A stretch of 64,000 nucleotides of DNA from Onchidella celtica (Eukaryota > Mollusca > Gastropoda > Systellommatophora > Onchidiidae), in assembly GCA_963931925.1 (NCBI GenBank), contig OZ007569.1, forward strand, positions 46,057,021 to 46,121,020, in the 5' to 3' direction. A program made the translations under genes and the position numbers. Shown here one piece after another: positions 1-64,000 of this stretch. Every line of letters begins with the position of its first letter. The first letter of the stretch is position 1. The notes beneath the pieces are model-generated. The model ran no database searches. It had not been told where the DNA came from and worked only from the letters and a program-made list of their open reading frames with translations.

Positions 1-1076
1 CAGAAAGGCCCCTTAATTACCAAATTTTGTGACAAAGGTCATCATTAAGAATGATCATATGGTGCCACCCATGTGTTAAATTTCCTTTGATCCATACATA
101 TACATGTACACAGTAGTTAGAAACAACATTTAGTGGATATTTCAATAAATCTTTAATTTCTCATACATGTATTTAACTCTAGGTACATACTCTGCTACCA
201 TGCCATTTAATACTTTCTAAATACACAAGTATTTCATTGTTGCCTGATTTTCAAGGCACAAGGCCTTATGCATGATCACAATTACAGTCACTGCTGTCTG
301 AATTGGTCATTGTCATGAAATGTTTCATTCATAGGCAAATTTTAAATGTGCTTAATATGCGTGTCTAGACAATTTCAACACGTATGAAAGAAAGCTGGAA
401 TAACTCATAGCACAGTCCAGCTTATCCCAGAAAATGGTGAAGGGACAATGTCTAGAAAATTTTACCTAACCTTTTTCTTTCCCTTTCATCTTGATATAAA
501 TTAGGAGCAAACAAAACTGCCTGGCAGCCTACACAAATGATTAGAAATGTGTGTTATGGCCATGGGATATGGAGCTCGTTTTTGATAATACCAATGTTTA
601 AACCCAAATGCAGCATACGAAATATGGCATTTCTTGACATTTTTGGACTATGAAAATAAATTTAGAAATTCTGAAGCACAAATTTTGTAATTTTATACAT
701 AAACTAACCTTATGCAGATTATTTATGTTGGTATAAACAGAAACTGAGTATTATTTAGTTCCATCAATACAAATATGAAAATTGTATTCTGAAATTGAAA
801 CGTTGCCCAACAGGCAAGATATAACATTTCCAGAAACAAATGATTATGTATACTAAAAATGCACCGTCTGGTAATTCTCAGATCCCCCAGGAAATGAAAG
901 TGAAAATCATAAGAATCAAAATACAGGCAGGCACATAAATAACTCTTTATTCAGATGGCTTACAGCATGGTATGTTTCAATTTTGTCTGCAGTGTTATGT
1001 CATGACAGTGAACAAGTCCAACCTGGCACGATAAATTGAAAATACACTAGTAATTAGGTTTTGTCCAGTTATACAT
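1..1076. other. No gene recognised
   Basis: AT-rich sequence with stops in all frames and no recognisable domain. A reverse-strand AATAAA near 940 could be a polyadenylation signal, but no gene can be tied to it. Confidence 0.5.
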
Positions 1077-1513
1077 TTATATAGGCCCATTGCGAATGAT
1101 GTCACAGAGTGTTTTTGTTTTGGACTTCCGACACCTAAAATGGCGGGTGGATCAGCTGACGAGTGTAACTTCGAGATATGTCTAAGTGGTTAAAATGCCT
1201 GCTGTTTGCATTGCAGTTGACTGTTATGTCAGGGGTGGAAATGATGGATCCAAGCTGGTCAGATTCCCTACCATCCATGTAAACAAAGGCAAGGAAGTGA
1301 AAGAATTGGCCAAACATCTCCCATGTGCGTGAACGCACATGTCATTGTTTACTGTAGTGAACTTTTTTTTAGCTCGCCGCCGATTGGTTCGCGACGCCTG
1401 AAGTGCCCACAGTGCAAATCAACTAACGAATCAAAATCAATGCTACCATCACCATGGTTAAGCGTCGGTCCTGACAACTAAAGTGGCCGATATCCGCCAT
1501 GGGCCTATATAGA
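1077..1513 (+). mobile_element. Short inverted-repeat element carrying a THAP exon fragment
   Basis: The ends are inverted copies: TATATAGGCCCAT at the left is matched by ATGGGCCTATATA at the right, with partial pairing further in. The roughly 430-bp interior holds a 45-codon THAP-like reading frame. THAP domains are the DNA-binding part of P-element-type transposases and of host proteins derived from them, so this looks like a non-autonomous relic of a P-like DNA transposon. No clean target duplication was found at the ends, so the exact limits are approximate. Confidence 0.5.
1195..1332 (+). pseudogene. Truncated THAP zinc-finger N-terminus
   Basis: An ATG opens a 45-residue frame starting MPAVCIAVDC. 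It has a CX4C pair at residues 5 and 10, an RFP tripeptide about 15 residues later, and a further Cys at residue 44 just before the TGA. This matches the start of a THAP domain (C2CH DNA-binding module beginning at the initiator Met), but the final Cys-x2-His and the AVPTIF box are missing. It could be a first coding exon whose partner is lost. It lies inside the inverted-repeat element, so a transposase remnant is more likely than a host gene. Confidence 0.45.
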
Positions 1514-4184
1514 CTACTTCCACCAATTCTTGGTGAACTTAAATCAATTTGGGATTTAAATTTAAAGTAAGAAAATACTATGCGCAATGAATGTATGACA
1601 TGAACTTGAATGCAGTGTACAAGTATTTTGTTCATTATGCAGATTTAGTTTGACATCAAATGTGGTTGTGGTGACAGATCATATGGACAGTATTTACTAA
1701 CAATGTGTGTAATCATCCAGTCACTCAGATTTATCACTATTTTCATCACACAATCAGTTATCCCATAAAGGGCTCTGTAATGCATATCACAAAAATGCAT
1801 GCTGTGTCTAAAGCACTTGAGGCCAATGGTGAAAACAGCAATATCACACAGCTCTTGATTCTGCTGTCATTGAGATGAAAGCCCTGCATGTTGGTGAGGT
1901 CAAGTTTGCACAGGTTTAATTCATAATCATCAAGCACAAAATAAATTGGAGGGTACAAATATTATGCTTTTTCAAGGCCAGGTTCACCCTCTACACAGCC
2001 ATTTAATACAATCAATTTAAAATTTGGTTTACCCTCCTTGAAATTCTTAATCACTGATAAGATTATAAGACTAAGACATGTGTTATGATGAGCTGTTACA
2101 ATACTCAAGTGTTCATCCTGTTACTGCCTCTGATTTTAATCAGTTTTACTCAACTCTCTATTGTTAGAGCTGATGAAATTGGCTTTCCAGAAATGTATCA
2201 TTTCTTTAAATTCCAAGACACTGCCAGCTCCAAATACCAAATTCACAAAATGATTTTTTATACACTATGGCTCAAAAATTCTGGGTGGGGCACAGTAACT
2301 TCTCACTGTTAGCAAAAGAGTTAATAGATTTTACTTATTTCTTTTTTCATCCTTGACCATCACAACTTCATGGACTCATGACATGCTATAAAGTGTAATA
2401 CAACTCCGAACATGGACCTGAACTAATGTCTTGTTATACTTGTCTTTAAACATGATTACACATGGGCTTATTGTCCTCGGGTTGGTGATACAAAAACAAC
2501 TATCCGCACATTGCCAAAACCTTAATAACTTACTGATTTCCTTGACACTAGGCAGCATCCCGAGTTCTAACCTGAGTCATTGGAATATCTGAAGATGAAC
2601 CTGAGAATGCCCCTGGCAAAAAGCGTGAAATGACATACTTCATCTCTTCAAAGTATGTCAAGACATTTATGCTGTTTCACAACTGTAGATTTCCACATAC
2701 ACACACACAACAGGTTGCCTTGCTCATATTATATTTATTAATATTGCACATTCCAATCAAATAATACAGTGTCATACTAAAGGGCACATCAAAGCTGATG
2801 ATCTATTCCATAATGATAATATCTCTACAATCTAGGGACTACATACAACCAAAGTATTTCTTCCTATTCAAAACATTCACAATAAAAACATCTTAAAATT
2901 TGAAAAAATAAAACTATAAGTAATCCACATAATTGGAAATTTGGAAGAGATTAAAGACAAAAGAAAAAAAAATTCATATTCAGTTCTCTGTTTAAGTGCC
3001 CCAAACTTCAGTTTTGATCTTATTTTAACTGCAAATTAATTTTCAACCCCAGAAGTTGAAAAAAAAAAAACCCAAAAAACACCAAAAAACATTTTGTCCC
3101 AATAATTACAATAAAATAATGCAGCCCAAGCCAATTACTACAGAAACTCAAGGCAGCTGGCATGTGTATAGCAAAACTAAAAATAATGGAAATTGAAGGT
3201 AAGCAGTCCCATAAGATCCCAAAATTAAAAAAAAAAAATTATCCATCTTAATTACAGATTTATGTTTCAGGTCAGAAATACACGTGTAATATGATGACTT
3301 GGTTGGCCTGAAAACTTATGGAAGAATACTTCAAAAGCTGGAGAGATGGATGATAAAGGAGCAAATCAGACTTAATAAAATAAAAATCGGAAGATTTCAT
3401 TTGGAGTGAGAGGATATATAATGCCATTCTCAATTACGTTAACAGCGAGTGTGACTGTAAGATCTGTCTAGCAAAGAAAACTATGATATGGTATGTATCA
3501 AAATACTTGCACGGAACTATTTAAACCATAATTCCAGTTTCTTTATTGCTAGAGTTAAAAACACTCTCATTTTGTTCTGACTGTTACACAAATGCTAAAA
3601 TTTTTTGCCAAGGTTAGATATGTATTAACTGTTACACATGTAATAAACCTTTGACATTTTCTGCCAGTACTTACGATACAATTATACTTGCAGCTCTTGT
3701 GTGCAGTTTCTAACTTGTAAAGAGCAGTAGCTAACAATATCTTATATCTGGCCAAAGAGACTTTCACTATTCCTCAGAAAGTTGGTTTTTGCCATTTTCT
3801 TACATGACACAAAAACCTTCTGCCGCAAAAATCACACATGTAATAATATAATATAAATCAAATTGACGTGATTGATAATCAAGTTGATAATCAACACTTG
3901 ATCAAAAGAAGACTTAGATTTAACAAAAAAGACATCAAAATTTCAAAAATTATTATATACAAGATAATGCACGGTGACACAACATCACATTTAAACAAGG
4001 GTAAGTTTGGCCATGGGTTTGTATTTTAACTAATACATCTCTAAGTATAAGATATGGACAGTGCTCGGACAAAAGAAACACTGATTACATAGCAATGTAT
4101 TTAAAATGAACACAGAAAAATTAAGGTGCATAGAGCAAACCATAGCTGTGCAATAATCTAAGTGTGCACTGTTTTCTGTACTGA
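1514..4184. other. Non-coding stretch
   Basis: AT-rich DNA with poly-A runs. The small open frames near 2085-2312 and 3567-3767 have no recognisable domain and no splice or codon support. Nothing else is seen. Confidence 0.5.
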
Positions 4185-4899
4185 TTAAGGGCATGTGCGG
4201 CCAAATAAACCAGTTTCACTATTTCTTCATATACATGTATTATATAATTTACTTCATAGATCTGTCCATTGGGTTGCTAGGACATGATAAATGGAAAGAG
4301 TTGTTTTTTTATTCATTAAGTAACAACAGTGGCAGCCATCTTGGATTTTTAGCATACGTTTCTATTTTCCCTATAACTTCTCTATGTTTTTATCAATTGC
4401 TCTAAAACATGACCTGTGGTAACTTAGGACATACATAAATCTTTGTATAGAAGGGTTTTAAAATCCATTCATTCTGTCTCTCTTAATTCACTTCTGATCC
4501 TTCATGGTTCATTTTTTATCAATTTTCCTTCATTCAAATAATAATAAAACAATTATGAATACAGATGTTGCAATTCTGCTCTATACAAATGTTTGTTTAT
4601 ATACTGACAAAACAGTTGTGCAAATTTCAGCTTATTTGGACAAAAGCTAAATAAGTTATATGAATTTTTCTGCTGAAAATATCGATTTTGACAAAATCGC
4701 TGGAGAGTTCACGAAATTCCTATTACAACAGTACAAAAAATGATATATCAATACCAATTTGAACTCTAAAAGCACAAAGTTCATGACTTTTGCACATTGT
4801 GCCAGATACAAATATGGATTAGGAGGCCAAAATCAGCGTTTTTCAAATTTTACAAAAAAATTAAGAATTTGGATATTATTTGGCCGCACATATTCTTAA
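4185..4899. mobile_element. TTAA-flanked inverted-repeat MITE, piggyBac-like
   Basis: TTAA at 4185-4188 and at 4896-4899 flank a 707-bp insert. Its ends are inverted repeats: ATGTGCGGCCAAATAA at the left, and the reverse complement of the same 16-mer at the right, with the next few bases also largely paired. TTAA target duplications are characteristic of piggyBac-type transposition. There is no transposase frame, so the element is non-autonomous. The class rests on the TTAA alone. Confidence 0.65.
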
Positions 4900-7800
4900 A
4901 GAAACAACATTGCATGTTATCAAGGTGACATAACCTACATCTCATATCTCAAGTCTTGGTAACTATTACTGAATTTCTAAGTAGCCCTAATCCTATGTTA
5001 TGAGTACTTTCTCAGTAGATGACAATAATAATAAAACTGCATTAATGTCAAGTCTTACATATCCTGGAGTAAAATGTTAACAATAAAGAAAGAATAGTTG
5101 TTGTTTGATACTTGTATTTTCATATCATATAGGTGATTTATGTTTGATGCAAAGACAGTTTAACACTCCAGAGAAACAGTAAAACAATAATGTGGCACAA
5201 GTGCATCCGAGAAATTTACAACCTCCTTAGAACTTTTATGAATCTCACAGCTGAGAAAGACTACAGTGGTTTCAATTTAACATAGAAAGAAGACAGCTGC
5301 ATATACTAACAAAAGTAGTTATGTACAGATTTTATGAGCAAACAATAACGGTAACCCGTTACTTCAAATGTTAAAACAATTGACACCTAACAGAAGCCAT
5401 ACCTGAATCATACGACACAAGAAATGTGGAAAGAAAACAATTTGGCAATTGGCTGCAAATGATAAATTATCAGCATCATTGATGATTAAAAAACTAGTAA
5501 AAACAAAGACAGCAAATCTGATGCCAAATCAACAGTATCAGAGAGAAAACTATTGGCACCTAAACGCATAACATCACTCCTGCGTTCAAACTCAAACACA
5601 AATTTACTGCTAGAATTTCAAAGGACTGTCATTCACATTCAAATGTGTATGAGTAATTAAAAATTTACATTCAATCAGTTCTTGCCACAAGCAGAACCTA
5701 ATCAGCTTTTAGACTTTTAGGCCCTTGCTAAGCTAATAATAGGCCCAGGCCAGATGGGAAATGTAGATCCTATTTCAAATAGCTCATTAAGTATTTTTGT
5801 TTTCATATTGGAAACATAACTTAGCTTCAGTTGCCGTAGCTGAATTTCTCTATCTAAATTGTATCTGCATTAATCTTATATGACCCTTCTATAAGACTTA
5901 CAACCCCCTAAATATGGCTCAGTAACTGTTACAACAATATTTTATGGTAAAGTGGGTTCCCCTTGTCTCTCTTTACAACATTAATAATCACTGCCAAAGC
6001 TAATCTCCCTCTCCCAATGGGAGTAGCAGGCACCCCTCAAAACTGCAGGCCCATCTAGTTCCCCCCCCCCCCACTCCCCAGACTGGCCTGTCTGCTTCCT
6101 ATATAATCTACAGCAGTAAAAATATAAAAAGTCAATACACTACAGCCACTTGTGTGTTAAACACAATTCCTGGCTGGTAATTTCCAGTGCAACAGCTTGC
6201 AGACTGGATGATTCATCAGTCATCAGCTACAAATTGTACATAACTTTTCAAGTGGTGCTGTATGAGCATTGGGAAAACAGTTTCTGACTTTAGTAAAATG
6301 ATGTAATGTTAGCGTCAGATAAGGTAACTGATCTTGACAACAACAAAAATGATTAACTGCACTGACATGGTCTAAAGCAGATTGTGTGTGTGAAATATAA
6401 TTACCTTAACATTCACATTACTGTTTTTCTTTAACTGCTCTAGATGTCAACCTAAGCAGTGAAAATCTCATGAGTTCATATTCTGAAGGACCGCTAGTAA
6501 GGTTTCTTATGAGATTCCATGTATAAACATCATTTGGGGCCACTCGATCTGGGCACCTGTCCACATGATTTTCACAAACTATAGGAAATGGCACTGTGAA
6601 AGACAATAAAATTTACATTACACATGAACTATACTCTCTAGCTGTGAAAGCAAAAAATCTCTATCTGTGTCTACAAAAGAAAACAGAGAACTTAGGATTA
6701 AAATACCTAAAGCTCAAATTCAATACAAAGTAACATTATTCTGCTAAAAATAATTTGCATTTTTCAGCATCACATGTTAGGATTTGAATGAAGAAAACAT
6801 GCAGAACAAAAGCTTACTTTTCAGAACTTCAGATGTCAGAAATGTCTCCAGCAGGTGAGGAATAAACAAAGGAACTTCACTTCAAGGAAATGTGCTCTCA
6901 ATAAGCAGTTGATTTCAACAGATATATTTTCTCTGGCCCACTCCTTTGTTGGGATTTGGATACACCTTTGTTGGGATTTGGATACATTTTAATGTGCATC
7001 ACCTTGGCAACAAATTCCTCACTGCTTCTTGAAGAGTGACCTTCAAAACTTCAGATTCTTAATAAGAATAAATGTTCATGACACATACATGTATAATGGA
7101 AAAATTAAAACAGACCAAAAAAAAAAATGGTTTATGGAAATGAACATTAATAAAATTAAACTGGGCATATAGGCAGATATGACAAGCATTGATTCATAGC
7201 AATATTCAGCCACCCATGTAGCATACCTTACATTACAGGAGTTTAAAGGACAGAAAAAAAAAAGAAAATGAATGGATTAAAAGGCGCTGAACCTCAACAA
7301 GAACTTAAAAACAAATTCTGTTTAATAAATTGATTATTCAAAATAATTTCCTCAGTTCTAGAGAACATTATAATGAGATGTATCTCTGTAGTTCCTGATG
7401 CTAGTAGTTAATCTGACATATCTCCAAAACAGATATGAAAATTTTGAGCAATTACAGAAACAGTAATCGATCACTAACTGCAAACAAATGTTAAAGAAAC
7501 AAATACATGTAATAATAAACAACCGATGACTGATTGTTCATTATGTTAAATGTTAAAGTATGAGTGAAACATGATACAGTCCACACAAGTTGTGAAACTA
7601 GTAATAATACCATATATTAAATGTCAAACTGAAGAAATGATTAATACTCAACCTTTCACAAAGGGCAAGAAATTACTAATATGTAATACCAAAAATTTTC
7701 ACAAAGCGATGTTTGCTACATAAATTCACATAATGAACAAAATCACAAAGTCTTTTTTCTATGCTTTTTTGATTAATCACAGTGTGAACTTATTTGCATG

Positions 7801-9800
7801 TAACAATATATTATGGTCTCAAAATTGTGATACACCCTCCTACTCTCTCCAAAAACCTGTGTGGAGAATAGCAATTCTCATAACACAACAGCTCTGAATG
7901 GAATTGACATAAGGCATTCATTTCCTGACAATATAAGGAAAACACAGAGTAAATCTTGCTCTTCAGAAATACAATAGCCTGAACTGGACTGTAAACAGAT
8001 AACCTTGAAGAGGATCTGTTCACTGTCACAGTGACCGGTGTCTGTAACCTGAAAGCAGGTCATAACAACATATGCTCTGTCCATGTCCACTCCATAAAAC
8101 ATATGCAATGTGGTATAGTTCTGTCTCATAGAGTGTGGTCATAGGAAGATAAGAATATCATAAACATTAATGAAAAGAGTGATTCTCTATTCAGGCAAGA
8201 CACATACCACTGCTATTACAATAAACAGTTTGGTAGAGCTCAAATTTAGATCTTTCCTAGTGTCCAAAAGTCATCTTTTACAACAATTAATTTATATATG
8301 GGATTCAAAAATCTTTTTAAAACTGAAGTTAAATCTTTTTACCCATACACAGATTGTTCCACATGTTTTAAAACTAATCCAGAAGTAGTCTCCATGCTGT
8401 CTGAAGCAACTTTTGCCCAATACCTAATGAGGCCATCTCATCAACTTCTGATACTTATAATATGATATGATATTTATACTTGAAGACTATCAGTATCAAC
8501 AGACAATCAACAGACTTAATTCATTGAAAAACGTTCATCTTTCTTTATTTCCTGTCCTTTCAAGGCTATACTGAATGAATGCAAAAAGTATGTAATTACA
8601 AACAAAAAATTAAAAATGCATTTTTAGATACTGTACTCATAACACTAACAAATTTAACTGGATATTATTTCATATGTTAAACACCGATGCATAGCAAAGA
8701 AAACATCCACATTGATTTCAAAGAAAAACACACTGCATACATCAAACCCAAGCCATGTTAACATTTGTGGAAGTTGCTGTACAAAATTGCCTGATTGCCC
8801 GAAAACTAAAAAGTTATTACTGAGATAAGTTCTTGGCTTTTCCCTCACTTTCAATGCACAAATAATCTAAGCAAACACGTATTTACACCAGTACATATAA
8901 TTTTCATATGTCGTGTATCAAATGCAATGACCCAAATGGCTCTCAATGTAGGCTATAACATTAGAATCGAATCGCTGCTGCAGAAATAAAGTACATGTTA
9001 CATGTCACTGTGTCTGAATATCAGATACTGACATTAGATGGTAATTCAAAAGCCGAGGAACATTTACCGTCAAAAATAAATTAAGGAGATCCCCTTATTA
9101 AAATTTCAAAACTTATGTCTTAAGAGTCTATCATCTCACAGATGTTCTCTTCTCAGAATTGTGAATTTTCCTTAAGATTTTACACACTTCAATAAAAAAT
9201 AAGCTGACATACATAATATTTCAATGTTACAAGTCCATCGGAAGCTATAACAATGGAAGATCAAGTTAATATTTCAAAATGCTCCTTTTTTCATTATTCA
9301 TGCAATATGTAGGTATGTGTAGAAAGACCTATGATCTGTCTGATTTATGAGAAAACAGAGCACATAAAACCTTGCAGCAGTCACCAGATGTTCAATTATT
9401 TCAACAGTCTTGCAAGAAGCACAACTGCTGTCTCTCATTCACATCTATTCTTAATGGCATGCAACTGGATTTGATCAGTTTGGTAAATTAAAGGAAAAAC
9501 AAACATTTCATACATTAAGCAGTTCAAGCTGTTTGTTCGTAATTTCAGACAAATAAAGTTTCCAATGGAATGAGGTGGCAGTAAGTGTCAAAAGACTTCA
9601 ATGTATTGACAGTTGTTACTCACACATACAGGAATCTAGGAAATTTAACCTGATGCATGCAATATAATCGCTCAGTCATTAACACTCTTGTCTAAGGTAA
9701 TGAAACTATTACAATGAGTTCATGCATCATGATAAGTTAACAACAAGACACTCCTGACAATGTTAAAGCCATAATGTGAGTACAGGCGTAATGATTAACA
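4900..9800. other. Non-coding stretch, probably partly 3' UTR of the PH-domain gene
   Basis: No coding region is supported. The part nearest 9800 lies downstream of the minus-strand PH-domain gene and may include its 3' UTR. A C-run sits at about 6061-6072. A short direct duplication around TTTGTTGGGATTTGGATACA lies near 6950-6985. Confidence 0.45.
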
Positions 9801-10547
9801 TCAGGAGTTTTCACTGCTTTCATCTGAGCCACTTTTTGCTTCTTCAATTTGTTGGCGAACAAATTCATGCATCTCCCCAAAAGAATGCACACCTAACAGA
9901 GACCATGTCACAATTTCAACAGTTGGAACTTTTGACATAGACCGGAATGCATCACCTGGATCATGCTCTCCACTAAGATCTAAATTATTAAATGGATTGA
10001 CACGTTGCTTGTTGGCTGAAGGCAATGTTGATGCTTTCCCAGATTTTCTTACATTTCCATCCACTGAAGAAGATCCATCATCCTTGTATAAACGACCTAA
10101 AATCTGACTGTCTCTGTCCGCAGATTGGACCACACTGGAATCTGCACCTTCTGACACTTCTTCCAGTTTACTTTGTAATTCAGAAACCATAAGTCGCATG
10201 TATTCATAGCCTGCACAAGACAAAGCCTTCATCCATGCTTCCATAGTTTGTTGTGAATGTGCACTTAGGCAGTAAGTTCTTGAGCCTGAAGCAGCAAAGT
10301 TAATCATAAACATATAGTTATCTGCATCTTCTGCTAGCTCAATTGTGCAGCCTTCTAATATTACCACTCCTAATGGTTCTTTATCTCCTTTCTTTTCGTA
10401 ATAAAATAATAAATTTCCTTTCAAAACAAACCATCTTTTCTGGAAGCTTTTGTTGACTTCACCTTTCTTATACAAATATCCTTCCTTGTCAGCAGGTGCC
10501 CCTGATGTGGCAAAGTGCATCAAGCCTTTCTCATTTAGGATTTTCAT
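9801..10547 (-). CDS. PHETA1: Sesquipedalian (PHETA/FAM109-like) PH-domain adaptor
   Basis: A 248-residue protein in one uninterrupted exon. Residues about 18-115 form a pleckstrin-homology domain: GYLYKKG opens it, the core RWFVLKGNLLFYY follows, then EPLGVVILEGC, and the C-terminal helix has the usual Trp in MEAWMKAL. The start KILNEKGLMHFATSGAPAD matches the family N-terminus, which fixes the ATG at 10547. After a low-complexity linker, residues 223-235 read FGEMHEFVRQQIE, an F&H motif (Phe, then His four residues on). In sesquipedalians this motif binds the ASH-RhoGAP region of OCRL and INPP5B. Family members act on endosomes in receptor recycling and traffic to the trans-Golgi. Human paralogues are near the same length. 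Any 5' UTR exon was not located. Orthology to one particular vertebrate paralogue is not claimed. Confidence 0.93.
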   Translation of the reverse strand: MKILNEKGLMHFATSGAPADKEGYLYKKGEVNKSFQKRWFVLKGNLLFYYEKKGDKEPLGVVILEGCTIELAEDADNYMFMINFAASGSRTYCLSAHSQQTMEAWMKALSCAGYEYMRLMVSELQSKLEEVSEGADSSVVQSADRDSQILGRLYKDDGSSSVDGNVRKSGKASTLPSANKQRVNPFNNLDLSGEHDPGDAFRSMSKVPTVEIVTWSLLGVHSFGEMHEFVRQQIEEAKSGSDESSENS

Positions 10548-10576
10548 CCTGGCTGAGCTTCACAGTCTGGTTGAGG

Positions 10577-11110
10577 CAAGAACTCCTGTGAACTGATGAA
10601 GATATAAACAGGAAATACATTTCCAACTGCAATCTTGGGAGTCGGATCATTTGTCAACAAGTTTATAATGATGCACATTGTCAACAAAGTATACTGAGTC
10701 TTTAACTGACACACCTCACATTAAAATTATATCATACTTCAACAATCTGTGGGCTTTCTCGTGGTTATTTTCCTCTCTGTGCTTATGGATCAACATACAG
10801 TGATTAATGATTAAGTTCTCCTGGTGCACTTTATAGGGAAATAGATCTAGACCTAGATAGATATATTATGTCTCTGTCTAGTCTTATCTATGCAGAACTG
10901 CACCTTGGTGTGCTGCCTGCAAGAACCTGATGCTTTCTTGTGAACTGATGAAGATATCTGTAGGCTAAACAGGAAATATGTTTCCAACTGCAGTCTGAGA
11001 AGTCAGATCATTTGTTGATAACTTTTAAATGATGTGCACTGCATTATAATTTATATATACAATTGAATCTTGAACTGACGCCTCACGATAAAAAATCATA
11101 CTTGATACCA
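10577..11110. repeat. Two diverged direct copies of a dispersed repeat
   Basis: About 160-200 bp beginning near 10577 recurs near 10918. Both copies share GTGAACTGATGAAGATAT, AAACAGGAAATA and TTTCCAACTGCA in the same order, and both end in a TGAACTGAC/CACCTCAC-type stretch. A further fragment (CTGCAAGAACCCGATGCTTT) lies near 15668, so the family is dispersed. Class unknown. Confidence 0.65.
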
Positions 11111-11147
11111 CCCATCTGTGACTTTTGTTGCTGTTGTTTTGGAATGA

Positions 11148-11360
11148 GTACCATATGAGTTACATAACTTTGGTCTGGCATCTATTTCATGTTGAACGTG
11201 TTATTACTGTTAGAGTGTTATTTGTCGAGCTGTGCATTTACTATAAAAGCATCTGGGAGGAGTATATCATTTACACAAGTTACACAACTTTAGTCTTGTA
11301 CCTATTTCATGTTCTTTCTGTATGTTGTTCGCCGAGCCCTACATTTACTATAAAAACAAC
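11148..11360. repeat. Diverged tandem duplication, about 125-bp unit
   Basis: AGTTACATAACTTTGGTCT...CTATTTCATGTT...GAGC..TGCATTTACTATAAAAGCA is followed by a second copy with the same landmarks (AGTTACACAACTTTAGTCT, CTATTTCATGTT, ATTTACTATAAAAACA). No coding potential is seen. Confidence 0.6.
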
Positions 11361-11382
11361 CGCCTAGAGGACTAACTTGCCA

Positions 11383-11417
11383 GGGGGGGCAACCCCCCCC
11401 CCCACACACACACACAG
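11383..11417. repeat. Poly-C and CA microsatellite
   Basis: A G-run, then a C-run of about a dozen bases, then (CA)n. Simple sequence. Confidence 0.85.
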
Positions 11418-11639
11418 ACACTCCTAAATTCACATCCTTGTAATATTTCTCTTGTTAATAAATGGAACACCTCCCCTCCCCCCCTTCCACACGGATGCTC
11501 CTAAAGTCATGTCCTTGCGACATCCCAACTTTGTGATCCAAATCAAACTCCTCCCCTAGATAAAAAAGCACCAGGCAGGAGAACGTTTATTTTATCACTG
11601 TATCATGTATGTTGATCCGTAAGCATAGAGAGGAACGGC

Positions 11640-11760
11640 AAAAGAAATAAATCTAGATTTAGCCCTAGATAGATCTGTATCATCTCTAGACCTAGACTCG
11701 ATTATCCAGATCTAGATCTAGAGTCTAGAACTAGACTCTAGATCTATAGACAATGCACTA
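11640..11760. repeat. AGATCT/TCTAGA-rich palindromic simple repeat
   Basis: Densely packed, overlapping TCTAGA and AGATCT hexamers with intervening CTAGAC/CTAGAT. Because the units are self-complementary, the tract can pair with itself. Similar clusters lie near 12326-12345, 15415-15440, 15593-15640 and 16418-16745. Confidence 0.8.
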
Positions 11761-12378
11761 AGTGCGGTCAGCATGTTGGTGCGGTCAATATTTGTTTTTC
11801 CATACAGTTTCATTTACCAGTGTTTTTGTGACTTATCCAGGTTTTGAGACATTCTTATCAATACATCACATAGAATATGACTGCTGTCTGAGCTTGTATT
11901 TTGTCTTGGATAACTTTCCCAAATTTTGTGTCCCCACAACTTCCATCTTGAGTTCAAAGGTAAATATGTGACCCTACAGTTTTCTCCATTCAGTGGTCTG
12001 GTGTAAGCTCATAGAAGTGCTCTGGGCACTGTACTTTGGGTGGATTTTCATTAAAAATATGTTTTCTGGGTATTATGAGCGTGATTATGCACATATGGCG
12101 CTGACTGCACTGACATGCATTCATCTGACACCCTGCATGAGGTGCAGCCACTGGTAATTGCAGTGTGACATCAGTGTTGTGTTTGCATCAACTGGGATGA
12201 CTCACCATTATTACTTATTATTAATATGATTACATTATAAAAAAGAGTTTAAAAAAAGAGCCACGGCACACCAGCTAATAGTAAAATAATAATATTAATT
12301 ATTATGGTAAAATCTAAATACATAGGCTAGATCTAGATCTATATTTCAAGGCATTTTGCAACTTGATAAAAGAATAAG

Positions 12379-14830
12379 TAAATTCAGCATGAGGACAAGA
12401 AAAAGTGGGAAGTCAGGGAATTGGAAAAGAAGAAATTTCAGAAGACTGGCAACATATCAGTGGAAAAACATTCTGACAAGGAGGTGAAGGAAAATAATAG
12501 AACCCTAAAGAACAAGCACAAGGAACCAGAGGATAAAATCATGACGGATCCACTGAAGAAAGAAGAGCTAGAGCAAGCGCTAAAAGCCCTAACCACAGAA
12601 AAGTCTCCAGGACCTGATGGAATAACAAATGAGATGCTTATTCATTTGGGAGAGACAGCCAAAAGAAAACTACTCCTCATGTGGTATCTGGAAAGCAATC
12701 ACATCCTTGTGAATGAACAAGCCGGGTTCAGACGAAGTCGATGTACAGAAGACCAGATCACCTATATCACACAGGTCATAGAAGACGGCTTCCAAGAAGG
12801 AAAGAAGACGGTAGCCGTATGGGTCGATATGGAGAAAGCCTTCGACAGAGTATGGAGGGATGGAATGATACTGAAACTGTTGCAGGCTAAAGTGACGCAC
12901 AATATGCTAAAATGGATCTGCAGCTACCTGTATGGAAGAAAAGCTAGAGTGTCATCTCAAGGAACCCTAAGCAGAGAAGCCAAATTGAGGCATGGAGTGC
13001 CACAGGGAGGGGTTTTATCTCCAACATTGTTCCTATTATATGTCAACGACCTGAAAGGAACACTATGCAGAGAAGTAAAAGCAGTGATGTACGCAGATGA
13101 CCTTGCTCTGCTCTCCTCCGATAGTAATGCGGGAGCGGCCAGACAGAGATTACAGATCACCCTGGACCACCTACAAGACTGGACAGAAACATGGTGTATG
13201 AAACTAAATGCTCACAAGACAAACTACACTGTATTCAGCCTTTCTCCAAAGCTGGACAACATCACGCTAAATGTAGGCCAACACACTCTTAAGAAAAATG
13301 AATCACCCAAATACCTTGGTGTGCACTTTGATACCAGATTAACATGGAAAAACCAGATAGCAGAATGCCAAAGAAAAGGATATCAAAGAACCAGATTAAT
13401 GAAAAAATTAGCAGGAACAAAATGGGGAGCAAGTATGACAATCCTAAAGCATACTTACCAGGGATATGTCAGACCAGCACTAGAATATGGAATGGCTGCT
13501 TGGGGTACATGTGCCAAAAGCCAAATGGGAAAACTTGACAAAGTACAAAACCAAAGCCTGAGAATCATTACGGGAGGCATAAAATCAACACCCATCACAG
13601 AAATGGAAACAGTTACTACACTGGAATCTCTACCTGAAAGAAGAGACAAGAAGATACTAAACCAGTACTCTAAAATAAAGTCACAGATCCATCAACCACT
13701 CCACCCGAGATCCAAAGAGAAAGGCACTGACAGGCTGAAGAGAACAAACTTTGTTGAAAATGCACAAAGACTAGAAAAAAATCACAACCTAACAAAACTA
13801 TCGGTGGAGGAAGTAAGAGAAGTAACAAACAGATGTCCACCATGGGCAAGAACAAAGCTGCCACCTATTATAACCAGTGTGAAGGGCATTTCCTCCAAAC
13901 AAGACCTAAACCAGGAGGCACTGAAAAGAGTGACACTGCAGTACCTTGACCAGAAATACCCAAGAGACGAATGGGTCAGAATATATACAGATGGATCGGC
14001 TACTGAAGCTGTCACCGACGGAGGAGCTGGCATATTCATTGAATGGCCAAATGGAACTAATAAGAAAATCAGAATGCCTGGAGGGAAGAGATGCAGCAAT
14101 TACAAAGCGGAGGCACTGGCATTGCTAGAGGGATCAAAGGCCATCTACAAGGAAGAAGGCACATATGACTCCAAAGTTGTATTCCTGTCAGATGCACGGT
14201 CTGTGCTCGAATCTCTCCAAAATCCAGATTGCATGATACACAATGAACTTATTACAGAGCTAATGCAACTGAATAACTCAGCCAGAGAAGTTTACCTGCA
14301 ATGGATTCCTGGACACTGCAGTATATATGGCAATGAAGCTGCAGATAATCTGGCCAAGGAGGGAGCTAAGCAGCAACAACCAGATGGAAGTGTCTCCCAC
14401 GAAGAAGTAAAGACCATCATAAAAGCCACATACCAAAAGCAATGGAAAAATAACCATCCAAAATTCCAGGGTGAAGACTCAATAAGACAACTGAACAGAG
14501 CAGAACAGGTTATGATATTCAGGCTTCGCACAGGACACAATCTGCTAAAGGATCACATGCATCGCATCTTTAGAATTGGCAACAGCAGTGTATGCGAATG
14601 CGGCTTAGAAGCAGAAAATGCAGAACACATCCTGCAGACTTGTCCAAAATATAACATGCAAAGGGAAGCCCATTGGCCTGAGGCCACGCCTGTCAGGGAG
14701 AAGCTGTATGGCAGCTTGGAACAATTGAAGAGAACAGCTGCTTTCTTGCAGAGGATTGGAGTAAAGATTTGACGTCCGCCATGATGGGGAACGCAGAAGA
14801 AGAAGAAGAAGGAAAAGAAGAGGATGGGAA
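12379..14830 (+). mobile_element. I-superfamily-like non-LTR retrotransposon (RT + RNase H), 5'-truncated
   Basis: The RT/RNase H ORF is followed by a short 3' UTR and an AGAAGAAGAAGAAGG-type tail around 14796-14825, typical of I/Nimb-like LINEs. No apurinic endonuclease domain lies upstream. The reading frame opens only at 12382 after three in-frame stops, so the 5' end is missing. A second GAA-tailed LINE end is at 20849-20869. Confidence 0.85.
12421..14772 (+). CDS. Reverse transcriptase-RNase H polyprotein of a LINE
   Basis: About 783 codons are open with no stop, although the first in-frame ATG is only at 12541. RT motifs in order: KSPGPDGITNEML, then QAGFRRSRCTEDQI, VDMEKAFDRVW, HGVPQGGVLSPTLFLLYVND, the YADD catalytic box at 13090-13101, and PKYLGVHFD. 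RNase H follows, with its acidic residues in IYTDGSA, NYKAEALAL, FLSDARS and GNEAADNLA. The C-terminus has a CxC...H...C knuckle (CECG...EHILQTC). Between the PGPDG motif and QAGFRR only about 25 residues remain where intact relatives have roughly 65-75, so the segment that normally carries the YRPISL motif is deleted in frame. The protein is probably inactive despite the long open frame. It encodes retrotransposition machinery, not a host function. Confidence 0.88.
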   Translation: MEKKKFQKTGNISVEKHSDKEVKENNRTLKNKHKEPEDKIMTDPLKKEELEQALKALTTEKSPGPDGITNEMLIHLGETAKRKLLLMWYLESNHILVNEQAGFRRSRCTEDQITYITQVIEDGFQEGKKTVAVWVDMEKAFDRVWRDGMILKLLQAKVTHNMLKWICSYLYGRKARVSSQGTLSREAKLRHGVPQGGVLSPTLFLLYVNDLKGTLCREVKAVMYADDLALLSSDSNAGAARQRLQITLDHLQDWTETWCMKLNAHKTNYTVFSLSPKLDNITLNVGQHTLKKNESPKYLGVHFDTRLTWKNQIAECQRKGYQRTRLMKKLAGTKWGASMTILKHTYQGYVRPALEYGMAAWGTCAKSQMGKLDKVQNQSLRIITGGIKSTPITEMETVTTLESLPERRDKKILNQYSKIKSQIHQPLHPRSKEKGTDRLKRTNFVENAQRLEKNHNLTKLSVEEVREVTNRCPPWARTKLPPIITSVKGISSKQDLNQEALKRVTLQYLDQKYPRDEWVRIYTDGSATEAVTDGGAGIFIEWPNGTNKKIRMPGGKRCSNYKAEALALLEGSKAIYKEEGTYDSKVVFLSDARSVLESLQNPDCMIHNELITELMQLNNSAREVYLQWIPGHCSIYGNEAADNLAKEGAKQQQPDGSVSHEEVKTIIKATYQKQWKNNHPKFQGEDSIRQLNRAEQVMIFRLRTGHNLLKDHMHRIFRIGNSSVCECGLEAENAEHILQTCPKYNMQREAHWPEATPVREKLYGSLEQLKRTAAFLQRIGVKI

Positions 14831-15000
14831 GGTTGATATTTTGATATTGATCGCACAGAAAGCATGCACTGATGGCTCTTACATGCAGGTGACTGCACGA
14901 CCAGCAACTTGTGACTGCCGCACCAGCAGGTGACCGCACAGACATGCAATTGATGCTTACACATGAAAAGTGTTCTGACCAGCACAGATTAACTGAGAAA

Positions 15001-15249
15001 GAATTTTAGGAAGGTCTTCCACCCGTCCGCGCCAGTCAAGAAAACACAACTACCCCAGCCCCTTTTCGCCTGATTAGTCAATCTGACTACCGCCCACTGA
15101 TACGACTAGACCCTCACACCCCCTGGTCCATCTGACCATTCCATGTGTTGTGAGTTTAAACTGATAACAGTGACAATGTGTAACCGTGAGCTTTACTTAA
15201 TAGCTGTAAAAATTATGGCGCGGACGGGCGGAAGACCTCCCGAATTTTA
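15001..15249. mobile_element. MITE copy 1 with an 8-bp target duplication
   Basis: GAATTTTA at 15001-15008 is repeated exactly at 15242-15249. Between them is a 233-bp element whose ends are inverted repeats, about 25 bp long: GGAAGGTCTTCCACCCGTCC at the left, and the complement of GGGAGGTCTTCCGCCCGTCC at the right. The 8-bp duplication fits hAT-type (or P-type) transposition. There is no coding capacity. A sister copy lies at 16749. Confidence 0.85.
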
Positions 15250-16417
15250 AGTGTTCACTGACAAGCCCAAAGGGAAGGAGTTCCGTACTCGAGCGACAAA
15301 GACCAGAAACTAACTAAAAGAGATGATACATAGCTACCCCGGGGGCTTTCCCTGATATGTCAATCTGACTACTGCCCAGACGAACATCGGCCTACGGCCT
15401 CGATGATACAAACTGACTAGATCTAGATCTAGATCTAGACCCTCACCGTATCAATCTGACAATCTGACAAAGTGGCGCTCGAGTAAGGTACTCCTCCCGC
15501 CCAAAGTTCAGTGGTTAAATTGAGCCAGTCAGAAGCTCGCTAGACTTTGTTTACTTCTGGCCATTTACCATTTCCTGGCTCGTGACCGCACCTAGATCTA
15601 GTGCATTGACCACAGATCTATTAAATAATAGAATCTAGATTATTCCCGGTGAACCGAACCATGACGTACTGTCTGCAAGAACCCGATGCTTTCTTCTCTT
15701 TCATGCTTTCACCAAGTTCGGATCATCATGCCTCTCCAAAACTAATGAATACGCAGAGTGAGAAAGCAAACCTCTGTCAATGCGGCCTCAGTCTACCCTT
15801 TCTTATCATCCTAGCCTACTGTTCAGTGTTCACAACTGGGTCTCCAAAGTCCAATGGGCGTTGTAGGTCGCCATGACAGATTCGCAAAATACATTTCTGG
15901 AAATGATACTAGGCTAACCGATTATGAAGATGATAATATATAGGTCTAGGCTATTTCCATTGCGCCTCATGGACAGTAGACACTTTTCCTATGATCTTTC
16001 AAATATTGACATAATAAGAACTGTGCCTTATATGACATTATGTGTGTCTTTAAAATGAAAAGTAACAAGTCAAGCTCCTGGTATAATAACCGATACAAAT
16101 CGTGTCATTTTTTTGTATTCGGATCATTCGTTACTGATTTGTCCTCCCAATGTGGAAGAGTTCGGCTAAATTGAAGTAAATAAAGAGAGAAGAGGTTGCA
16201 TTTTAGGCCTGGGAGTCGCAGATTGCCTGAGAATAACCGGTGCACTTTCGCTCGTCTTGCTAACAGAGACGATGAGAAAAGATGGCAATACACGTTGAAC
16301 TCGTACCAAAAATCTGAAAGTTGTCTTCACAGAGCAATTGATACACATACATGAATGAAGTGGGAATCTGTGAACCTCCAACACTGGGCAAGCAAGTGAC
16401 TCTTGTCTTCTTCTAAT
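15250..16417. other. Intergenic, no gene supported
   Basis: A mix of AGATCT fragments and a piece of the dispersed repeat near 15668. The short frames at 15649-15876 and 16105-16384 show no domain. The stretch lies between the divergently oriented PH-domain gene and DCAF4 and may hold promoters, but no specific motif can be defended. Confidence 0.4.
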
Positions 16418-16745
16418 GAACTAGATCTAGAATAGATCTAGATCTAGTCTAGTCTAGACTCTAGTAAGTTTGTGGCTACTAGATCTAGATCTAGTCCTAC
16501 AGTGTGTTTTTTTTTTCAAAACTCATTTCTTATGGTTACTTCTGTGGATGTGGACGGGAACTTTCAACACTATCTAGAATTTCTAGATCTAGATCTAGTT
16601 GGAAATTTAGATAGATCTAGATCTAGATCTAGATTCTAGATCTAGACTCTAGATCTAGAGTCTAGATCAAAGATGTTTTTTGTTTCACTCAGTAGATCTA
16701 TAAACACAAGACATAGACTCTAGATCTAATAGACTCTAGATCTAA
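16418..16745. repeat. Large AGATCT/TCTAGA palindromic array
   Basis: Clusters of overlapping TAGATCTAGATCTAGA units occur over some 330 bp, interrupted by unique sequence (16500-16570). This is the densest of the AGATCT islands in the window. It directly abuts the second MITE copy. Confidence 0.8.
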
Positions 16746-16998
16746 TATGGGAAGGTCTTCCGCCCGTCCGCGCCAGTCAAGAAAACACAACTACCCCAGC
16801 CCCTTTTCGCCTGATTAGTCAATCTGACTACCGCCCATTGATACAAACTGACTAGACCCTCACCGTCCCTCACGCCCCCAGGTCCATCTGACCATTCCAA
16901 TGCAGGTTGTTTAAGCTTATACCTTAATCATATTATGTTTGTTAACTTTTTGGTAAGTGGCGCGGGCGGGGGGAAGTCCTCCCCTAATTATCTAATAT
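16741..16998. mobile_element. MITE copy 2 of the same family
   Basis: From GGGAAGGTCTTCCGCCCGTC at 16749 the first 120 bp closely match the copy at 15009, including ACTACCCCAGCCCCTTTTCG and GATTAGTCAATCTGACTACC. The right end (GCGCGGGCGGGGGGAAGTCC) is a decayed inverted repeat. TCTAATAT occurs at 16741-16748 and again at 16991-16998, a plausible 8-bp target duplication, though about six extra bases lie between the repeat end and the right copy. Confidence 0.8.
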
Positions 16999-17028
16999 GA
17001 TAATAATACATTATTAGACAGTAAAGTA

Positions 17029-17191
17029 AAGGAAAATCAGTGAAGCAGGATGGGATTCAATATTTTGAGAAGTTGGCTTAGATGTGTTGGAAAACAGATG
17101 TCCACTCGAGCCGAATATTATATTCGGCTTTCCGTAGGCCTAGCGAAGCAAAAATCCACGAGCTGAATATTCAGCTTTCTATAGCAAATGA
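17029..17191 (-). mobile_element. Partial reverse copy of the TTAACTCATTCGCTA MITE
   Basis: The reverse complement of this stretch matches the left half of the element at 23591-23885. Shared landmarks are AAGCCGAATATT/GCTGAATATTCAGC, the AGTGGACA segment, AAGCCAACTTCTC and GAATCCCATCCTG. Only one terminus (CTCATTTGCTATAG on the reverse strand) is kept. Confidence 0.65.
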
Positions 17192-17566
17192 GTTGTATAT
17201 AATACGTCTGTCTAGATCTATCATTTTTGTTGACCATGAGGTCTGGACAGTGTCCATGTTCAGCTTAGATCTGCCAAGGAATGCTTTGTTTTAAGACTAT
17301 GCTTTGTGTAATCCAGAGTTCAGAGGCCTCTGCAGCATTTACTCACATCCCTCAGTTTAGGTTAAATGTAAGAATTCATACCATATAAGCCACCACTGTG
17401 ACAGCAACCTCATTGTCCGGACTGATTAGAACCGATTTGATTTGTATGTGATGGTATTTCTATGGTTTATAGTACTCCTCCCAAGTGAACACACAATGAC
17501 ACATGAGTTCAGAAAGGTTATTGTGCTTTGAGGATATATTTTTTGCTGTTGTTTTTGCTGGCCATT

Positions 17567-17646
17567 TATAATAATAATAATAATAATATATTGCATTTAT
17601 ATAGCGCCCAACCCCGTCGATGACAAGCTCTGGGCGCTTTAACAAA
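17567..17646 (-). repeat. (TAA)n tail and GCGCCC hairpin of the L2-like 3' end
   Basis: AATAATAATAATAAT precedes TATATAGCGCCCA, which pairs with TGGGCGCTTTAA about 20 bases on. Such hairpin-plus-TAA tails are recognised by the reverse transcriptase of L2-type elements. A (CA)n run follows at 17652-17670. Confidence 0.75.
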
Positions 17647-17727
17647 CTCTTACACACACACACACACACGCATACACAAAAGAAATTCAAAAATATTTAC
17701 TATTGTTGCTGCCGAAAAACACCTAGC

Positions 17728-18180
17728 CTAGTTTGTCTGAAAGAAATGGGTCTTCAGATGGCGTTTGAAAGAACCAATGTCATTAATTTCCCTGGTTGTC
17801 TTTGGAAGAGTGTTCCAGATGGTAGGGCCAAGAAATGAAAAGGACTTTTCTCCTACAGTGGACAGATTCATTTTAGGTACTTTCAATTTTGTAGTGTCAG
17901 ATGATGATCTTAGTTGACGAGATGGAACATAGTAATCAGTTAAATCAACTAGGTACGATGGAGCAGTATTATTGACACATTTGTGACAAATGGATGACAA
18001 TTTGTACATTATTCTTTTCTCGACTGGCAGCCAGTGCAAACTCTGCAGAAGTGGCAGTGCTGAATCTCTTTTCTTTTTCTTCAAAACAAGTCTCGCTGCA
18101 TTGTTTTGAGCAATTTGGAGTTTTCTAATATTTTTTTGTGAAATTCCAGCCAAAAGGGAGTTGCAATAGTCAAGCTTTGA
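17728..18180 (-). pseudogene. C-terminal part of the L2-like reverse transcriptase
   Basis: Encodes SKLDYCNSLLAG, QNNAARLVLK, LPLLQSLHWLPVEKRI, then PSYLVDLTDYYVPSRQLRSS and FLGPTIWNTLP. This is the typical thumb/C-terminal region of CR1/L2-type LINE ORF2. Separated from the catalytic part by the RTE-like insertion. Non-functional. Confidence 0.8.
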
Positions 18181-18181
18181 T

Positions 18182-18560
18182 AGTCACCTGTCACCTGTCG
18201 GCTTCATCGTCATCGATGTTAGCTGCTACAGTGGATGTCACGACAAAATCTCCTCCACCCAATCCTGTCCTTAGGTTTCCTAGTTAGTTCACTTATTTCC
18301 AGCTGGCTGACTTTCTTGATGTTATCGTGATATGTAATGGGTGGTCTTCCTTGTTTTCTCTTTGTTTCTGTCTTTCCTTGAAGGATTGATATCATAAGGG
18401 CCGTGCTTTTGTTTCGGGCCGCGTGGCCGATGTATGCAAGTCTTCTTTTATTTATTTCAGGTGTTATTCTTCTGGTGGTACCAAGCTGTTCTAAGATGCT
18501 TGTATTTGTTCTCCTTTCTGTCCAACTTATTCTGAGTAGCCTTCTGTAAAGCCACATTTC
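18182..18560 (-). mobile_element. RTE-like LINE 3' fragment nested in the L2-like element
   Basis: Minus-strand frame MWLYRRLLRISWTERRTN, then RRLAYIGHAARN and KRKQGRPPITYHDNIKK, the classic C-terminal signature of RTE-type ORF2 proteins. It ends in a short tandem tail, GACAGGTGACAGGTGAC, as RTE elements do. It interrupts the L2-like RT between SFVL and SKLDYC, so it inserted later. Confidence 0.8.
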
Positions 18561-18561
18561 A

Positions 18562-19140
18562 GTACAAAAGAATTTACTAAAACAGCCGCAGTTTCAGTTG
18601 AAATAAGATGTCTGATTTTACCAATTTTCCAGATTTCCATGTACAGAATACGAATGAGGTGACTAACCTGAGATGACATAGAAAGATTTGAATCAATGTA
18701 AACCCCTAGGTTTTTTACTTTTTTTGAAATTTCTATTGAATTAGTGCCAATTATCATCTCAGTTCTGTCCACTTCTTGCAGAACCCGCTCACGGCCCAAT
18801 AAAATAACCTCAGTTTTATCCTCATTTAGTGCCAGTTTGTTTTGGTTCATCCAGCTTTTAATTTCTGTTATACAGTTTCCAGCCTGCTGCAGAAGGCTGT
18901 CAACATCGCATGGCAAGGCAGAACTGTAGAGCTGGGCATCATCAGCATAGAAATGATATTGTAAATTAAATTTCTTTATTTCATGTACAAGTGGAATAGT
19001 ATAGATAGTAAACAAAATAGGACCAAGCACTGAGCCTTGTGGTACGCCATACTGAAGCGCATAAGAAAAAGATCTTATTTTGTTGGTTACAACAAATTGG
19101 TGGCGATTTGACAGGTAAGATTCGACCCATTTAAGGGCGA
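18562..19140 (-). pseudogene. Catalytic part of the L2-like reverse transcriptase
   Basis: The minus-strand frame holds the RT palm: GVPQGSVLGPILF, FYADDAQLYSS with the YADD box, NEDKTEVILLG and KNLGVYIDSNLSMSSQV, ending at VLVNSFVL where the RTE-like insert begins. The N-terminal RT and endonuclease are absent. Confidence 0.85.
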
Positions 19141-19214
19141 CCCCTCTGATAAGTCAGTTAAAATGCATACATTTTATATAAAATTTACAAGAAGGTTTTT
19201 GCACAATAGATATG

Positions 19215-20869
19215 ATCACAGTGACCTTACCTCTCATATTTCAAGGAATGGGTCTGTTCACTTCCAGGTGACTGGAAGAAAGCAAATGTAGTACCCATTT
19301 TTAAGAAAGGAAATAGAGCTAGTCCTGAAAATTATAGACCAGTCTCCCTGACATCAATATCTTGTAAACTTTTAGAGCATATCTTGCACACCAGCATCAT
19401 GAAGCATCTCGAGAAACACTCAGTTTTAACACATGTACAGCATGGTTTTAGAAAACACAGGTCGTGTGAGTCCCAGCTGGTCACAACTTGCAATGATTTT
19501 GTTAATAACCTGAATAACAACAGGCAGACTGATACCATCTTATTAGATTTCAGTAAAGCCTTCGATAAAGTGCACCATGCTAGTCTCTTGACTAAACTAA
19601 ACCATTATGGAGTTAGAAACAGTACTTTGAAGTGGATTAAGTCTTTCTTAGAAAACAGAACACAGATAGTCGTCGTTGACGGAAAGTCATCCAATCCTGC
19701 AGCTGTTCTCTCGGGAGTACCCTAGGGTACTGTAATGGGCCCCTTACTATTCCTAGTTTATATTAACGATATGCCAAGTAAGATCTCTCCAGGCACTAAA
19801 TTACGACTGTTTGCTGATGATAGCCTCCTCTATAGAACAATAAACTCAAAAGAAGATACGGAAATTTTACAGAAAGATCTAGACAGTCTACAAAAATGGG
19901 AGAGGGACTGGCGTATGGAATTCCACCCCAATAAATACCAAGTCCTGAGAATTTCAAATAAAAAACACAACATCACCTCAGACTACTTTATACACGACGA
20001 AAAATTGAGCGAAACACATGAGGCTAAATATTTGGGAGTTACATTGGACAGAAAACTTACATGGAACCAACATATTAATAACACGTGTAACAAAGCAAAC
20101 GGTATACTAGCATTTCTAAAAAGGAACATCTCTAACTGCGATAGGACAGTAAAAGAAAAATGCTATAACACCTTTGTGAGGCCCTCCCTAGAGTATGGCT
20201 GCAGTGTCTGGGACCCCCACTGTCGAATAAACATAGACCAACTGGAAAGGGTCCAGAGGAGAGCTGCCCGCTTTGTGACAAATGACTATACTAGAAGTAG
20301 TAGTGTAAATAAAATGATGAGAGACCTCGAGTGGACACCATTAGAAGAGAGGAGAGCAAAAAACAAAGTAAAAATATTTTATAAAGGCAGGGAAGGAAAT
20401 ATCCATATCCCACTGAACCACCTCACCATTAATAATACCAGAGGCAACAGAAGGAATAATATAAAATATAACATCCCAAGCTCACGGGTTAACAGCCATC
20501 TTTATTCTTTTTACCCTAGTGTCATCAGGATGTGGAACAACCTCCCGGCAGAAGTCCAAACACTATCGTCTGCAACGACTTTCGACAATGAATTTAAGAA
20601 CATTATTATCCATTGCAGCTACCATTGTAACTAAAGTGCGGGTTGTATTTCTGTGCACAATCTGGAAACCAAGAGATATTTATACCAGAGTTATATATTA
20701 TATACAAAAGAGTTTATACAACTAATTTATTTTTAAATGGTCTTAATATCTATGTAAGGTTTTACCCTGCTTTTAGCCTCGGAGGAGCGACGTTGAGTCG
20801 CATACTATAGTGCGGTTGGGGAATCGTCTTATAGACGGACCAACTACAAAAGAAGAAGAAGAAGAAGAA
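19215..20869 (+). mobile_element. Jockey/CR1-like LINE, 5'-truncated, GAA tail
   Basis: RT coding sequence from about 19225 to 20634, then a 3' UTR of about 210 bp ending with a GGTTGGGGAATCGTCTTATA-type stretch and a (GAA)n tail at 20849-20869. There is no RNase H and no endonuclease in the copy. Assignment to a clade beyond Jockey/CR1 type is uncertain. Its tail ends about 310 bp upstream of the first DCAF4 exon. Confidence 0.85.
19261..20634 (+). pseudogene. LINE reverse transcriptase with a single nonsense codon
   Basis: The frame reads GDWKKANVVPIFKKGN, NYRPVSLTSISCKLLEHIL, QHGFRKHRSCESQL, DFSKAFDKVHH, then GVP-stop-GTVMGPLLF, FADD at 19810-19821, AKYLGVTLDRKLTWNQH and a C-terminal RMWNNLPAEVQ. 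The one defect is TAG at 19723-19725 where the family has Gln of the PQG box, a single C-to-T change. Otherwise the frame is open to 20634. The copy is a dead but young-looking LINE fragment. Confidence 0.88.
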
Positions 20870-21185
20870 GGTAACTTCAAAGCTGTGTAAACCAATGATA
20901 AAGATAGATTTCTTCATTACCCGCAACAAGTCATTGTTGTTGGGTTTGAAAGAGAAGATCTGGATCCACAAAACTTTTGAGACACAATGAATAATTATAA
21001 TAATTTAGGTGGCATCTGCAGATGATTGACACCCTTAAGTGTTTCACAGTATTTTAGTACTTTACTTTAATGCTTGTCCAATGTTGTCATTCCATGTTTG
21101 GTGCTACTTCATTTTTCAGAATTGCTCTATTGCTTCTCCTTTTTGTGGGAAGGTATTAACTAATTTCAGCTTTAATGATTTGCAG
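20870..21185 (+). other. Gap between LINE tail and first DCAF4 coding exon
   Basis: About 310 bp. It ends in TTTGCAG at 21179-21185, a possible 3' splice site, so a 5' UTR exon may lie upstream of the LINEs. No promoter motif is convincing. Confidence 0.4.
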
Positions 21186-21209
21186 ATTCATTTTTCTGGA
21201 AGGAAAGAG

Positions 21210-21645
21210 ATGAGCACCAAGTCCAAGAACAAAAACAACTGTCACAAAAGAAAAGGAAACCAGTACAGAGGAGCCACACAACAAGGATATTTCAGAGGTG
21301 AGCAGTATCAGCCAAATGAATCAGACATAGACATTGTCAGAAGGAGTGGAAGAAGACATTGCCCCACAGATTATTGGCCATTAGAAAGTAATGCTCATGC
21401 CCATTATGGTGGCAGTCCAAGAGGAAAGCAACACTCATCTTTAAGACACTCAGATTTGAGTAGTCCATCTGACAGTGGGGCATTTCAGCCTTCAAGCCAT
21501 CAAAGAAAACGAAAAGAGAGATGGAAAAATAGACCCTATCCAAGGCATATCGATGCAGATGCAGGCTCATGTAGCGCTACCCCAGCAACTAGCTGCATTA
21601 GCAGGGAAACCAGTTTAGCAGCTTCTGCAAGTTCTGGTGGTCAAG
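21210..21645 (+). CDS. DCAF4: DCAF4 exon 1
   Basis: Residues 1-145, basic and Ser/Gly-rich (MSTKSKNKNNCHKRKGN start). The donor is TCAAG/GTAAG. It ends one base into a codon, completed by GT in exon 2. The frame stays open upstream to 21039, across the likely splice acceptor. Confidence 0.8.
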
Positions 21646-24600
21646 GTAAGCTATATAATATATTTTATGGCATATTATGAATTTTATATATGTTCAGATT
21701 TGATTGTAACATTCTTTATTATTATTCAGATAGTACAAAGAATTTATGAATGAATTCTTTCATCAGTGGATGTATGAGAGTGACGTTTCTGTTCCACTGG
21801 TTTCATTTTTCATGTGCATAGCAAACCATTATGGAATGACATGCTGTCAGAAAGACAGTGTAGCACACTTTATCAGTGGGCATAAGTCATTAAATATTGT
21901 GTGAAAGTGGAATGTGAGTATGTTGTATCATTTGAAAAGAATAGAAGAACTGAATTATTGAATGCAGAATTTCATTGCTAAGTGGTATTTGGTTGAAACT
22001 TTCTTGACAATTGAACCTTGATTCAAACGATGGTGGTGAAATCTAATTTACTGTTCCGTATTTGACATTTAAAATATCTTTTCATTTTTAGTCAAGCTTT
22101 AATATAATCTTAATGTCAGGGTTTAGGTAATATAAATGTCGTGCTGGGTCACGACTTGTAAGGAGTTGATTTTTCACGGTCTCGTTGATTATAACCAGCG
22201 TAATTTGTCCTTGAACTGTCCTCGTGAACAGTTTGTTTTTGAAACATTTTTTCTTAGAGATGGAAAGAAAGTGGGGCGAGATAGAATAAATGGATAAGTT
22301 AGGAGTGACAGTGCAATTCTCGACCCCGTGATTTTGATGAACACTTAGAAGGGAAGAGAAGGGGTGAATAAGGATAGATAGTTTAAGACGCTTAGTCGCG
22401 TTCAGAAATTCGTACATAAAATGTAGAAAGCACGAGGGTTTAAAGATTTCAGTAATTGTTTTGACATTTTAAATTGACCTTGTCTGTTTTTAGTACAAGG
22501 CCGTGACCAACTCCCACGTAGAATATATTAATACTGCGAGATGAGCTCGCATGGATGCACCAATCAAATCTAGGGATTTGGACGGTAATTTGCAGGTGGC
22601 TGCACAGTATAAAAGTGTAGCCATGCCTATGTCCATTACTCCATACAGAAAATTCCAATCTGTGCAGGCGTCGGCACGATTCTGCCTGAAGAATCATAAG
22701 ACTGTTGATTCATGTCTAGTCCATTATAGGCATTGAGATGAAGCCATATGCTTGAATGAGATATGCCCACTGCTATTGTCTACTGTTCCCTGGTTTTCCT
22801 AATACCAGGGACCAAGTGTAAGTGTTTGTCCTTTGATGATTCAACAATGAACGAGGAGCTGAACATAATTTATCCAGTAGGACAGGATTGCCGCATATGC
22901 TAGGAGTGCTACCCAAGAATGCAAGACAAAGATTTATATTAACTTGCAACTAGTATGAATGTTTGGCATACACATCTGTGAATTGGGATTGATTTGTCTG
23001 GATGAGGCTGGGGATTGCCAGCCCATCCTAGAGTAGATCCAATAGACTTAACTACGTCAGTTTATATTGACGAGCTTGATCCATTATAGGCGGTAGGCAC
23101 AAATAGCTGAGATGACATCGTCGCCAGAGACATTAGTATATTGCTTGATAGATAGTAGGCAGACTATATCTGAGAGATATATAACTAGTACTTAAATTGT
23201 TAGTGAGTCAGAATGATCATAACCTTATAGGAATCTAGAGAAGACTTCTAGTGACATATTATTGAATTTTCATTTGATGCTGCTGATGTTGTCTTTTAGT
23301 ATGTAATAGATCTAGACAAAATTGTTAGGAAATTTAATGTAATTAAATTTGTGGCCCTGCAGGTCTGTTTATGAAACTTATTCAGATTGTTCTTAGTGTG
23401 TGGCATGGTACGAAAGAGTAAATAGTAAATACCTCTCGATTTAAAATGCAGTCATAATACCCACTCTGTAACACTTAATATGTTCCATTATGTTAGATGC
23501 AACATTTTATGTTAATCGATGTGCACCCCCATTCATTGATAGCTTGAAGTGACTCATGAAGTCTCTCAGCTTATAATTAGAAAACCCACATTAACTCATT
23601 CGCTACGGTAAGCCGAATATTCAGCTTGCTGACTTTTGCTTTGTTATGGAAGCCAAATATTCACCTCAAGTGGACACCGATGTTCCAACACTAATATCTA
23701 AGCCAACTTCTCCAAATATTGAATCCCATCCTGGTTCAGTGAATTTCCTTTAATGTCAAATGTATTGTATCTTGTGTTTATACAGTGAAAGAAAAAAAAT
23801 CTTTGAACTACATCTAAATTTCGAACTGGAAAGTGTTGAGAGTTCCCGACCACACCCACAAAAGTTTCTGTAGGGAATGAGTTAAATGAGCATGTAGTAA
23901 CATACTGTTTCCTTTTGGGAATTGTTTAAATACTTTATAAAATTCTCAGTTAGTGGTAATGACAAACATTATATGACCCGTTAATGTAATGACTCATTAA
24001 GTACTTAGGCTTGATTTCAAACCGTGCTGCAAGTGTAAATGAAAATGAGATTTGTTGTGCAGAATGTGAAAAGATCTGTATAATTAGTTTATAGTTATGG
24101 AAGCAGAAACTTAAGTTTACCATTAAGAGTGATTTTTTTTTTAAGGGGCTTGATTTATACTAAACAGGACCTTTAGGCAATTAAAATTGTAGCTGCAAAG
24201 AGAAGGAGTTAATGTTTATTTTTCACATTTTTCAAAAAAGAATAAATTGATTTGAAGTTTATGTACTTTTAATTTTCAGGTGATCAAGTGAGTGACATAC
24301 CCGGGTTTTACTATGATGAAGAAAAGAAAACCTATTTCAAGATTCTTCCAAATTCTATGAGTTCAGTTCCATCTTTTGTAACCAAAGAAAACATAAAGAA
24401 GAAAGAAGCAGAGCAGCAACGATTATCTGATTTGAAGCATTCCAGCAAGGAAGCCATCTCATCTTTCACTAGTTCACTGGGTAGTCAGATCAGCAGGCCT
24501 AGGCCAGGCAGTCATTTTGTCGATGTCCTGAAGTCAGTGCAGTGTGGACAGTTCACTTGTGAAAATTTAAGAACATACATGATCCGTCACTCTTGTTCAA

Positions 24601-27600
24601 ATATCCAGCCTGATAGTGAAACCCTTCAGAGGTGTCCAGCTCTTCCAGAGTAAGTACAAACTGGAAATCTCATGTAATCTTGATTGTCTCATTTTTTTAT
24701 AATTTTTTTTTTATTACTACTTTTATAAATAGGATAGGATAGCAACCTTAAGGACTCAGATTGTGAAATGAGATATACATGTAATTAAACTATAGTTCTT
24801 CTCTCTTATCATGTCTCATCCAGGCTGACTTTCTACTGCATACAATCTGAAATGTTGGCTGCATCATCTTCGACAGTTTTTTATCGCTGGCGCTTTGGCA
24901 TTTTCTTAAATGTCTGTGTTTTGTTTTCATGTTACAGTTGTACTGAGTTTATGTAATCAAACTTTGGTTGAATGCCCAGCTTATGTTTGGTGATATAAAA
25001 TGGGCCCTGCAACATTTGGAAATGGAAATTCAGAAAATATTTAACAAGCACATTGCTTCTTAAACGTGAAAAAAAAAAAAAAATCGAGTGAAGTAGAGTA
25101 AGATTTGCTGCACTCTTTACTCTCACCTGTCAGTCACCATTTTTTGCCAATCTTCCATGTAAATTTTTTTCCCATGAGCAATATTTGTTTCTTCATTTAA
25201 AAATAAGTGGCTTTTTGTTTTTGAATATCAAGTTTCTGTCAGTTCATTTCAACTTCAAATGGTGATCCTTGTCTTGTTTGTTTTTTCAGTCTGAGGTTAG
25301 AAGAGATTCAGAAGATGGACGTGAATCGAAGCAGAAATAAACTTCTTTGTTTATCATCACTGACAAATTGTCTGGCTCACTGTGTTCATCTGATGTCAGT
25401 CAAGGAGGAAAAATGTTGCAGTCGCTCAGACTTGAAGCGGACAGCTCTAAGCATTAGGCCAACCAGATATGCCATTGGCCCCATCTACAAGAAAATCACT
25501 AGCATGTGTTGGGCCCCTGTGCCAAGCTTACGCGGAAAACCTACAGTGTTCCTCACAGCCACGTGTCCTGCAGGCTATTTTGATACCATTGCATATGTGG
25601 CCAATCTTGAAGCTACAATGGAAACTGTGAGATTTCATTCATTATTTTTATTAGACATGAGACTTATATCAATTATTGCATTACTGCAGAATTGTCCCTT
25701 ATTGTGAGATCATCATTGGATTATGAGATGTGTGTTATAGGACCAGTTGCAATTCTGATTGCCTGAGTTGTCCCCTGTGCTACATATTTCTCTACTTAAC
25801 ATTACTTGTTCTGTGATACATGTCCTAAATTATGAGAACTAAGGCAAAAAGGCCACTCATTAGTTCAGAGGAGAGATAAAGAATTAACATGACAATATTA
25901 AAGTCTATCATTTCGGTTGAGAAGATGATCAGGAGTTTTGTTCAAGTAAAGGTTATCTCTCATTCATAACAAAATCATATGAACCATACAGTGTTTTCCA
26001 CTACCAATCAGAGTGTTACATGCATATCGTCACTATCCAGAAAACTTGCTCATCAAATTTTCCATTATTGAAAATCTGATATGTTCTAGTTTTTCACCTC
26101 GCCAGACAAACAAGCTTAGTTAGAGGACAATAGCTGCTTCCTATATTTGGGAATTAGTTTTGAATAAATAATTCTTCTATGCAGCACATACAACAGCAAC
26201 AAAAAAAGTTGTTTTCATTTCTCATGAAAAGTAGTGATTTTGACATACCTGTATGTCAGTTTTCCTGGTCAGTAACAACATATGACTCACATTGTCACTG
26301 CTTTACGATAATGGCATATGGGATATGTCAGACTTATGCCAAAGGCAACTGACCATTTATTTGATTCCTGAGCATGAGTCGAGGGCTATCAGATAATATA
26401 TCAGAAACAGAACTGTGTTAATTCTAATGGGAAAATGTATAATCCAGTAGAATCATAGTAGCATAAAAGTCACCAAATGACAGGAAAAGAAACAGCTTTT
26501 ACTAAATATCTCAAACTTATCAAAAATGGCTCATGTCATTAGTGTAGAGCAGTGACAATATAGTTTATCTGAAACTATTTATGATTTTTTTTTATATCCA
26601 TGCCAGGCTTTTGTATTTGAGCTCAATCTCGGATTCAAAACTGTGTGGTCTGCAGCGTGGAGTAAACAGCTGTCCAGATTTAGTGTGGGCTCTGAACGCA
26701 AATGCCACCTGGTAGATGTTGCAACAAGGAGGAAATGGATCTTCAATACCTACAGTAGTGACCCACTCTCTCAACTTTTCTCCCCAACAGTAAGTATCTT
26801 TGTAACTATAACTGAGCTAGAGGGTGAACCTGTAAACAGCTGAAACTTTGCGACTGCACCATCAAAAATTATGAAACTTGGTGTACTACATCAATATTTG
26901 AGGAAGAGTTATGTGGACACATTCATTTTGAACAAAAATAAGTCTTTACTATTATTTATATTAAAATTTTTTGAGTCACTGAAACAGAGATGCATTTTCA
27001 TTGTGGAGAACTGAAAAGTGTGACTGGAAATTTCATCCTTGACTTCTCTTTACACATTATGGTCGAAAATCAACGTTATCACATCTGTGTATTTCTACAT
27101 AAGTTCTTTTAGTCATTGCATCGAATCTAAATGCTGCTTTTAATGTAGCCTGGATCTATACGGTTGGGTTTCCTACAAAGAATCTGCAAGATTTATCTTG
27201 CGTGGGTCTACCAGTTGGAAGAAACAAGAGCAGTGACAATATTTTTGGTCCGATGGGATTTGGAATTTATTATGTAAGAACATTCTGATGATGAAAAAAT
27301 AGTGTTGGTATTGGGGTGGGAAAGATGAAAGAGAATGTGAAGATATTAATGGCGAAAATAGATTTGTTCCAGTTCAGTCAGAATATATCAAAGTCCAGTA
27401 GGAAAGTAAATTGGTTACAGGCCTTTCACACATGTTGATATGAATTAGCTAAGTGAGTTGTAATAGTGAGGATGTAGAAATGAAAATGTGTACATGGAGT
27501 CAGAATGACAATGACAGGGTGGAGAAAGAAGATGAAACTTTCCTGCTTGTGTTCTACCTTTCAACTGTGTCAGTCCCTGATTAAAATATATCACACAAAA

Positions 27601-30600
27601 CAAGACTCCATGAATAATGAATTGTTGATACTGAAGAAGACCTCGCTTAGCGCCCCATTGCACATCAAAGGAAAGTGAAACAAAATTATCCTCTTTGGGT
27701 AAATTCAGGCACAGAACGAAATTTCCTGTCATATCTTTAATTCTACTAAAAGGAAATACCTCTTTTTTTTTTTGGCACAAGATATTGGAACACTTTCTTA
27801 TGTTCAACTCACATTCCACCAAGTTGTTGCTCAAAATCAATGATAGTATTAAAAATATAGCAAATTTCAAGGCCTTTTAACATATGCCCACATACACCTG
27901 TATGTTTTTCTACGCGTAGTATATTTTGTAGAATTTAAGGCTCAGTGGTTAAAAAGTTTTTAATGATTGCATTGAAGGCTTTACTTTCTTTATTATGTGA
28001 TTTTGTATTTTTAATTTGAAATTTAATGACATAATTTGAGTGGAGCTTGAGGAAATGCAAAGTGACACAAACAGTACCATTTGGGTAATCCTATTCCTGT
28101 TTTGAATTAAATTGGAGAGGTGGTTGAAAATTTTGCTTTGTCACTTGCAAATGTAGAAAACTGAATCTGATGTTTTTGAAAGCAAGCCAAAATGCAACAT
28201 TTTCACTGAATATATCAACCTTGAGACTAGAATTAGCTCCATCATTCATGAACTTGTCTATATTTGCAATCAGTATTACAAACAAAAACAACTCCTGAAG
28301 AAGAAAAACTACATAGTCATGATTACATTACATACAGATCTTTTCTTACCTTGTGAAATTCCTGGATTAGGAATACTGGTTCGGTGGAGGACTTCGTATT
28401 TGCACTTCCAAGTGGAGGAATGAAACAAACAGTTTTGTTTTTTTGGTTTTTTTTGGTTTTTTTTTGCTCCCAGCAAAGCTGAATAGACGGACTGTTCTTT
28501 TTTCCAAGCCTTGTCTTCATAAAAGGAAATGTTTACACTGGGCCCTGACTTTTGTTGTTTTATTTATGATAATGGGAAGAACAAAATATAAATTCCGTTA
28601 CTTTTGTGCAAACAGCCAATGATTTGGGAACAAAATAAAGTAACTCTGTCTTTTCTACAACACTGACAAAAATGTTTAGATGAAGACAAGTGCAGAAAGC
28701 AAATCAAAGTGTGCAATATTTTGCCACTTCTCACACAGTGAAAGTGGAAGAGAGAAGGCCAGGAAATGACTCAGGGCATTATCTGTTCAGTGAAGGAAAT
28801 TAATAATTTAATAAAAGAGCAGCTTGCAGGCAAGGACCTTTGAAACCATTTATTCAAGGAACTAAATCCCCAAATGTTTGAGCACAAAAACAGGATGTGA
28901 AATTAACTGGGTCCTGTCCTGCCCTTTAGAAAATTATTTACTATTTACAGTACTGCATCATGATGTGTTTTCCCTCTTTTATAGTTTCCTTGTCGATAAT
29001 GGGCTGTGAAGCTGTCAGGTTAACGCTAGTGTCTTAATGATAAAACTTATTCTTTCCTCTTGAACTTTGTGTTTGTTTCGCAAAAATTCATAAGTACATT
29101 TTTTGACCTTTCTTTTTTTTTGTCAGGACCAAATACTATATTACTCATATTGTAATATTTTTTCTTCACCATTTCTGTAAAATTCAAATGCAGTTATTAT
29201 TATTACAAAGTGAAACTTAGGCACCGTATCAATGTTGCGGCAAACTGTACTTGCATTCTGTCATAATTCTTCCATGCAACACACGACATTCAATATTGAG
29301 CACACCATAAAAGAAATAAACTTACTGAATGTTAGTTACAGCCAGCACATGGAAATGATCACCAGCCAAGCCTAATGAAGGAAATAGGCCTGAGTTCTTT
29401 GAGCCTCACACTTCACCAGGGGCCTGTTGATTATTTGAATAATGACTATGTAACAGATGTTGAGTAGTCACTTATACAGTCATGTACTCACTCTTTCTTT
29501 TTCTTTCTTTCTCTCCCATCTCTCTCATTCTGTTTCTTTCACTGTTCTTTCTCATTTTTTTTATTTTATGTGGGTCTTCAGGGTAGTCTGAAAAGGTTTA
29601 TTTCATTTTTTTTGTCTTCCTGCCTGCCTTTTTCTTTTCACATGTATTTGCAATTTGTGTGTATTTGTGGTACCATAAAATTGTTCAGTCTCTTGAATAG
29701 CACATCAGATGCCATGAAAGATTGGCTACATTCTTCCTATGTCTCACTTTGTCTTTCTCTCCAAACCCCCCCCCCCCCCAATCTTTCCTTTGCATACCGA
29801 CCATGTAGTATGTAGTTTCCTGTTTTGTATCTTTTATCTATGCAGAAACTCGTGTGACTTTCTCCTTATTCTTTGCCTCTTCTTACTGCCCTTTCTCTTT
29901 GCCTTTCATGCCAGAGACTGACAACAGAAATATATCTAAATCACACATTACTGAGATTTTCACCAATCATTGAAACTGCAATGCTTGCCTTGTTCATAAG
30001 TTGAGCATATATGACCAGATCATGCATACTTACAAAATATGTGTAATATTTTTTTCCAATATTCAATAATTCTCATATCGTTTGAAGATAGGCAATAGCC
30101 CATGATGAATATATTATTAACTTTACTTGTGTGAGACGAATTAGATGTGCATAAAAAAAATTGCTTTTATTGCTTGTAAATTGTATGCCTGACATAAATG
30201 AATAATCAATATTTTCACAGTACTGTAGTAGATGTTCTTTCACTTTGTAACTTGTGTGTAATGCTCAGGAAAAGCTAGGCTACTTCTATCATTTGTTATA
30301 GCAACAGATGGTCATACATATACAGTGACCATCTCTCTCACTGATGTAACAAAGGATGTTTACACCTGAAAAGTTAACCAGCTTTATTGTAATATAGTAA
30401 TGAGGGGAATTAATATAAAATTATACATGATGTTATGAGGATAACGTTATATGTATCGCATTAAAAGAGTGCCAAAACTAGAGGCCTTGTCACAGTTCAT
30501 GAATGATGATGCACGTATTAGCTTATACTTGATGGTTAAATTTCCTATATTTTTTTTTTAGCGTTTTAGGATCGTGGTCATCTAGTCAACATAACTGCCC

Positions 30601-33296
30601 ATATTTATCTCAGGCTTTTACTTTCCCCTCTTTCCATAAATACATGGGGTGGGCACTTCTCCATACACTGGAATCCAAAGTGTTTTTTTCACTGGCCCTG
30701 TCACGAAACCACATGAATTCCTTGCAGTAATTTTTTTTTTCCATTGATTAAAGGGGAAGTGCAATATTTCTACTGCTTATATTTGACTAAAATTGTAGTC
30801 AAGATAAGGAATATATTGGAGTGAATATCATAAAAACCACAGAAAATCTGTGGGCTCAAAGCAAAGCTTGAAGCAAAGGCAAAATATGTTTCTGTATTAT
30901 TTCTTATTATTATGAGGCTTTGCTACATACAGCTTTTTCTTTTTGCCATATTTTGATATAGGAGTGAAGTACAGTAATACAGTTTTTGGGGGTTTTTTTT
31001 CCCTCCCATGTAAAATTAGGTCCGTCTCACTCATGCAGTTTCATGATAGTTTCATCATGAATGTCTTTAAAAAAATGACTTTTCCTTGTCTTTACTCTCC
31101 TTTCCAGGAATCTAACATTATGTACAATGGAACTCGAGATGGCTTGATCCTAATGCATGATATGAGAGCCAGAGGAAATCACCAAGCTCAAGCTCAGATG
31201 AGACAAGGGAAAGGAGTTGGCTGCCTCAGACTCCAGAATGATGAAAACTACCTCTTAGCCAGTGACTTTTCTGGCACAGTAAGTCATCTATCATAATTTC
31301 TGAGTGATGTTCTAAAAGACTCGTGTCCAGTCAGGGTAATCTACCTAGCCGTGGAATCAAAAAGCATGAAATTTGGCCATCAAAGTTTTGCTGTCCTTTC
31401 CATGTTTGGGTAGACTTCATTTTTCGTTTGCAAATAATGATAGTTTTATGTGATAGATATTAATTTATGATGGCAAGCTGTGAAGGCAAACCATTTTGCT
31501 AAAGCATGAATGTATTTTTGACAGTGAAATTTATGGAGGGCTCCGGACTGAGCTTAGCACAATTATTTCTTTTGAACACAAATCAAAATTAAATAGTTTC
31601 CTTTAAACTAGCAGCTGATCAGTATTCAATTTTAATGGATTAAATCACACCTAATCATGGGGTTTTCTGCTCTGGAGAGGGAGAGATAGCAGGAGGAAGA
31701 AGAGTGGAAGGAGGTTTATCCCGGGCAAAGCAGGGGAGTAATTATGTTTGTTCGTCATAATGTACAATGAGAACTACAGATCTTGTCTTCATACTTTGTG
31801 TGGATTGCGTTAACATCAAACATCCTTCACACCTAGCGTGGGAAAGGGAGAAAATGGAGAATTTAAGTTATACTTGGTAATCCTTAAGTTATACAAAATG
31901 GGAAAATTTTATTTGCCTCAGGAAGCGTATTTCTTTGTCATCCCTCAAATAATTTTGTTTACAATTGTGTTCACTTGAATAATACTCGGACAGGTATATA
32001 ACAATATAACAGTTCAATATCTGTATGGTGGAAGCAGTAATTTTCTGGACTGAGGCTCCTTGAGAGATTGGCAGAGTTAATGTGGGATACTAGGTAAGCC
32101 TCTAAAACAAATGATATTATTGATTAAGTAATGGTTATATTTTATTCTGCTATGTCATTTTAATCTCTGATCAGATCTGCCAGTGGGACAGGCGAATGAG
32201 CAAGCAGGTGATGCTATTCAAAGGTTTAGTGAATTCTCATTACCAACTCCCCTTTAAACTGGATGAAACAGAAACAATTATATGTAGCAGTAAGTTTTTG
32301 GTGTTTGTTTGTTTTTTTTTCTCTTCTCTATCTTGTACAAGTTGTAAACATGTGGTTATTAGATCATTTGTGCAGTGTAAGTAAACTGGGGGAGGTTTCA
32401 TGAAAGTTGAGTTCTTCTGGGGTTTTTGGGTTGTTGTTTTTTTTTTTTTTCTGTTGAAAGAGAAAAGTACAAAAAAGGAATGATAATATTTTGACAATTA
32501 AAGCTCATAATTCACTTAACTCTTTTCTTGCCAAGCCCGAATGCCCATCCTTCCTTTAAGGTATCAGAATAATTGATTATCAGGTAGAATGATAGCAGGA
32601 AATTTAATTAGCAGTGCAAAACATGACAGAGTAATGTTGGCCAATATATCAGCCTTGCAGCAGTATTAACTCTTTCCATACTGCAATTCAGCCCAAATTA
32701 GTCCAAATGCGTCAGTCGGGGGGAACGATACATCGGCAAAAAGTACTCTCCTTGTTACCCCTGGGCATTTCAACGATACTGTGTCCATCTAGCTTCCCAG
32801 TGTTTTTGTTGTTTGTGGTACAACCGATGCCACTATTACTGCACTTCAGCAGAAATTAGTCCAAATGCGTCAGTCGGAGGAACCGATGTATCGGTGAAAA
32901 GTACGGAAAGAGTTAGAATGGAAGCGTAGGGCCGATATATCAGCCGCGCGGCAATCTTCTGCATCTTATGATGGGCTAACATATTGGCCCTTTGGCAGCA
33001 AGATGGTTAAGAAACACCCAAATTATGGATTAGGAATAGCTTGAAATTAAAGCCTTATGTTTCATATCTGTTATGTCAAACGTCTTTTTTTTTTTTTACA
33101 TTACCCAGCTGGATCTGACAGTTATACAAAACTGTGGGACACAAGAAGTGGAGAATTACTGAAGAATCTGCCACCACCCTACCAAGCTTCTTTGGAGAAC
33201 TTCCCATTGTCCTTATATTCAACTCGTTGGGGAAATGTGGATGGAAACAGTGCTGTGATAGTGGCCATGAGAGATAAATTCAAGTTATACTGTTGA
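21210..33296 (+). CDS. DCAF4: DDB1- and CUL4-associated factor 4 (WD-repeat substrate receptor)
   Basis: Seven coding exons join in phase: 21210-21645, 24280-24649, 25290-25626, 26607-26789, 31108-31278, 32175-32289 and 33109-33296. They make 1800 nt, 599 aa plus stop. All introns have GT/AG ends. The N-terminal 145 residues are basic and low-complexity. Residues about 149-190 (DIPGFYYDEEKKTYFKILP then TKENIKKKE) are the conserved DCAF4 entry motif, and the rest is a WD40 propeller. WDRR at residues 503-506 and WDTR at 547-550 are WDxR boxes, which in DCAFs contact DDB1. The product is predicted to be a substrate receptor of the CUL4-DDB1 ubiquitin ligase. The start was chosen because it follows a splice-like TTTGCAG and gives a basic N-terminus; an upstream non-coding exon is likely. 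Introns carry a solo LTR and MITEs. Confidence 0.92.
22109..23478 (+). mobile_element. Solo LTR of the Gmr1-like retrotransposon family
   Basis: Starts TGTCAGG at 22114 and ends TGTAACA at 23473, and CTTAA is duplicated exactly at 22109-22113 and 23474-23478. This 1360-bp LTR is a diverged relative of the LTR at 57439. Shared blocks include GTGCTGGGTCACG, TCCTTGAACTGT, GATGAGGCTGGGGATTGCC, AACTACGTCAGT and ACCTCTCGATTTAAA. A TATAAAA box is at about 22608. It probably arose by LTR-LTR recombination after insertion into DCAF4 intron 1 in the sense orientation. Confidence 0.93.
23591..23885. mobile_element. 295-bp inverted-repeat MITE in DCAF4 intron 1
   Basis: TTAACTCATTCGCTA at the left end and TAGGGAATGAGTTAA at the right end pair at 14 of 15 positions. 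The interior holds an AAGCCGAATATTCAGC palindrome. A partial reverse copy is at 17029-17191, so this is a dispersed family. Confidence 0.75.
24280..24649 (+). CDS. DCAF4: DCAF4 exon 2
   Basis: Acceptor TTTTCAG; encodes the conserved IPGFYYDEEKKTYFKILP and TKENIKKKEAEQQRL segments. Donor CCAGA/GTAAGT, ending two bases into the Asp codon finished by exon 3. Confidence 0.9.
24650..25289 (+). other. DCAF4 intron 2
   Basis: 640-bp intron with T-rich and A-rich runs. No element is recognised. Confidence 0.6.
25290..25626 (+). CDS. DCAF4: DCAF4 exon 3
   Basis: Acceptor TTTTTTCAG, donor ACT/GTGAG. Encodes the first propeller strands (KKITSMCWAPVPSLRGK, TVFLTATCPAG). Ends at a codon boundary. Confidence 0.9.
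25627..26606 (+). other. DCAF4 intron 3
   Basis: 980-bp intron. Nothing beyond ordinary AT-rich sequence is seen. Confidence 0.6.
26607..26789 (+). CDS. DCAF4: DCAF4 exon 4
   Basis: Acceptor TATCCATGCCAG, donor CAACA/GTAAGT; 61 codons encoding FKTVWSAAWSKQLSRFSVG through LSQLFSPT, a WD40 blade. Phase 0 at both ends. Confidence 0.88.
26790..31107 (+). other. DCAF4 intron 4
   Basis: 4.3-kb intron. It contains pyrimidine-rich simple sequence (29490-29560), a C-run at 29766-29779 and TTTTTTGG repeats at 28436-28466. No transposon with defined ends and no coding region is found. Confidence 0.55.
31108..31278 (+). CDS. DCAF4: DCAF4 exon 5
   Basis: Acceptor CTTTCCAG, donor GCACA/GTAAGTC. 57 codons: IMYNGTRDGLILMHDMRARG, then GCLRLQNDENYLLASDFSGT, one WD40 blade and the lead-in to the WDxR box. 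Confidence 0.9.
31279..32174 (+). other. DCAF4 intron 5
   Basis: 896-bp intron, no element recognised. Confidence 0.55.
32175..32289 (+). CDS. DCAF4: DCAF4 exon 6
   Basis: Acceptor CTGATCAG, donor AGCA/GTAAGT. Begins ICQWDRRMSK, the first WDxR box for DDB1 contact, and ends in FKLDETETIICS. One base is carried into exon 7. Confidence 0.9.
32516..33010. mobile_element. Nested MITE-like repeats in DCAF4 intron 6
   Basis: An inner element runs from TTAACTCTTTCCATAC (32666) to GTACGGAAAGAGTTA (32915), inverted at 14 of 15 positions, and contains two direct copies of TTAGTCCAAATGCGTCAGTC about 160 bp apart. It is embedded in sequence that itself starts TTAACTCTTTTCTTGCCAA (32516) and ends TTGGCAGCAAGATGGTTAA (33010), a weaker inverted pair. 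Transposon class is unknown. Confidence 0.6.
33109..33296 (+). CDS. DCAF4: DCAF4 exon 7, terminal
   Basis: Acceptor CATTACCCAG. Encodes GSDSYTKLWDTRSGELL (second WDxR box) and ends DKFKLYC then TGA at 33294-33296. Confidence 0.92.
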
Positions 33297-35509
33297 AGTG
33301 ATGGTAAATTCAAGTGGGGGGGCTTACACCATTGTATAAGACTCCCTAAGGTGCCATTTTAAAAAGTGTTTATGTATTGTTTTGCTGGGGTTTTTTGTTG
33401 CTTTTTTTTAAATCAGCGAATTAGTCTGTAAGTGATGATGCAAGCAATGAAGGAAAGAACTTCCATGACTATGTAGCAAGAAAAGTGTAACTCACTGAAG
33501 ATGTTCCTGTTACATGAACAGGATGCATCGCAGGTTGTCATGGACTGTTCCTGGTGCCCCAACAGGAAGAGTTTTCAGAATTTTTTTCCACCTGTATCGT
33601 TCCGATTAGAGTGACGGGAACAATGGTTTACGCTAAAGGAACCTTTCATTTCGTTTTATGCGAAGTTTCATGAAGTTTGGTTGTAACTTTTTGAGTAATG
33701 GAATTAGAAGGGAGATTATGCCTACTGATCTTCTCGGGCTTGAAAACAATCACAATGGTGTCAAAATGAAAGTCTGAAAGGACCACCATCTTTTTTATTT
33801 GATGATAAAGATGATTTTAGTGTATCAGATGTTGATATGTACAGGAAGGAGAACTAGATCTACTTGTCTGTGCACCGCATGTGGAGATTTTTTATTTTAT
33901 TTCAGTCACCGAAAGTCACTATGCTCTGAAAAATAAAGGGCATTTTTAACAAAATCGTAAATAAAAATCTATCAGATCTAGAGTGTTTGTGATTTGTTTT
34001 TTGGATAGAGCAATATGCTTATTATTAATTTTTCAAAATTTCATTGAGATTGGTTGATCCAAAGTCTCACAATATGAATATTTTTTTTAAAAAACCTCAA
34101 GTCCCATCTCTGACGGTTGTGAAATGTCAAAAATGCCCAGTCTTCAGAGAGTTAACAATGTTTGATTGTAAGAAAGGAACACGGAATGAACATACATGTA
34201 TGTGATTATTACAATGTAAATTCTCAGAATAAAAAGCATTGTCTGTGAAATGAATCTGATATACAGTGTATTTTGACAAACTCACAATGTAAAGCTCATT
34301 CATGGATTTATTTGTATACTTAAGTACAAAAATGCAGTCCTGACACTCAGTTTAATACACAACTGACAGTTAAATCTCCCTCACACAGACTAACAATGCA
34401 AACATTTAACAATGTAAGTGCAATGATCATCATTACTGTACATTGAAGGAAAAATAAAAGCCAGCAGGAAACACCCACATACTTGAATCAATTGAGGACT
34501 GGATAGTGAAAGCATTGTACAGACATGAATAATATAGCACTGGAATTGTTTGTTTTCATCTCAGAATGTTAGGAATGATTTTAATGAAATCAATTTATCA
34601 AGGATTGATTTCCCTGCAATTACTCCGCATCACACACTGATTATTTGAACCCATACAAAACAGAACAAAAGATTTATGAAACCACAGCAGCTCTTCAGCT
34701 CAACAGTCTAAGTGTAAATTGTTACATCTCTTCCACAACACAGTGTTCCAAAACTGCTATGTTTGTCTAAAATAGTTTGACTTTGGCAATAAAATATATT
34801 CACACAACATAAAAACCCACCCAGGTTTCATGACATAAAACTTGCCCAGTTCTAATGTGCTAACATTTTGCCTATTTGGAAGTAACAGCAAGAGGTAGAG
34901 AAAAGCAACAGGTCACCTAAAGAAACATAGATGAAGTAGACACGCCTTTGAGATGAACATGAACAGAGCTCATGGAACAATAATTTGAACTGACATTGCA
35001 TGAAAAATTATTAGAACAATATGTGATCATCTTTGAAGTGTGATAAACAAAATGCTCAAGTGAATAAATACACTTACTTTGAAGGAGAATACATCTTCAG
35101 ACAGAAGATACACATCTCCAGTGATCACAATAACATTTATTATGGTTTACAAGCCATAGCTATATTGCAAACTTTGCATTGATGCTCATAATGATTAAAA
35201 GAATAGCACCATTCAACACTGTTATTCAATGCCTTGGAGAGAAATAATACTTTATTTTTTTTCTTGTAGTTTGAACTAAGATACTTTCATTTGTACCTCA
35301 GTTAAATATTCTAAGATGTCCCATACTAACCTTCAGTTCTTCATTAAACGTTCTCTCCTGGCCAGTTTGTGAAGGTGAAACTTCCTTACCCAAAGAGGCA
35401 CAACTCCACCAAAAAAAAAATAAGCTCGTCATTTGTTTTCATTAACCATTCTACTATAGCTTCAGTGGTCACAGTCTTGAAATTTTCTATGATAAACTAC
35501 AAAAAATTA
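33297..35509 (+). other. DCAF4 3' UTR and intergenic DNA
   Basis: Candidate polyadenylation signals AATAAA lie near 33930 and 34209. No coding region is supported beyond the DCAF4 stop. Confidence 0.5.
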
Positions 35510-36404
35510 TTAACCCCTTCACTTCTTCATGTTTTTCCCCATCGTATACCGAACAGTGAACCTTCACAATAGATTTTAAGATGTACACTAGCGAATCATA
35601 CATTTGCATTATGATTCAATTTGCTTGGGGCTTGTTGGGAGAGCGAAGGGATGGAGCATCCTTTGACAAAGAACATGGTATGGGAGTGGGGGGCGATAGC
35701 GGCCCTTTTGTTTGGGATGAATCTAGAAGAGGGGTGGCCAAACCGCGGCTCGCAAGCCACATGGAAATATGTTGGCTGAACTCTTTTTTTCATCACATTT
35801 AATATAAATTTTATATGTTCCCAGATATTCCCACAATTCATTACTGTATGTAATACATTCCATTTAGTTAAAACAATTATCAGTCAAGATTTTGAAAACA
35901 TTTAGTATACAGATATACTTCGTGATTTCTGAAACTAATACAAATTAACAGTTTAAAAAACTGTGTACATGAATAAAATATTGTTGCATGCATGTATTTG
36001 TTAATATTTACATGAAATTTTTATAACAAAATAATGTATTTAACAATAAAAACATGTGGGTAAATTTTGTTAATCTCTTGTGGCTCTCAAACATCTAAAG
36101 TGTACCATATGTAGCTCTTACATTAAGCAAGTTTGGCCACCCTTGTTATAGAACATTGGGCGCACTCATCACCCCATGGTAAGAAACCAAATCAGTGCTT
36201 ATCCCGGTTAGGACCCATTGGTGGCACACTTCCTGTCATTACTAGGTTGCCGACTGACTCGAATTGTGTTTTCCTTGTGCCACCACTGGCTCGCTGACTG
36301 ATATGAATTAAACGAATCACTCCACCCATTTGAATTGATTCAAATCACCAAAGGACACATCATTGCCCACCACTAATGTATGTCAATAGTGCAGTGAAGG
36401 GGTT
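35510..36404. mobile_element. TTAACCCCTTCACT inverted-repeat element with a nested hAT-like MITE
   Basis: TTAACCCCTTCACT near 35510 is matched by AGTGAAGGGGTTAA ending at about 36404. The roughly 890-bp interval contains the complete hAT-like element at 35730-36146, so the outer element would be about 470 bp without it. Confidence 0.6.
35722..36154. mobile_element. hAT-like non-autonomous element
   Basis: Inverted ends GGGTGGCCAAAC at the left and GTTTGGCCACCC at the right. GCGGCTCGCAAGCCACATGG near the left and TGTGGCTCTCAAACATC towards the right are the subterminal motif typical of hAT ends. Flanking octamers TCTAGAAG (35722-35729) and TATAGAAC (36147-36154) match at 6 of 8 bases, as expected for an aged 8-bp duplication. 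No transposase frame. Confidence 0.65.
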
Positions 36405-36459
36405 AAAATCTATATGTTATGATTATCATTAAATGGTACAATTCTCATTCACTGGTGAC

Positions 36460-37560
36460 CTCTGTCACGAGCAGAATTCTATGTTTGGGCAATAGAGCTC
36501 ACGGTGTGTGGGAGTTCACGGGCCGAGATCCAGTGAGTAGTATTTGATGTGATCGGACCCTTAGGTTAAAAAGTAGTATTTTGGGGGTTAGTGGAGTCAC
36601 GCCCTGAGGCGGTAGGTTGTACTAAGAATGCACGGAGATGTGAACTCATGGAGCACGCGTTTAGGGAGGGAAGCTCCATGGGGTTATTTCTGCTATAAAA
36701 GGGTTGATCCGCCATATTTTATTTAGAGACGGCTGTAGGCATTGCACAGTGAGGCACTCTCGGCTCATTCTCCTGAGTCTGAAGTAGGAGACGAAACATA
36801 GACAACAGCTGAAGAGAAAAGAGCTAACATAAAGAACTAGCTGTTCAATGCCTTGTCGTACCAGGCCAAGGGTACGAACCGCATCATTTGGATTCACGCT
36901 CGCTATACGGCGAGCGCAGAATGGTAAGGTCCAGCGATTAGCCAGTGAAGACGGGGCTACCCTGACAGAGAAGAAATCCACTGTCAGCTATAAGGACTAA
37001 CTCCCCGAGTCCAGAGATCTCGTTCGACAGGATTGATCGTTTAGACATCTGAGGAACCTTTACCCGAGTGTAGTGGATGAAGGCAGTAGCTATAGTGTTG
37101 TGATTAATAGAGTAGCAAGGAATGTGAGGAATTGTTAAATATCCGTGTCGCGTAGTTCGATATAAGTACTAGTAAGAAATTGTGCTGTATAAGTTAGAAG
37201 GCCATAACGGCTACAAGTTCAGATGTATAACATATTTGCTTGAATTTATATGTGTGGTTTCGAGTTATAATTAGAAAAGTGCTAGTTAGTTAATTGGAAT
37301 TATACCCTGGATACTACATGATTACTATTATGTATTATGCAGTCAGAATTGTCATATTGTAATAATAAGGCCCCCTCAGGCCTGACTAAATATATAACTT
37401 GTGTTATTTGAGTATTTATGGTATGCCTGTGCGAGTGTGAGTTGACCTCTTGAACAGTCGAAGGGCTGTCTTCCCCATATCCCGACTCACCTTGCTCTTG
37501 ACACAAATGATCAGCTTGAGTGGCCCTACTAGCATTCATGATATGAAAATAGGCACTCTA
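36460..37560 (+). mobile_element. Possible LTR or promoter-bearing retroelement remnant
   Basis: The stretch starts near TGTCACGAGCAG and carries a good TATA box (CTATAAAAGGG) near 36692. An AATAATAAGGCC polyadenylation-like motif near 37360 follows, then GGTGCCGAACATTGGC near 37580, a phrase that resembles the leader next to a primer-binding site. No paired LTR or clean 5-bp duplication was found. It lies just beyond the USH2A stop codon and on the opposite strand. Confidence 0.35.
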
Positions 37561-37869
37561 TCTCAGTTTTCATTTTCAGGTGCCGAACATTGGCAAAGAC
37601 ATAAGCTCTGATACGCCCCTTGAAAAATGTTTCTTTCATTCATTTTCACACACTAAATAAAGAACATTGTACATGATAATGCTTATCCATTGTAGAAATA
37701 TGATGAAGACGTGAAATCAAAACTTAGCAGTAAAGGCTGGGCATTTTGTATGATGCTATAAATACAATAGCAGATTGTGACGGTAAACTGATGATAACAT
37801 GACATGAAAACATGAAATATTTATAACATGGATGTGACTGAGAATGAAAAGTAATCAAAATGATAAATT

Positions 37870-37956
37870 TCACAAATGGGTATCTGTAAAAACTGTTTGT
37901 TCCTTTGTGTAGCTGTATGTCTGTCCACTGGAACTTTCATCGTCAAGGTCATCGAA
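37870..37956 (-). CDS. USH2A: USH2A last exon, PDZ-binding C-terminus
   Basis: Acceptor TTTTTTCATTCTAG. 28 residues, FDDLDDESSSGQTYSYTKEQ then TVFTDTHL, and TGA at 37870-37872. The exon is too short for routine ORF calling and was placed by phase and the DTHL ending. Confidence 0.93.
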   Translation of the reverse strand, partial: FDDLDDESSSGQTYSYTKEQTVFTDTHL

Positions 37957-40900
37957 CTAGAATGAAAAAAATATTGAAAAAGAAACAGTTAATCACCAAT
38001 AAAAATACATGTACAGTGCAATTTGTTTGCTCAAGAGTTTGACTGGGTTGAGTGGACAAGAAATAAAATCCATTTCAAGCTAACATGTAGACACAATGTG
38101 CACAAGACCCCCTTAAGTGGAGCTTTAAAATTTTTGTCTCTCCTATGTACTTATAAAAATTACAAACAATAGAGAATTAGGAATGTGTCTTGGCATACTG
38201 TCACAAAATGTTTTTCACTATTTACAAAAAAAAAAATTTAAGAAAAAAAAAAGAAACCTGTGAGTGGATTTAATTCAATTCAAACTAAATAATTTTTAAT
38301 TATCTTGAAAGTATCTGCTTGTATGCACACTACTATGCCATCAGGCATGGTTCAGTTTGGTCCATCAATGCAAAATGTTGCTTTCAGAAAATTTAATTCT
38401 ATCAAACTGATAAACTAGTTCATCAACAGTGAACTTACTGTTCTGCCAAAAATGAAAATTCATTTAGAAGTCACAAACTGAGAATTTAGATCACACATAA
38501 ACAATAAACAACCTTCTTTGTTTCTAAACTGAGACTTAGTGTTTAGGAATGCAACAATAAACAACCTTCTTTGTTTCTAAACTGAGACTTAGTGTTTAGG
38601 AATGCTTGGTGGTTGGAGGATTAATGAGTTGTAGATGTTGATTTTGACACATGAATATAAATTCTACAAACCAGTCCACTATCAAAAGGACGACCCCATT
38701 TCAGGTCATCATCATCCAAATACTTTGCAGACAACCTGCTGAGCTTGCCAGGAGAATGGCGTCCCAGCTCACCATCCTGAGAGAATGCAGGGTTGATGAT
38801 GCCCGGCCCTGAACCTTGGTAGACATTGTCTCTGTTTCTGTGTTTAGCAGGTATAATAACCTGCAGAATACAAAGGTACAGTGGAACTTGGTGATAACAA
38901 GAGGTCATGTTCCACCAAAAATGTCTCGTATACCCGAGGTCTCACTATTCCAGGAAAGAGTACAAAAAGAAAGGCAAGAGATTAAAATACTCCACTATTT
39001 TTATGGTTACCTCCCTTGTTAGCATGTCCTGTGCATCAGTGAACATAATATAATGTCAAACTGAAGGCAGATCTTGGCCTTCATATCGGTACTTTTTTTT
39101 TGGTGCTGATGGTAACCATGTTTCGATCAAATTACGAGAGAGTCAGATGCAAAAGTTAGAGACAGACAAGTACGTTGTTTCCGGTGGTTTCTCGTGTTGT
39201 ATCATTCAAAGAATGGGAACAGAATAGCCACGTGTTTATGACACAGGGAGTGCAGGCTTGTGGTCACGAAGCCCGGTGTAGACAAAAAGCATTATCACTC
39301 AGCGTGGTGATTAGTGACAAGCAATGACCGTGCTACATGTAATAATTATCGCACATCACTGGCAAATGACCAGACAGTGCATGTCTGATGAAGCTATACA
39401 GTTCTAGCCCTCGTGGCCTGTCCCACAGTTTGCCTCATTGAGTGATGAGGCATCACTCTGAATTGACTGCGTGTAGTGTGCTGTCACAGCACGTGGTCAG
39501 CAGGGAGAGAAAGCATACTAGACCTAAGCGAGAGATGGAGCCACAACTCGCAAGACGGGCAAGGTGGGCGTATTGTAAAAAATAAAGAACAATACATGTT
39601 GTTATTGTCTGACTTCCTACACATTGTTCTGCAGCTGCCCCCATCATTTGCCGTTCGCATTCAAAGGTGCTTTGATTATCAATTGGCGTTGTTCAAGTAT
39701 TTTATCATATAGCTCACATAGCATTAGCAGAAAAAACGGGGATTTAAAATCTTCTCCCTGTCGGCAAGGTCTCATTATTAGAAGTGTCGTTAAACATGAT
39801 GGTCCACTATACATTACTTAACATCTTTGTGTTCATATCATGAGAATTATATTACTGAATGTCTGCAATTCATACAAAAGCAATTATTGATCAACAAGAG
39901 AACCTGCATCACATATTTTAATTCACGAATTATTGTCCAGATCAGGGTTGACCAAAGCAGCAGTTTACTGTTATTGTATGCAACTGCATCACAACAAAAA
40001 TTTGGTCTGTGACAGGTAGTTACTACCAGGTCACCAATGCAACTGACATCCTGGTAAAAAGAACAGTAGAGTCATAACCTATTACAAAGAATAAACCTCA
40101 CTATAGATTTTTTTTTTTTCATTTACATGTAGCAGGAAAATCTGACTCTACCACAGCGATCTCGCTTTGCCAGAAACATCTGCATCACAAATTTAATAAC
40201 TGAATCAGAAATTTGCAGACTTGGATGCCTACTTGGATTACCAGAAATTAGCCAAGGACAACCCTGAATCTCAGTGGGCCATGCCAACAAAATCTTGCGG
40301 AATATCTCTGAACAAGAAATAAGACCTCACAACATTTTTTTTTAAAGAAAAAAAAAATCATGCGATGAAAAATAAATTACTTGCAGATGTCACAAATTGC
40401 AATGCTACTCTGTCACTTAGTCATGTCATGGCAACTCTAAATATTACAGATACCAGTGTGGTACATGTAGGCCTACATATATGGAAATGATGAAAGTAGA
40501 CATGTAAAAGTACAATGCAGCTTGCTGAACAAAAAACAAGGTCAACAATTTACTATTATCTTACAACAACTAGGCTGTACAAAGTGCATTATAGAATTTT
40601 CAAGACCTGAGGTAATAGGTGATGCTTTATATTGTTGAGCAACTGAAGTCATGAAAATGCAGGACTGCGTTAAAGGCCCAGGTCAGGTGATGCCCTAGAA
40701 AAGAGGAGCTCTAAAGTAAGAGTCACATTTTAGGTGTTTTGAGTCTGTGACTGGACATGCGTAGTTTTGACCTCTTGTAATCACCTCTTTAAAACAATTC
40801 ATATGGTACTATCCTCTATTAACTGATTAATCACTGCAAGCTGCTCTGAATGGCCCAAGAGTAATTTATTTCAAGTAGTAATATTCAAAGTGAAAGAGTT

Positions 40901-43900
40901 CACACAAAAATACGTATTATTTTGTGTTAAAAATCTAATCGGTTGTTCATATCCCCAAATTTTCACTGCGTGAAAATCTGTCTAGTTAAACCAGAATCAG
41001 AATGGCATTGGTCATTTTCCACAAACTGGTTGGAAGTGAATCAGTTACTATGCCAAACAAAATAAAAAGCACTAATTGCACTGATTTAAAAAAAAAAAAT
41101 CCACTTACACTTCCATCAATAACACTCCCATCTGCAGCATTGATAACATACAATCCTTGAGCAACTTTTGGATCTTGTCTTTCTCTTTGAAGTGGCATCC
41201 TTTCACGTACATAAGGCTCTCTAGACCCAGAACGTCGTATGCACAGAGCCAATGCAATGAAGAGGATGAGTAATGCAATAATACACATCAGCACAATAAA
41301 CCATATCTCTTCATAGAATTCTTTACTGTCCCCTTCTTGTCTGTCAGACACAGGTGGAGCTGGGGTGGTACCTACACAACAACAAGAACATAATGTTACC
41401 ATACATATGGCTCTATCCAACTAAGGCCAATTTTAACATTTTAAAAGGAAGCACAAAAAACGATTAAAAGGTTGGCTCACAAATATTTTGATTCCAATGG
41501 GGGACACAGTGGTCTAGAGGCAAGGGGCTTGCCTCTCATGCCAAAGGTACCGGATTCAAATCCCGGTCGGTGCAGGCATGTTAGAATTTTTCTCATACTT
41601 TCCTATCCCTGATCCTGTGGTAGGTAGGACTGACCTAGTCTTCTCGGATATGGACGAAAAAGTCAGGGGTCAGTGTGCATGTTGCGTGCATTAAAAATAC
41701 CTTGGCAGTTGGAAATCATGAAGAGTAGGCCGTACAAGGCTGCTGCCAGGGCAAAATTCTAAAATACGAATCCCTACCACAACAAGAAAAATAAAGCAAG
41801 AAAAATTGAGGTGTAAATGCCAAGGGCAGCGAAACCTCCTAAAATAAAGAGCTAAACACCATTTTGATTCCAAGAAATGGATTGAGCAACTGAAAATGCA
41901 ACATTTCAAATATCTAATATTGTTTAAAATAATAGTATGGCTGTGGTGATGCTCTATATTTTTAAAGACTAAATGGTCATTCTCCAAAATCTGAGTTAGG
42001 TGGATAGAAAATTTCAGTAACAGTGAGAGGTGCATTTGTCAACCAAATTCTCTGCATGTCCATTTGAAACAAAATATGTCCCAGAAAGCAAAGTGATATT
42101 TTTAAGTGATTGGTGGAAATAAAATAATAAGTGTCTCAGAAAGCAAATTAGCATATATATTCAAATGATCTGTATGAAATGGGATGAAGAGTGTCCATGG
42201 TGCTTGTATTTTCAGATGCATACTGGAACATATCTCTGCCTATTATCTTTGCTCCTCTCATCCCTCTAAACTAGTCTTTTTTTCCTAACAATTATTTTCC
42301 ACTATGCATTTGCTCCTTCAGTTCAGTTATACATTACTGTTGTTTACCTCCAACCCAATTAAATGAAATGAGGGTTGACAGTGTATAAGCAACAGATTCA
42401 GGCCAAAGAATCAAATATGACGGATGAATGTTGATAGTGGATGATGCACCACTTACCTACATTGTCCACAGCATTTGGATCAAAAACAATAACAGGAGAT
42501 TCTGCCTGCCCACTGTAGGTGATGGCTTGAATTATGAAGCTTATCACTGTGGATTAAAAATGAAATCATTGAACAAAATTTCTATTCTGGTTCAGTAATT
42601 CTCAGTCAAAAGAAGTCATTATCTTTTTGTCTTCTTATGCCAATGTCATTCCAACTTTGCTATAAAAAATAACAAAGATGCCATCCTTAGTATGGCAACA
42701 TTACATGGTTGTTCTTTGCCGTGTTTTCAGTTTCTTGTCAGACAGCCGGGTCAAAAGCGGTCAAAAGGTAATTCATGTCCCACTATGTCCACGCCTGGCA
42801 ATGCCGTCAGCTTATTGCTAATTAGTATTTTTTTAAACAGTTAGAGACAAGACAGAACATAGCGCATGGGTCTAATAAAATTAACATTATGAACTGGAAT
42901 TCGTGAACTTTTCGCTGGCATAATTTTTTAATATTTGACAATGATCTGTAAAGAAGTAAAGAAAAGAAAAATGTGGCATAAAAATCAATGTTTTCACTGA
43001 ACATGTGGATCGCTAAATAATTATTTTCAGCCAGATTACTCCAGGGACTGCCATAAAATTGATATTTTTGTAAAGGAGATTTATAACCTTTTTTGGTTCT
43101 ATAAATCTGGATCGATGGCTATCTCTCGTTCAGTTGCAATTCATTTTCAAATATCCTCGTGGTCAAATTCAGAATTACTCACTGACTTACAAGGCACAGA
43201 CGGAATATCAGTGCGGTGTCTGTAACTTATACAAACATCTAAGAATTGCGTACGATTTTCCAAGCAGTATCTATAATAACACAGGTACACCATACTTTGA
43301 GTTAAAGATTCGAGATGTTCTGCAGTCAGTTAATTGTGGTTTCTGTTTAATTGGCATGGACTGAGCAGTTAATGGTAGTGTCAAACTAATTTCTGCTACT
43401 GCTGTCTGTGTATTGTCCATGGAGGAGTCAAAGGTGGTTTGTTCATTCAGTAATGCGAAAGATTGTGATGATTGTTTTATTGGCATGAATTGAGCAATGA
43501 CTGGCAGAGTGAAGCAAATTGCGGCTGATGTTGATGGTGTATTGTTTGTAAACGGTCTAACTGTATTGTGTACACTTTATTAGGTGGGTGCTCTTGTACA
43601 GTCTGAGTGGTACCGGGGTATGTTTCCGTGTGTCAGAGTCTGCATTTTGTGTGTACTCTGGACTGACGTGCATAGTGGATCACTTAACTGATCCAAGACA
43701 TATATAACATTCATTACAAATCAAACAATTGGATGGTGTGGCTGTAATCACTGGTCTGCAGCAACTGTTCTCCTCCTCTTTTCTTTTGTGACACTTGAAA
43801 CACAGGTATTTTGAACGTGTCTCCTCTTTGTCTGAATTCATATTAATATTAAAAAACAGTAAAATGTCAGATTTAAAGTCTGCATATAAGAGCTTTTGCC

Positions 43901-46900
43901 TGTTTCTGTTTTTCTCTTGCTTTGTCAACACTCTATCACCCCACAGTCTGTACTGGTCATTCAAAAATATCATGTGTTTTTTCTCACAGTGCCCCATAGT
44001 TTGATGACAATAACATGAATCTAGGTGGTATGAAGAAAATCTTAGCATAACCCAGCTACTAAAGGTGGGTGCCATAGGAAACTTTCAAACAGTAAAGGTA
44101 AATGGATACTGTTTCATTGGACTGTAATTTTATTAATTTTGGGAGCATGATTACCAAGATTTGGGTTAATTGAAATGAACAATGTGTTAAGTTTTAAAGA
44201 CAACACACATGTTTGTAAAGCCTGTTTTCTCAAAGCACTAAAACCAACATACCAGAACAATTCATACCATCAAACACAGGAAAAGTAGAACAAACATATA
44301 GCAGTAACAACACAATGTTGGCTTTAGCACAGATAATGAATAAAGGGTTGAAAGAATGTGATATCACAGCTAGACTACCCGGATAGCGCGGGACGCTGAT
44401 GTGAGTGCGTGCCGCCTAGGGGAATCCCTTGCGCCTGTCAGGTTACCAAGATTTATTACCCTGGCCACAGCAAACAAAACAAACACTCTCAGGCCATTTC
44501 GAACAGCCCTGATTATTGATTTCAAAGCTCCAACTGAAAAATTAATGCACAATTCATTCAGTGAACCTTTTCTTTTTTTTCATATTTCTGAAATATTTTT
44601 CATTTATCATTCAAAGATTCTTTGCCTATACCTTGGTCTTTAGTTTCTCTTTCCACTCCATACTCCAAAGTTATGCCCCTGAATTTCACTTTGCCATCAG
44701 CAAATAACATGTACTCTCTCAGTCGACCATTCAGTGTGAAGGAATCATTCCATGATATCATAGCCAGAGTGTCAACCTTGGATAGTCTGGGGTAACGATC
44801 ATACACTGGACCTGGTGATCGATAAATAAACAGCCTCTTCAGAAAAAGAAAAAAAAAAAAACAGCAGTAGGAATCTGAAATCAAACATAATCTTCCAGGA
44901 CCTGTTCAGTCCCAGAAATAATGTTACCTACAGACACACAGAACAGATTTATTGGTTTCAAGGAAGGTTTAAGTTTTATATCAGATCAGTCAGTGTTCAC
45001 CACCTAAATAATATTTTTTTTTAAATACGCACAGGATTTAACCCCTTCATGTTTCTATTCTGGTTACCTGCGAAGCGCTCTAAAGGCCGACTTCCTGGCT
45101 ATGCGGCCGCCCTGATTTGTTTACATTTTCAGCCCTATGGCCACCGCTGCTGCGTGCCTTCACTAAATTGGAAATTGTAGCCCCCCAGTCGCATCTATGA
45201 TAATGAATTTTGCAATACTTATTGAGAAATGAATGAACTAAACGATGAACCTGTTTACATCGGAATGCCGAAATGTGCTTGGTTTTGTGAACGTGAAACG
45301 CTGAACAGGGATGTATGACTCTACCTCTAAGACAGACGGACAATACACGTATTACACACTATCACATCCCATCCCGTTTGTTATCCAAGCATACAACACT
45401 ACCCACATAAAGGCACCACACTAGTACATGCATGTACTATGTACTACAAGAGTGTGCCGATCAATACATGATGTAGGCTTAGAGGGAGGAACAGGCTTGT
45501 TGGATGACCATGTGTAATACAATACATTACTTGTAGGCCTAACCCATGCTTTACGGTTCAAACTCGGTCAGTGGGCATCTGAAAATTACCTGGTGATATC
45601 ATTTCCTATTTATAGCTATTCATGCACTGCTCTTCCTCTCAAAATTGTATACAAAACGGGGGTACACTGGCCGGCCGGGTACGGCCGGGTTGAACACATG
45701 GCGGCGTTTTAGACAAAGTCGGATTCGGCCGGGTTGAACAAATCAGGGGCTATATTTAAAGGCCGGGTTGAACAAATCAGGGGCTATATTTAAAGGCCGG
45801 GTTTGGCCGGGTTAAACATGAAAAGATTAAAGTACAATGACTGCCTATCTCAAAGTAAACAAAAGTGCTGCGAGCATTAATTGTTCCCAAAATTACTCCT
45901 TTTTTTAATATTATAATTACTTCCTCTTTGGCATTGTCACTCACTGTGAGCCTTCAGCATATAAAAAAATCATGTTATATTATCATTTTATTATTTTTCA
46001 CAGGGTTCAAATTCTAAAGAATGAAGGCTTTTGTTATGACAGTTCCTTTGTTATATTAGCTCTTGCTATCTTTCATCCTAAACTGTGCTTATCTTTCGTT
46101 CATATCTTTCATCCCAATGAACTTCTGTTTTGGGTATGATCCTTGTCCTGGAGAAAGTGTGTCCGATCTACTTATCAAAGTCAAGCATATCAATTTACTT
46201 GCATACGGTCTGCTTACTTGATGCTTTAGTTTCCTGCCTCACCCACTCAGGAAAATCTGAGGCTCCTTTGTCATTGATAGCTTGCACTTGAAACTCATAG
46301 GCCGTGTAGGGGTTAAGATTATCTGCAGTAAAGGTCAGATCAAGGCCAGAGTATATGGCCTCAGCATCACCCACAACACAGGTCTGGTTAAATGGCTGGA
46401 AGGTTCGAGGGCATGCAGTTCTCCTGTACACTTCAAATCTGAGGACAAAATATTACTAATGCCAGTGACGCTAATGTTATGAATAGATGTACTACTACTA
46501 CTATTTCCTATTGCACCCACTGGTTCTTAGGGCAGCAACAAAGGATCTCCAGTCCTGTCTGTCCTGGGCCATCTTTGCGAGAGTTCCCCATGAGTGATTG
46601 AAGGATTTATGAATAGATGTAGTATAATATAAATCTCTTACATTTTTTATGTACTAGATATTGTTAACTTCATTTTACTCATTTCCTTTCTTATGAGGCA
46701 CCAAGATAGGTACAACTTTTAATAAAATTCAGTTTTGATTTTGTCAGTGAAGGCTATATTTGAAAAGTGCTTTAACTAACCTTATCATTTGCCCATTTGG
46801 ACTGGAAGGCAGCGTCCACGCCAGATCAGTGGTACTGTTGGTTACAGCAGTGACTCTGATAGGTGCCAGCCCCATGGGTTTAGCACTGTCCGTGCGGGAG

Positions 46901-49900
46901 AGTGTTCCTGCACTCTGGCCACATCCACCAGATGTACAGGCTTCTGCCTTTAGCTCATATGTGGTGTAAGGAGTCAGTGGAGGAGACAAACCTACAGTCT
47001 GTCTCAATGATGGAGAGGATGATGCCTGAAACATCATAAATCAAACAATGTGCTACAGTCTCATCTAAAAATATCCTGAACAGTTAAAAAAAAAAATGGA
47101 AATACACTACATTATATTGGAAGGTTTTTAATATTGTTATATATATTCAAATTAATCATCCTACTGCAAGATACAGATGTTAAATCTTTGAAGCCCACAT
47201 TTTTCCTCCTGCATGGATAATAAAATTTTGTTGGATATCAATTTATGGGGCATGCTCAGCACAAATCACTGACAAATTTATCTCCTGCTTCCAACAAAAT
47301 TGCAACTGTTCTCTCTAAGCTGCACGAGTTATTGTGCTCAACATTATGTGTTGCTGGGTTGGGCCAAAATAGATATCAAAAACTGTATGTGTTTCTTGGA
47401 TATGATGAAGCTCAAATATAATTTCGGAAATACATTGCATATCAAATGGTAGGTTGCTTTAATAGACACTTAAATGGTGCAATTAATATTCAAACTTTTG
47501 TCAGAAAGATTTGCAGTTAACAACTGAAGTAATACATAAGACTGACAATGAAGTGCAGCGATTCCCATAATCAAAGAAGTAGGAAAATGGGAATTATTGA
47601 TAGATTGAAGATGATGAGGATAACAACATAGTTTGGTGACTTACCACTGAACCATTGACCAGGATTCTGTAAAGCCTAACAACTCCATTAGGCACATCAG
47701 GGGGTTGGCATGTTACTGAGATAGTGGTAGAGGTGCTTGACTGCAATAGACAATAAATTCCACATTTATATCATGTAAAGTGTGCAAAATGTATTCAAAG
47801 CACGTCTCATATTACCTTAATCCATGACCAATCAGCATAACCCAAAGTGAGTATGATTTGCAGATAATCAGTGTATGATGCAACTTTCACATTTATTTCT
47901 ACTGAGACAAAATACTTTTCCCAGAAAGGCCATAATGCAAATAACTCAAGGAATATGATGTACTTTAATTACAGTCCAATCCACTTATCTCGACATGGCT
48001 TTTCCCGACATTCTGGGTAACTCGACACAATTTTTAAGTCCCACCCTGTTCCTTCTTTAATGCTATTAAATATTTCCTCGTAACTAGACGTTATTCCATT
48101 CTTTCCTCTTATACTGACACATTTCTCCCCGACCGCAGCAAAACAAGTGCACTAGATCTACTACTGTGCTACCAAAAATGCCAACACAACTCCCTGCATA
48201 TAATACCTCTTTATTTCTTTTTGCGGTGCTGGCAGGGAGGGATAGAAGAGAGGATGTGTGGACACAGAGGATGGCCCTTGGCTTCAGTAACGCGAGTGTG
48301 ACTGGAATGCCTTGCATAAGTGTACGGCAGTAAAGGTACAGAATGTACAGACTGAGTAATTTTTTTTTTTCACAAAACACTCATGCCTTGACCTAGATCT
48401 CTCGGTTAACTGCCACACTGTGTGTGTATCGGTATCATTTCTTCTAAAGAAACAGTCAGGTCGAGGTTAAAAAAAAAAGTAAAGCACTGCACATTTGATA
48501 ACTACAGCATTTCTCTGATATCGGTAAATCTTTGCCACGCAACTGCTCCGCACAACAGTGATATTGGAGGAACGGGTGACACTGACAATATGGCGATAAT
48601 TAAAAGAAAAAGGGACATAATTGCGTAATTTATTGGGCACTTCCCATTATGGTGATATTTGATTCCCCCCACCCCCTTTTTTTTCTCTTCCACCACTAAT
48701 CTGCTATTTCGACTTTCTCTTTACTCAACACAAGTCAGACTGTCCCACTGATGTCGAGATATTAGGATTGCACTGTAAATGATACAATAATTTCTGTGAC
48801 TGAAAGATATCACACACAGCCTTATTCACTGATGAATAAATATTACGGTAAGGGTGTTCAGGTTTGAACATGACGAAAAACAAGATTAAACAATTAAATA
48901 AGAATTTAGCTGAAAATAGAAAAACAAAGGCAAATGGTTGCAGCTTACATTGACCAAAGGAGGCAAGATCCCTTGAGGTTGGCCTTCCCTGGTTGTCACT
49001 GATGCCCAAGGACTCCCAGCTTTTCCCACAGAGTTGACAGCTATAACCCTATACTGATACTGCCTATAGGGTCGTAACTGTGTGGAATTGTCAATAAAAA
49101 CTGAGCTAGTCCCATTGTAAACAAGTACTGACTCTTCATAGTTCAGGGCAGCTCCTGTATTTGAGACTGGAACAAAATGAAAAATTTGATAGAATAAACA
49201 TCAGAAATTGCACAAACTAGTGATATTACAAGACAAATTTAAATATATCAAAATCTATCTAAAGCTGAGGTAACAGTCTTTACCTGTCATGTTTAAACTA
49301 GAACCAGATAAAAATGAACAAATCTCCCAGTCAGCATCCCTATATGTCAGTCAATAGTGTACTGCATGGGTGGATTTCCTACGTCATACAGACGGGGGCT
49401 CAATGTCGTAACCTGCGGGTCTACTTCGGAACAATATCATAACTAGCAGACCTAAGTAGAAACAATGTACTACTATGAACAAACTTGAGGTTAGTCCTAC
49501 ATGACAGACTGAAACAGGGTTTCTGCCCCGGCCGTCTGTGCCTTCTGAACTTGAACTTGAAGACAGTGGCAACTTTTTCAGTTTGCTGATTGTCTTTGAC
49601 TGCTTTTGTCTTGTCATATATTACACTGATAATGAGACAATAATTCTGAAATATTTTTCCTGCATCTTTAACTTAAAGTATGTCCATACTTTGAATTCAC
49701 TAATGTCAAGAAAACTTACCACTAGTGACACTCCTACGTAGCAGTTCATAATTTCTGATAATTCCATTAGGTTTCTCAGGACTTTCCCAAGATGCTCTGA
49801 TGCCAGAATGAGCCCCATATTCATCGGCAAGGGCAAGCAGGGCTGGGGCGGGTTGATTCTCAGGTAGAGCCGGCAATGTTTGGGCTTGGGCGGGTTGGCT

Positions 49901-52900
49901 AATTTCACAACCACGATTAGTACAGGCTTCAACTCTAAATATGTACTGTGTATAATACTGAAGCCCTGGGACAGTATAAGACAACTGGGAGGGACTGCCT
50001 GAATAAACCTTGTTTGTTCCTGTAAAGACAGAGGTTTTACTAAATTCAGTTTTGTTTGTTATTAGAATTAGTCATGTAAAGTACATTCACCTCATTCCCA
50101 TATTTGTCTGAACAGATTTTTCAGATAAATTTCTTTCACTAAGCTGCATTCATATAGAGGTTACACTTGCTAAATAAGCTGGGGAAAAAAACACAATAAA
50201 ATCTATACCTATCGCAGATAAATTTTTTCTGAGTCTTACTAAATATACGCATTTCACCTTCATAGACTGTGTAATTTGTGAGTTCTCCATTTGGATTAGC
50301 TGGTGGAGACCAGTCAACTTTGATGGAGGTTGAGGACGTAGGTGTCAATTTGGGTGGAGCTAAACCTGTAGGTGAAGCCGAGTATGTCTTAGCCCGTGCT
50401 GGCCCACTTTCCACACTACCTTTCCTGCAGAGTATACACATGTTGAGACCTGTTATTCAAGTTTTAAAGCATGTCAGCTTGGTTACAGCTAGTTTGTGCC
50501 CAATATAAGTTGGGGTCTAAGTTTAATTCTTATAAATACAAATAGTTTATGTAGAAAATTTGCAGAAACACAAAGTATAAAGTCTTAAATAGTAGCTTAA
50601 CCTAGTTTTACAAACCATTCAGACACCCCCTTACTTTGTTTTATTTGCCTTACATCATTTCTGGTATTCTTCCATTTTATAAATAGTCCTGGGCCATCCC
50701 TATGCCATCTTCACTTCATTAGGAAATATTATTTGAAACAGTTACAGGTCATGAGGGAACCAGTGAAAACTTCTCTGAGAAGTGAAAAGAGAAACTACTG
50801 TCACTTCCCACATCTCTGAACTGGACTGAACAAGAACAAGTGCTATTTCTGAAGCCGATCATGAGTCAAATAGACTTCTACATTTTTACAACGATGTAAT
50901 AGTAAGTATAACATGTCTTAAACATCTGAAGCTAACAGCATTAAAAAAAACAAGGAAATTTGGAGAGTATTTGCACAAATTTTTCAATAGCAATTTCAAA
51001 ATGGTTTTTGTAATAGTGAGATGTGGCGTAGTTCTCTTTTCTGCATCAATAAGTTTAGTTAGTACATAAACACCTGTGCAGACAACTGAGATTTGTTTTA
51101 AACAACAATTTTCAAACTACACATGGCCATACTCATAGTTTAAATGAAAGGTGATTATTTCAAGGAATTTGAAAATATGGACACTAAAGCTGAACATTCT
51201 TGAATTCCTGAATGCTTTCAAATTATGAAATATTGATTACAGTGCTTCACCTGTTCCTGGCTACAATGGTATAAGAATATTCTATCCCTGGCTCAAGGCT
51301 GTAGTCTGGGTAGGATGTCAACAAAGTTCCACTAATAGTGATACTTGTTGTGTAAATCAGCCGTCCATTTCTGCGCACATCATAAGATGAAATGATTCCA
51401 TTTGGGTTTGCAGGGGGAGACCATGTGATCTCTATAGCAATAGAACTGATGACTCTGAGGAGAGGAGGAGACAACCCTGTGGGAGGTGCATCATCAGCTC
51501 TTCCAATTACCTCCCCACTTTCTGAACAGCCTCCACTTGTGCAGGCTGTTAAAGTAAACACATGCTTTTCATATGGAACAAGACCTCCCACATCATAAGA
51601 CTTCTGCGATCCAGTATAGATGAAAAGACCGTCCATTTTCAGTTTGTACTGAGTAATGACACCATTGCTACTGACAGGTTCCATCCAAGTTGCTTTCACA
51701 GCAGTTGAATTTATTGGTGCAATTGTTGGTGGTAAGACTGATAATGGTGCTGCCTCAAGAGTTCTGATGGTAGCTGGGTCACTAGTGGTACAGCCACCTC
51801 CTGTACAGGCTGTTAGAATATAAGAGTACAAGGTATAAGCTGCTAGTCCAGTATCTACAAACTGTAAATCTCCATCAGCAGGAAAGGAAAATGGGACGGT
51901 CGTGTTTCGTTGTATCTGGTATCCTTGGAGTACTCCATTCAGCTGGGAGGGTGGTGACCATGTGACATCAATACTATGGATGTCACCAGTGACATGAGAC
52001 AACTGAGGAGGCTGCACTCCTTCTGGTGCTGCTTGGGAAGTTTGCACTGACTGCCAAGGACTGTCAGAAAAACCTTGGGCATTAGTGGCACGAATAGCAT
52101 ACTGGTATTGCGTGTATGGCTTTAAGTTCGTGTCTGTATATTCAAATGAATCATGATCTGTGTCAGTAGTCTTGTACACAACTTCTGGATTATTTGCTTG
52201 TCTCTTTGACCGTCTTATATGCATTGGATCATTCACATTGTACCAAATATCAATAATTTCATTTTGCTTTAATATATTTCCCTCACTTGGATAGGATTGT
52301 CTGGAAAATGTAGGATTCATGCCCAAACAATTGATACTGTCATACATGCAAGTGCACATGTCACTGGAACATTGTGAAGATTTAGAATCTCCATTTGTAC
52401 TAAAGTCATCAAAAGAAAAGTAAAGAGACAAGTTCTTGATTTCTCTTTTACGTCTCAATGCATTACTAAGACGAAGCACTTCATAAGATGTGATTTCACC
52501 ATTGGGATTTAATGGTGGATTCCAGGTTAAGCGAACATGAGTTGCATTAACTGTCCCAACTGTAGGACTTGGCTGGGCAGCAGGAGCAATTTCAGCTGTA
52601 AAGAATGTCTGGACCTTCCCGACTGTACAGCCAACTCTTGTACATGCTTCTAGCTTGACATTATATTCAGTGTAAGGAGAAAGACGTTGAAATTCAAATT
52701 CCTTGGCAGTGCCACTGTACACAGCGACAGTGGATGTTAAATCATAAACTCTGTATGTTGTAATGACTCCATTTTGTTTTTCTGGAACATTCCATGTCAG
52801 AATAACAGCTTTGCCAGAATTAATTTTTTCGACAGAGAAGTCTGATAGGCCTGCTGGGAAACCTTCTCTTGTTGTGAAGTTTACAGATGGGGATCTCGTA

Positions 52901-55900
52901 CTTCCTACACCATTCACTGCCTCCATGTATAATACATAGGGTGAGAATGCTTCCAGGCCACCAACAGATGTGCTGTTTACATCTTTTCCTACACTGACAA
53001 ACTCCTGTTGGTTTGTGGATGTAGCTGGATCTTTCTGATAAATGACCTTATATTCTCTAATTGGTCCATTTGGGTTTCTCGGGGGTGACCAAGATAAAGA
53101 GATCCCATAAGTTCCAACATGGTTAATGATGGGGGCTGATAAGTCAGTAGGTGGGGCTTCCAATGTTCTAACAGAAGTCCATTCACTCTCTGCATCACCC
53201 TTTGAATTTACAGCAACAACCTGGCAAAAAAACATTAAAAATTTTAGTTCAATACTCACCTGGATTGAATTCATGAATGTGTGTTTGAGTGTCAATAGAC
53301 ACATTTTCTTACTTAACAGCTCCACGGAAAACAAGTTATTCCTCCCTTAGAAATGCAAAACCTCACTTGACATCTTCATAAATTATAAATTGATGTCATG
53401 ATTTCATTTCCTAATTATTGTAACTTCACTTATAAAGCCCTAGTTAAGGTAAAAACAAAGAAAGCAATCTTACTGGGCTGTATTCATTTTCTGTGTTGAC
53501 CCAGGGTTATCACAAACAAACTGGTAAAATATTAAACAGTGAATTCAAATTTACATCCCAAATATATGACTAAAAAGTTACCTTGTACTCATAAACTTGA
53601 TATGGCATCAAGTCTTGGCCTGAATGAAGGAACTGAAACACACTGCCAGGCACTTGATTGATGAGAATCTCTGAATCTGGCAAGTTTGGCATTCGCTGAA
53701 AAATCCTGTAATATGTAATCACACCATTTGAATTTGTTGGACGTTCCCAAGCGATGAAGATGGCATTTGAGGCAACTGGTGTTAATGTGGGGTCTTTCAT
53801 TCCTTCTGGTACATCTTCATCTGTTCTCACTAGAACTCCACTGCTTGTGCCACAGCCATTGAGAATGTTACGTAGACATGCTTGAAGCCGAACTTCATAT
53901 TGAGTGTAAGGTAACAAGTCTGGAATCGTTATCTTTGTTTCCTGTCCTACTCCTCTCACAACCTGGAAACAAAGAAGATTTTCATTTTAAATCATAATTT
54001 TAACATTTCTCGGTGTATGTGGCAATTTAAGGTGACCATGTCAGTTTAAAAAAATGCTCTTGCAAAAAGAAAAATTTGTGTGCAAATATTTCTCACAAGT
54101 GAAATTCAAGTGGCCAAGTACTTAATGGCCATGCTAAAGAAATTATAAACACTTGAGAATACTGTCTCAAAACCACTAGTTTAAATTTTATGAAGTGAAC
54201 TGTGTGAACAAAATTTTGCAAAGGTCATTGGCAATTCTGTTCTTTGGAAGTTATTTTTCCCTTTTTTTGTGTCATGTTTTAGGCATTCTCATTGCAAATC
54301 TTATAAAAATCTTACTGGTTACTTGTTGAAACTATCCTGATTTTTATTTTCTACTCACTGATGACATAGAAATTGGAATAAAAATAACTTAATTTGTTCT
54401 CCATTCCTTGACAATACAAGCAATGAGCAAATTAAAAAGGCTGATATTTTTACCTCCGTTTCTTGCCCGATGTTGAGCAGCACTCGGTACTGATCAATGT
54501 CCCCTTGACTTGATGTGATTGGCAGCCACTGAACTTGAATGGCAGTGGGGCCCAACACTGTCACTGACTGAAATCCGGTATTACATCTTTTATCTTTTTC
54601 TTATCAGAAATAAAGAGTCCTTTACAACAAACTTACCTAGTGATAAATTCATCAAATTACATGATGTAACCCAATTTTTACTGCTAACATAACCCATTTT
54701 CCAATAACAAGAAAATCTGAATTTCACTTTAATTCTCAGCTAAAGCTAAGAAATATGGTTAGGTAAAGACTATTACAATTTTAACTGCAAGACAAATGAC
54801 AGAAGGTCAGAAATTAAAGTATTTTGATCAGTCTTTTTCACTAAATATCTGCACAAAACCTTTTCAAACCAATATTATTTCTTTCAGCAAACACTGTACA
54901 CTTGCAAGAGCTGAAAATTTCACAGCCAAAACAACACAGATAAAATGCATGCGCCTTCTTCAATATGGAACATCAATACCGATCAGGGCTGCTGTGACAA
55001 TATGGTCAGCGATCAAGTTTTCTCTTCCTTTGAAGTCTCTATCTTTCCAGGATTATGATGTCTTACTATATCGTTTTCAAATCAAAATATGGCAAAAAGA
55101 AAAAGTTTTAGGTAGCAAAGCCTCACTTAAGAAATAATACAGAAACAATACAATAAAACACAAAGGAAAAGGGAAGACAAATCAAGCTTTCAATCGATTG
55201 ACCTTCAGCAGAAAAAAAAAAATGTAACGGAATATTTTTCTTCTTGCCATAGTTTGAATTTGCTTCAAACCTTGCTGCCATCCCACAGATTTTCTGTGGT
55301 TTCTATACTAAAAAGTTACTCTCAAATCAATTCACCCACCTGCGGAGGAGGGACATTAACAGGGGCCATTGTAGGCATGATGATTTCCCTGGGATTGCTT
55401 CGTACTGCACCAGCTCCGTTGCTAACCTCCAGCTGATAGGTATAAGACTGGCCTGGGGTCAGACCAGTTAGTTTGATGAATGTGTCACTGCCAAAATAAA
55501 CCTCAGTCACAGGGGCTGGTTGGGTCTGCATAGGTTAAGAAAACACAAAGAATGGTTTTCAAAGCTGAATATACCAGAGGCTGCAACTTAATTAGTAATG
55601 TCTTTATTTTTTCAATGAGGAACAGGAGAGATAGCACAACAATTAATTGCCTTTGAATCTGGGCCGTCTATGAAGTACAAGAAGTTTGGAGACGGGGGGG
55701 GGGGGGGGGGGGGGGGGGGGGCTCTTGCATAAGAAAAACATACACAGGGGAGTGACAGTTCCTGGGGAGTGTGTATACGTTTTTATGATAATATATTATA
55801 AAGTTTGCTTCCATATTTACCTTTTGCAAGCAAATTAAGCTATTGGATTACATAAAAATCAGGAGGTTGAAGCCACATGAAAAGTGTACATGGGGGAAGG

Positions 55901-57257
55901 GGGATAAAAAAAACAACAGCCAAAATCACACATACATGAATGGCCCATTGGCATGATTCTGTATGATTTCTAATCGTACTTATGCTTTACTCTTTTTTGT
56001 GGCATACCCCAAAGAACTGCTTGCCTGCTAAGTTACAACTTTCAAGATGATGAGACAAAACCCTCTTCCAAAGCTCTCTAAATTTTAACTTTGCCTCTTT
56101 GGAATGTCTATAATGGGTAGGTGAATGCATGACGCGGTGAATGGGTGGGCAAGTGAATTAGTGACTGAATTACTGCATCCGGAAAATTCCAAACTACTAA
56201 TTATAACCATTACATGTGTGCACCTTGGTCCCATGTCTTTAGATGGATGATCCTGTTATTAAAAAGCAAATAAAATATTCACCTGAAAAACTTTATATCC
56301 TTGTATAACACCATTAGGAAAGTCTGGTCCCCGCCAGTACAATTCAAGGCTGTCAGAACTGATCACAATAACCCTTGGAGGCAACAAGCCTGAAAGTCAA
56401 TGGTTCTCAGTTTAGAAAAGGAACACATTAAACTGGACACGCTAGGACTAAGGAAGCTTTACCAAGAATTCTATTTTTAAGGTTCAATGTCATAGGATGT
56501 TAATTTCCAATACAGTGTTCAAGGAATACCCTTACAACATCACAACGCAGGCTGCGTTGTACCGTCTGCTGCTAGGGAAGCGTACGACACAGTGTGCGTT
56601 GTACAGTAGGGAAAGATTTATGAAAACAATTTCAGTACAGTCATTTTCATCCATATTACATCCCAGCCATTAACCCTAGCTGACACCTGATACTGACTGC
56701 TAGTTTGCTTACATGAATGATGTCGTGTCTATGTAAATCCACTGGTTACAACATTGTGGTGCTGTCAGAGTTATGTAGTGTCAAGAACTGTAAAGAGGTG
56801 GGGATACCCAACGTAAACATTTTTAAAGAAAATAAACAACCAGACCCTGAACAACAGGGGGCCAAAGCTCAGACAAGGAGCCAGCCCCAGCAATGCAAGC
56901 ACAGCCTCACGTCATTATGGCCGCAGAGGCGAGGATTGACACATTCTACTGCAACATGGGAAGCGAAGATGCGGAGAGGTTTGAAGGACCATTCTGCATC
57001 TTACATCAGCCTACCAACCCTATATAAATCCCAGGCAAATCTCATGTCACATTGATGTAGGGATGCTGGCTGGGTTACTCTTGCTTAAGCCAAGCAGGAA
57101 AATCAAAATTCACATGCAATATCTGAAACAAACAGTTCATGGTTTTTACCCTCTGGCAGTGCTTCACTTGTCACAACAGTCACGTTAGGACTTGCTGAAC
57201 ATGCCACAACAGTACACACTATCATCTCAGCTGTGTAGGATGTATAAGGACTCAAAT
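37870..57257 (-). CDS. USH2A: Usherin, C-terminal portion (partial gene)
   Basis: Seventeen exons on the minus strand, all with GT/AG ends and matching phases, total 4,940 nt (about 1,645 residues). They encode some 15 fibronectin type III domains recognised by the W-x-P-x3-NG pattern (LSWSPPRNPNG, ITWSPPANPNG) and by the usherin-typical paired cysteines (ACTSGGC, ACTRVGC). Then come a single transmembrane helix (IWFIVLMCIIALLILFIALA) and a cytoplasmic tail of about 140 residues ending TVFTDTHL. DTHL is the class I PDZ ligand through which vertebrate usherin binds harmonin and whirlin in the ankle-link complex of hair cells and the periciliary membrane of photoreceptors. The laminin-type N-terminal region lies outside the window. 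Introns are full of transposons, including a large LTR element upstream of the first exon seen here. Confidence 0.95.
38501..38605. repeat. Perfect tandem duplication, 53-bp unit
   Basis: ACAATAAACAACCTTCTTTG and the following 33 bases, through GTTTAGGAATGC, occur twice in immediate succession (38501-38553 and 38554-38605) with no visible differences, so the duplication is recent. In an USH2A intron. Confidence 0.9.
38672..38860 (-). CDS. USH2A: USH2A exon, cytoplasmic tail
   Basis: 63 codons from VIIPAKHRNRDNVYQGSGPG to LKWGRPFDSGL. Acceptor TATTCTGCAG, donor CTG/GTTTGT. Acidic LDDDDL and basic clusters; intracellular. Confidence 0.9.
38877..39811. mobile_element. Probable pogo/Tigger-like MITE abutting a USH2A splice site
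   Basis: TA-CAGTGGAACTTGGTGATAAC begins at 38877, and a diverged inverted counterpart, GGTCCACTATA, ends at 39811, with TA at each edge. GTCTCGTATACCCGAGGTCTC near the left end is typical of pogo-type termini. No transposase frame. The right end is poorly conserved, so the limits are tentative. Confidence 0.4.
39812..41108 (-). other. USH2A intron
   Basis: AT-rich intronic sequence. No element with defined ends is recognised. Confidence 0.5.
41109..41371 (-). CDS. USH2A: USH2A exon, transmembrane helix
   Basis: Encodes TTPAPPVSDRQEGDSKEFYE, the membrane span IWFIVLMCIIALLILFIALA, then the stop-transfer CIRRSGSREPYVRERMPLQR and the juxtamembrane tail to VIDGS. Acceptor TTGTTGTGTAG, donor AGT/GTAAGT. 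Confidence 0.93.
41499..41730 (+). mobile_element. tRNA-derived SINE
   Basis: A pol III A box TGGTCTAGAGG (41510-41520) and a B box GGATTCAAATCCC (41552-41563) are correctly spaced. Downstream lies a conserved-looking body (CTCGGATATGGACGAAAAAG, GTGTGCATGTTGCGTGCATT, TGGAAATCATGAAGAGTAGG). The body resembles the central/3' domain shared by many invertebrate SINEs, possibly MetaSINE-like, from memory. The head cannot fold as a true tRNA. In an USH2A intron, antisense to the gene. Confidence 0.7.
41731..42456 (-). other. USH2A intron remainder
   Basis: No coding or repeat structure is recognised beyond the SINE to its left. Confidence 0.5.
42457..42546 (-). CDS. USH2A: USH2A exon, end of the last FN3 domain
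   Basis: A 90-bp exon too short for routine ORF calling: ISFIIQAITYSGQAESPVIV, then FDPNAVDN. Acceptor AATCCACAG, donor GTAG/GTAAGT. Both phases match the neighbours. Confidence 0.88.
42547..44631 (-). other. USH2A intron with a diverged 130-bp duplication
   Basis: TTTAATTGGCATGGACTGAG near 43347 recurs as TTTATTGGCATGAATTGAG near 43475, each followed by a related stretch ending GTGTATTGT. The frames at 43680-44075 show no domain. Nothing else is seen. Confidence 0.45.
44632..44811 (-). CDS. USH2A: USH2A exon, last FN3 domain core
   Basis: Encodes PVYDRYPRLSKVDTLAMISW, then NDSFTLNGRLREYMLFADG and ITLEYGVERETKDQ. Acceptor TATCGATCACCAG, donor CAAG/GTATAG. An FN3 with the core Trp but without the usual WxPP. 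Confidence 0.9.
44812..46217 (-). other. USH2A intron
   Basis: Holds the GGCCGGGTTGAACA minisatellite (separate entry). Nothing else is recognised. Confidence 0.5.
45674..45820. repeat. GGCCGGGTT minisatellite
   Basis: A 34-bp unit starting GGCCGGGTTGAACAAATCAG is present twice back to back (45727-45760 and 45761-45794), followed by a third partial unit and preceded by diverged copies of the GGCCGGGTTGAACA core. Conspicuously GC-rich against its AT-rich surroundings. Confidence 0.85.
46218..46438 (-). CDS. USH2A: USH2A exon, FN3
   Basis: Encodes FEVYRRTACPRTFQPFNQTC through NLNPYTAYEFQVQAINDKG and WVRQETKAS. Acceptor TTTTGTCCTCAG, donor CATCAA/GTAAGC. Confidence 0.92.
46477..46621 (-). mobile_element. 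Extreme 3' end of a LINE with a 15-bp target duplication
   Basis: TTATGAATAGATGTA occurs at 46477-46491 and 46607-46621. The 115 bp between them, read on the minus strand, encode MAQDRQDWRSFVAALRTSG followed by a stop and an (AGT)n tail. These are the last residues typical of RTE-like LINE ORF2. This is a severely 5'-truncated target-primed insertion in an USH2A intron, in the same orientation as the gene. Confidence 0.85.
46781..47025 (-). CDS. USH2A: USH2A exon, FN3
   Basis: Encodes PLTPYTTYELKAEACTSGGC, the paired-cysteine strand, then the next FN3 start TTDLAWTLPSSPNGQMIR. Acceptor TGATGTTTCAG, donor ATAAG/GTTAGT. Confidence 0.92.
47026..47644 (-). other. USH2A intron
   Basis: No element recognised. 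Confidence 0.5.
47645..47740 (-). CDS. USH2A: USH2A exon, FN3 N-terminal half
   Basis: A 96-bp exon too short for routine ORF calling: SSTSTTISVTCQPPDVPNGV, then VRLYRILVNGSV. A Cys stands where the FN3 core Trp is expected. Phase 0 at both ends, acceptor CTATTGCAG, donor GTG/GTAAGT. Confidence 0.88.
47970..48777. mobile_element. pogo/Tigger-like non-autonomous DNA transposon
   Basis: TA-CAGTCCAATCCACTTATC at the left; its right end, read in reverse, is TA-CAGTGCAATCCTAATATC. Both continue TCTCGACAT, a 27-bp inverted repeat with few mismatches and TA target duplications at 47970-47971 and 48776-48777. TTCCCGACATTCTGGGTAAC just inside is the TCGACA-repeat pattern of pogo-type ends. A short frame MAIIKRKRDIIA near 48591 could be a transposase N-terminal relic, but this is weak. 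Confidence 0.8.
48949..49166 (-). CDS. USH2A: USH2A exon, FN3
   Basis: Encodes SNTGAALNYEESVLVYNGTS, then LRPYRQYQYRVIAVNSVGKA and GSPWASVTTREGQPQGILPP. Too fragmented for routine ORF calling; acceptor TTTTGTTCCAG, donor TCAAT/GTAAGC, phases match. Confidence 0.9.
49167..49719 (-). other. USH2A intron
   Basis: No element recognised. Confidence 0.5.
49720..50019 (-). CDS. USH2A: USH2A exon, FN3
   Basis: Encodes LSYTVPGLQYYTQYIFRVEA, CTNRGC, then ASWESPEKPNGIIRNYELLR. Acceptor TGTCTTTACAG, donor AGTG/GTAAGT. Confidence 0.92.
50240..50424 (-). CDS. USH2A: USH2A exon, FN3
   Basis: Encodes KGSVESGPARAKTYSASPTG, then SIKVDWSPPANPNGELTNYT and YEGEMRIF. Acceptor TATACTCTGCAG, donor TTTA/GTAAGA. 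Confidence 0.92.
50425..51250 (-). other. USH2A intron
   Basis: 826-bp intron, nothing recognised. Confidence 0.5.
51251..53220 (-). CDS. USH2A: USH2A large exon, six FN3 starts and a basic-site-flanked insert
   Basis: One 1,970-bp exon. FN3 cores appear in order: LSWSPPRNPNG, LTWNVPEKQNG, LTWNPPLNPNG, VTWSPPSQLNG, ATWMEPVSSNG and ITWSPPANPNG, with cysteine pairs ACTRVGC, ACTGGGC and ACTSGGC. After LRLSNAL, the third of these domains is interrupted by an insert of about 80 residues. The insert begins at RRKRE (52444-52455), contains four closely spaced cysteines (QCSSDMCTCMYDSINCLG) and ends at RRSKRQ (52201-52215). The two basic sites fit the furin-type RxxR consensus. Acceptor TTTTTTGCCAG, donor AACAG/GTGAAG. 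Confidence 0.93.
53221..53581 (-). other. USH2A intron
   Basis: 361-bp intron, nothing recognised. Confidence 0.55.
53582..53962 (-). CDS. USH2A: USH2A exon, FN3
   Basis: 127 codons: GQETKITIPDLLPYTQYEVR, QACLRNILNGCGTSSG, then IFIAWERPTNSNGVITYYRI and YQVYEYK. Acceptor TTTGTTTCCAG, donor AAG/GTAACT, phase 0. Confidence 0.92.
53963..54453 (-). other. USH2A intron
   Basis: 491-bp intron, nothing recognised. Confidence 0.55.
54454..54567 (-). CDS. USH2A: USH2A exon, FN3 N-terminal half
   Basis: 38 codons: SVTVLGPTAIQVQWLPITSS, then QGDIDQYRVLLNIGQETE. Acceptor CGGATTTCAG, donor GGAG/GTAAAA. Confidence 0.88.
54568..55339 (-). other. USH2A intron
   Basis: 772-bp intron. The plus-strand frame at 54796-55137 has no domain and is not supported. 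Confidence 0.5.
55340..55525 (-). CDS. USH2A: USH2A exon, FN3 C-terminal half
   Basis: 62 codons: TQPAPVTEVYFGSDTFIKLT, GLTPGQSYTYQLEVSNGAGA, then PTMAPVNVPPPQ. Acceptor CCTATGCAG, donor CGCAG/GTGGGT. Confidence 0.9.
55526..56282 (-). other. USH2A intron with a long poly-G run
   Basis: 757-bp intron. Apart from the poly-G run (separate entry) nothing is recognised. Confidence 0.5.
55694..55721. repeat. Uninterrupted run of 28 G
   Basis: G at every position; the USH2A transcript would carry 28 C. Length may be inexact, because homopolymers are prone to sequencing error. Confidence 0.85.
56283..56389 (-). CDS. USH2A: USH2A exon, FN3 N-terminal half
   Basis: 107-bp exon, too short for routine ORF calling: LLPPRVIVISSDSLELYWRG, then PDFPNGVIQGYKVFQ. 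Acceptor TTGACTTTCAG, donor TTCAG/GTGAAT. Confidence 0.88.
56390..57149 (-). other. USH2A intron
   Basis: 760-bp intron. The plus-strand frame at 56717-57055 shows CSVKNC, a weak THAP-like start, but nothing supports a gene. Confidence 0.45.
57150..57257 (-). CDS. USH2A: USH2A exon, FN3 C-terminal half (most upstream exon in window)
   Basis: Encodes DLSPYTSYTAEMIVCTVVAC, then SASPNVTVVTSEALPEG. Acceptor CATTTTATGCAG, donor GAGG/GTAAAA. The intron upstream contains the LTR retrotransposon beginning at 57439. Confidence 0.9.
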
Positions 57258-57438
57258 CTGCATAAAATGTACAATATATATGGAATGATTTTGTTAGAAA
57301 TTTGATACCAAAATTGCACTGAAAATCACGAAGTGTAAAGAAAAACAATCATCAACTGTCAGACACATCATTCTGGATGTATGTAATGTTTGTGTGGCCT
57401 TAGCCATTTGATTTATTATCTCTTTAGATTTAGGAAAG

Positions 57439-58724
57439 TGTCAGGATTAGGATTTGAATTGCCGTGCTGGGTCACGCATTGTTTATTACATGGCATCATT
57501 GATTTTAGTCAGTCCAAACGTCCTTGAACTGTTCCCGTGGACAGTTTGTTTTTGTAACGCTTTTCTTAGAGATGGAGAGAAAGTGGGTCAGGATAGAACG
57601 AATGGATAAATTAACAGTGACGATGCAGTTTGCAACCCCGTAGTTTGGGTGTACTTTAACAGGGAAAGACGGGGCGAATAAGGGGTGAATAAATTCGTAC
57701 ATAAAACGTTTAGGGTGTAGAGACTGTGCGAAAGGTTTTGACATCCTAAGTCTGACTTTGTCTGTTACTATTAATAGAATCTATTGGCGCTGCGAGCGGA
57801 GCTCGAAGTGGATGCACCAATCAAATTTGAGCAGTCACGTGATTTGCAGAAGATAAGCGGTGACATGTTTATGCTACCTGACTCCATGCAGCGTATCCTA
57901 TTCTGCGAAGGTGTCGGCTAAGGTTCAGCCAGAGGGAACCATAAGACTGTTAACGTCATGTCTATGTCCTGGATAGACAATGAAAATAACCCACAGCTCT
58001 TTTCTCCAGTTCCCTGAAATTGTTTCAGGGAACCAATCGTAAGTTTCATCACCATGATTCGAGATGATGTGAATCTGACCCTAACTTTCCAGTAGAAGTG
58101 CGACCAAAGGAATGCAAGACCATAAAGTTTTACTTGCAATTAAGATCTAGAACGAGTGACTGATATACACATTTGTAAATTGTAATTGATGTGTCTGGAT
58201 GAGGCTGGGGATTGCCAGCCCATCCTAGAACAGATCTAGATTAGATCTATCTTAACTACGTCAGTGTGTCTTGACGGTTTGATCCTTTATAAGCAGTTAA
58301 ATGAGTTAATATTGTCGTCTGAGACATAAGTATATTATTTGTGAAGTAGTAGGCAGTCTATATTTCTGAAGATAAATAATTACTAAGTAAACTGTGAATG
58401 AATCAGAATGATATAGAGTCTCAAATCTCTTAAGACTCTAGAGGAGATTTATAGTTATGTATTTTAGTATTTTCATTTGATGCTGCTGATGTTGTCTTTT
58501 GATATGTAAGATAGACGAAATTGTTAGGACTTTTAGGTAATAAATTTGTGGCCCTACAAGGTCCTTGATATAACTTACTCGAAATTGTTATTAGTGTATG
58601 TGGCATGGTATGGCAGAGTAATTTCTAAAACCTCTCGATTTAAATGCAGTCGAACACCTAAATTTATAGTTTAGTAATCCCCAACGTAACACTCGAGGGC
58701 ACACCCCTCTTCCAACTCGTAACA
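57439..58724 (+). repeat. 5' LTR
   Basis: Begins TGTCAGG, aligned with the solo LTR at 22114, and ends CGTAACA at 58724 or, alternatively, at 58691 where CGTAACA also occurs. Length about 1.25-1.29 kb. GAAAG at 57434-57438 would be the left 5-bp target duplication; the right copy is beyond the window. The TATAAAA box of the solo LTR is not conserved at the corresponding place. Confidence 0.85.
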
Positions 58725-58725
58725 C

Positions 58726-58743
58726 TGGAGAGGGACCCTTAAA
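58726..58743 (+). other. Candidate primer-binding site
   Basis: TGGAGAGGGACCC starts one base after the LTR end. It begins TGG, complementary to the CCA of a tRNA 3' end. Which tRNA was not determined. Confidence 0.5.
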
Positions 58744-59636
58744 GAACCTTAGATAACGCCATGCCACTTAGTTAGATTATTTTAAAACCTATTGTATTTT
58801 TTTATTCCATTATTTGATATTGTACTGTTCTAATATTATGTTTTCAGGTGCTTTTTATTATAGAGTTTAAACAATTTGTATTAATCGAATATTTTGTTTC
58901 AATTTCATATGGTGAACATCCCAACATCCCATTGACCCGTGGACACCGGCGAGGGAACCCTTTCATCATCCGGTTTTACTTCAGACAGAAATACAAGTTT
59001 GGGCTTGGAGCTATGGATTGAGGATATTTACCATCTGAATTCCTCAAAAATAAAGATAAGTGATCCATCTATCTAACAGTCTTGGGGAGGGCGACGTACT
59101 TTCCGCTCTGTGTGTATTGTTCCAGGCCATTTTACTATTTACTATATGTTTAGTTTAAGTGCGGGAGGTTGGTTGGGATCATAGGTTAGCATATCTTCTT
59201 TGCCATTACGAAGGATATTGGAGGCCTTGGTGGCTATGTAAAATAACTCGGGGGGATTTGCTTCTCTGTGAATAGTTCTATTAGGGATCCATTATTCGTA
59301 TAGATTGTGGCGTTTCTTACTTCCTCACCTTTCTTTAGGAAGATGTCTCTCCTGTCTTTTTCTTAAACTATCTGTAATATAAGTTAGGACTTGTAGGGTC
59401 TGTTATCGTTCGTTTTACTTGTCAGTATACGTCCTGTTTATTGTATTTTTTTTTGCTTATAAACTTTAAACTACTATAATAACATTGATATGTTTACAAT
59501 ATATGCCTGAGGTGTTTCACGTGCTAAAACCACGTTGAATTGTAATCTGGTATTGACATATGTGAGAGAGAGATATAATAATTTTTGGTTCACGTGACAA
59601 TTTCACGTTGAAGATAGATCTAGAGAGATTAATTTT

Positions 59637-60149
59637 GCAGTGGTAACAGAAGACACTGCGTGTGCGTGTTTTGAGAAGAGAGAGAATTTTGAGAGTGTTT
59701 TGAGAACACAGAGATATTTCAAATTTGTCGTGTTGAGAGAGAGATATAGTTTTGATTCATCGCATTGAGAGAGCGATTCGTTTTGACAGTGATAACAGAG
59801 GACACTGATTCTTGCGTTGAGAGAGACGTAAAATTTTGAGAGTGATCACTCAAGACATTAATTTATCGCAGTAAAGGCGATATATAGTATTTTATTGCAG
59901 TGGGAGCAACGGATAGACGGCACTGCCTTACTAGAATTTATATTGAGAGAGAGAGAGATAAAGTTTTTGCAGTTTAAGTGATACTGCCTGTAATTTTCAG
60001 AGAGAGATAAAGTGTTTGCAGTTTAAGTGATACTGCCTGTAATTTTCAGAGAGAGATAAAGTGTTTGCAGTTTAAGTGATACTGCCTGTAATTTTGAGAG
60101 AGAGAGATAGAACGTTCTTTTCGCGAAGCAGTGCTAACATAAGACACTG
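59637..60149 (+). repeat. Array of CAGTG/CACTG stem-loops upstream of gag
   Basis: Inverted pairs, stem then loop length: GCAGTG/CACTGC 59637-59659 (11 nt), CAGTG/CACTG 59787-59807 (11), palindrome GAGTGATCACTC 59840-59851, GCAGTG/CACTGC 59897-59926 (18), GCAGT/ACTGC 59969-59987 (9), 60018-60036 (9), 60067-60085 (9) and CAGTG/CACTG 60129-60149 (11). Centres are mostly 48-66 bases apart. Four loops are variants of TAACAxAAGA or TTAAGTGAT. Role unknown; packaging, dimerisation or translation control are possibilities. Confidence 0.75.
59963..60100 (+). repeat. Three tandem copies of a 49-bp unit
   Basis: TTTGCAGTTTAAGTGATACT-GCCTGTAATTTT followed by CAGAGAGAGATAAAGTG occurs three times nearly unchanged, the last with GAGAGAGAGAG. 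Each unit carries one stem-loop of the array. Confidence 0.9.
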
Positions 60150-60251
60150 AGTTAATATTAACAGTCAATAACTGTTCATATAAGATATTGATACCGCGAT
60201 ATACCGTAACATTGGGTAAATATTTACTAACTTTACAGACTTTAACATATC

Positions 60252-61544
60252 ATGGCTGAGTTTCTTAAATATTTAGAATCTGCCAAAGTTCTGGGCATAC
60301 CAGAGGAAGAACGCGCCGCGTGGTGCGAACGACACGTACAACAAGACCGAGAGCGCGAGGATCGAAAAGAAGCAAGAGAAAGAGAAAGAGAAAAAGAAGA
60401 AAGAGAAAGAGAAAAAGAAGTAGAAAGAGAAAAGGAAAGAGAAAGAGAAAGGGAGAAAGAAAGAGAGAGAGAAAAGGAAAGACAGCATGAACTAGCAATT
60501 AAAAAGTTAGAGCAACAATCGCTTGTAACACCCACTACTGCCACCAATTCTTATGCTACTAAACCAAAACTACCACCATTTAATGAAAAACTCGACCGGA
60601 TCGACGCATATTTACATCGGTTCGAGTTACACGCTAAATGCGTCGGATGGCAGCAGGCGATGTACAGTTCATGCCTGTCCAATTTATTAACGGGTAAGGC
60701 TTTAGAGGTATTTCACAGCCTTAAAGTAGAAGATGCCAACGATTATGACAAGCTTAAAACAGCACTGCTTAAGCGATTCCAGCATACCGAGGATGGCTTC
60801 CATCAAAGATTTCGCTCATGTAAACCTGAGCCATCTGAAAATTTCTCAACTTATGTCAATCGGTTGAAACATTATTTAGATCGCTGGATAGAGCTCGCGA
60901 ACGTAACTACCGGAAATTATTCCCAACTATACGATTTGGTCTTAAAGGACCAAATCTATACCGCATGTCATTCCGATTTAGTCGCCCACCTTAAAGAGAG
61001 GGCTCCGACATCCTCTGAAGAAATCACATCGTGCGCCGAACGATACGCGTCCGCCCACCCAAATCGTCCTTTGGCAAAGCCTTCAACTACAACACCGTGT
61101 TATGCCAACGTAGGCAAAGGAGCGCCAACCGGACACGATCGTTCAAGGCCGACTCGTCGTCAGGCCCCAAATTCACGCTTTCAATCAGAGCCGCCTTTTT
61201 GTAGACAGAGAGATTTTCCGAATCGAGGTAATGCATCCCCGCGTCGAGGATATCAGACTTATTCTTTTTACGAGCCTCGCCCATATTATCGTGGCAACTA
61301 TCCAGGCCAACAATATAACCGGCCTCAGGGACCGCCGCGACGAGTGCATTTTGATGATAGTTATAATTATAGTAGACCGCAGAGTCTTCCCTATCGTGGA
61401 AACGATCCTAATCGTACTATATGTTATAAGTGTAATAGGGTAGGCCACATACAGAGATTTTGTAACGCGAAATTGGAATCAGCAAATGCCTGCTCGGTTA
61501 AACCTACACTTTATGAGACTGACGGTCATTCTGAATCTTCATGA
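60252..61544 (+). CDS. gag: Gag of the Gmr1-like retrotransposon
   Basis: 430 residues, ending at TGA 61542-61544. Residues about 30-80 are an almost pure Arg/Glu/Lys stretch (alternating RE, KE and ER), predicted to form a single charged alpha helix. Residues about 110-270 resemble the retrotransposon gag capsid domain (PFNEKLDRIDAYLHRFELHA, then LLKRFQHTEDGFHQRFRS and NFSTYVNRLKHYLDRW). A basic, Arg/Tyr/Pro-rich region follows. Near the C-terminus lies one CCHC zinc knuckle, CYKCNRVGHIQRFC (CX2CX4HX4C), which binds the element's RNA. The stop is in frame with pol. Confidence 0.92.
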   Translation: MAEFLKYLESAKVLGIPEEERAAWCERHVQQDREREDRKEAREREREKEEREREKEVEREKEREREREKEREREKERQHELAIKKLEQQSLVTPTTATNSYATKPKLPPFNEKLDRIDAYLHRFELHAKCVGWQQAMYSSCLSNLLTGKALEVFHSLKVEDANDYDKLKTALLKRFQHTEDGFHQRFRSCKPEPSENFSTYVNRLKHYLDRWIELANVTTGNYSQLYDLVLKDQIYTACHSDLVAHLKERAPTSSEEITSCAERYASAHPNRPLAKPSTTTPCYANVGKGAPTGHDRSRPTRRQAPNSRFQSEPPFCRQRDFPNRGNASPRRGYQTYSFYEPRPYYRGNYPGQQYNRPQGPPRRVHFDDSYNYSRPQSLPYRGNDPNRTICYKCNRVGHIQRFCNAKLESANACSVKPTLYETDGHSESS

Positions 61545-61550
61545 CAATCA
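61542..61550 (+). promoter_or_regulatory. Predicted UGA readthrough site between gag and pol
   Basis: Gag ends TCA-TGA and the same frame continues CAA-TCA-AAG into pol with no further stop. CAATCA fits the CAR-YYA hexamer that promotes stop-codon readthrough in tobamovirus-type signals. This is the only stop between gag and pol, and the frame does not change. Function is an inference. Confidence 0.65.
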
Positions 61551-64000
61551 AAGACTATTCCAGTCATGTCCGCCCTACATGAACTGGGTGAATTAACATT
61601 TTACCAGGGCCGCGTGAACGCGATTCGCGCTTCTGTTCTACGTGACTCCGGATGCACGACTATCGGCGTTCGACAGTCACTAGTCCGTCCAACACAATTT
61701 TTGGACAAGGAGGTAACTTGTATTACTTTTGGCGGATCTGTAGAGCGATTCCGTCTTGCAGAAGTTTATATTGATACACCTTTTCTCACAGGTATTGTTA
61801 CTGCATGTGTACTGCCTAATCCAGTGGCTGATGTAATCATAGGGAATGTACCTCAAGTAAATAAGTTTCCTATCGGTAACTTGGAAATTTGGACTGAGGA
61901 TGAGAGTATTGCTTGTGCGACAACACGCTTACAATCGAGTCGACGAGCAGACAGTCCATTGAGTAATCCTACTATTGAAGTGAACATAACGTCTAGTGCA
62001 TTTCATGATGAGCAACATTCAGATCCCACATTGAAACATTTGTTTGCTAAGGTTGATCCTACCGCACCGGATACCTCTAAGTTTCTTATTAAAGATGACT
62101 TACTATATCGTAATTTTCGGAATAAGCGAGAGGCCGTTATGCAACTTGTAGTACCGAGATCTTTTCGTCGCGACATTATTCGTCTCGCGCATGACACTTC
62201 CTTGGCGGGTCACCAGGGAAAGGCCAGAACTAAGTCTCGAATACTATCCCAATTTTTTTGGCCCAGTATTTACGCAGATGTAAACCGGTTCGTATCAACA
62301 TGTGACGTATGTCAGAGACGTACCCCTAAAGGAAGAGCATCGAGAGCTCCTCTGCAGGAGATGCCTATGGTCTCCAGACCATTTGAGCGCGTTGCCGTAG
62401 ATATAGTTGGTCCTCTACACAAGTCAGACAGAGGACATCGTTTTATACTTTCTGTCATTGACTACGCAACCCGTTGGCCAGAGGCCATTCCGCTAAAAGA
62501 CATTTCAGCTGATCATGTCGCTGAAGCTCTTATTACTATTTTTTCGCGTCTAGGGTTTCCGGTTGAAATTTTATCGGACAGAGGTCCACAGTTTACCTCT
62601 GAGCTTTTTAAGAAAGTCTTGGAATTGGTCGGGATTAAACAAAGATTGACATCTCCATACCACCCACAGTCTAATGGCTGCTGTGAACGTTGGAATGCTA
62701 CCATGAAAAGTATGCTTGCACGAGTTTCCGCCGACAAACCGAGTGATTGGGATCGACAACTCCCCGCTATTCTTTTTGCATACCGAGAACTACCGAACGC
62801 ATCGACGGGTTTTTCTCCCTTCGAATTATTGTATGGTCGTAAGCCGCGTGGTCCAATGGCCATACTCCATGATTTATTCGCCGGATCAGACACCGACGAC
62901 AACGATACGCGGTCTGCATATCAATACGTTGTAGACTTGCGCCAGCGAATTCTTAACGCATGTCAGCTCGCACAAAAATCTTCAGCTGCGCATGCTAGTC
63001 TTTATAAACAATATCGTGATCAAGGTAGCCGATTGCGAACCTTGACCGTCGGAGACCAAACTCTTGTTCTCCTTCCGGAAACGAAAAATAAACTCCTCCT
63101 TACATGGAAAGGACCTTTCAAAGTTCTAAAGAGACTTTCTCGAGTAAATTATCTTATCAAGATTCGGGGACAGGACAAAGTCTTCCATATAAATATGTTA
63201 AAGCAGTACCTATCCGACGATGATAATCGACAGAATAATCACCGAAATGTGGTTGCACAGGCCAATGCGGCCTTGGTTTCAGTTGACGATGATGATCCTA
63301 TTAAGATAGAGAATTCAATACCCGCACTTCGATCTTCTGAAAACACTTCGGATGTGAATATAAATCCAGATTTATCTGAATCGCAAAGGCAAGATTTAAG
63401 AGATTTGCTTAACGAGTTTACTACTGTCTTTACTGATCTACCAGGTAATACTTCTTTGGTACAGCATGTTATAAGATTAAAGACGGATATACCCGTCTTT
63501 GTTAAACCATACCCGCGTCCGCTGCACGCACAAGAGACTATAATAACCGAGGTACGTAACATGTTTCACCTGGGAGTGATAGAACGATCGACGAGTCCAT
63601 ATAACTCACCCATCGTCTTAGTGAAAAAAAAAGATGATACCGTGCGTTTTTGTATTGATTATCGTAAACTTAATGAGGTTACGATATATGACGCTGAACC
63701 GATTCCCAACCAGGAGAATCTTTTTGCTCAGTTAGCGAGGGCAACGATTTTTTCTAAAATTGATCTTTCCAAAGGTTATTGGCAAATTCCGCTTGATGAG
63801 AATAGCAAGCAATATACCGCCTTTCAGACCCCGTTGGGTCTTATGCAGTGGCGCTATATGCCTTTCGGGTTAGTTACAGCCCCTGCTACTTTCGCCCGTA
63901 TGATGACAATATTGCTCCAGGGTATGAATTCCGTATTGTCGTATTTTGACGACATTTGTATTTATGAAACCGATTGGTCGGGCCACATCGCAGCCCTACG
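61545..64000 (+). CDS. pol: Pol of the Gmr1-like retrotransposon (partial): protease, integrase, reverse transcriptase
   Basis: 818 codons open to the window end. Protease: VLRDSGCTTIGV holds the D-S-G active site. Integrase: HHCC finger (RLAHDTSLAGHQ, then STCDVCQRR), and catalytic D at codon 62400 (VDIVGPL), D at 62577 (LSDRGPQF) and E at 62685 (GCCERWN). A GPY/F module follows (TWKGPFKVLKRLSRVNYLIK). The RT comes after: VKKKDDTVRFCIDYRKLNEV, KIDLSKGYWQIPL, FGLVTAPATFARMM and the YFDD catalytic box at 63942-63953. The integrase-before-RT order is unlike ordinary gypsy elements. Pol may start by readthrough of the gag stop; the first internal Met codon is 61566. RNase H and the 3' LTR are expected beyond the window. 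Confidence 0.93.

Follow-up and report, generated by a model that had tools for sequence, protein, structure and literature searches.

The window analysed here, a stretch of 64,000 nucleotides, ends inside an open reading frame in which an integrase (IN) precedes a gypsy-type reverse transcriptase (RT). Such an order recalls Gmr1, an element that Goodwin and Poulter are said to have described in 2002 from Gadus morhua, and the initial annotation of the locus accordingly proposed a Gmr1-like pol. The locus thus raises the questions of whether the frame belongs to an intact element of this kind, and how such an element might express its gag and pol genes. As set out below, it very probably forms part of a Gmr1-like LTR retrotransposon of the Ty3/gypsy group that is complete and very young, resides in the genome of a probable mollusc and belongs to a family of several hundred copies.

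A complete LTR retrotransposon with integrase upstream of reverse transcriptase

BLAST comparison of the upstream with the downstream flank of the frame returned a single repeat of 1,286 bp at 100% identity (0 of 1286 sites differing). Its termini are TG...CA, and GAAAG is found at both outer edges as a 5-bp target duplication. The element therefore spans 57439-66710 (9,272 bp), its 3' part lying beyond the end of the 64-kb window (Table 1). Extension past position 64000, which the initial annotation had recommended, revealed both an RNase H domain (Pfam 1.8e-33) and the 3' LTR, just before which a polypurine tract can be recognised by eye. From the pol stop codon to the outer boundary of the 3' LTR there is no open reading frame of at least 100 aa, and hence no second integrase downstream of RNase H, an objection that had been foreseen. 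The element is complete and recently inserted, and as a Gmr1-like element it is ordinary in kind.

Gag and pol share one reading frame and are separated by a stop codon. The match to the CCHC knuckle of Gag scores below its Pfam cut-off, and a single-sequence fold of the capsid region (pLDDT 42) was too poor for use. Pol comprises, in this order, a protease motif, an H2C2 finger, a DDE core, an integrase C-terminal domain, RT and RNase H. The finger, the DDE core and the YFDD-containing RT of the initial domain list were recovered with Pfam, whereas the protease on that list is represented by its motif and has no Pfam match. The catalytic triad of the integrase is of the DD35E type (D286, D345 and E381), with 35 residues separating D345 and E381.

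Table 1. Features of the element in window coordinates; positions above 64000 lie beyond the window end.
Feature	Position	Strand	Description
5' LTR	57439..58724	+	TG...CA, 1286 bp, twin of the 3' LTR, GAAAG outside
Primer-binding-site candidate	58726..58738	+	TGGAGAGGGACCC, starting with TGG, one base inward from the 5' LTR; by eye
49-bp tandem repeat	59950..60105	+	3.2 copies, in the long leader
gag	60252..61544	+	430 aa from first ATG; charged coil, capsid, one CCHC knuckle; TGA end
SCAN-domain match in capsid	60795..61058	+	Pfam 1e-6, 28.9 bits, cut-off 27
gag-pol junction	61542..61550	+	in-frame TGA, then CAATCA; fits STOP-CARYYA
pol	61545..64000, on to 64745	+	1066 aa, in the frame of gag
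Protease-like motif	61641..61667	+	RDSGCTTIG (DSG); motif alone, no Pfam match
Integrase H2C2 zinc finger	62151..62327	+	Pfam 6.6e-21
Integrase DDE core (rve)	62373..62687	+	Pfam 1.4e-13
Integrase C-terminal domain	63111..63207	+	Pfam 4.6e-7; p58_C above cut-off, SH3_Tf2-1 slightly below
Reverse transcriptase	63453..64000, then RNase H to 64745	+	YFDD at 63942-63953
3' LTR	65425-66710 (window equivalent of L009:2446-3731)	+	identical to the 5' LTR

The leader is rich in GAGAGAGATA motifs between 59600 and 60110, and the copy number of its 49-bp repeat seems to vary among element copies, judging from BLAST pieces. Several other features were noted in the surroundings. A large gene on the minus strand, which we take to be usherin-like, is represented at 49706-54000 by frames with fibronectin type III domains, with seven fn3 stretches in the ORF at 51247-53346. 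FN3-like frames were also suspected by eye directly beside the element; Pfam returned nothing for 57106-57348 and L009:4695-5033, and a match below the cut-off at L009:5603-5926. Farther upstream, the window contains a non-LTR-type retrotransposon frame at 12382-14772 (RVT_1 1.2e-29, RNase_H 5e-14), further frames of this type, seen by eye, at 17728-20634, and a PH-domain protein on the minus strand at 9801-10559 (Pfam 2.5e-22), presumably sesquipedalian-like. Elsewhere in the same genome, the haemocyanin beta-sandwich domain PF14830 has 33 matches in three clusters on one chromosome. This domain is not known outside molluscs, which makes a mollusc the probable host; it was absent from all 14 control genomes, those of them that are named including prokaryotes, so that these controls do not bear on other animals. 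An assembly of 1.14 Gb in 43 contigs makes a gastropod plausible. A search with Egg_lysin had no match either here or in any control and carries no weight.

Affinity to Gmr1-like elements

The nearest PDB match of the integrase is Ty3 (7.6e-28, 100.8 bits), with foamy virus a close second (1e-27, 100.4 bits); the match to 7z0h, which we take to be the copia-type integrase of Ty1, ranks far below Ty3 (1.5e-6). For RT-RNase H, the nearest matches are 4ol8 (4.6e-67), presumably Ty3 as well, and Ty3 Gag-Pol (9.7e-67). Since no copia-type RT (RVT_2) was matched by Pfam in pol and both enzymes are nearest to Ty3 in the PDB, membership in Ty1/copia was rejected. The Pfam domain order and these PDB matches bear out the original reading of gypsy-type enzymes with integrase upstream of RT in one frame.

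Scoring candidates with an RNase H model (the best 150 of 12612) led to a second integrase-first gypsy family, of which one copy was read (C2:759700-765500; L062, L063). This copy has an unbroken gag-pol frame of 1506 aa, comprising a gag with a SCAN domain (33.8 bits) and two zinc-knuckle matches, a protease motif, integrase, RT and RNase H; no ORF of at least 150 aa occurs within 1.6 kb after the frame. Its identity to the window element amounts to 48% in IN and 44% in RT-RNase H. Integrase-first gypsy elements are therefore no single oddity in this genome. Many of the best 150 RNase H places carry frames of about 1500 aa. A separate scan for DUF7041 scored 150 places, many of them gag genes with this domain in several frame-length classes, which probably belong to other gypsy families. 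Searched against the 28 top RVT_1 loci of the genome (L001-L008, L011-L030), the IN, RT and gag of the window element gave no match at 1e-4, and an IMG/VR search with RT-RNase H yielded no confirmed relative.

The order protease-integrase-RT-RNase H is the one given for Gmr1 in PMC2582038. The SCAN domain is reported to resemble Gmr1-like gag and to derive from it, and in frogs it was found exclusively in Gmr elements (PMC4592553, PMC4131045). Based on domain order, Ty3-nearest enzymes and a SCAN-type gag, features compared by description and not through Gmr1 sequences themselves, the assignment as putatively Gmr1-like is well supported. An independent origin of the order, in a new integrase-first gypsy lineage outside the Gmr1 clade, appears very unlikely. 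The identity of 44-48% to even the second family of the same genome would be compatible with such an origin; both families, however, combine a SCAN-type capsid with the integrase-first order. It is exceedingly improbable that the integrase of a foreign element lies next to a gypsy RT by chance, as the initial annotation had considered, and we rejected this explanation, in favour of which nothing was found: the frame is single and open, the LTRs enclose everything, the second-family copy has its domains in the same order, the genome contains at least 118 integrase matches, and 24 of the 30 fetched copies are collinear from protease to RNase H, aligning without gaps (3156 columns for 3156 bases; left out were L035, L058 and L060, broken or divergent in RT, and L041, L052 and L053).

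The initial annotation had further suggested that the element would widen the range of Gmr1 from deuterostomes to protostomes. Earlier cases precede this claim: a 2013 study of crustaceans reported Gmr1-like elements and presented them as the first of protostomes (PMC3587641), and the Gmr1-clade element LGF3 was described from the annelid Lamellibrachia in 2021 (PMC8220671). We therefore rejected a deuterostome-only distribution; Gmr1 is on record from deuterostomes, crustaceans and one annelid, and PMC8556966 did not find it in that study's own annelid set. Mollusca looks like a phylum-level addition, as far as the literature was searched, because the 21 gypsy clades tabled in a mollusc survey include none called Gmr1 in the portion available, where the name appears once, as background (PMC6238403). 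Searches of the open literature showed no mollusc Gmr1 among the papers listed. Some of the mollusc MolGy clades may be integrase-first without a published statement of it, as a survey that relies on RT-RNase H would not reveal where the integrase lies.

Family size and the polymorphic gag-pol junction

The integrase query matched the genome at least 118 times, with all listed matches at 99-100% identity (the best 118 of 15300 candidates, ranked by identity to the query). Three frame lengths predominate among these 118 matches: 1066 aa in 49, where a stop directly precedes pol, 1250-1251 aa in 33 and 1482-1514 aa in 19; the remaining 17 have other lengths. Among 30 fetched copies, the junction codon is TGA in 13 and TCG in 16, and one copy (L053) has no comparable junction. 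A genome-wide search with the junction itself, which does not depend on integrase identity, found 476 exact matches, against none for the reversed control. The first 100 of these 476 as listed, located on contigs C1-C3, comprise 47 TGA, 50 TCG and 3 other sense codons, and neither TAA nor TAG was present at the junction in these 100. The census is a lower bound in which TGA may be understated, because the strict pattern misses copies with altered flanks (among the copies read, 5 of 13 with TGA and 2 of 16 with TCG). As a side observation, some copies lie about 7.9-8.0 kb apart, close to the size of an element lacking one of its LTRs, and could thus be arranged in tandem with shared LTRs (C9:478002-494812, C10:31834001-31843017, C5:62462723-62471712 and C3:46625117-46634130).

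The hexamer CAATCA follows the stop in all 13 TGA copies read. It also follows the sense codon in 15 of the 16 sense copies, the exception being CAATCG in L057. The hexamer context may therefore predate the stop, which probably arose in a fused ancestor. Such an ancestor, with gag and pol joined as in the second family and the fish Gmr elements, probably preceded the split form, the stop being derived. In one review, CARYYA is described as able to stimulate UGA readthrough, natural cases being generally UAG (PMC3542737); in OPRL1 constructs, CARYYA gave about 15% readthrough, similar for UGA and UAG (PMC4132726). RNA folding gave no signal of structure around the UGA (z -1.0).

A capsid-less sub-family that recombines with full copies

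A deletion matching gag 60412-61183 was found in 13 of the 30 copies read. In 12 of these 13 capsid-less copies, the frame begins slightly upstream of the gag start and stays uninterrupted as far as the integrase (exception L050); in one, L058, it is broken farther on, in RT. The product joins the Gag N-terminus, the zinc knuckle and Pol in one frame of about 1251 aa. The 5' LTR is the same in the one capsid-less copy read upstream. Genome-wide, the deletion junction has 93 exact matches, with none for the control. Fifteen of these deletion junctions lie on C1-C3, and the 14 with a listed gag-pol junction comprise 12 TCG and 2 TGA (Fisher p 0.008). Without a listed deletion, the first 100 junctions comprise 38 sense and 45 stop copies. 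In view of these undeleted sense copies and TGA deletions, we dropped a strict scheme of two types, one with stop and full gag, the other with sense codon and no capsid. The family is unusual in this stop/sense and capsid-less polymorphism.

Identical stretches recur in varying combinations among the stop and the capsid-less copies. In a four-gamete test on 12 stop and 12 capsid-less copies, 2621 of the 5565 informative site pairs failed; incompatible pairs of close sites numbered 90, against a permutation mean of 155, and 0 of 1000 permutations gave a value as low. In the RT-RNase H tree, the form labels are intermixed (8 changes versus a shuffled mean of 8.2), and the well-supported branches alone demand just 3 label changes. 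The simplest cause of the mosaics is template switching inside shared particles, and the mosaic structure of stop and capsid-less copies suggests joint packaging; gene conversion, as an alternative source, is likewise compatible with the data.

Selection on pol and possible modes of expression

Pol is under purifying selection to a similar degree in TGA and sense copies. For RT-RNase H, 12 of the 13 TGA copies give a pN/pS of 0.083, and 14 of the 16 sense copies one of 0.093, after removal of over-divergent rows (L035; also L058 and L060). The integrase ratios (0.013 and 0.021) are biased, and those of RT-RNase H may partly be so, because the 30 copies were drawn from a list ordered by identity to the integrase of the window element. 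Higher values were obtained for the last 284 codons of gag in the 13 stop copies (0.24, the same when gaps are excluded) and for the protease-linker region (0.26), where one copy (L042) has an internal stop. Among pol variants outside IN that are private to TGA copies, 16 of 34 are nonsynonymous (18 synonymous), below the neutral expectation of 0.767 (p 3e-4), a value that ignores transition bias. The sense-private variants are similar (20 of 37 nonsynonymous, 17 synonymous; Fisher p 0.64 versus TGA-private). Both sets are few and consist mostly of singletons (22 of 34 in stop and 34 of 37 in sense copies), and one variant private to stop copies creates a stop. Constraint on pol behind the UGA means that this pol is translated and selected, now or until recently, or else refreshed by recombination, which could preserve the pol of TGA copies without readthrough.

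The element would be expected to follow the ordinary LTR-retrotransposon cycle of LTR-driven transcription, assembly of Gag particles, reverse transcription and integration with a 5-bp duplication. Judging from the sequence context, UGA copies would produce mostly Gag and some Gag-Pol, the latter by readthrough at UGA-CAAUCA, and capsid-less copies would be carried in particles made of the Gag of full copies.

A division of labour without any UGA readthrough is possible, if somewhat doubtful. Stop copies would then provide Gag and sense copies, full or capsid-less, Gag-Pol, and recombination would refresh the pol of stop copies. Such a division is consistent with near-even numbers of stop and sense copies (47 and 50 in the first 100 listed of 476), with the strong recombination between the forms and with the predominance of the sense codon among capsid deletions on C1-C3 (12 of 14), but under it the stop would hardly be expected in a known leaky context (CARYYA), nor the stop-private variants to be as constrained as the sense-private ones. 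A distinctly unlikely explanation is that the UGA is a plain disabling mutation of one amplified lineage, with no role at all. The stop is probably derived, because the second-family copy read and the fish Gmr elements have an uninterrupted gag-pol frame, and this much would agree with a disabling mutation; however, roughly every second junction sampled has the UGA, other stops are found in 0 of 100, and the pol behind the UGA is constrained.

Apart from the readthrough proposed for UGA copies, a broader scheme may be put forward tentatively, although we think it rather unlikely: the copies might act not as single autonomous elements but as a cooperating population, in which Gag comes from stop copies and Gag-Pol or Pol from sense and capsid-less ones, and their RNAs are co-packaged and recombine, so that the Gag:Gag-Pol ratio would be set by the mix of alleles, with or without readthrough. 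In one genome, hundreds of near-identical copies carry a gag-pol stop codon or its sense counterpart, and in some cases a capsid deletion, with recombination among these forms. The family thereby allows a single genome to address how Gmr1-like elements set their Gag:Gag-Pol ratio, and whether capsid-less copies depend on full ones; Mollusca would join the known hosts of such elements.

Comparison with known elements

With the Gmr1 clade, the window element shares the protease-integrase-RT-RNase H order, gypsy-type enzymes and a SCAN-type gag. The Gmr elements of pufferfish and kin are shorter: their consensus sequences measure 6.1-6.5 kb and their LTRs 337-518 bp, and gag and pol form one product of 1506-1634 aa (PMC11117352), whereas the window element measures 9.27 kb, has LTRs of 1286 bp and carries a UGA that splits gag and pol. 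Likened by description alone, the crustacean GyRex4/5, Gychoro2, GyMaja1 and GyLiva4 are likewise Gmr1-like elements of protostomes, GyRex4 and GyRex5 being partial (PMC3587641), and LGF3 of Lamellibrachia also belongs to the Gmr1 clade but comes from an annelid (PMC8220671). Ty3 (PDB 7q5b and, presumably, 4ol8) is the top match for both enzymes, yet in 7q5b RT (600-1009) precedes IN (1107-1443). The capsid-less copies resemble gag-deficient LTR elements. Barley BARE2 is a copia element that has lost the start of its gag. BARE2-like gag-deficient elements are also without a working capsid and are presumably moved by full relatives; in the family described here, by contrast, the capsid has been excised, in most cases without loss of the reading frame, and pol is joined to the remainder of gag.
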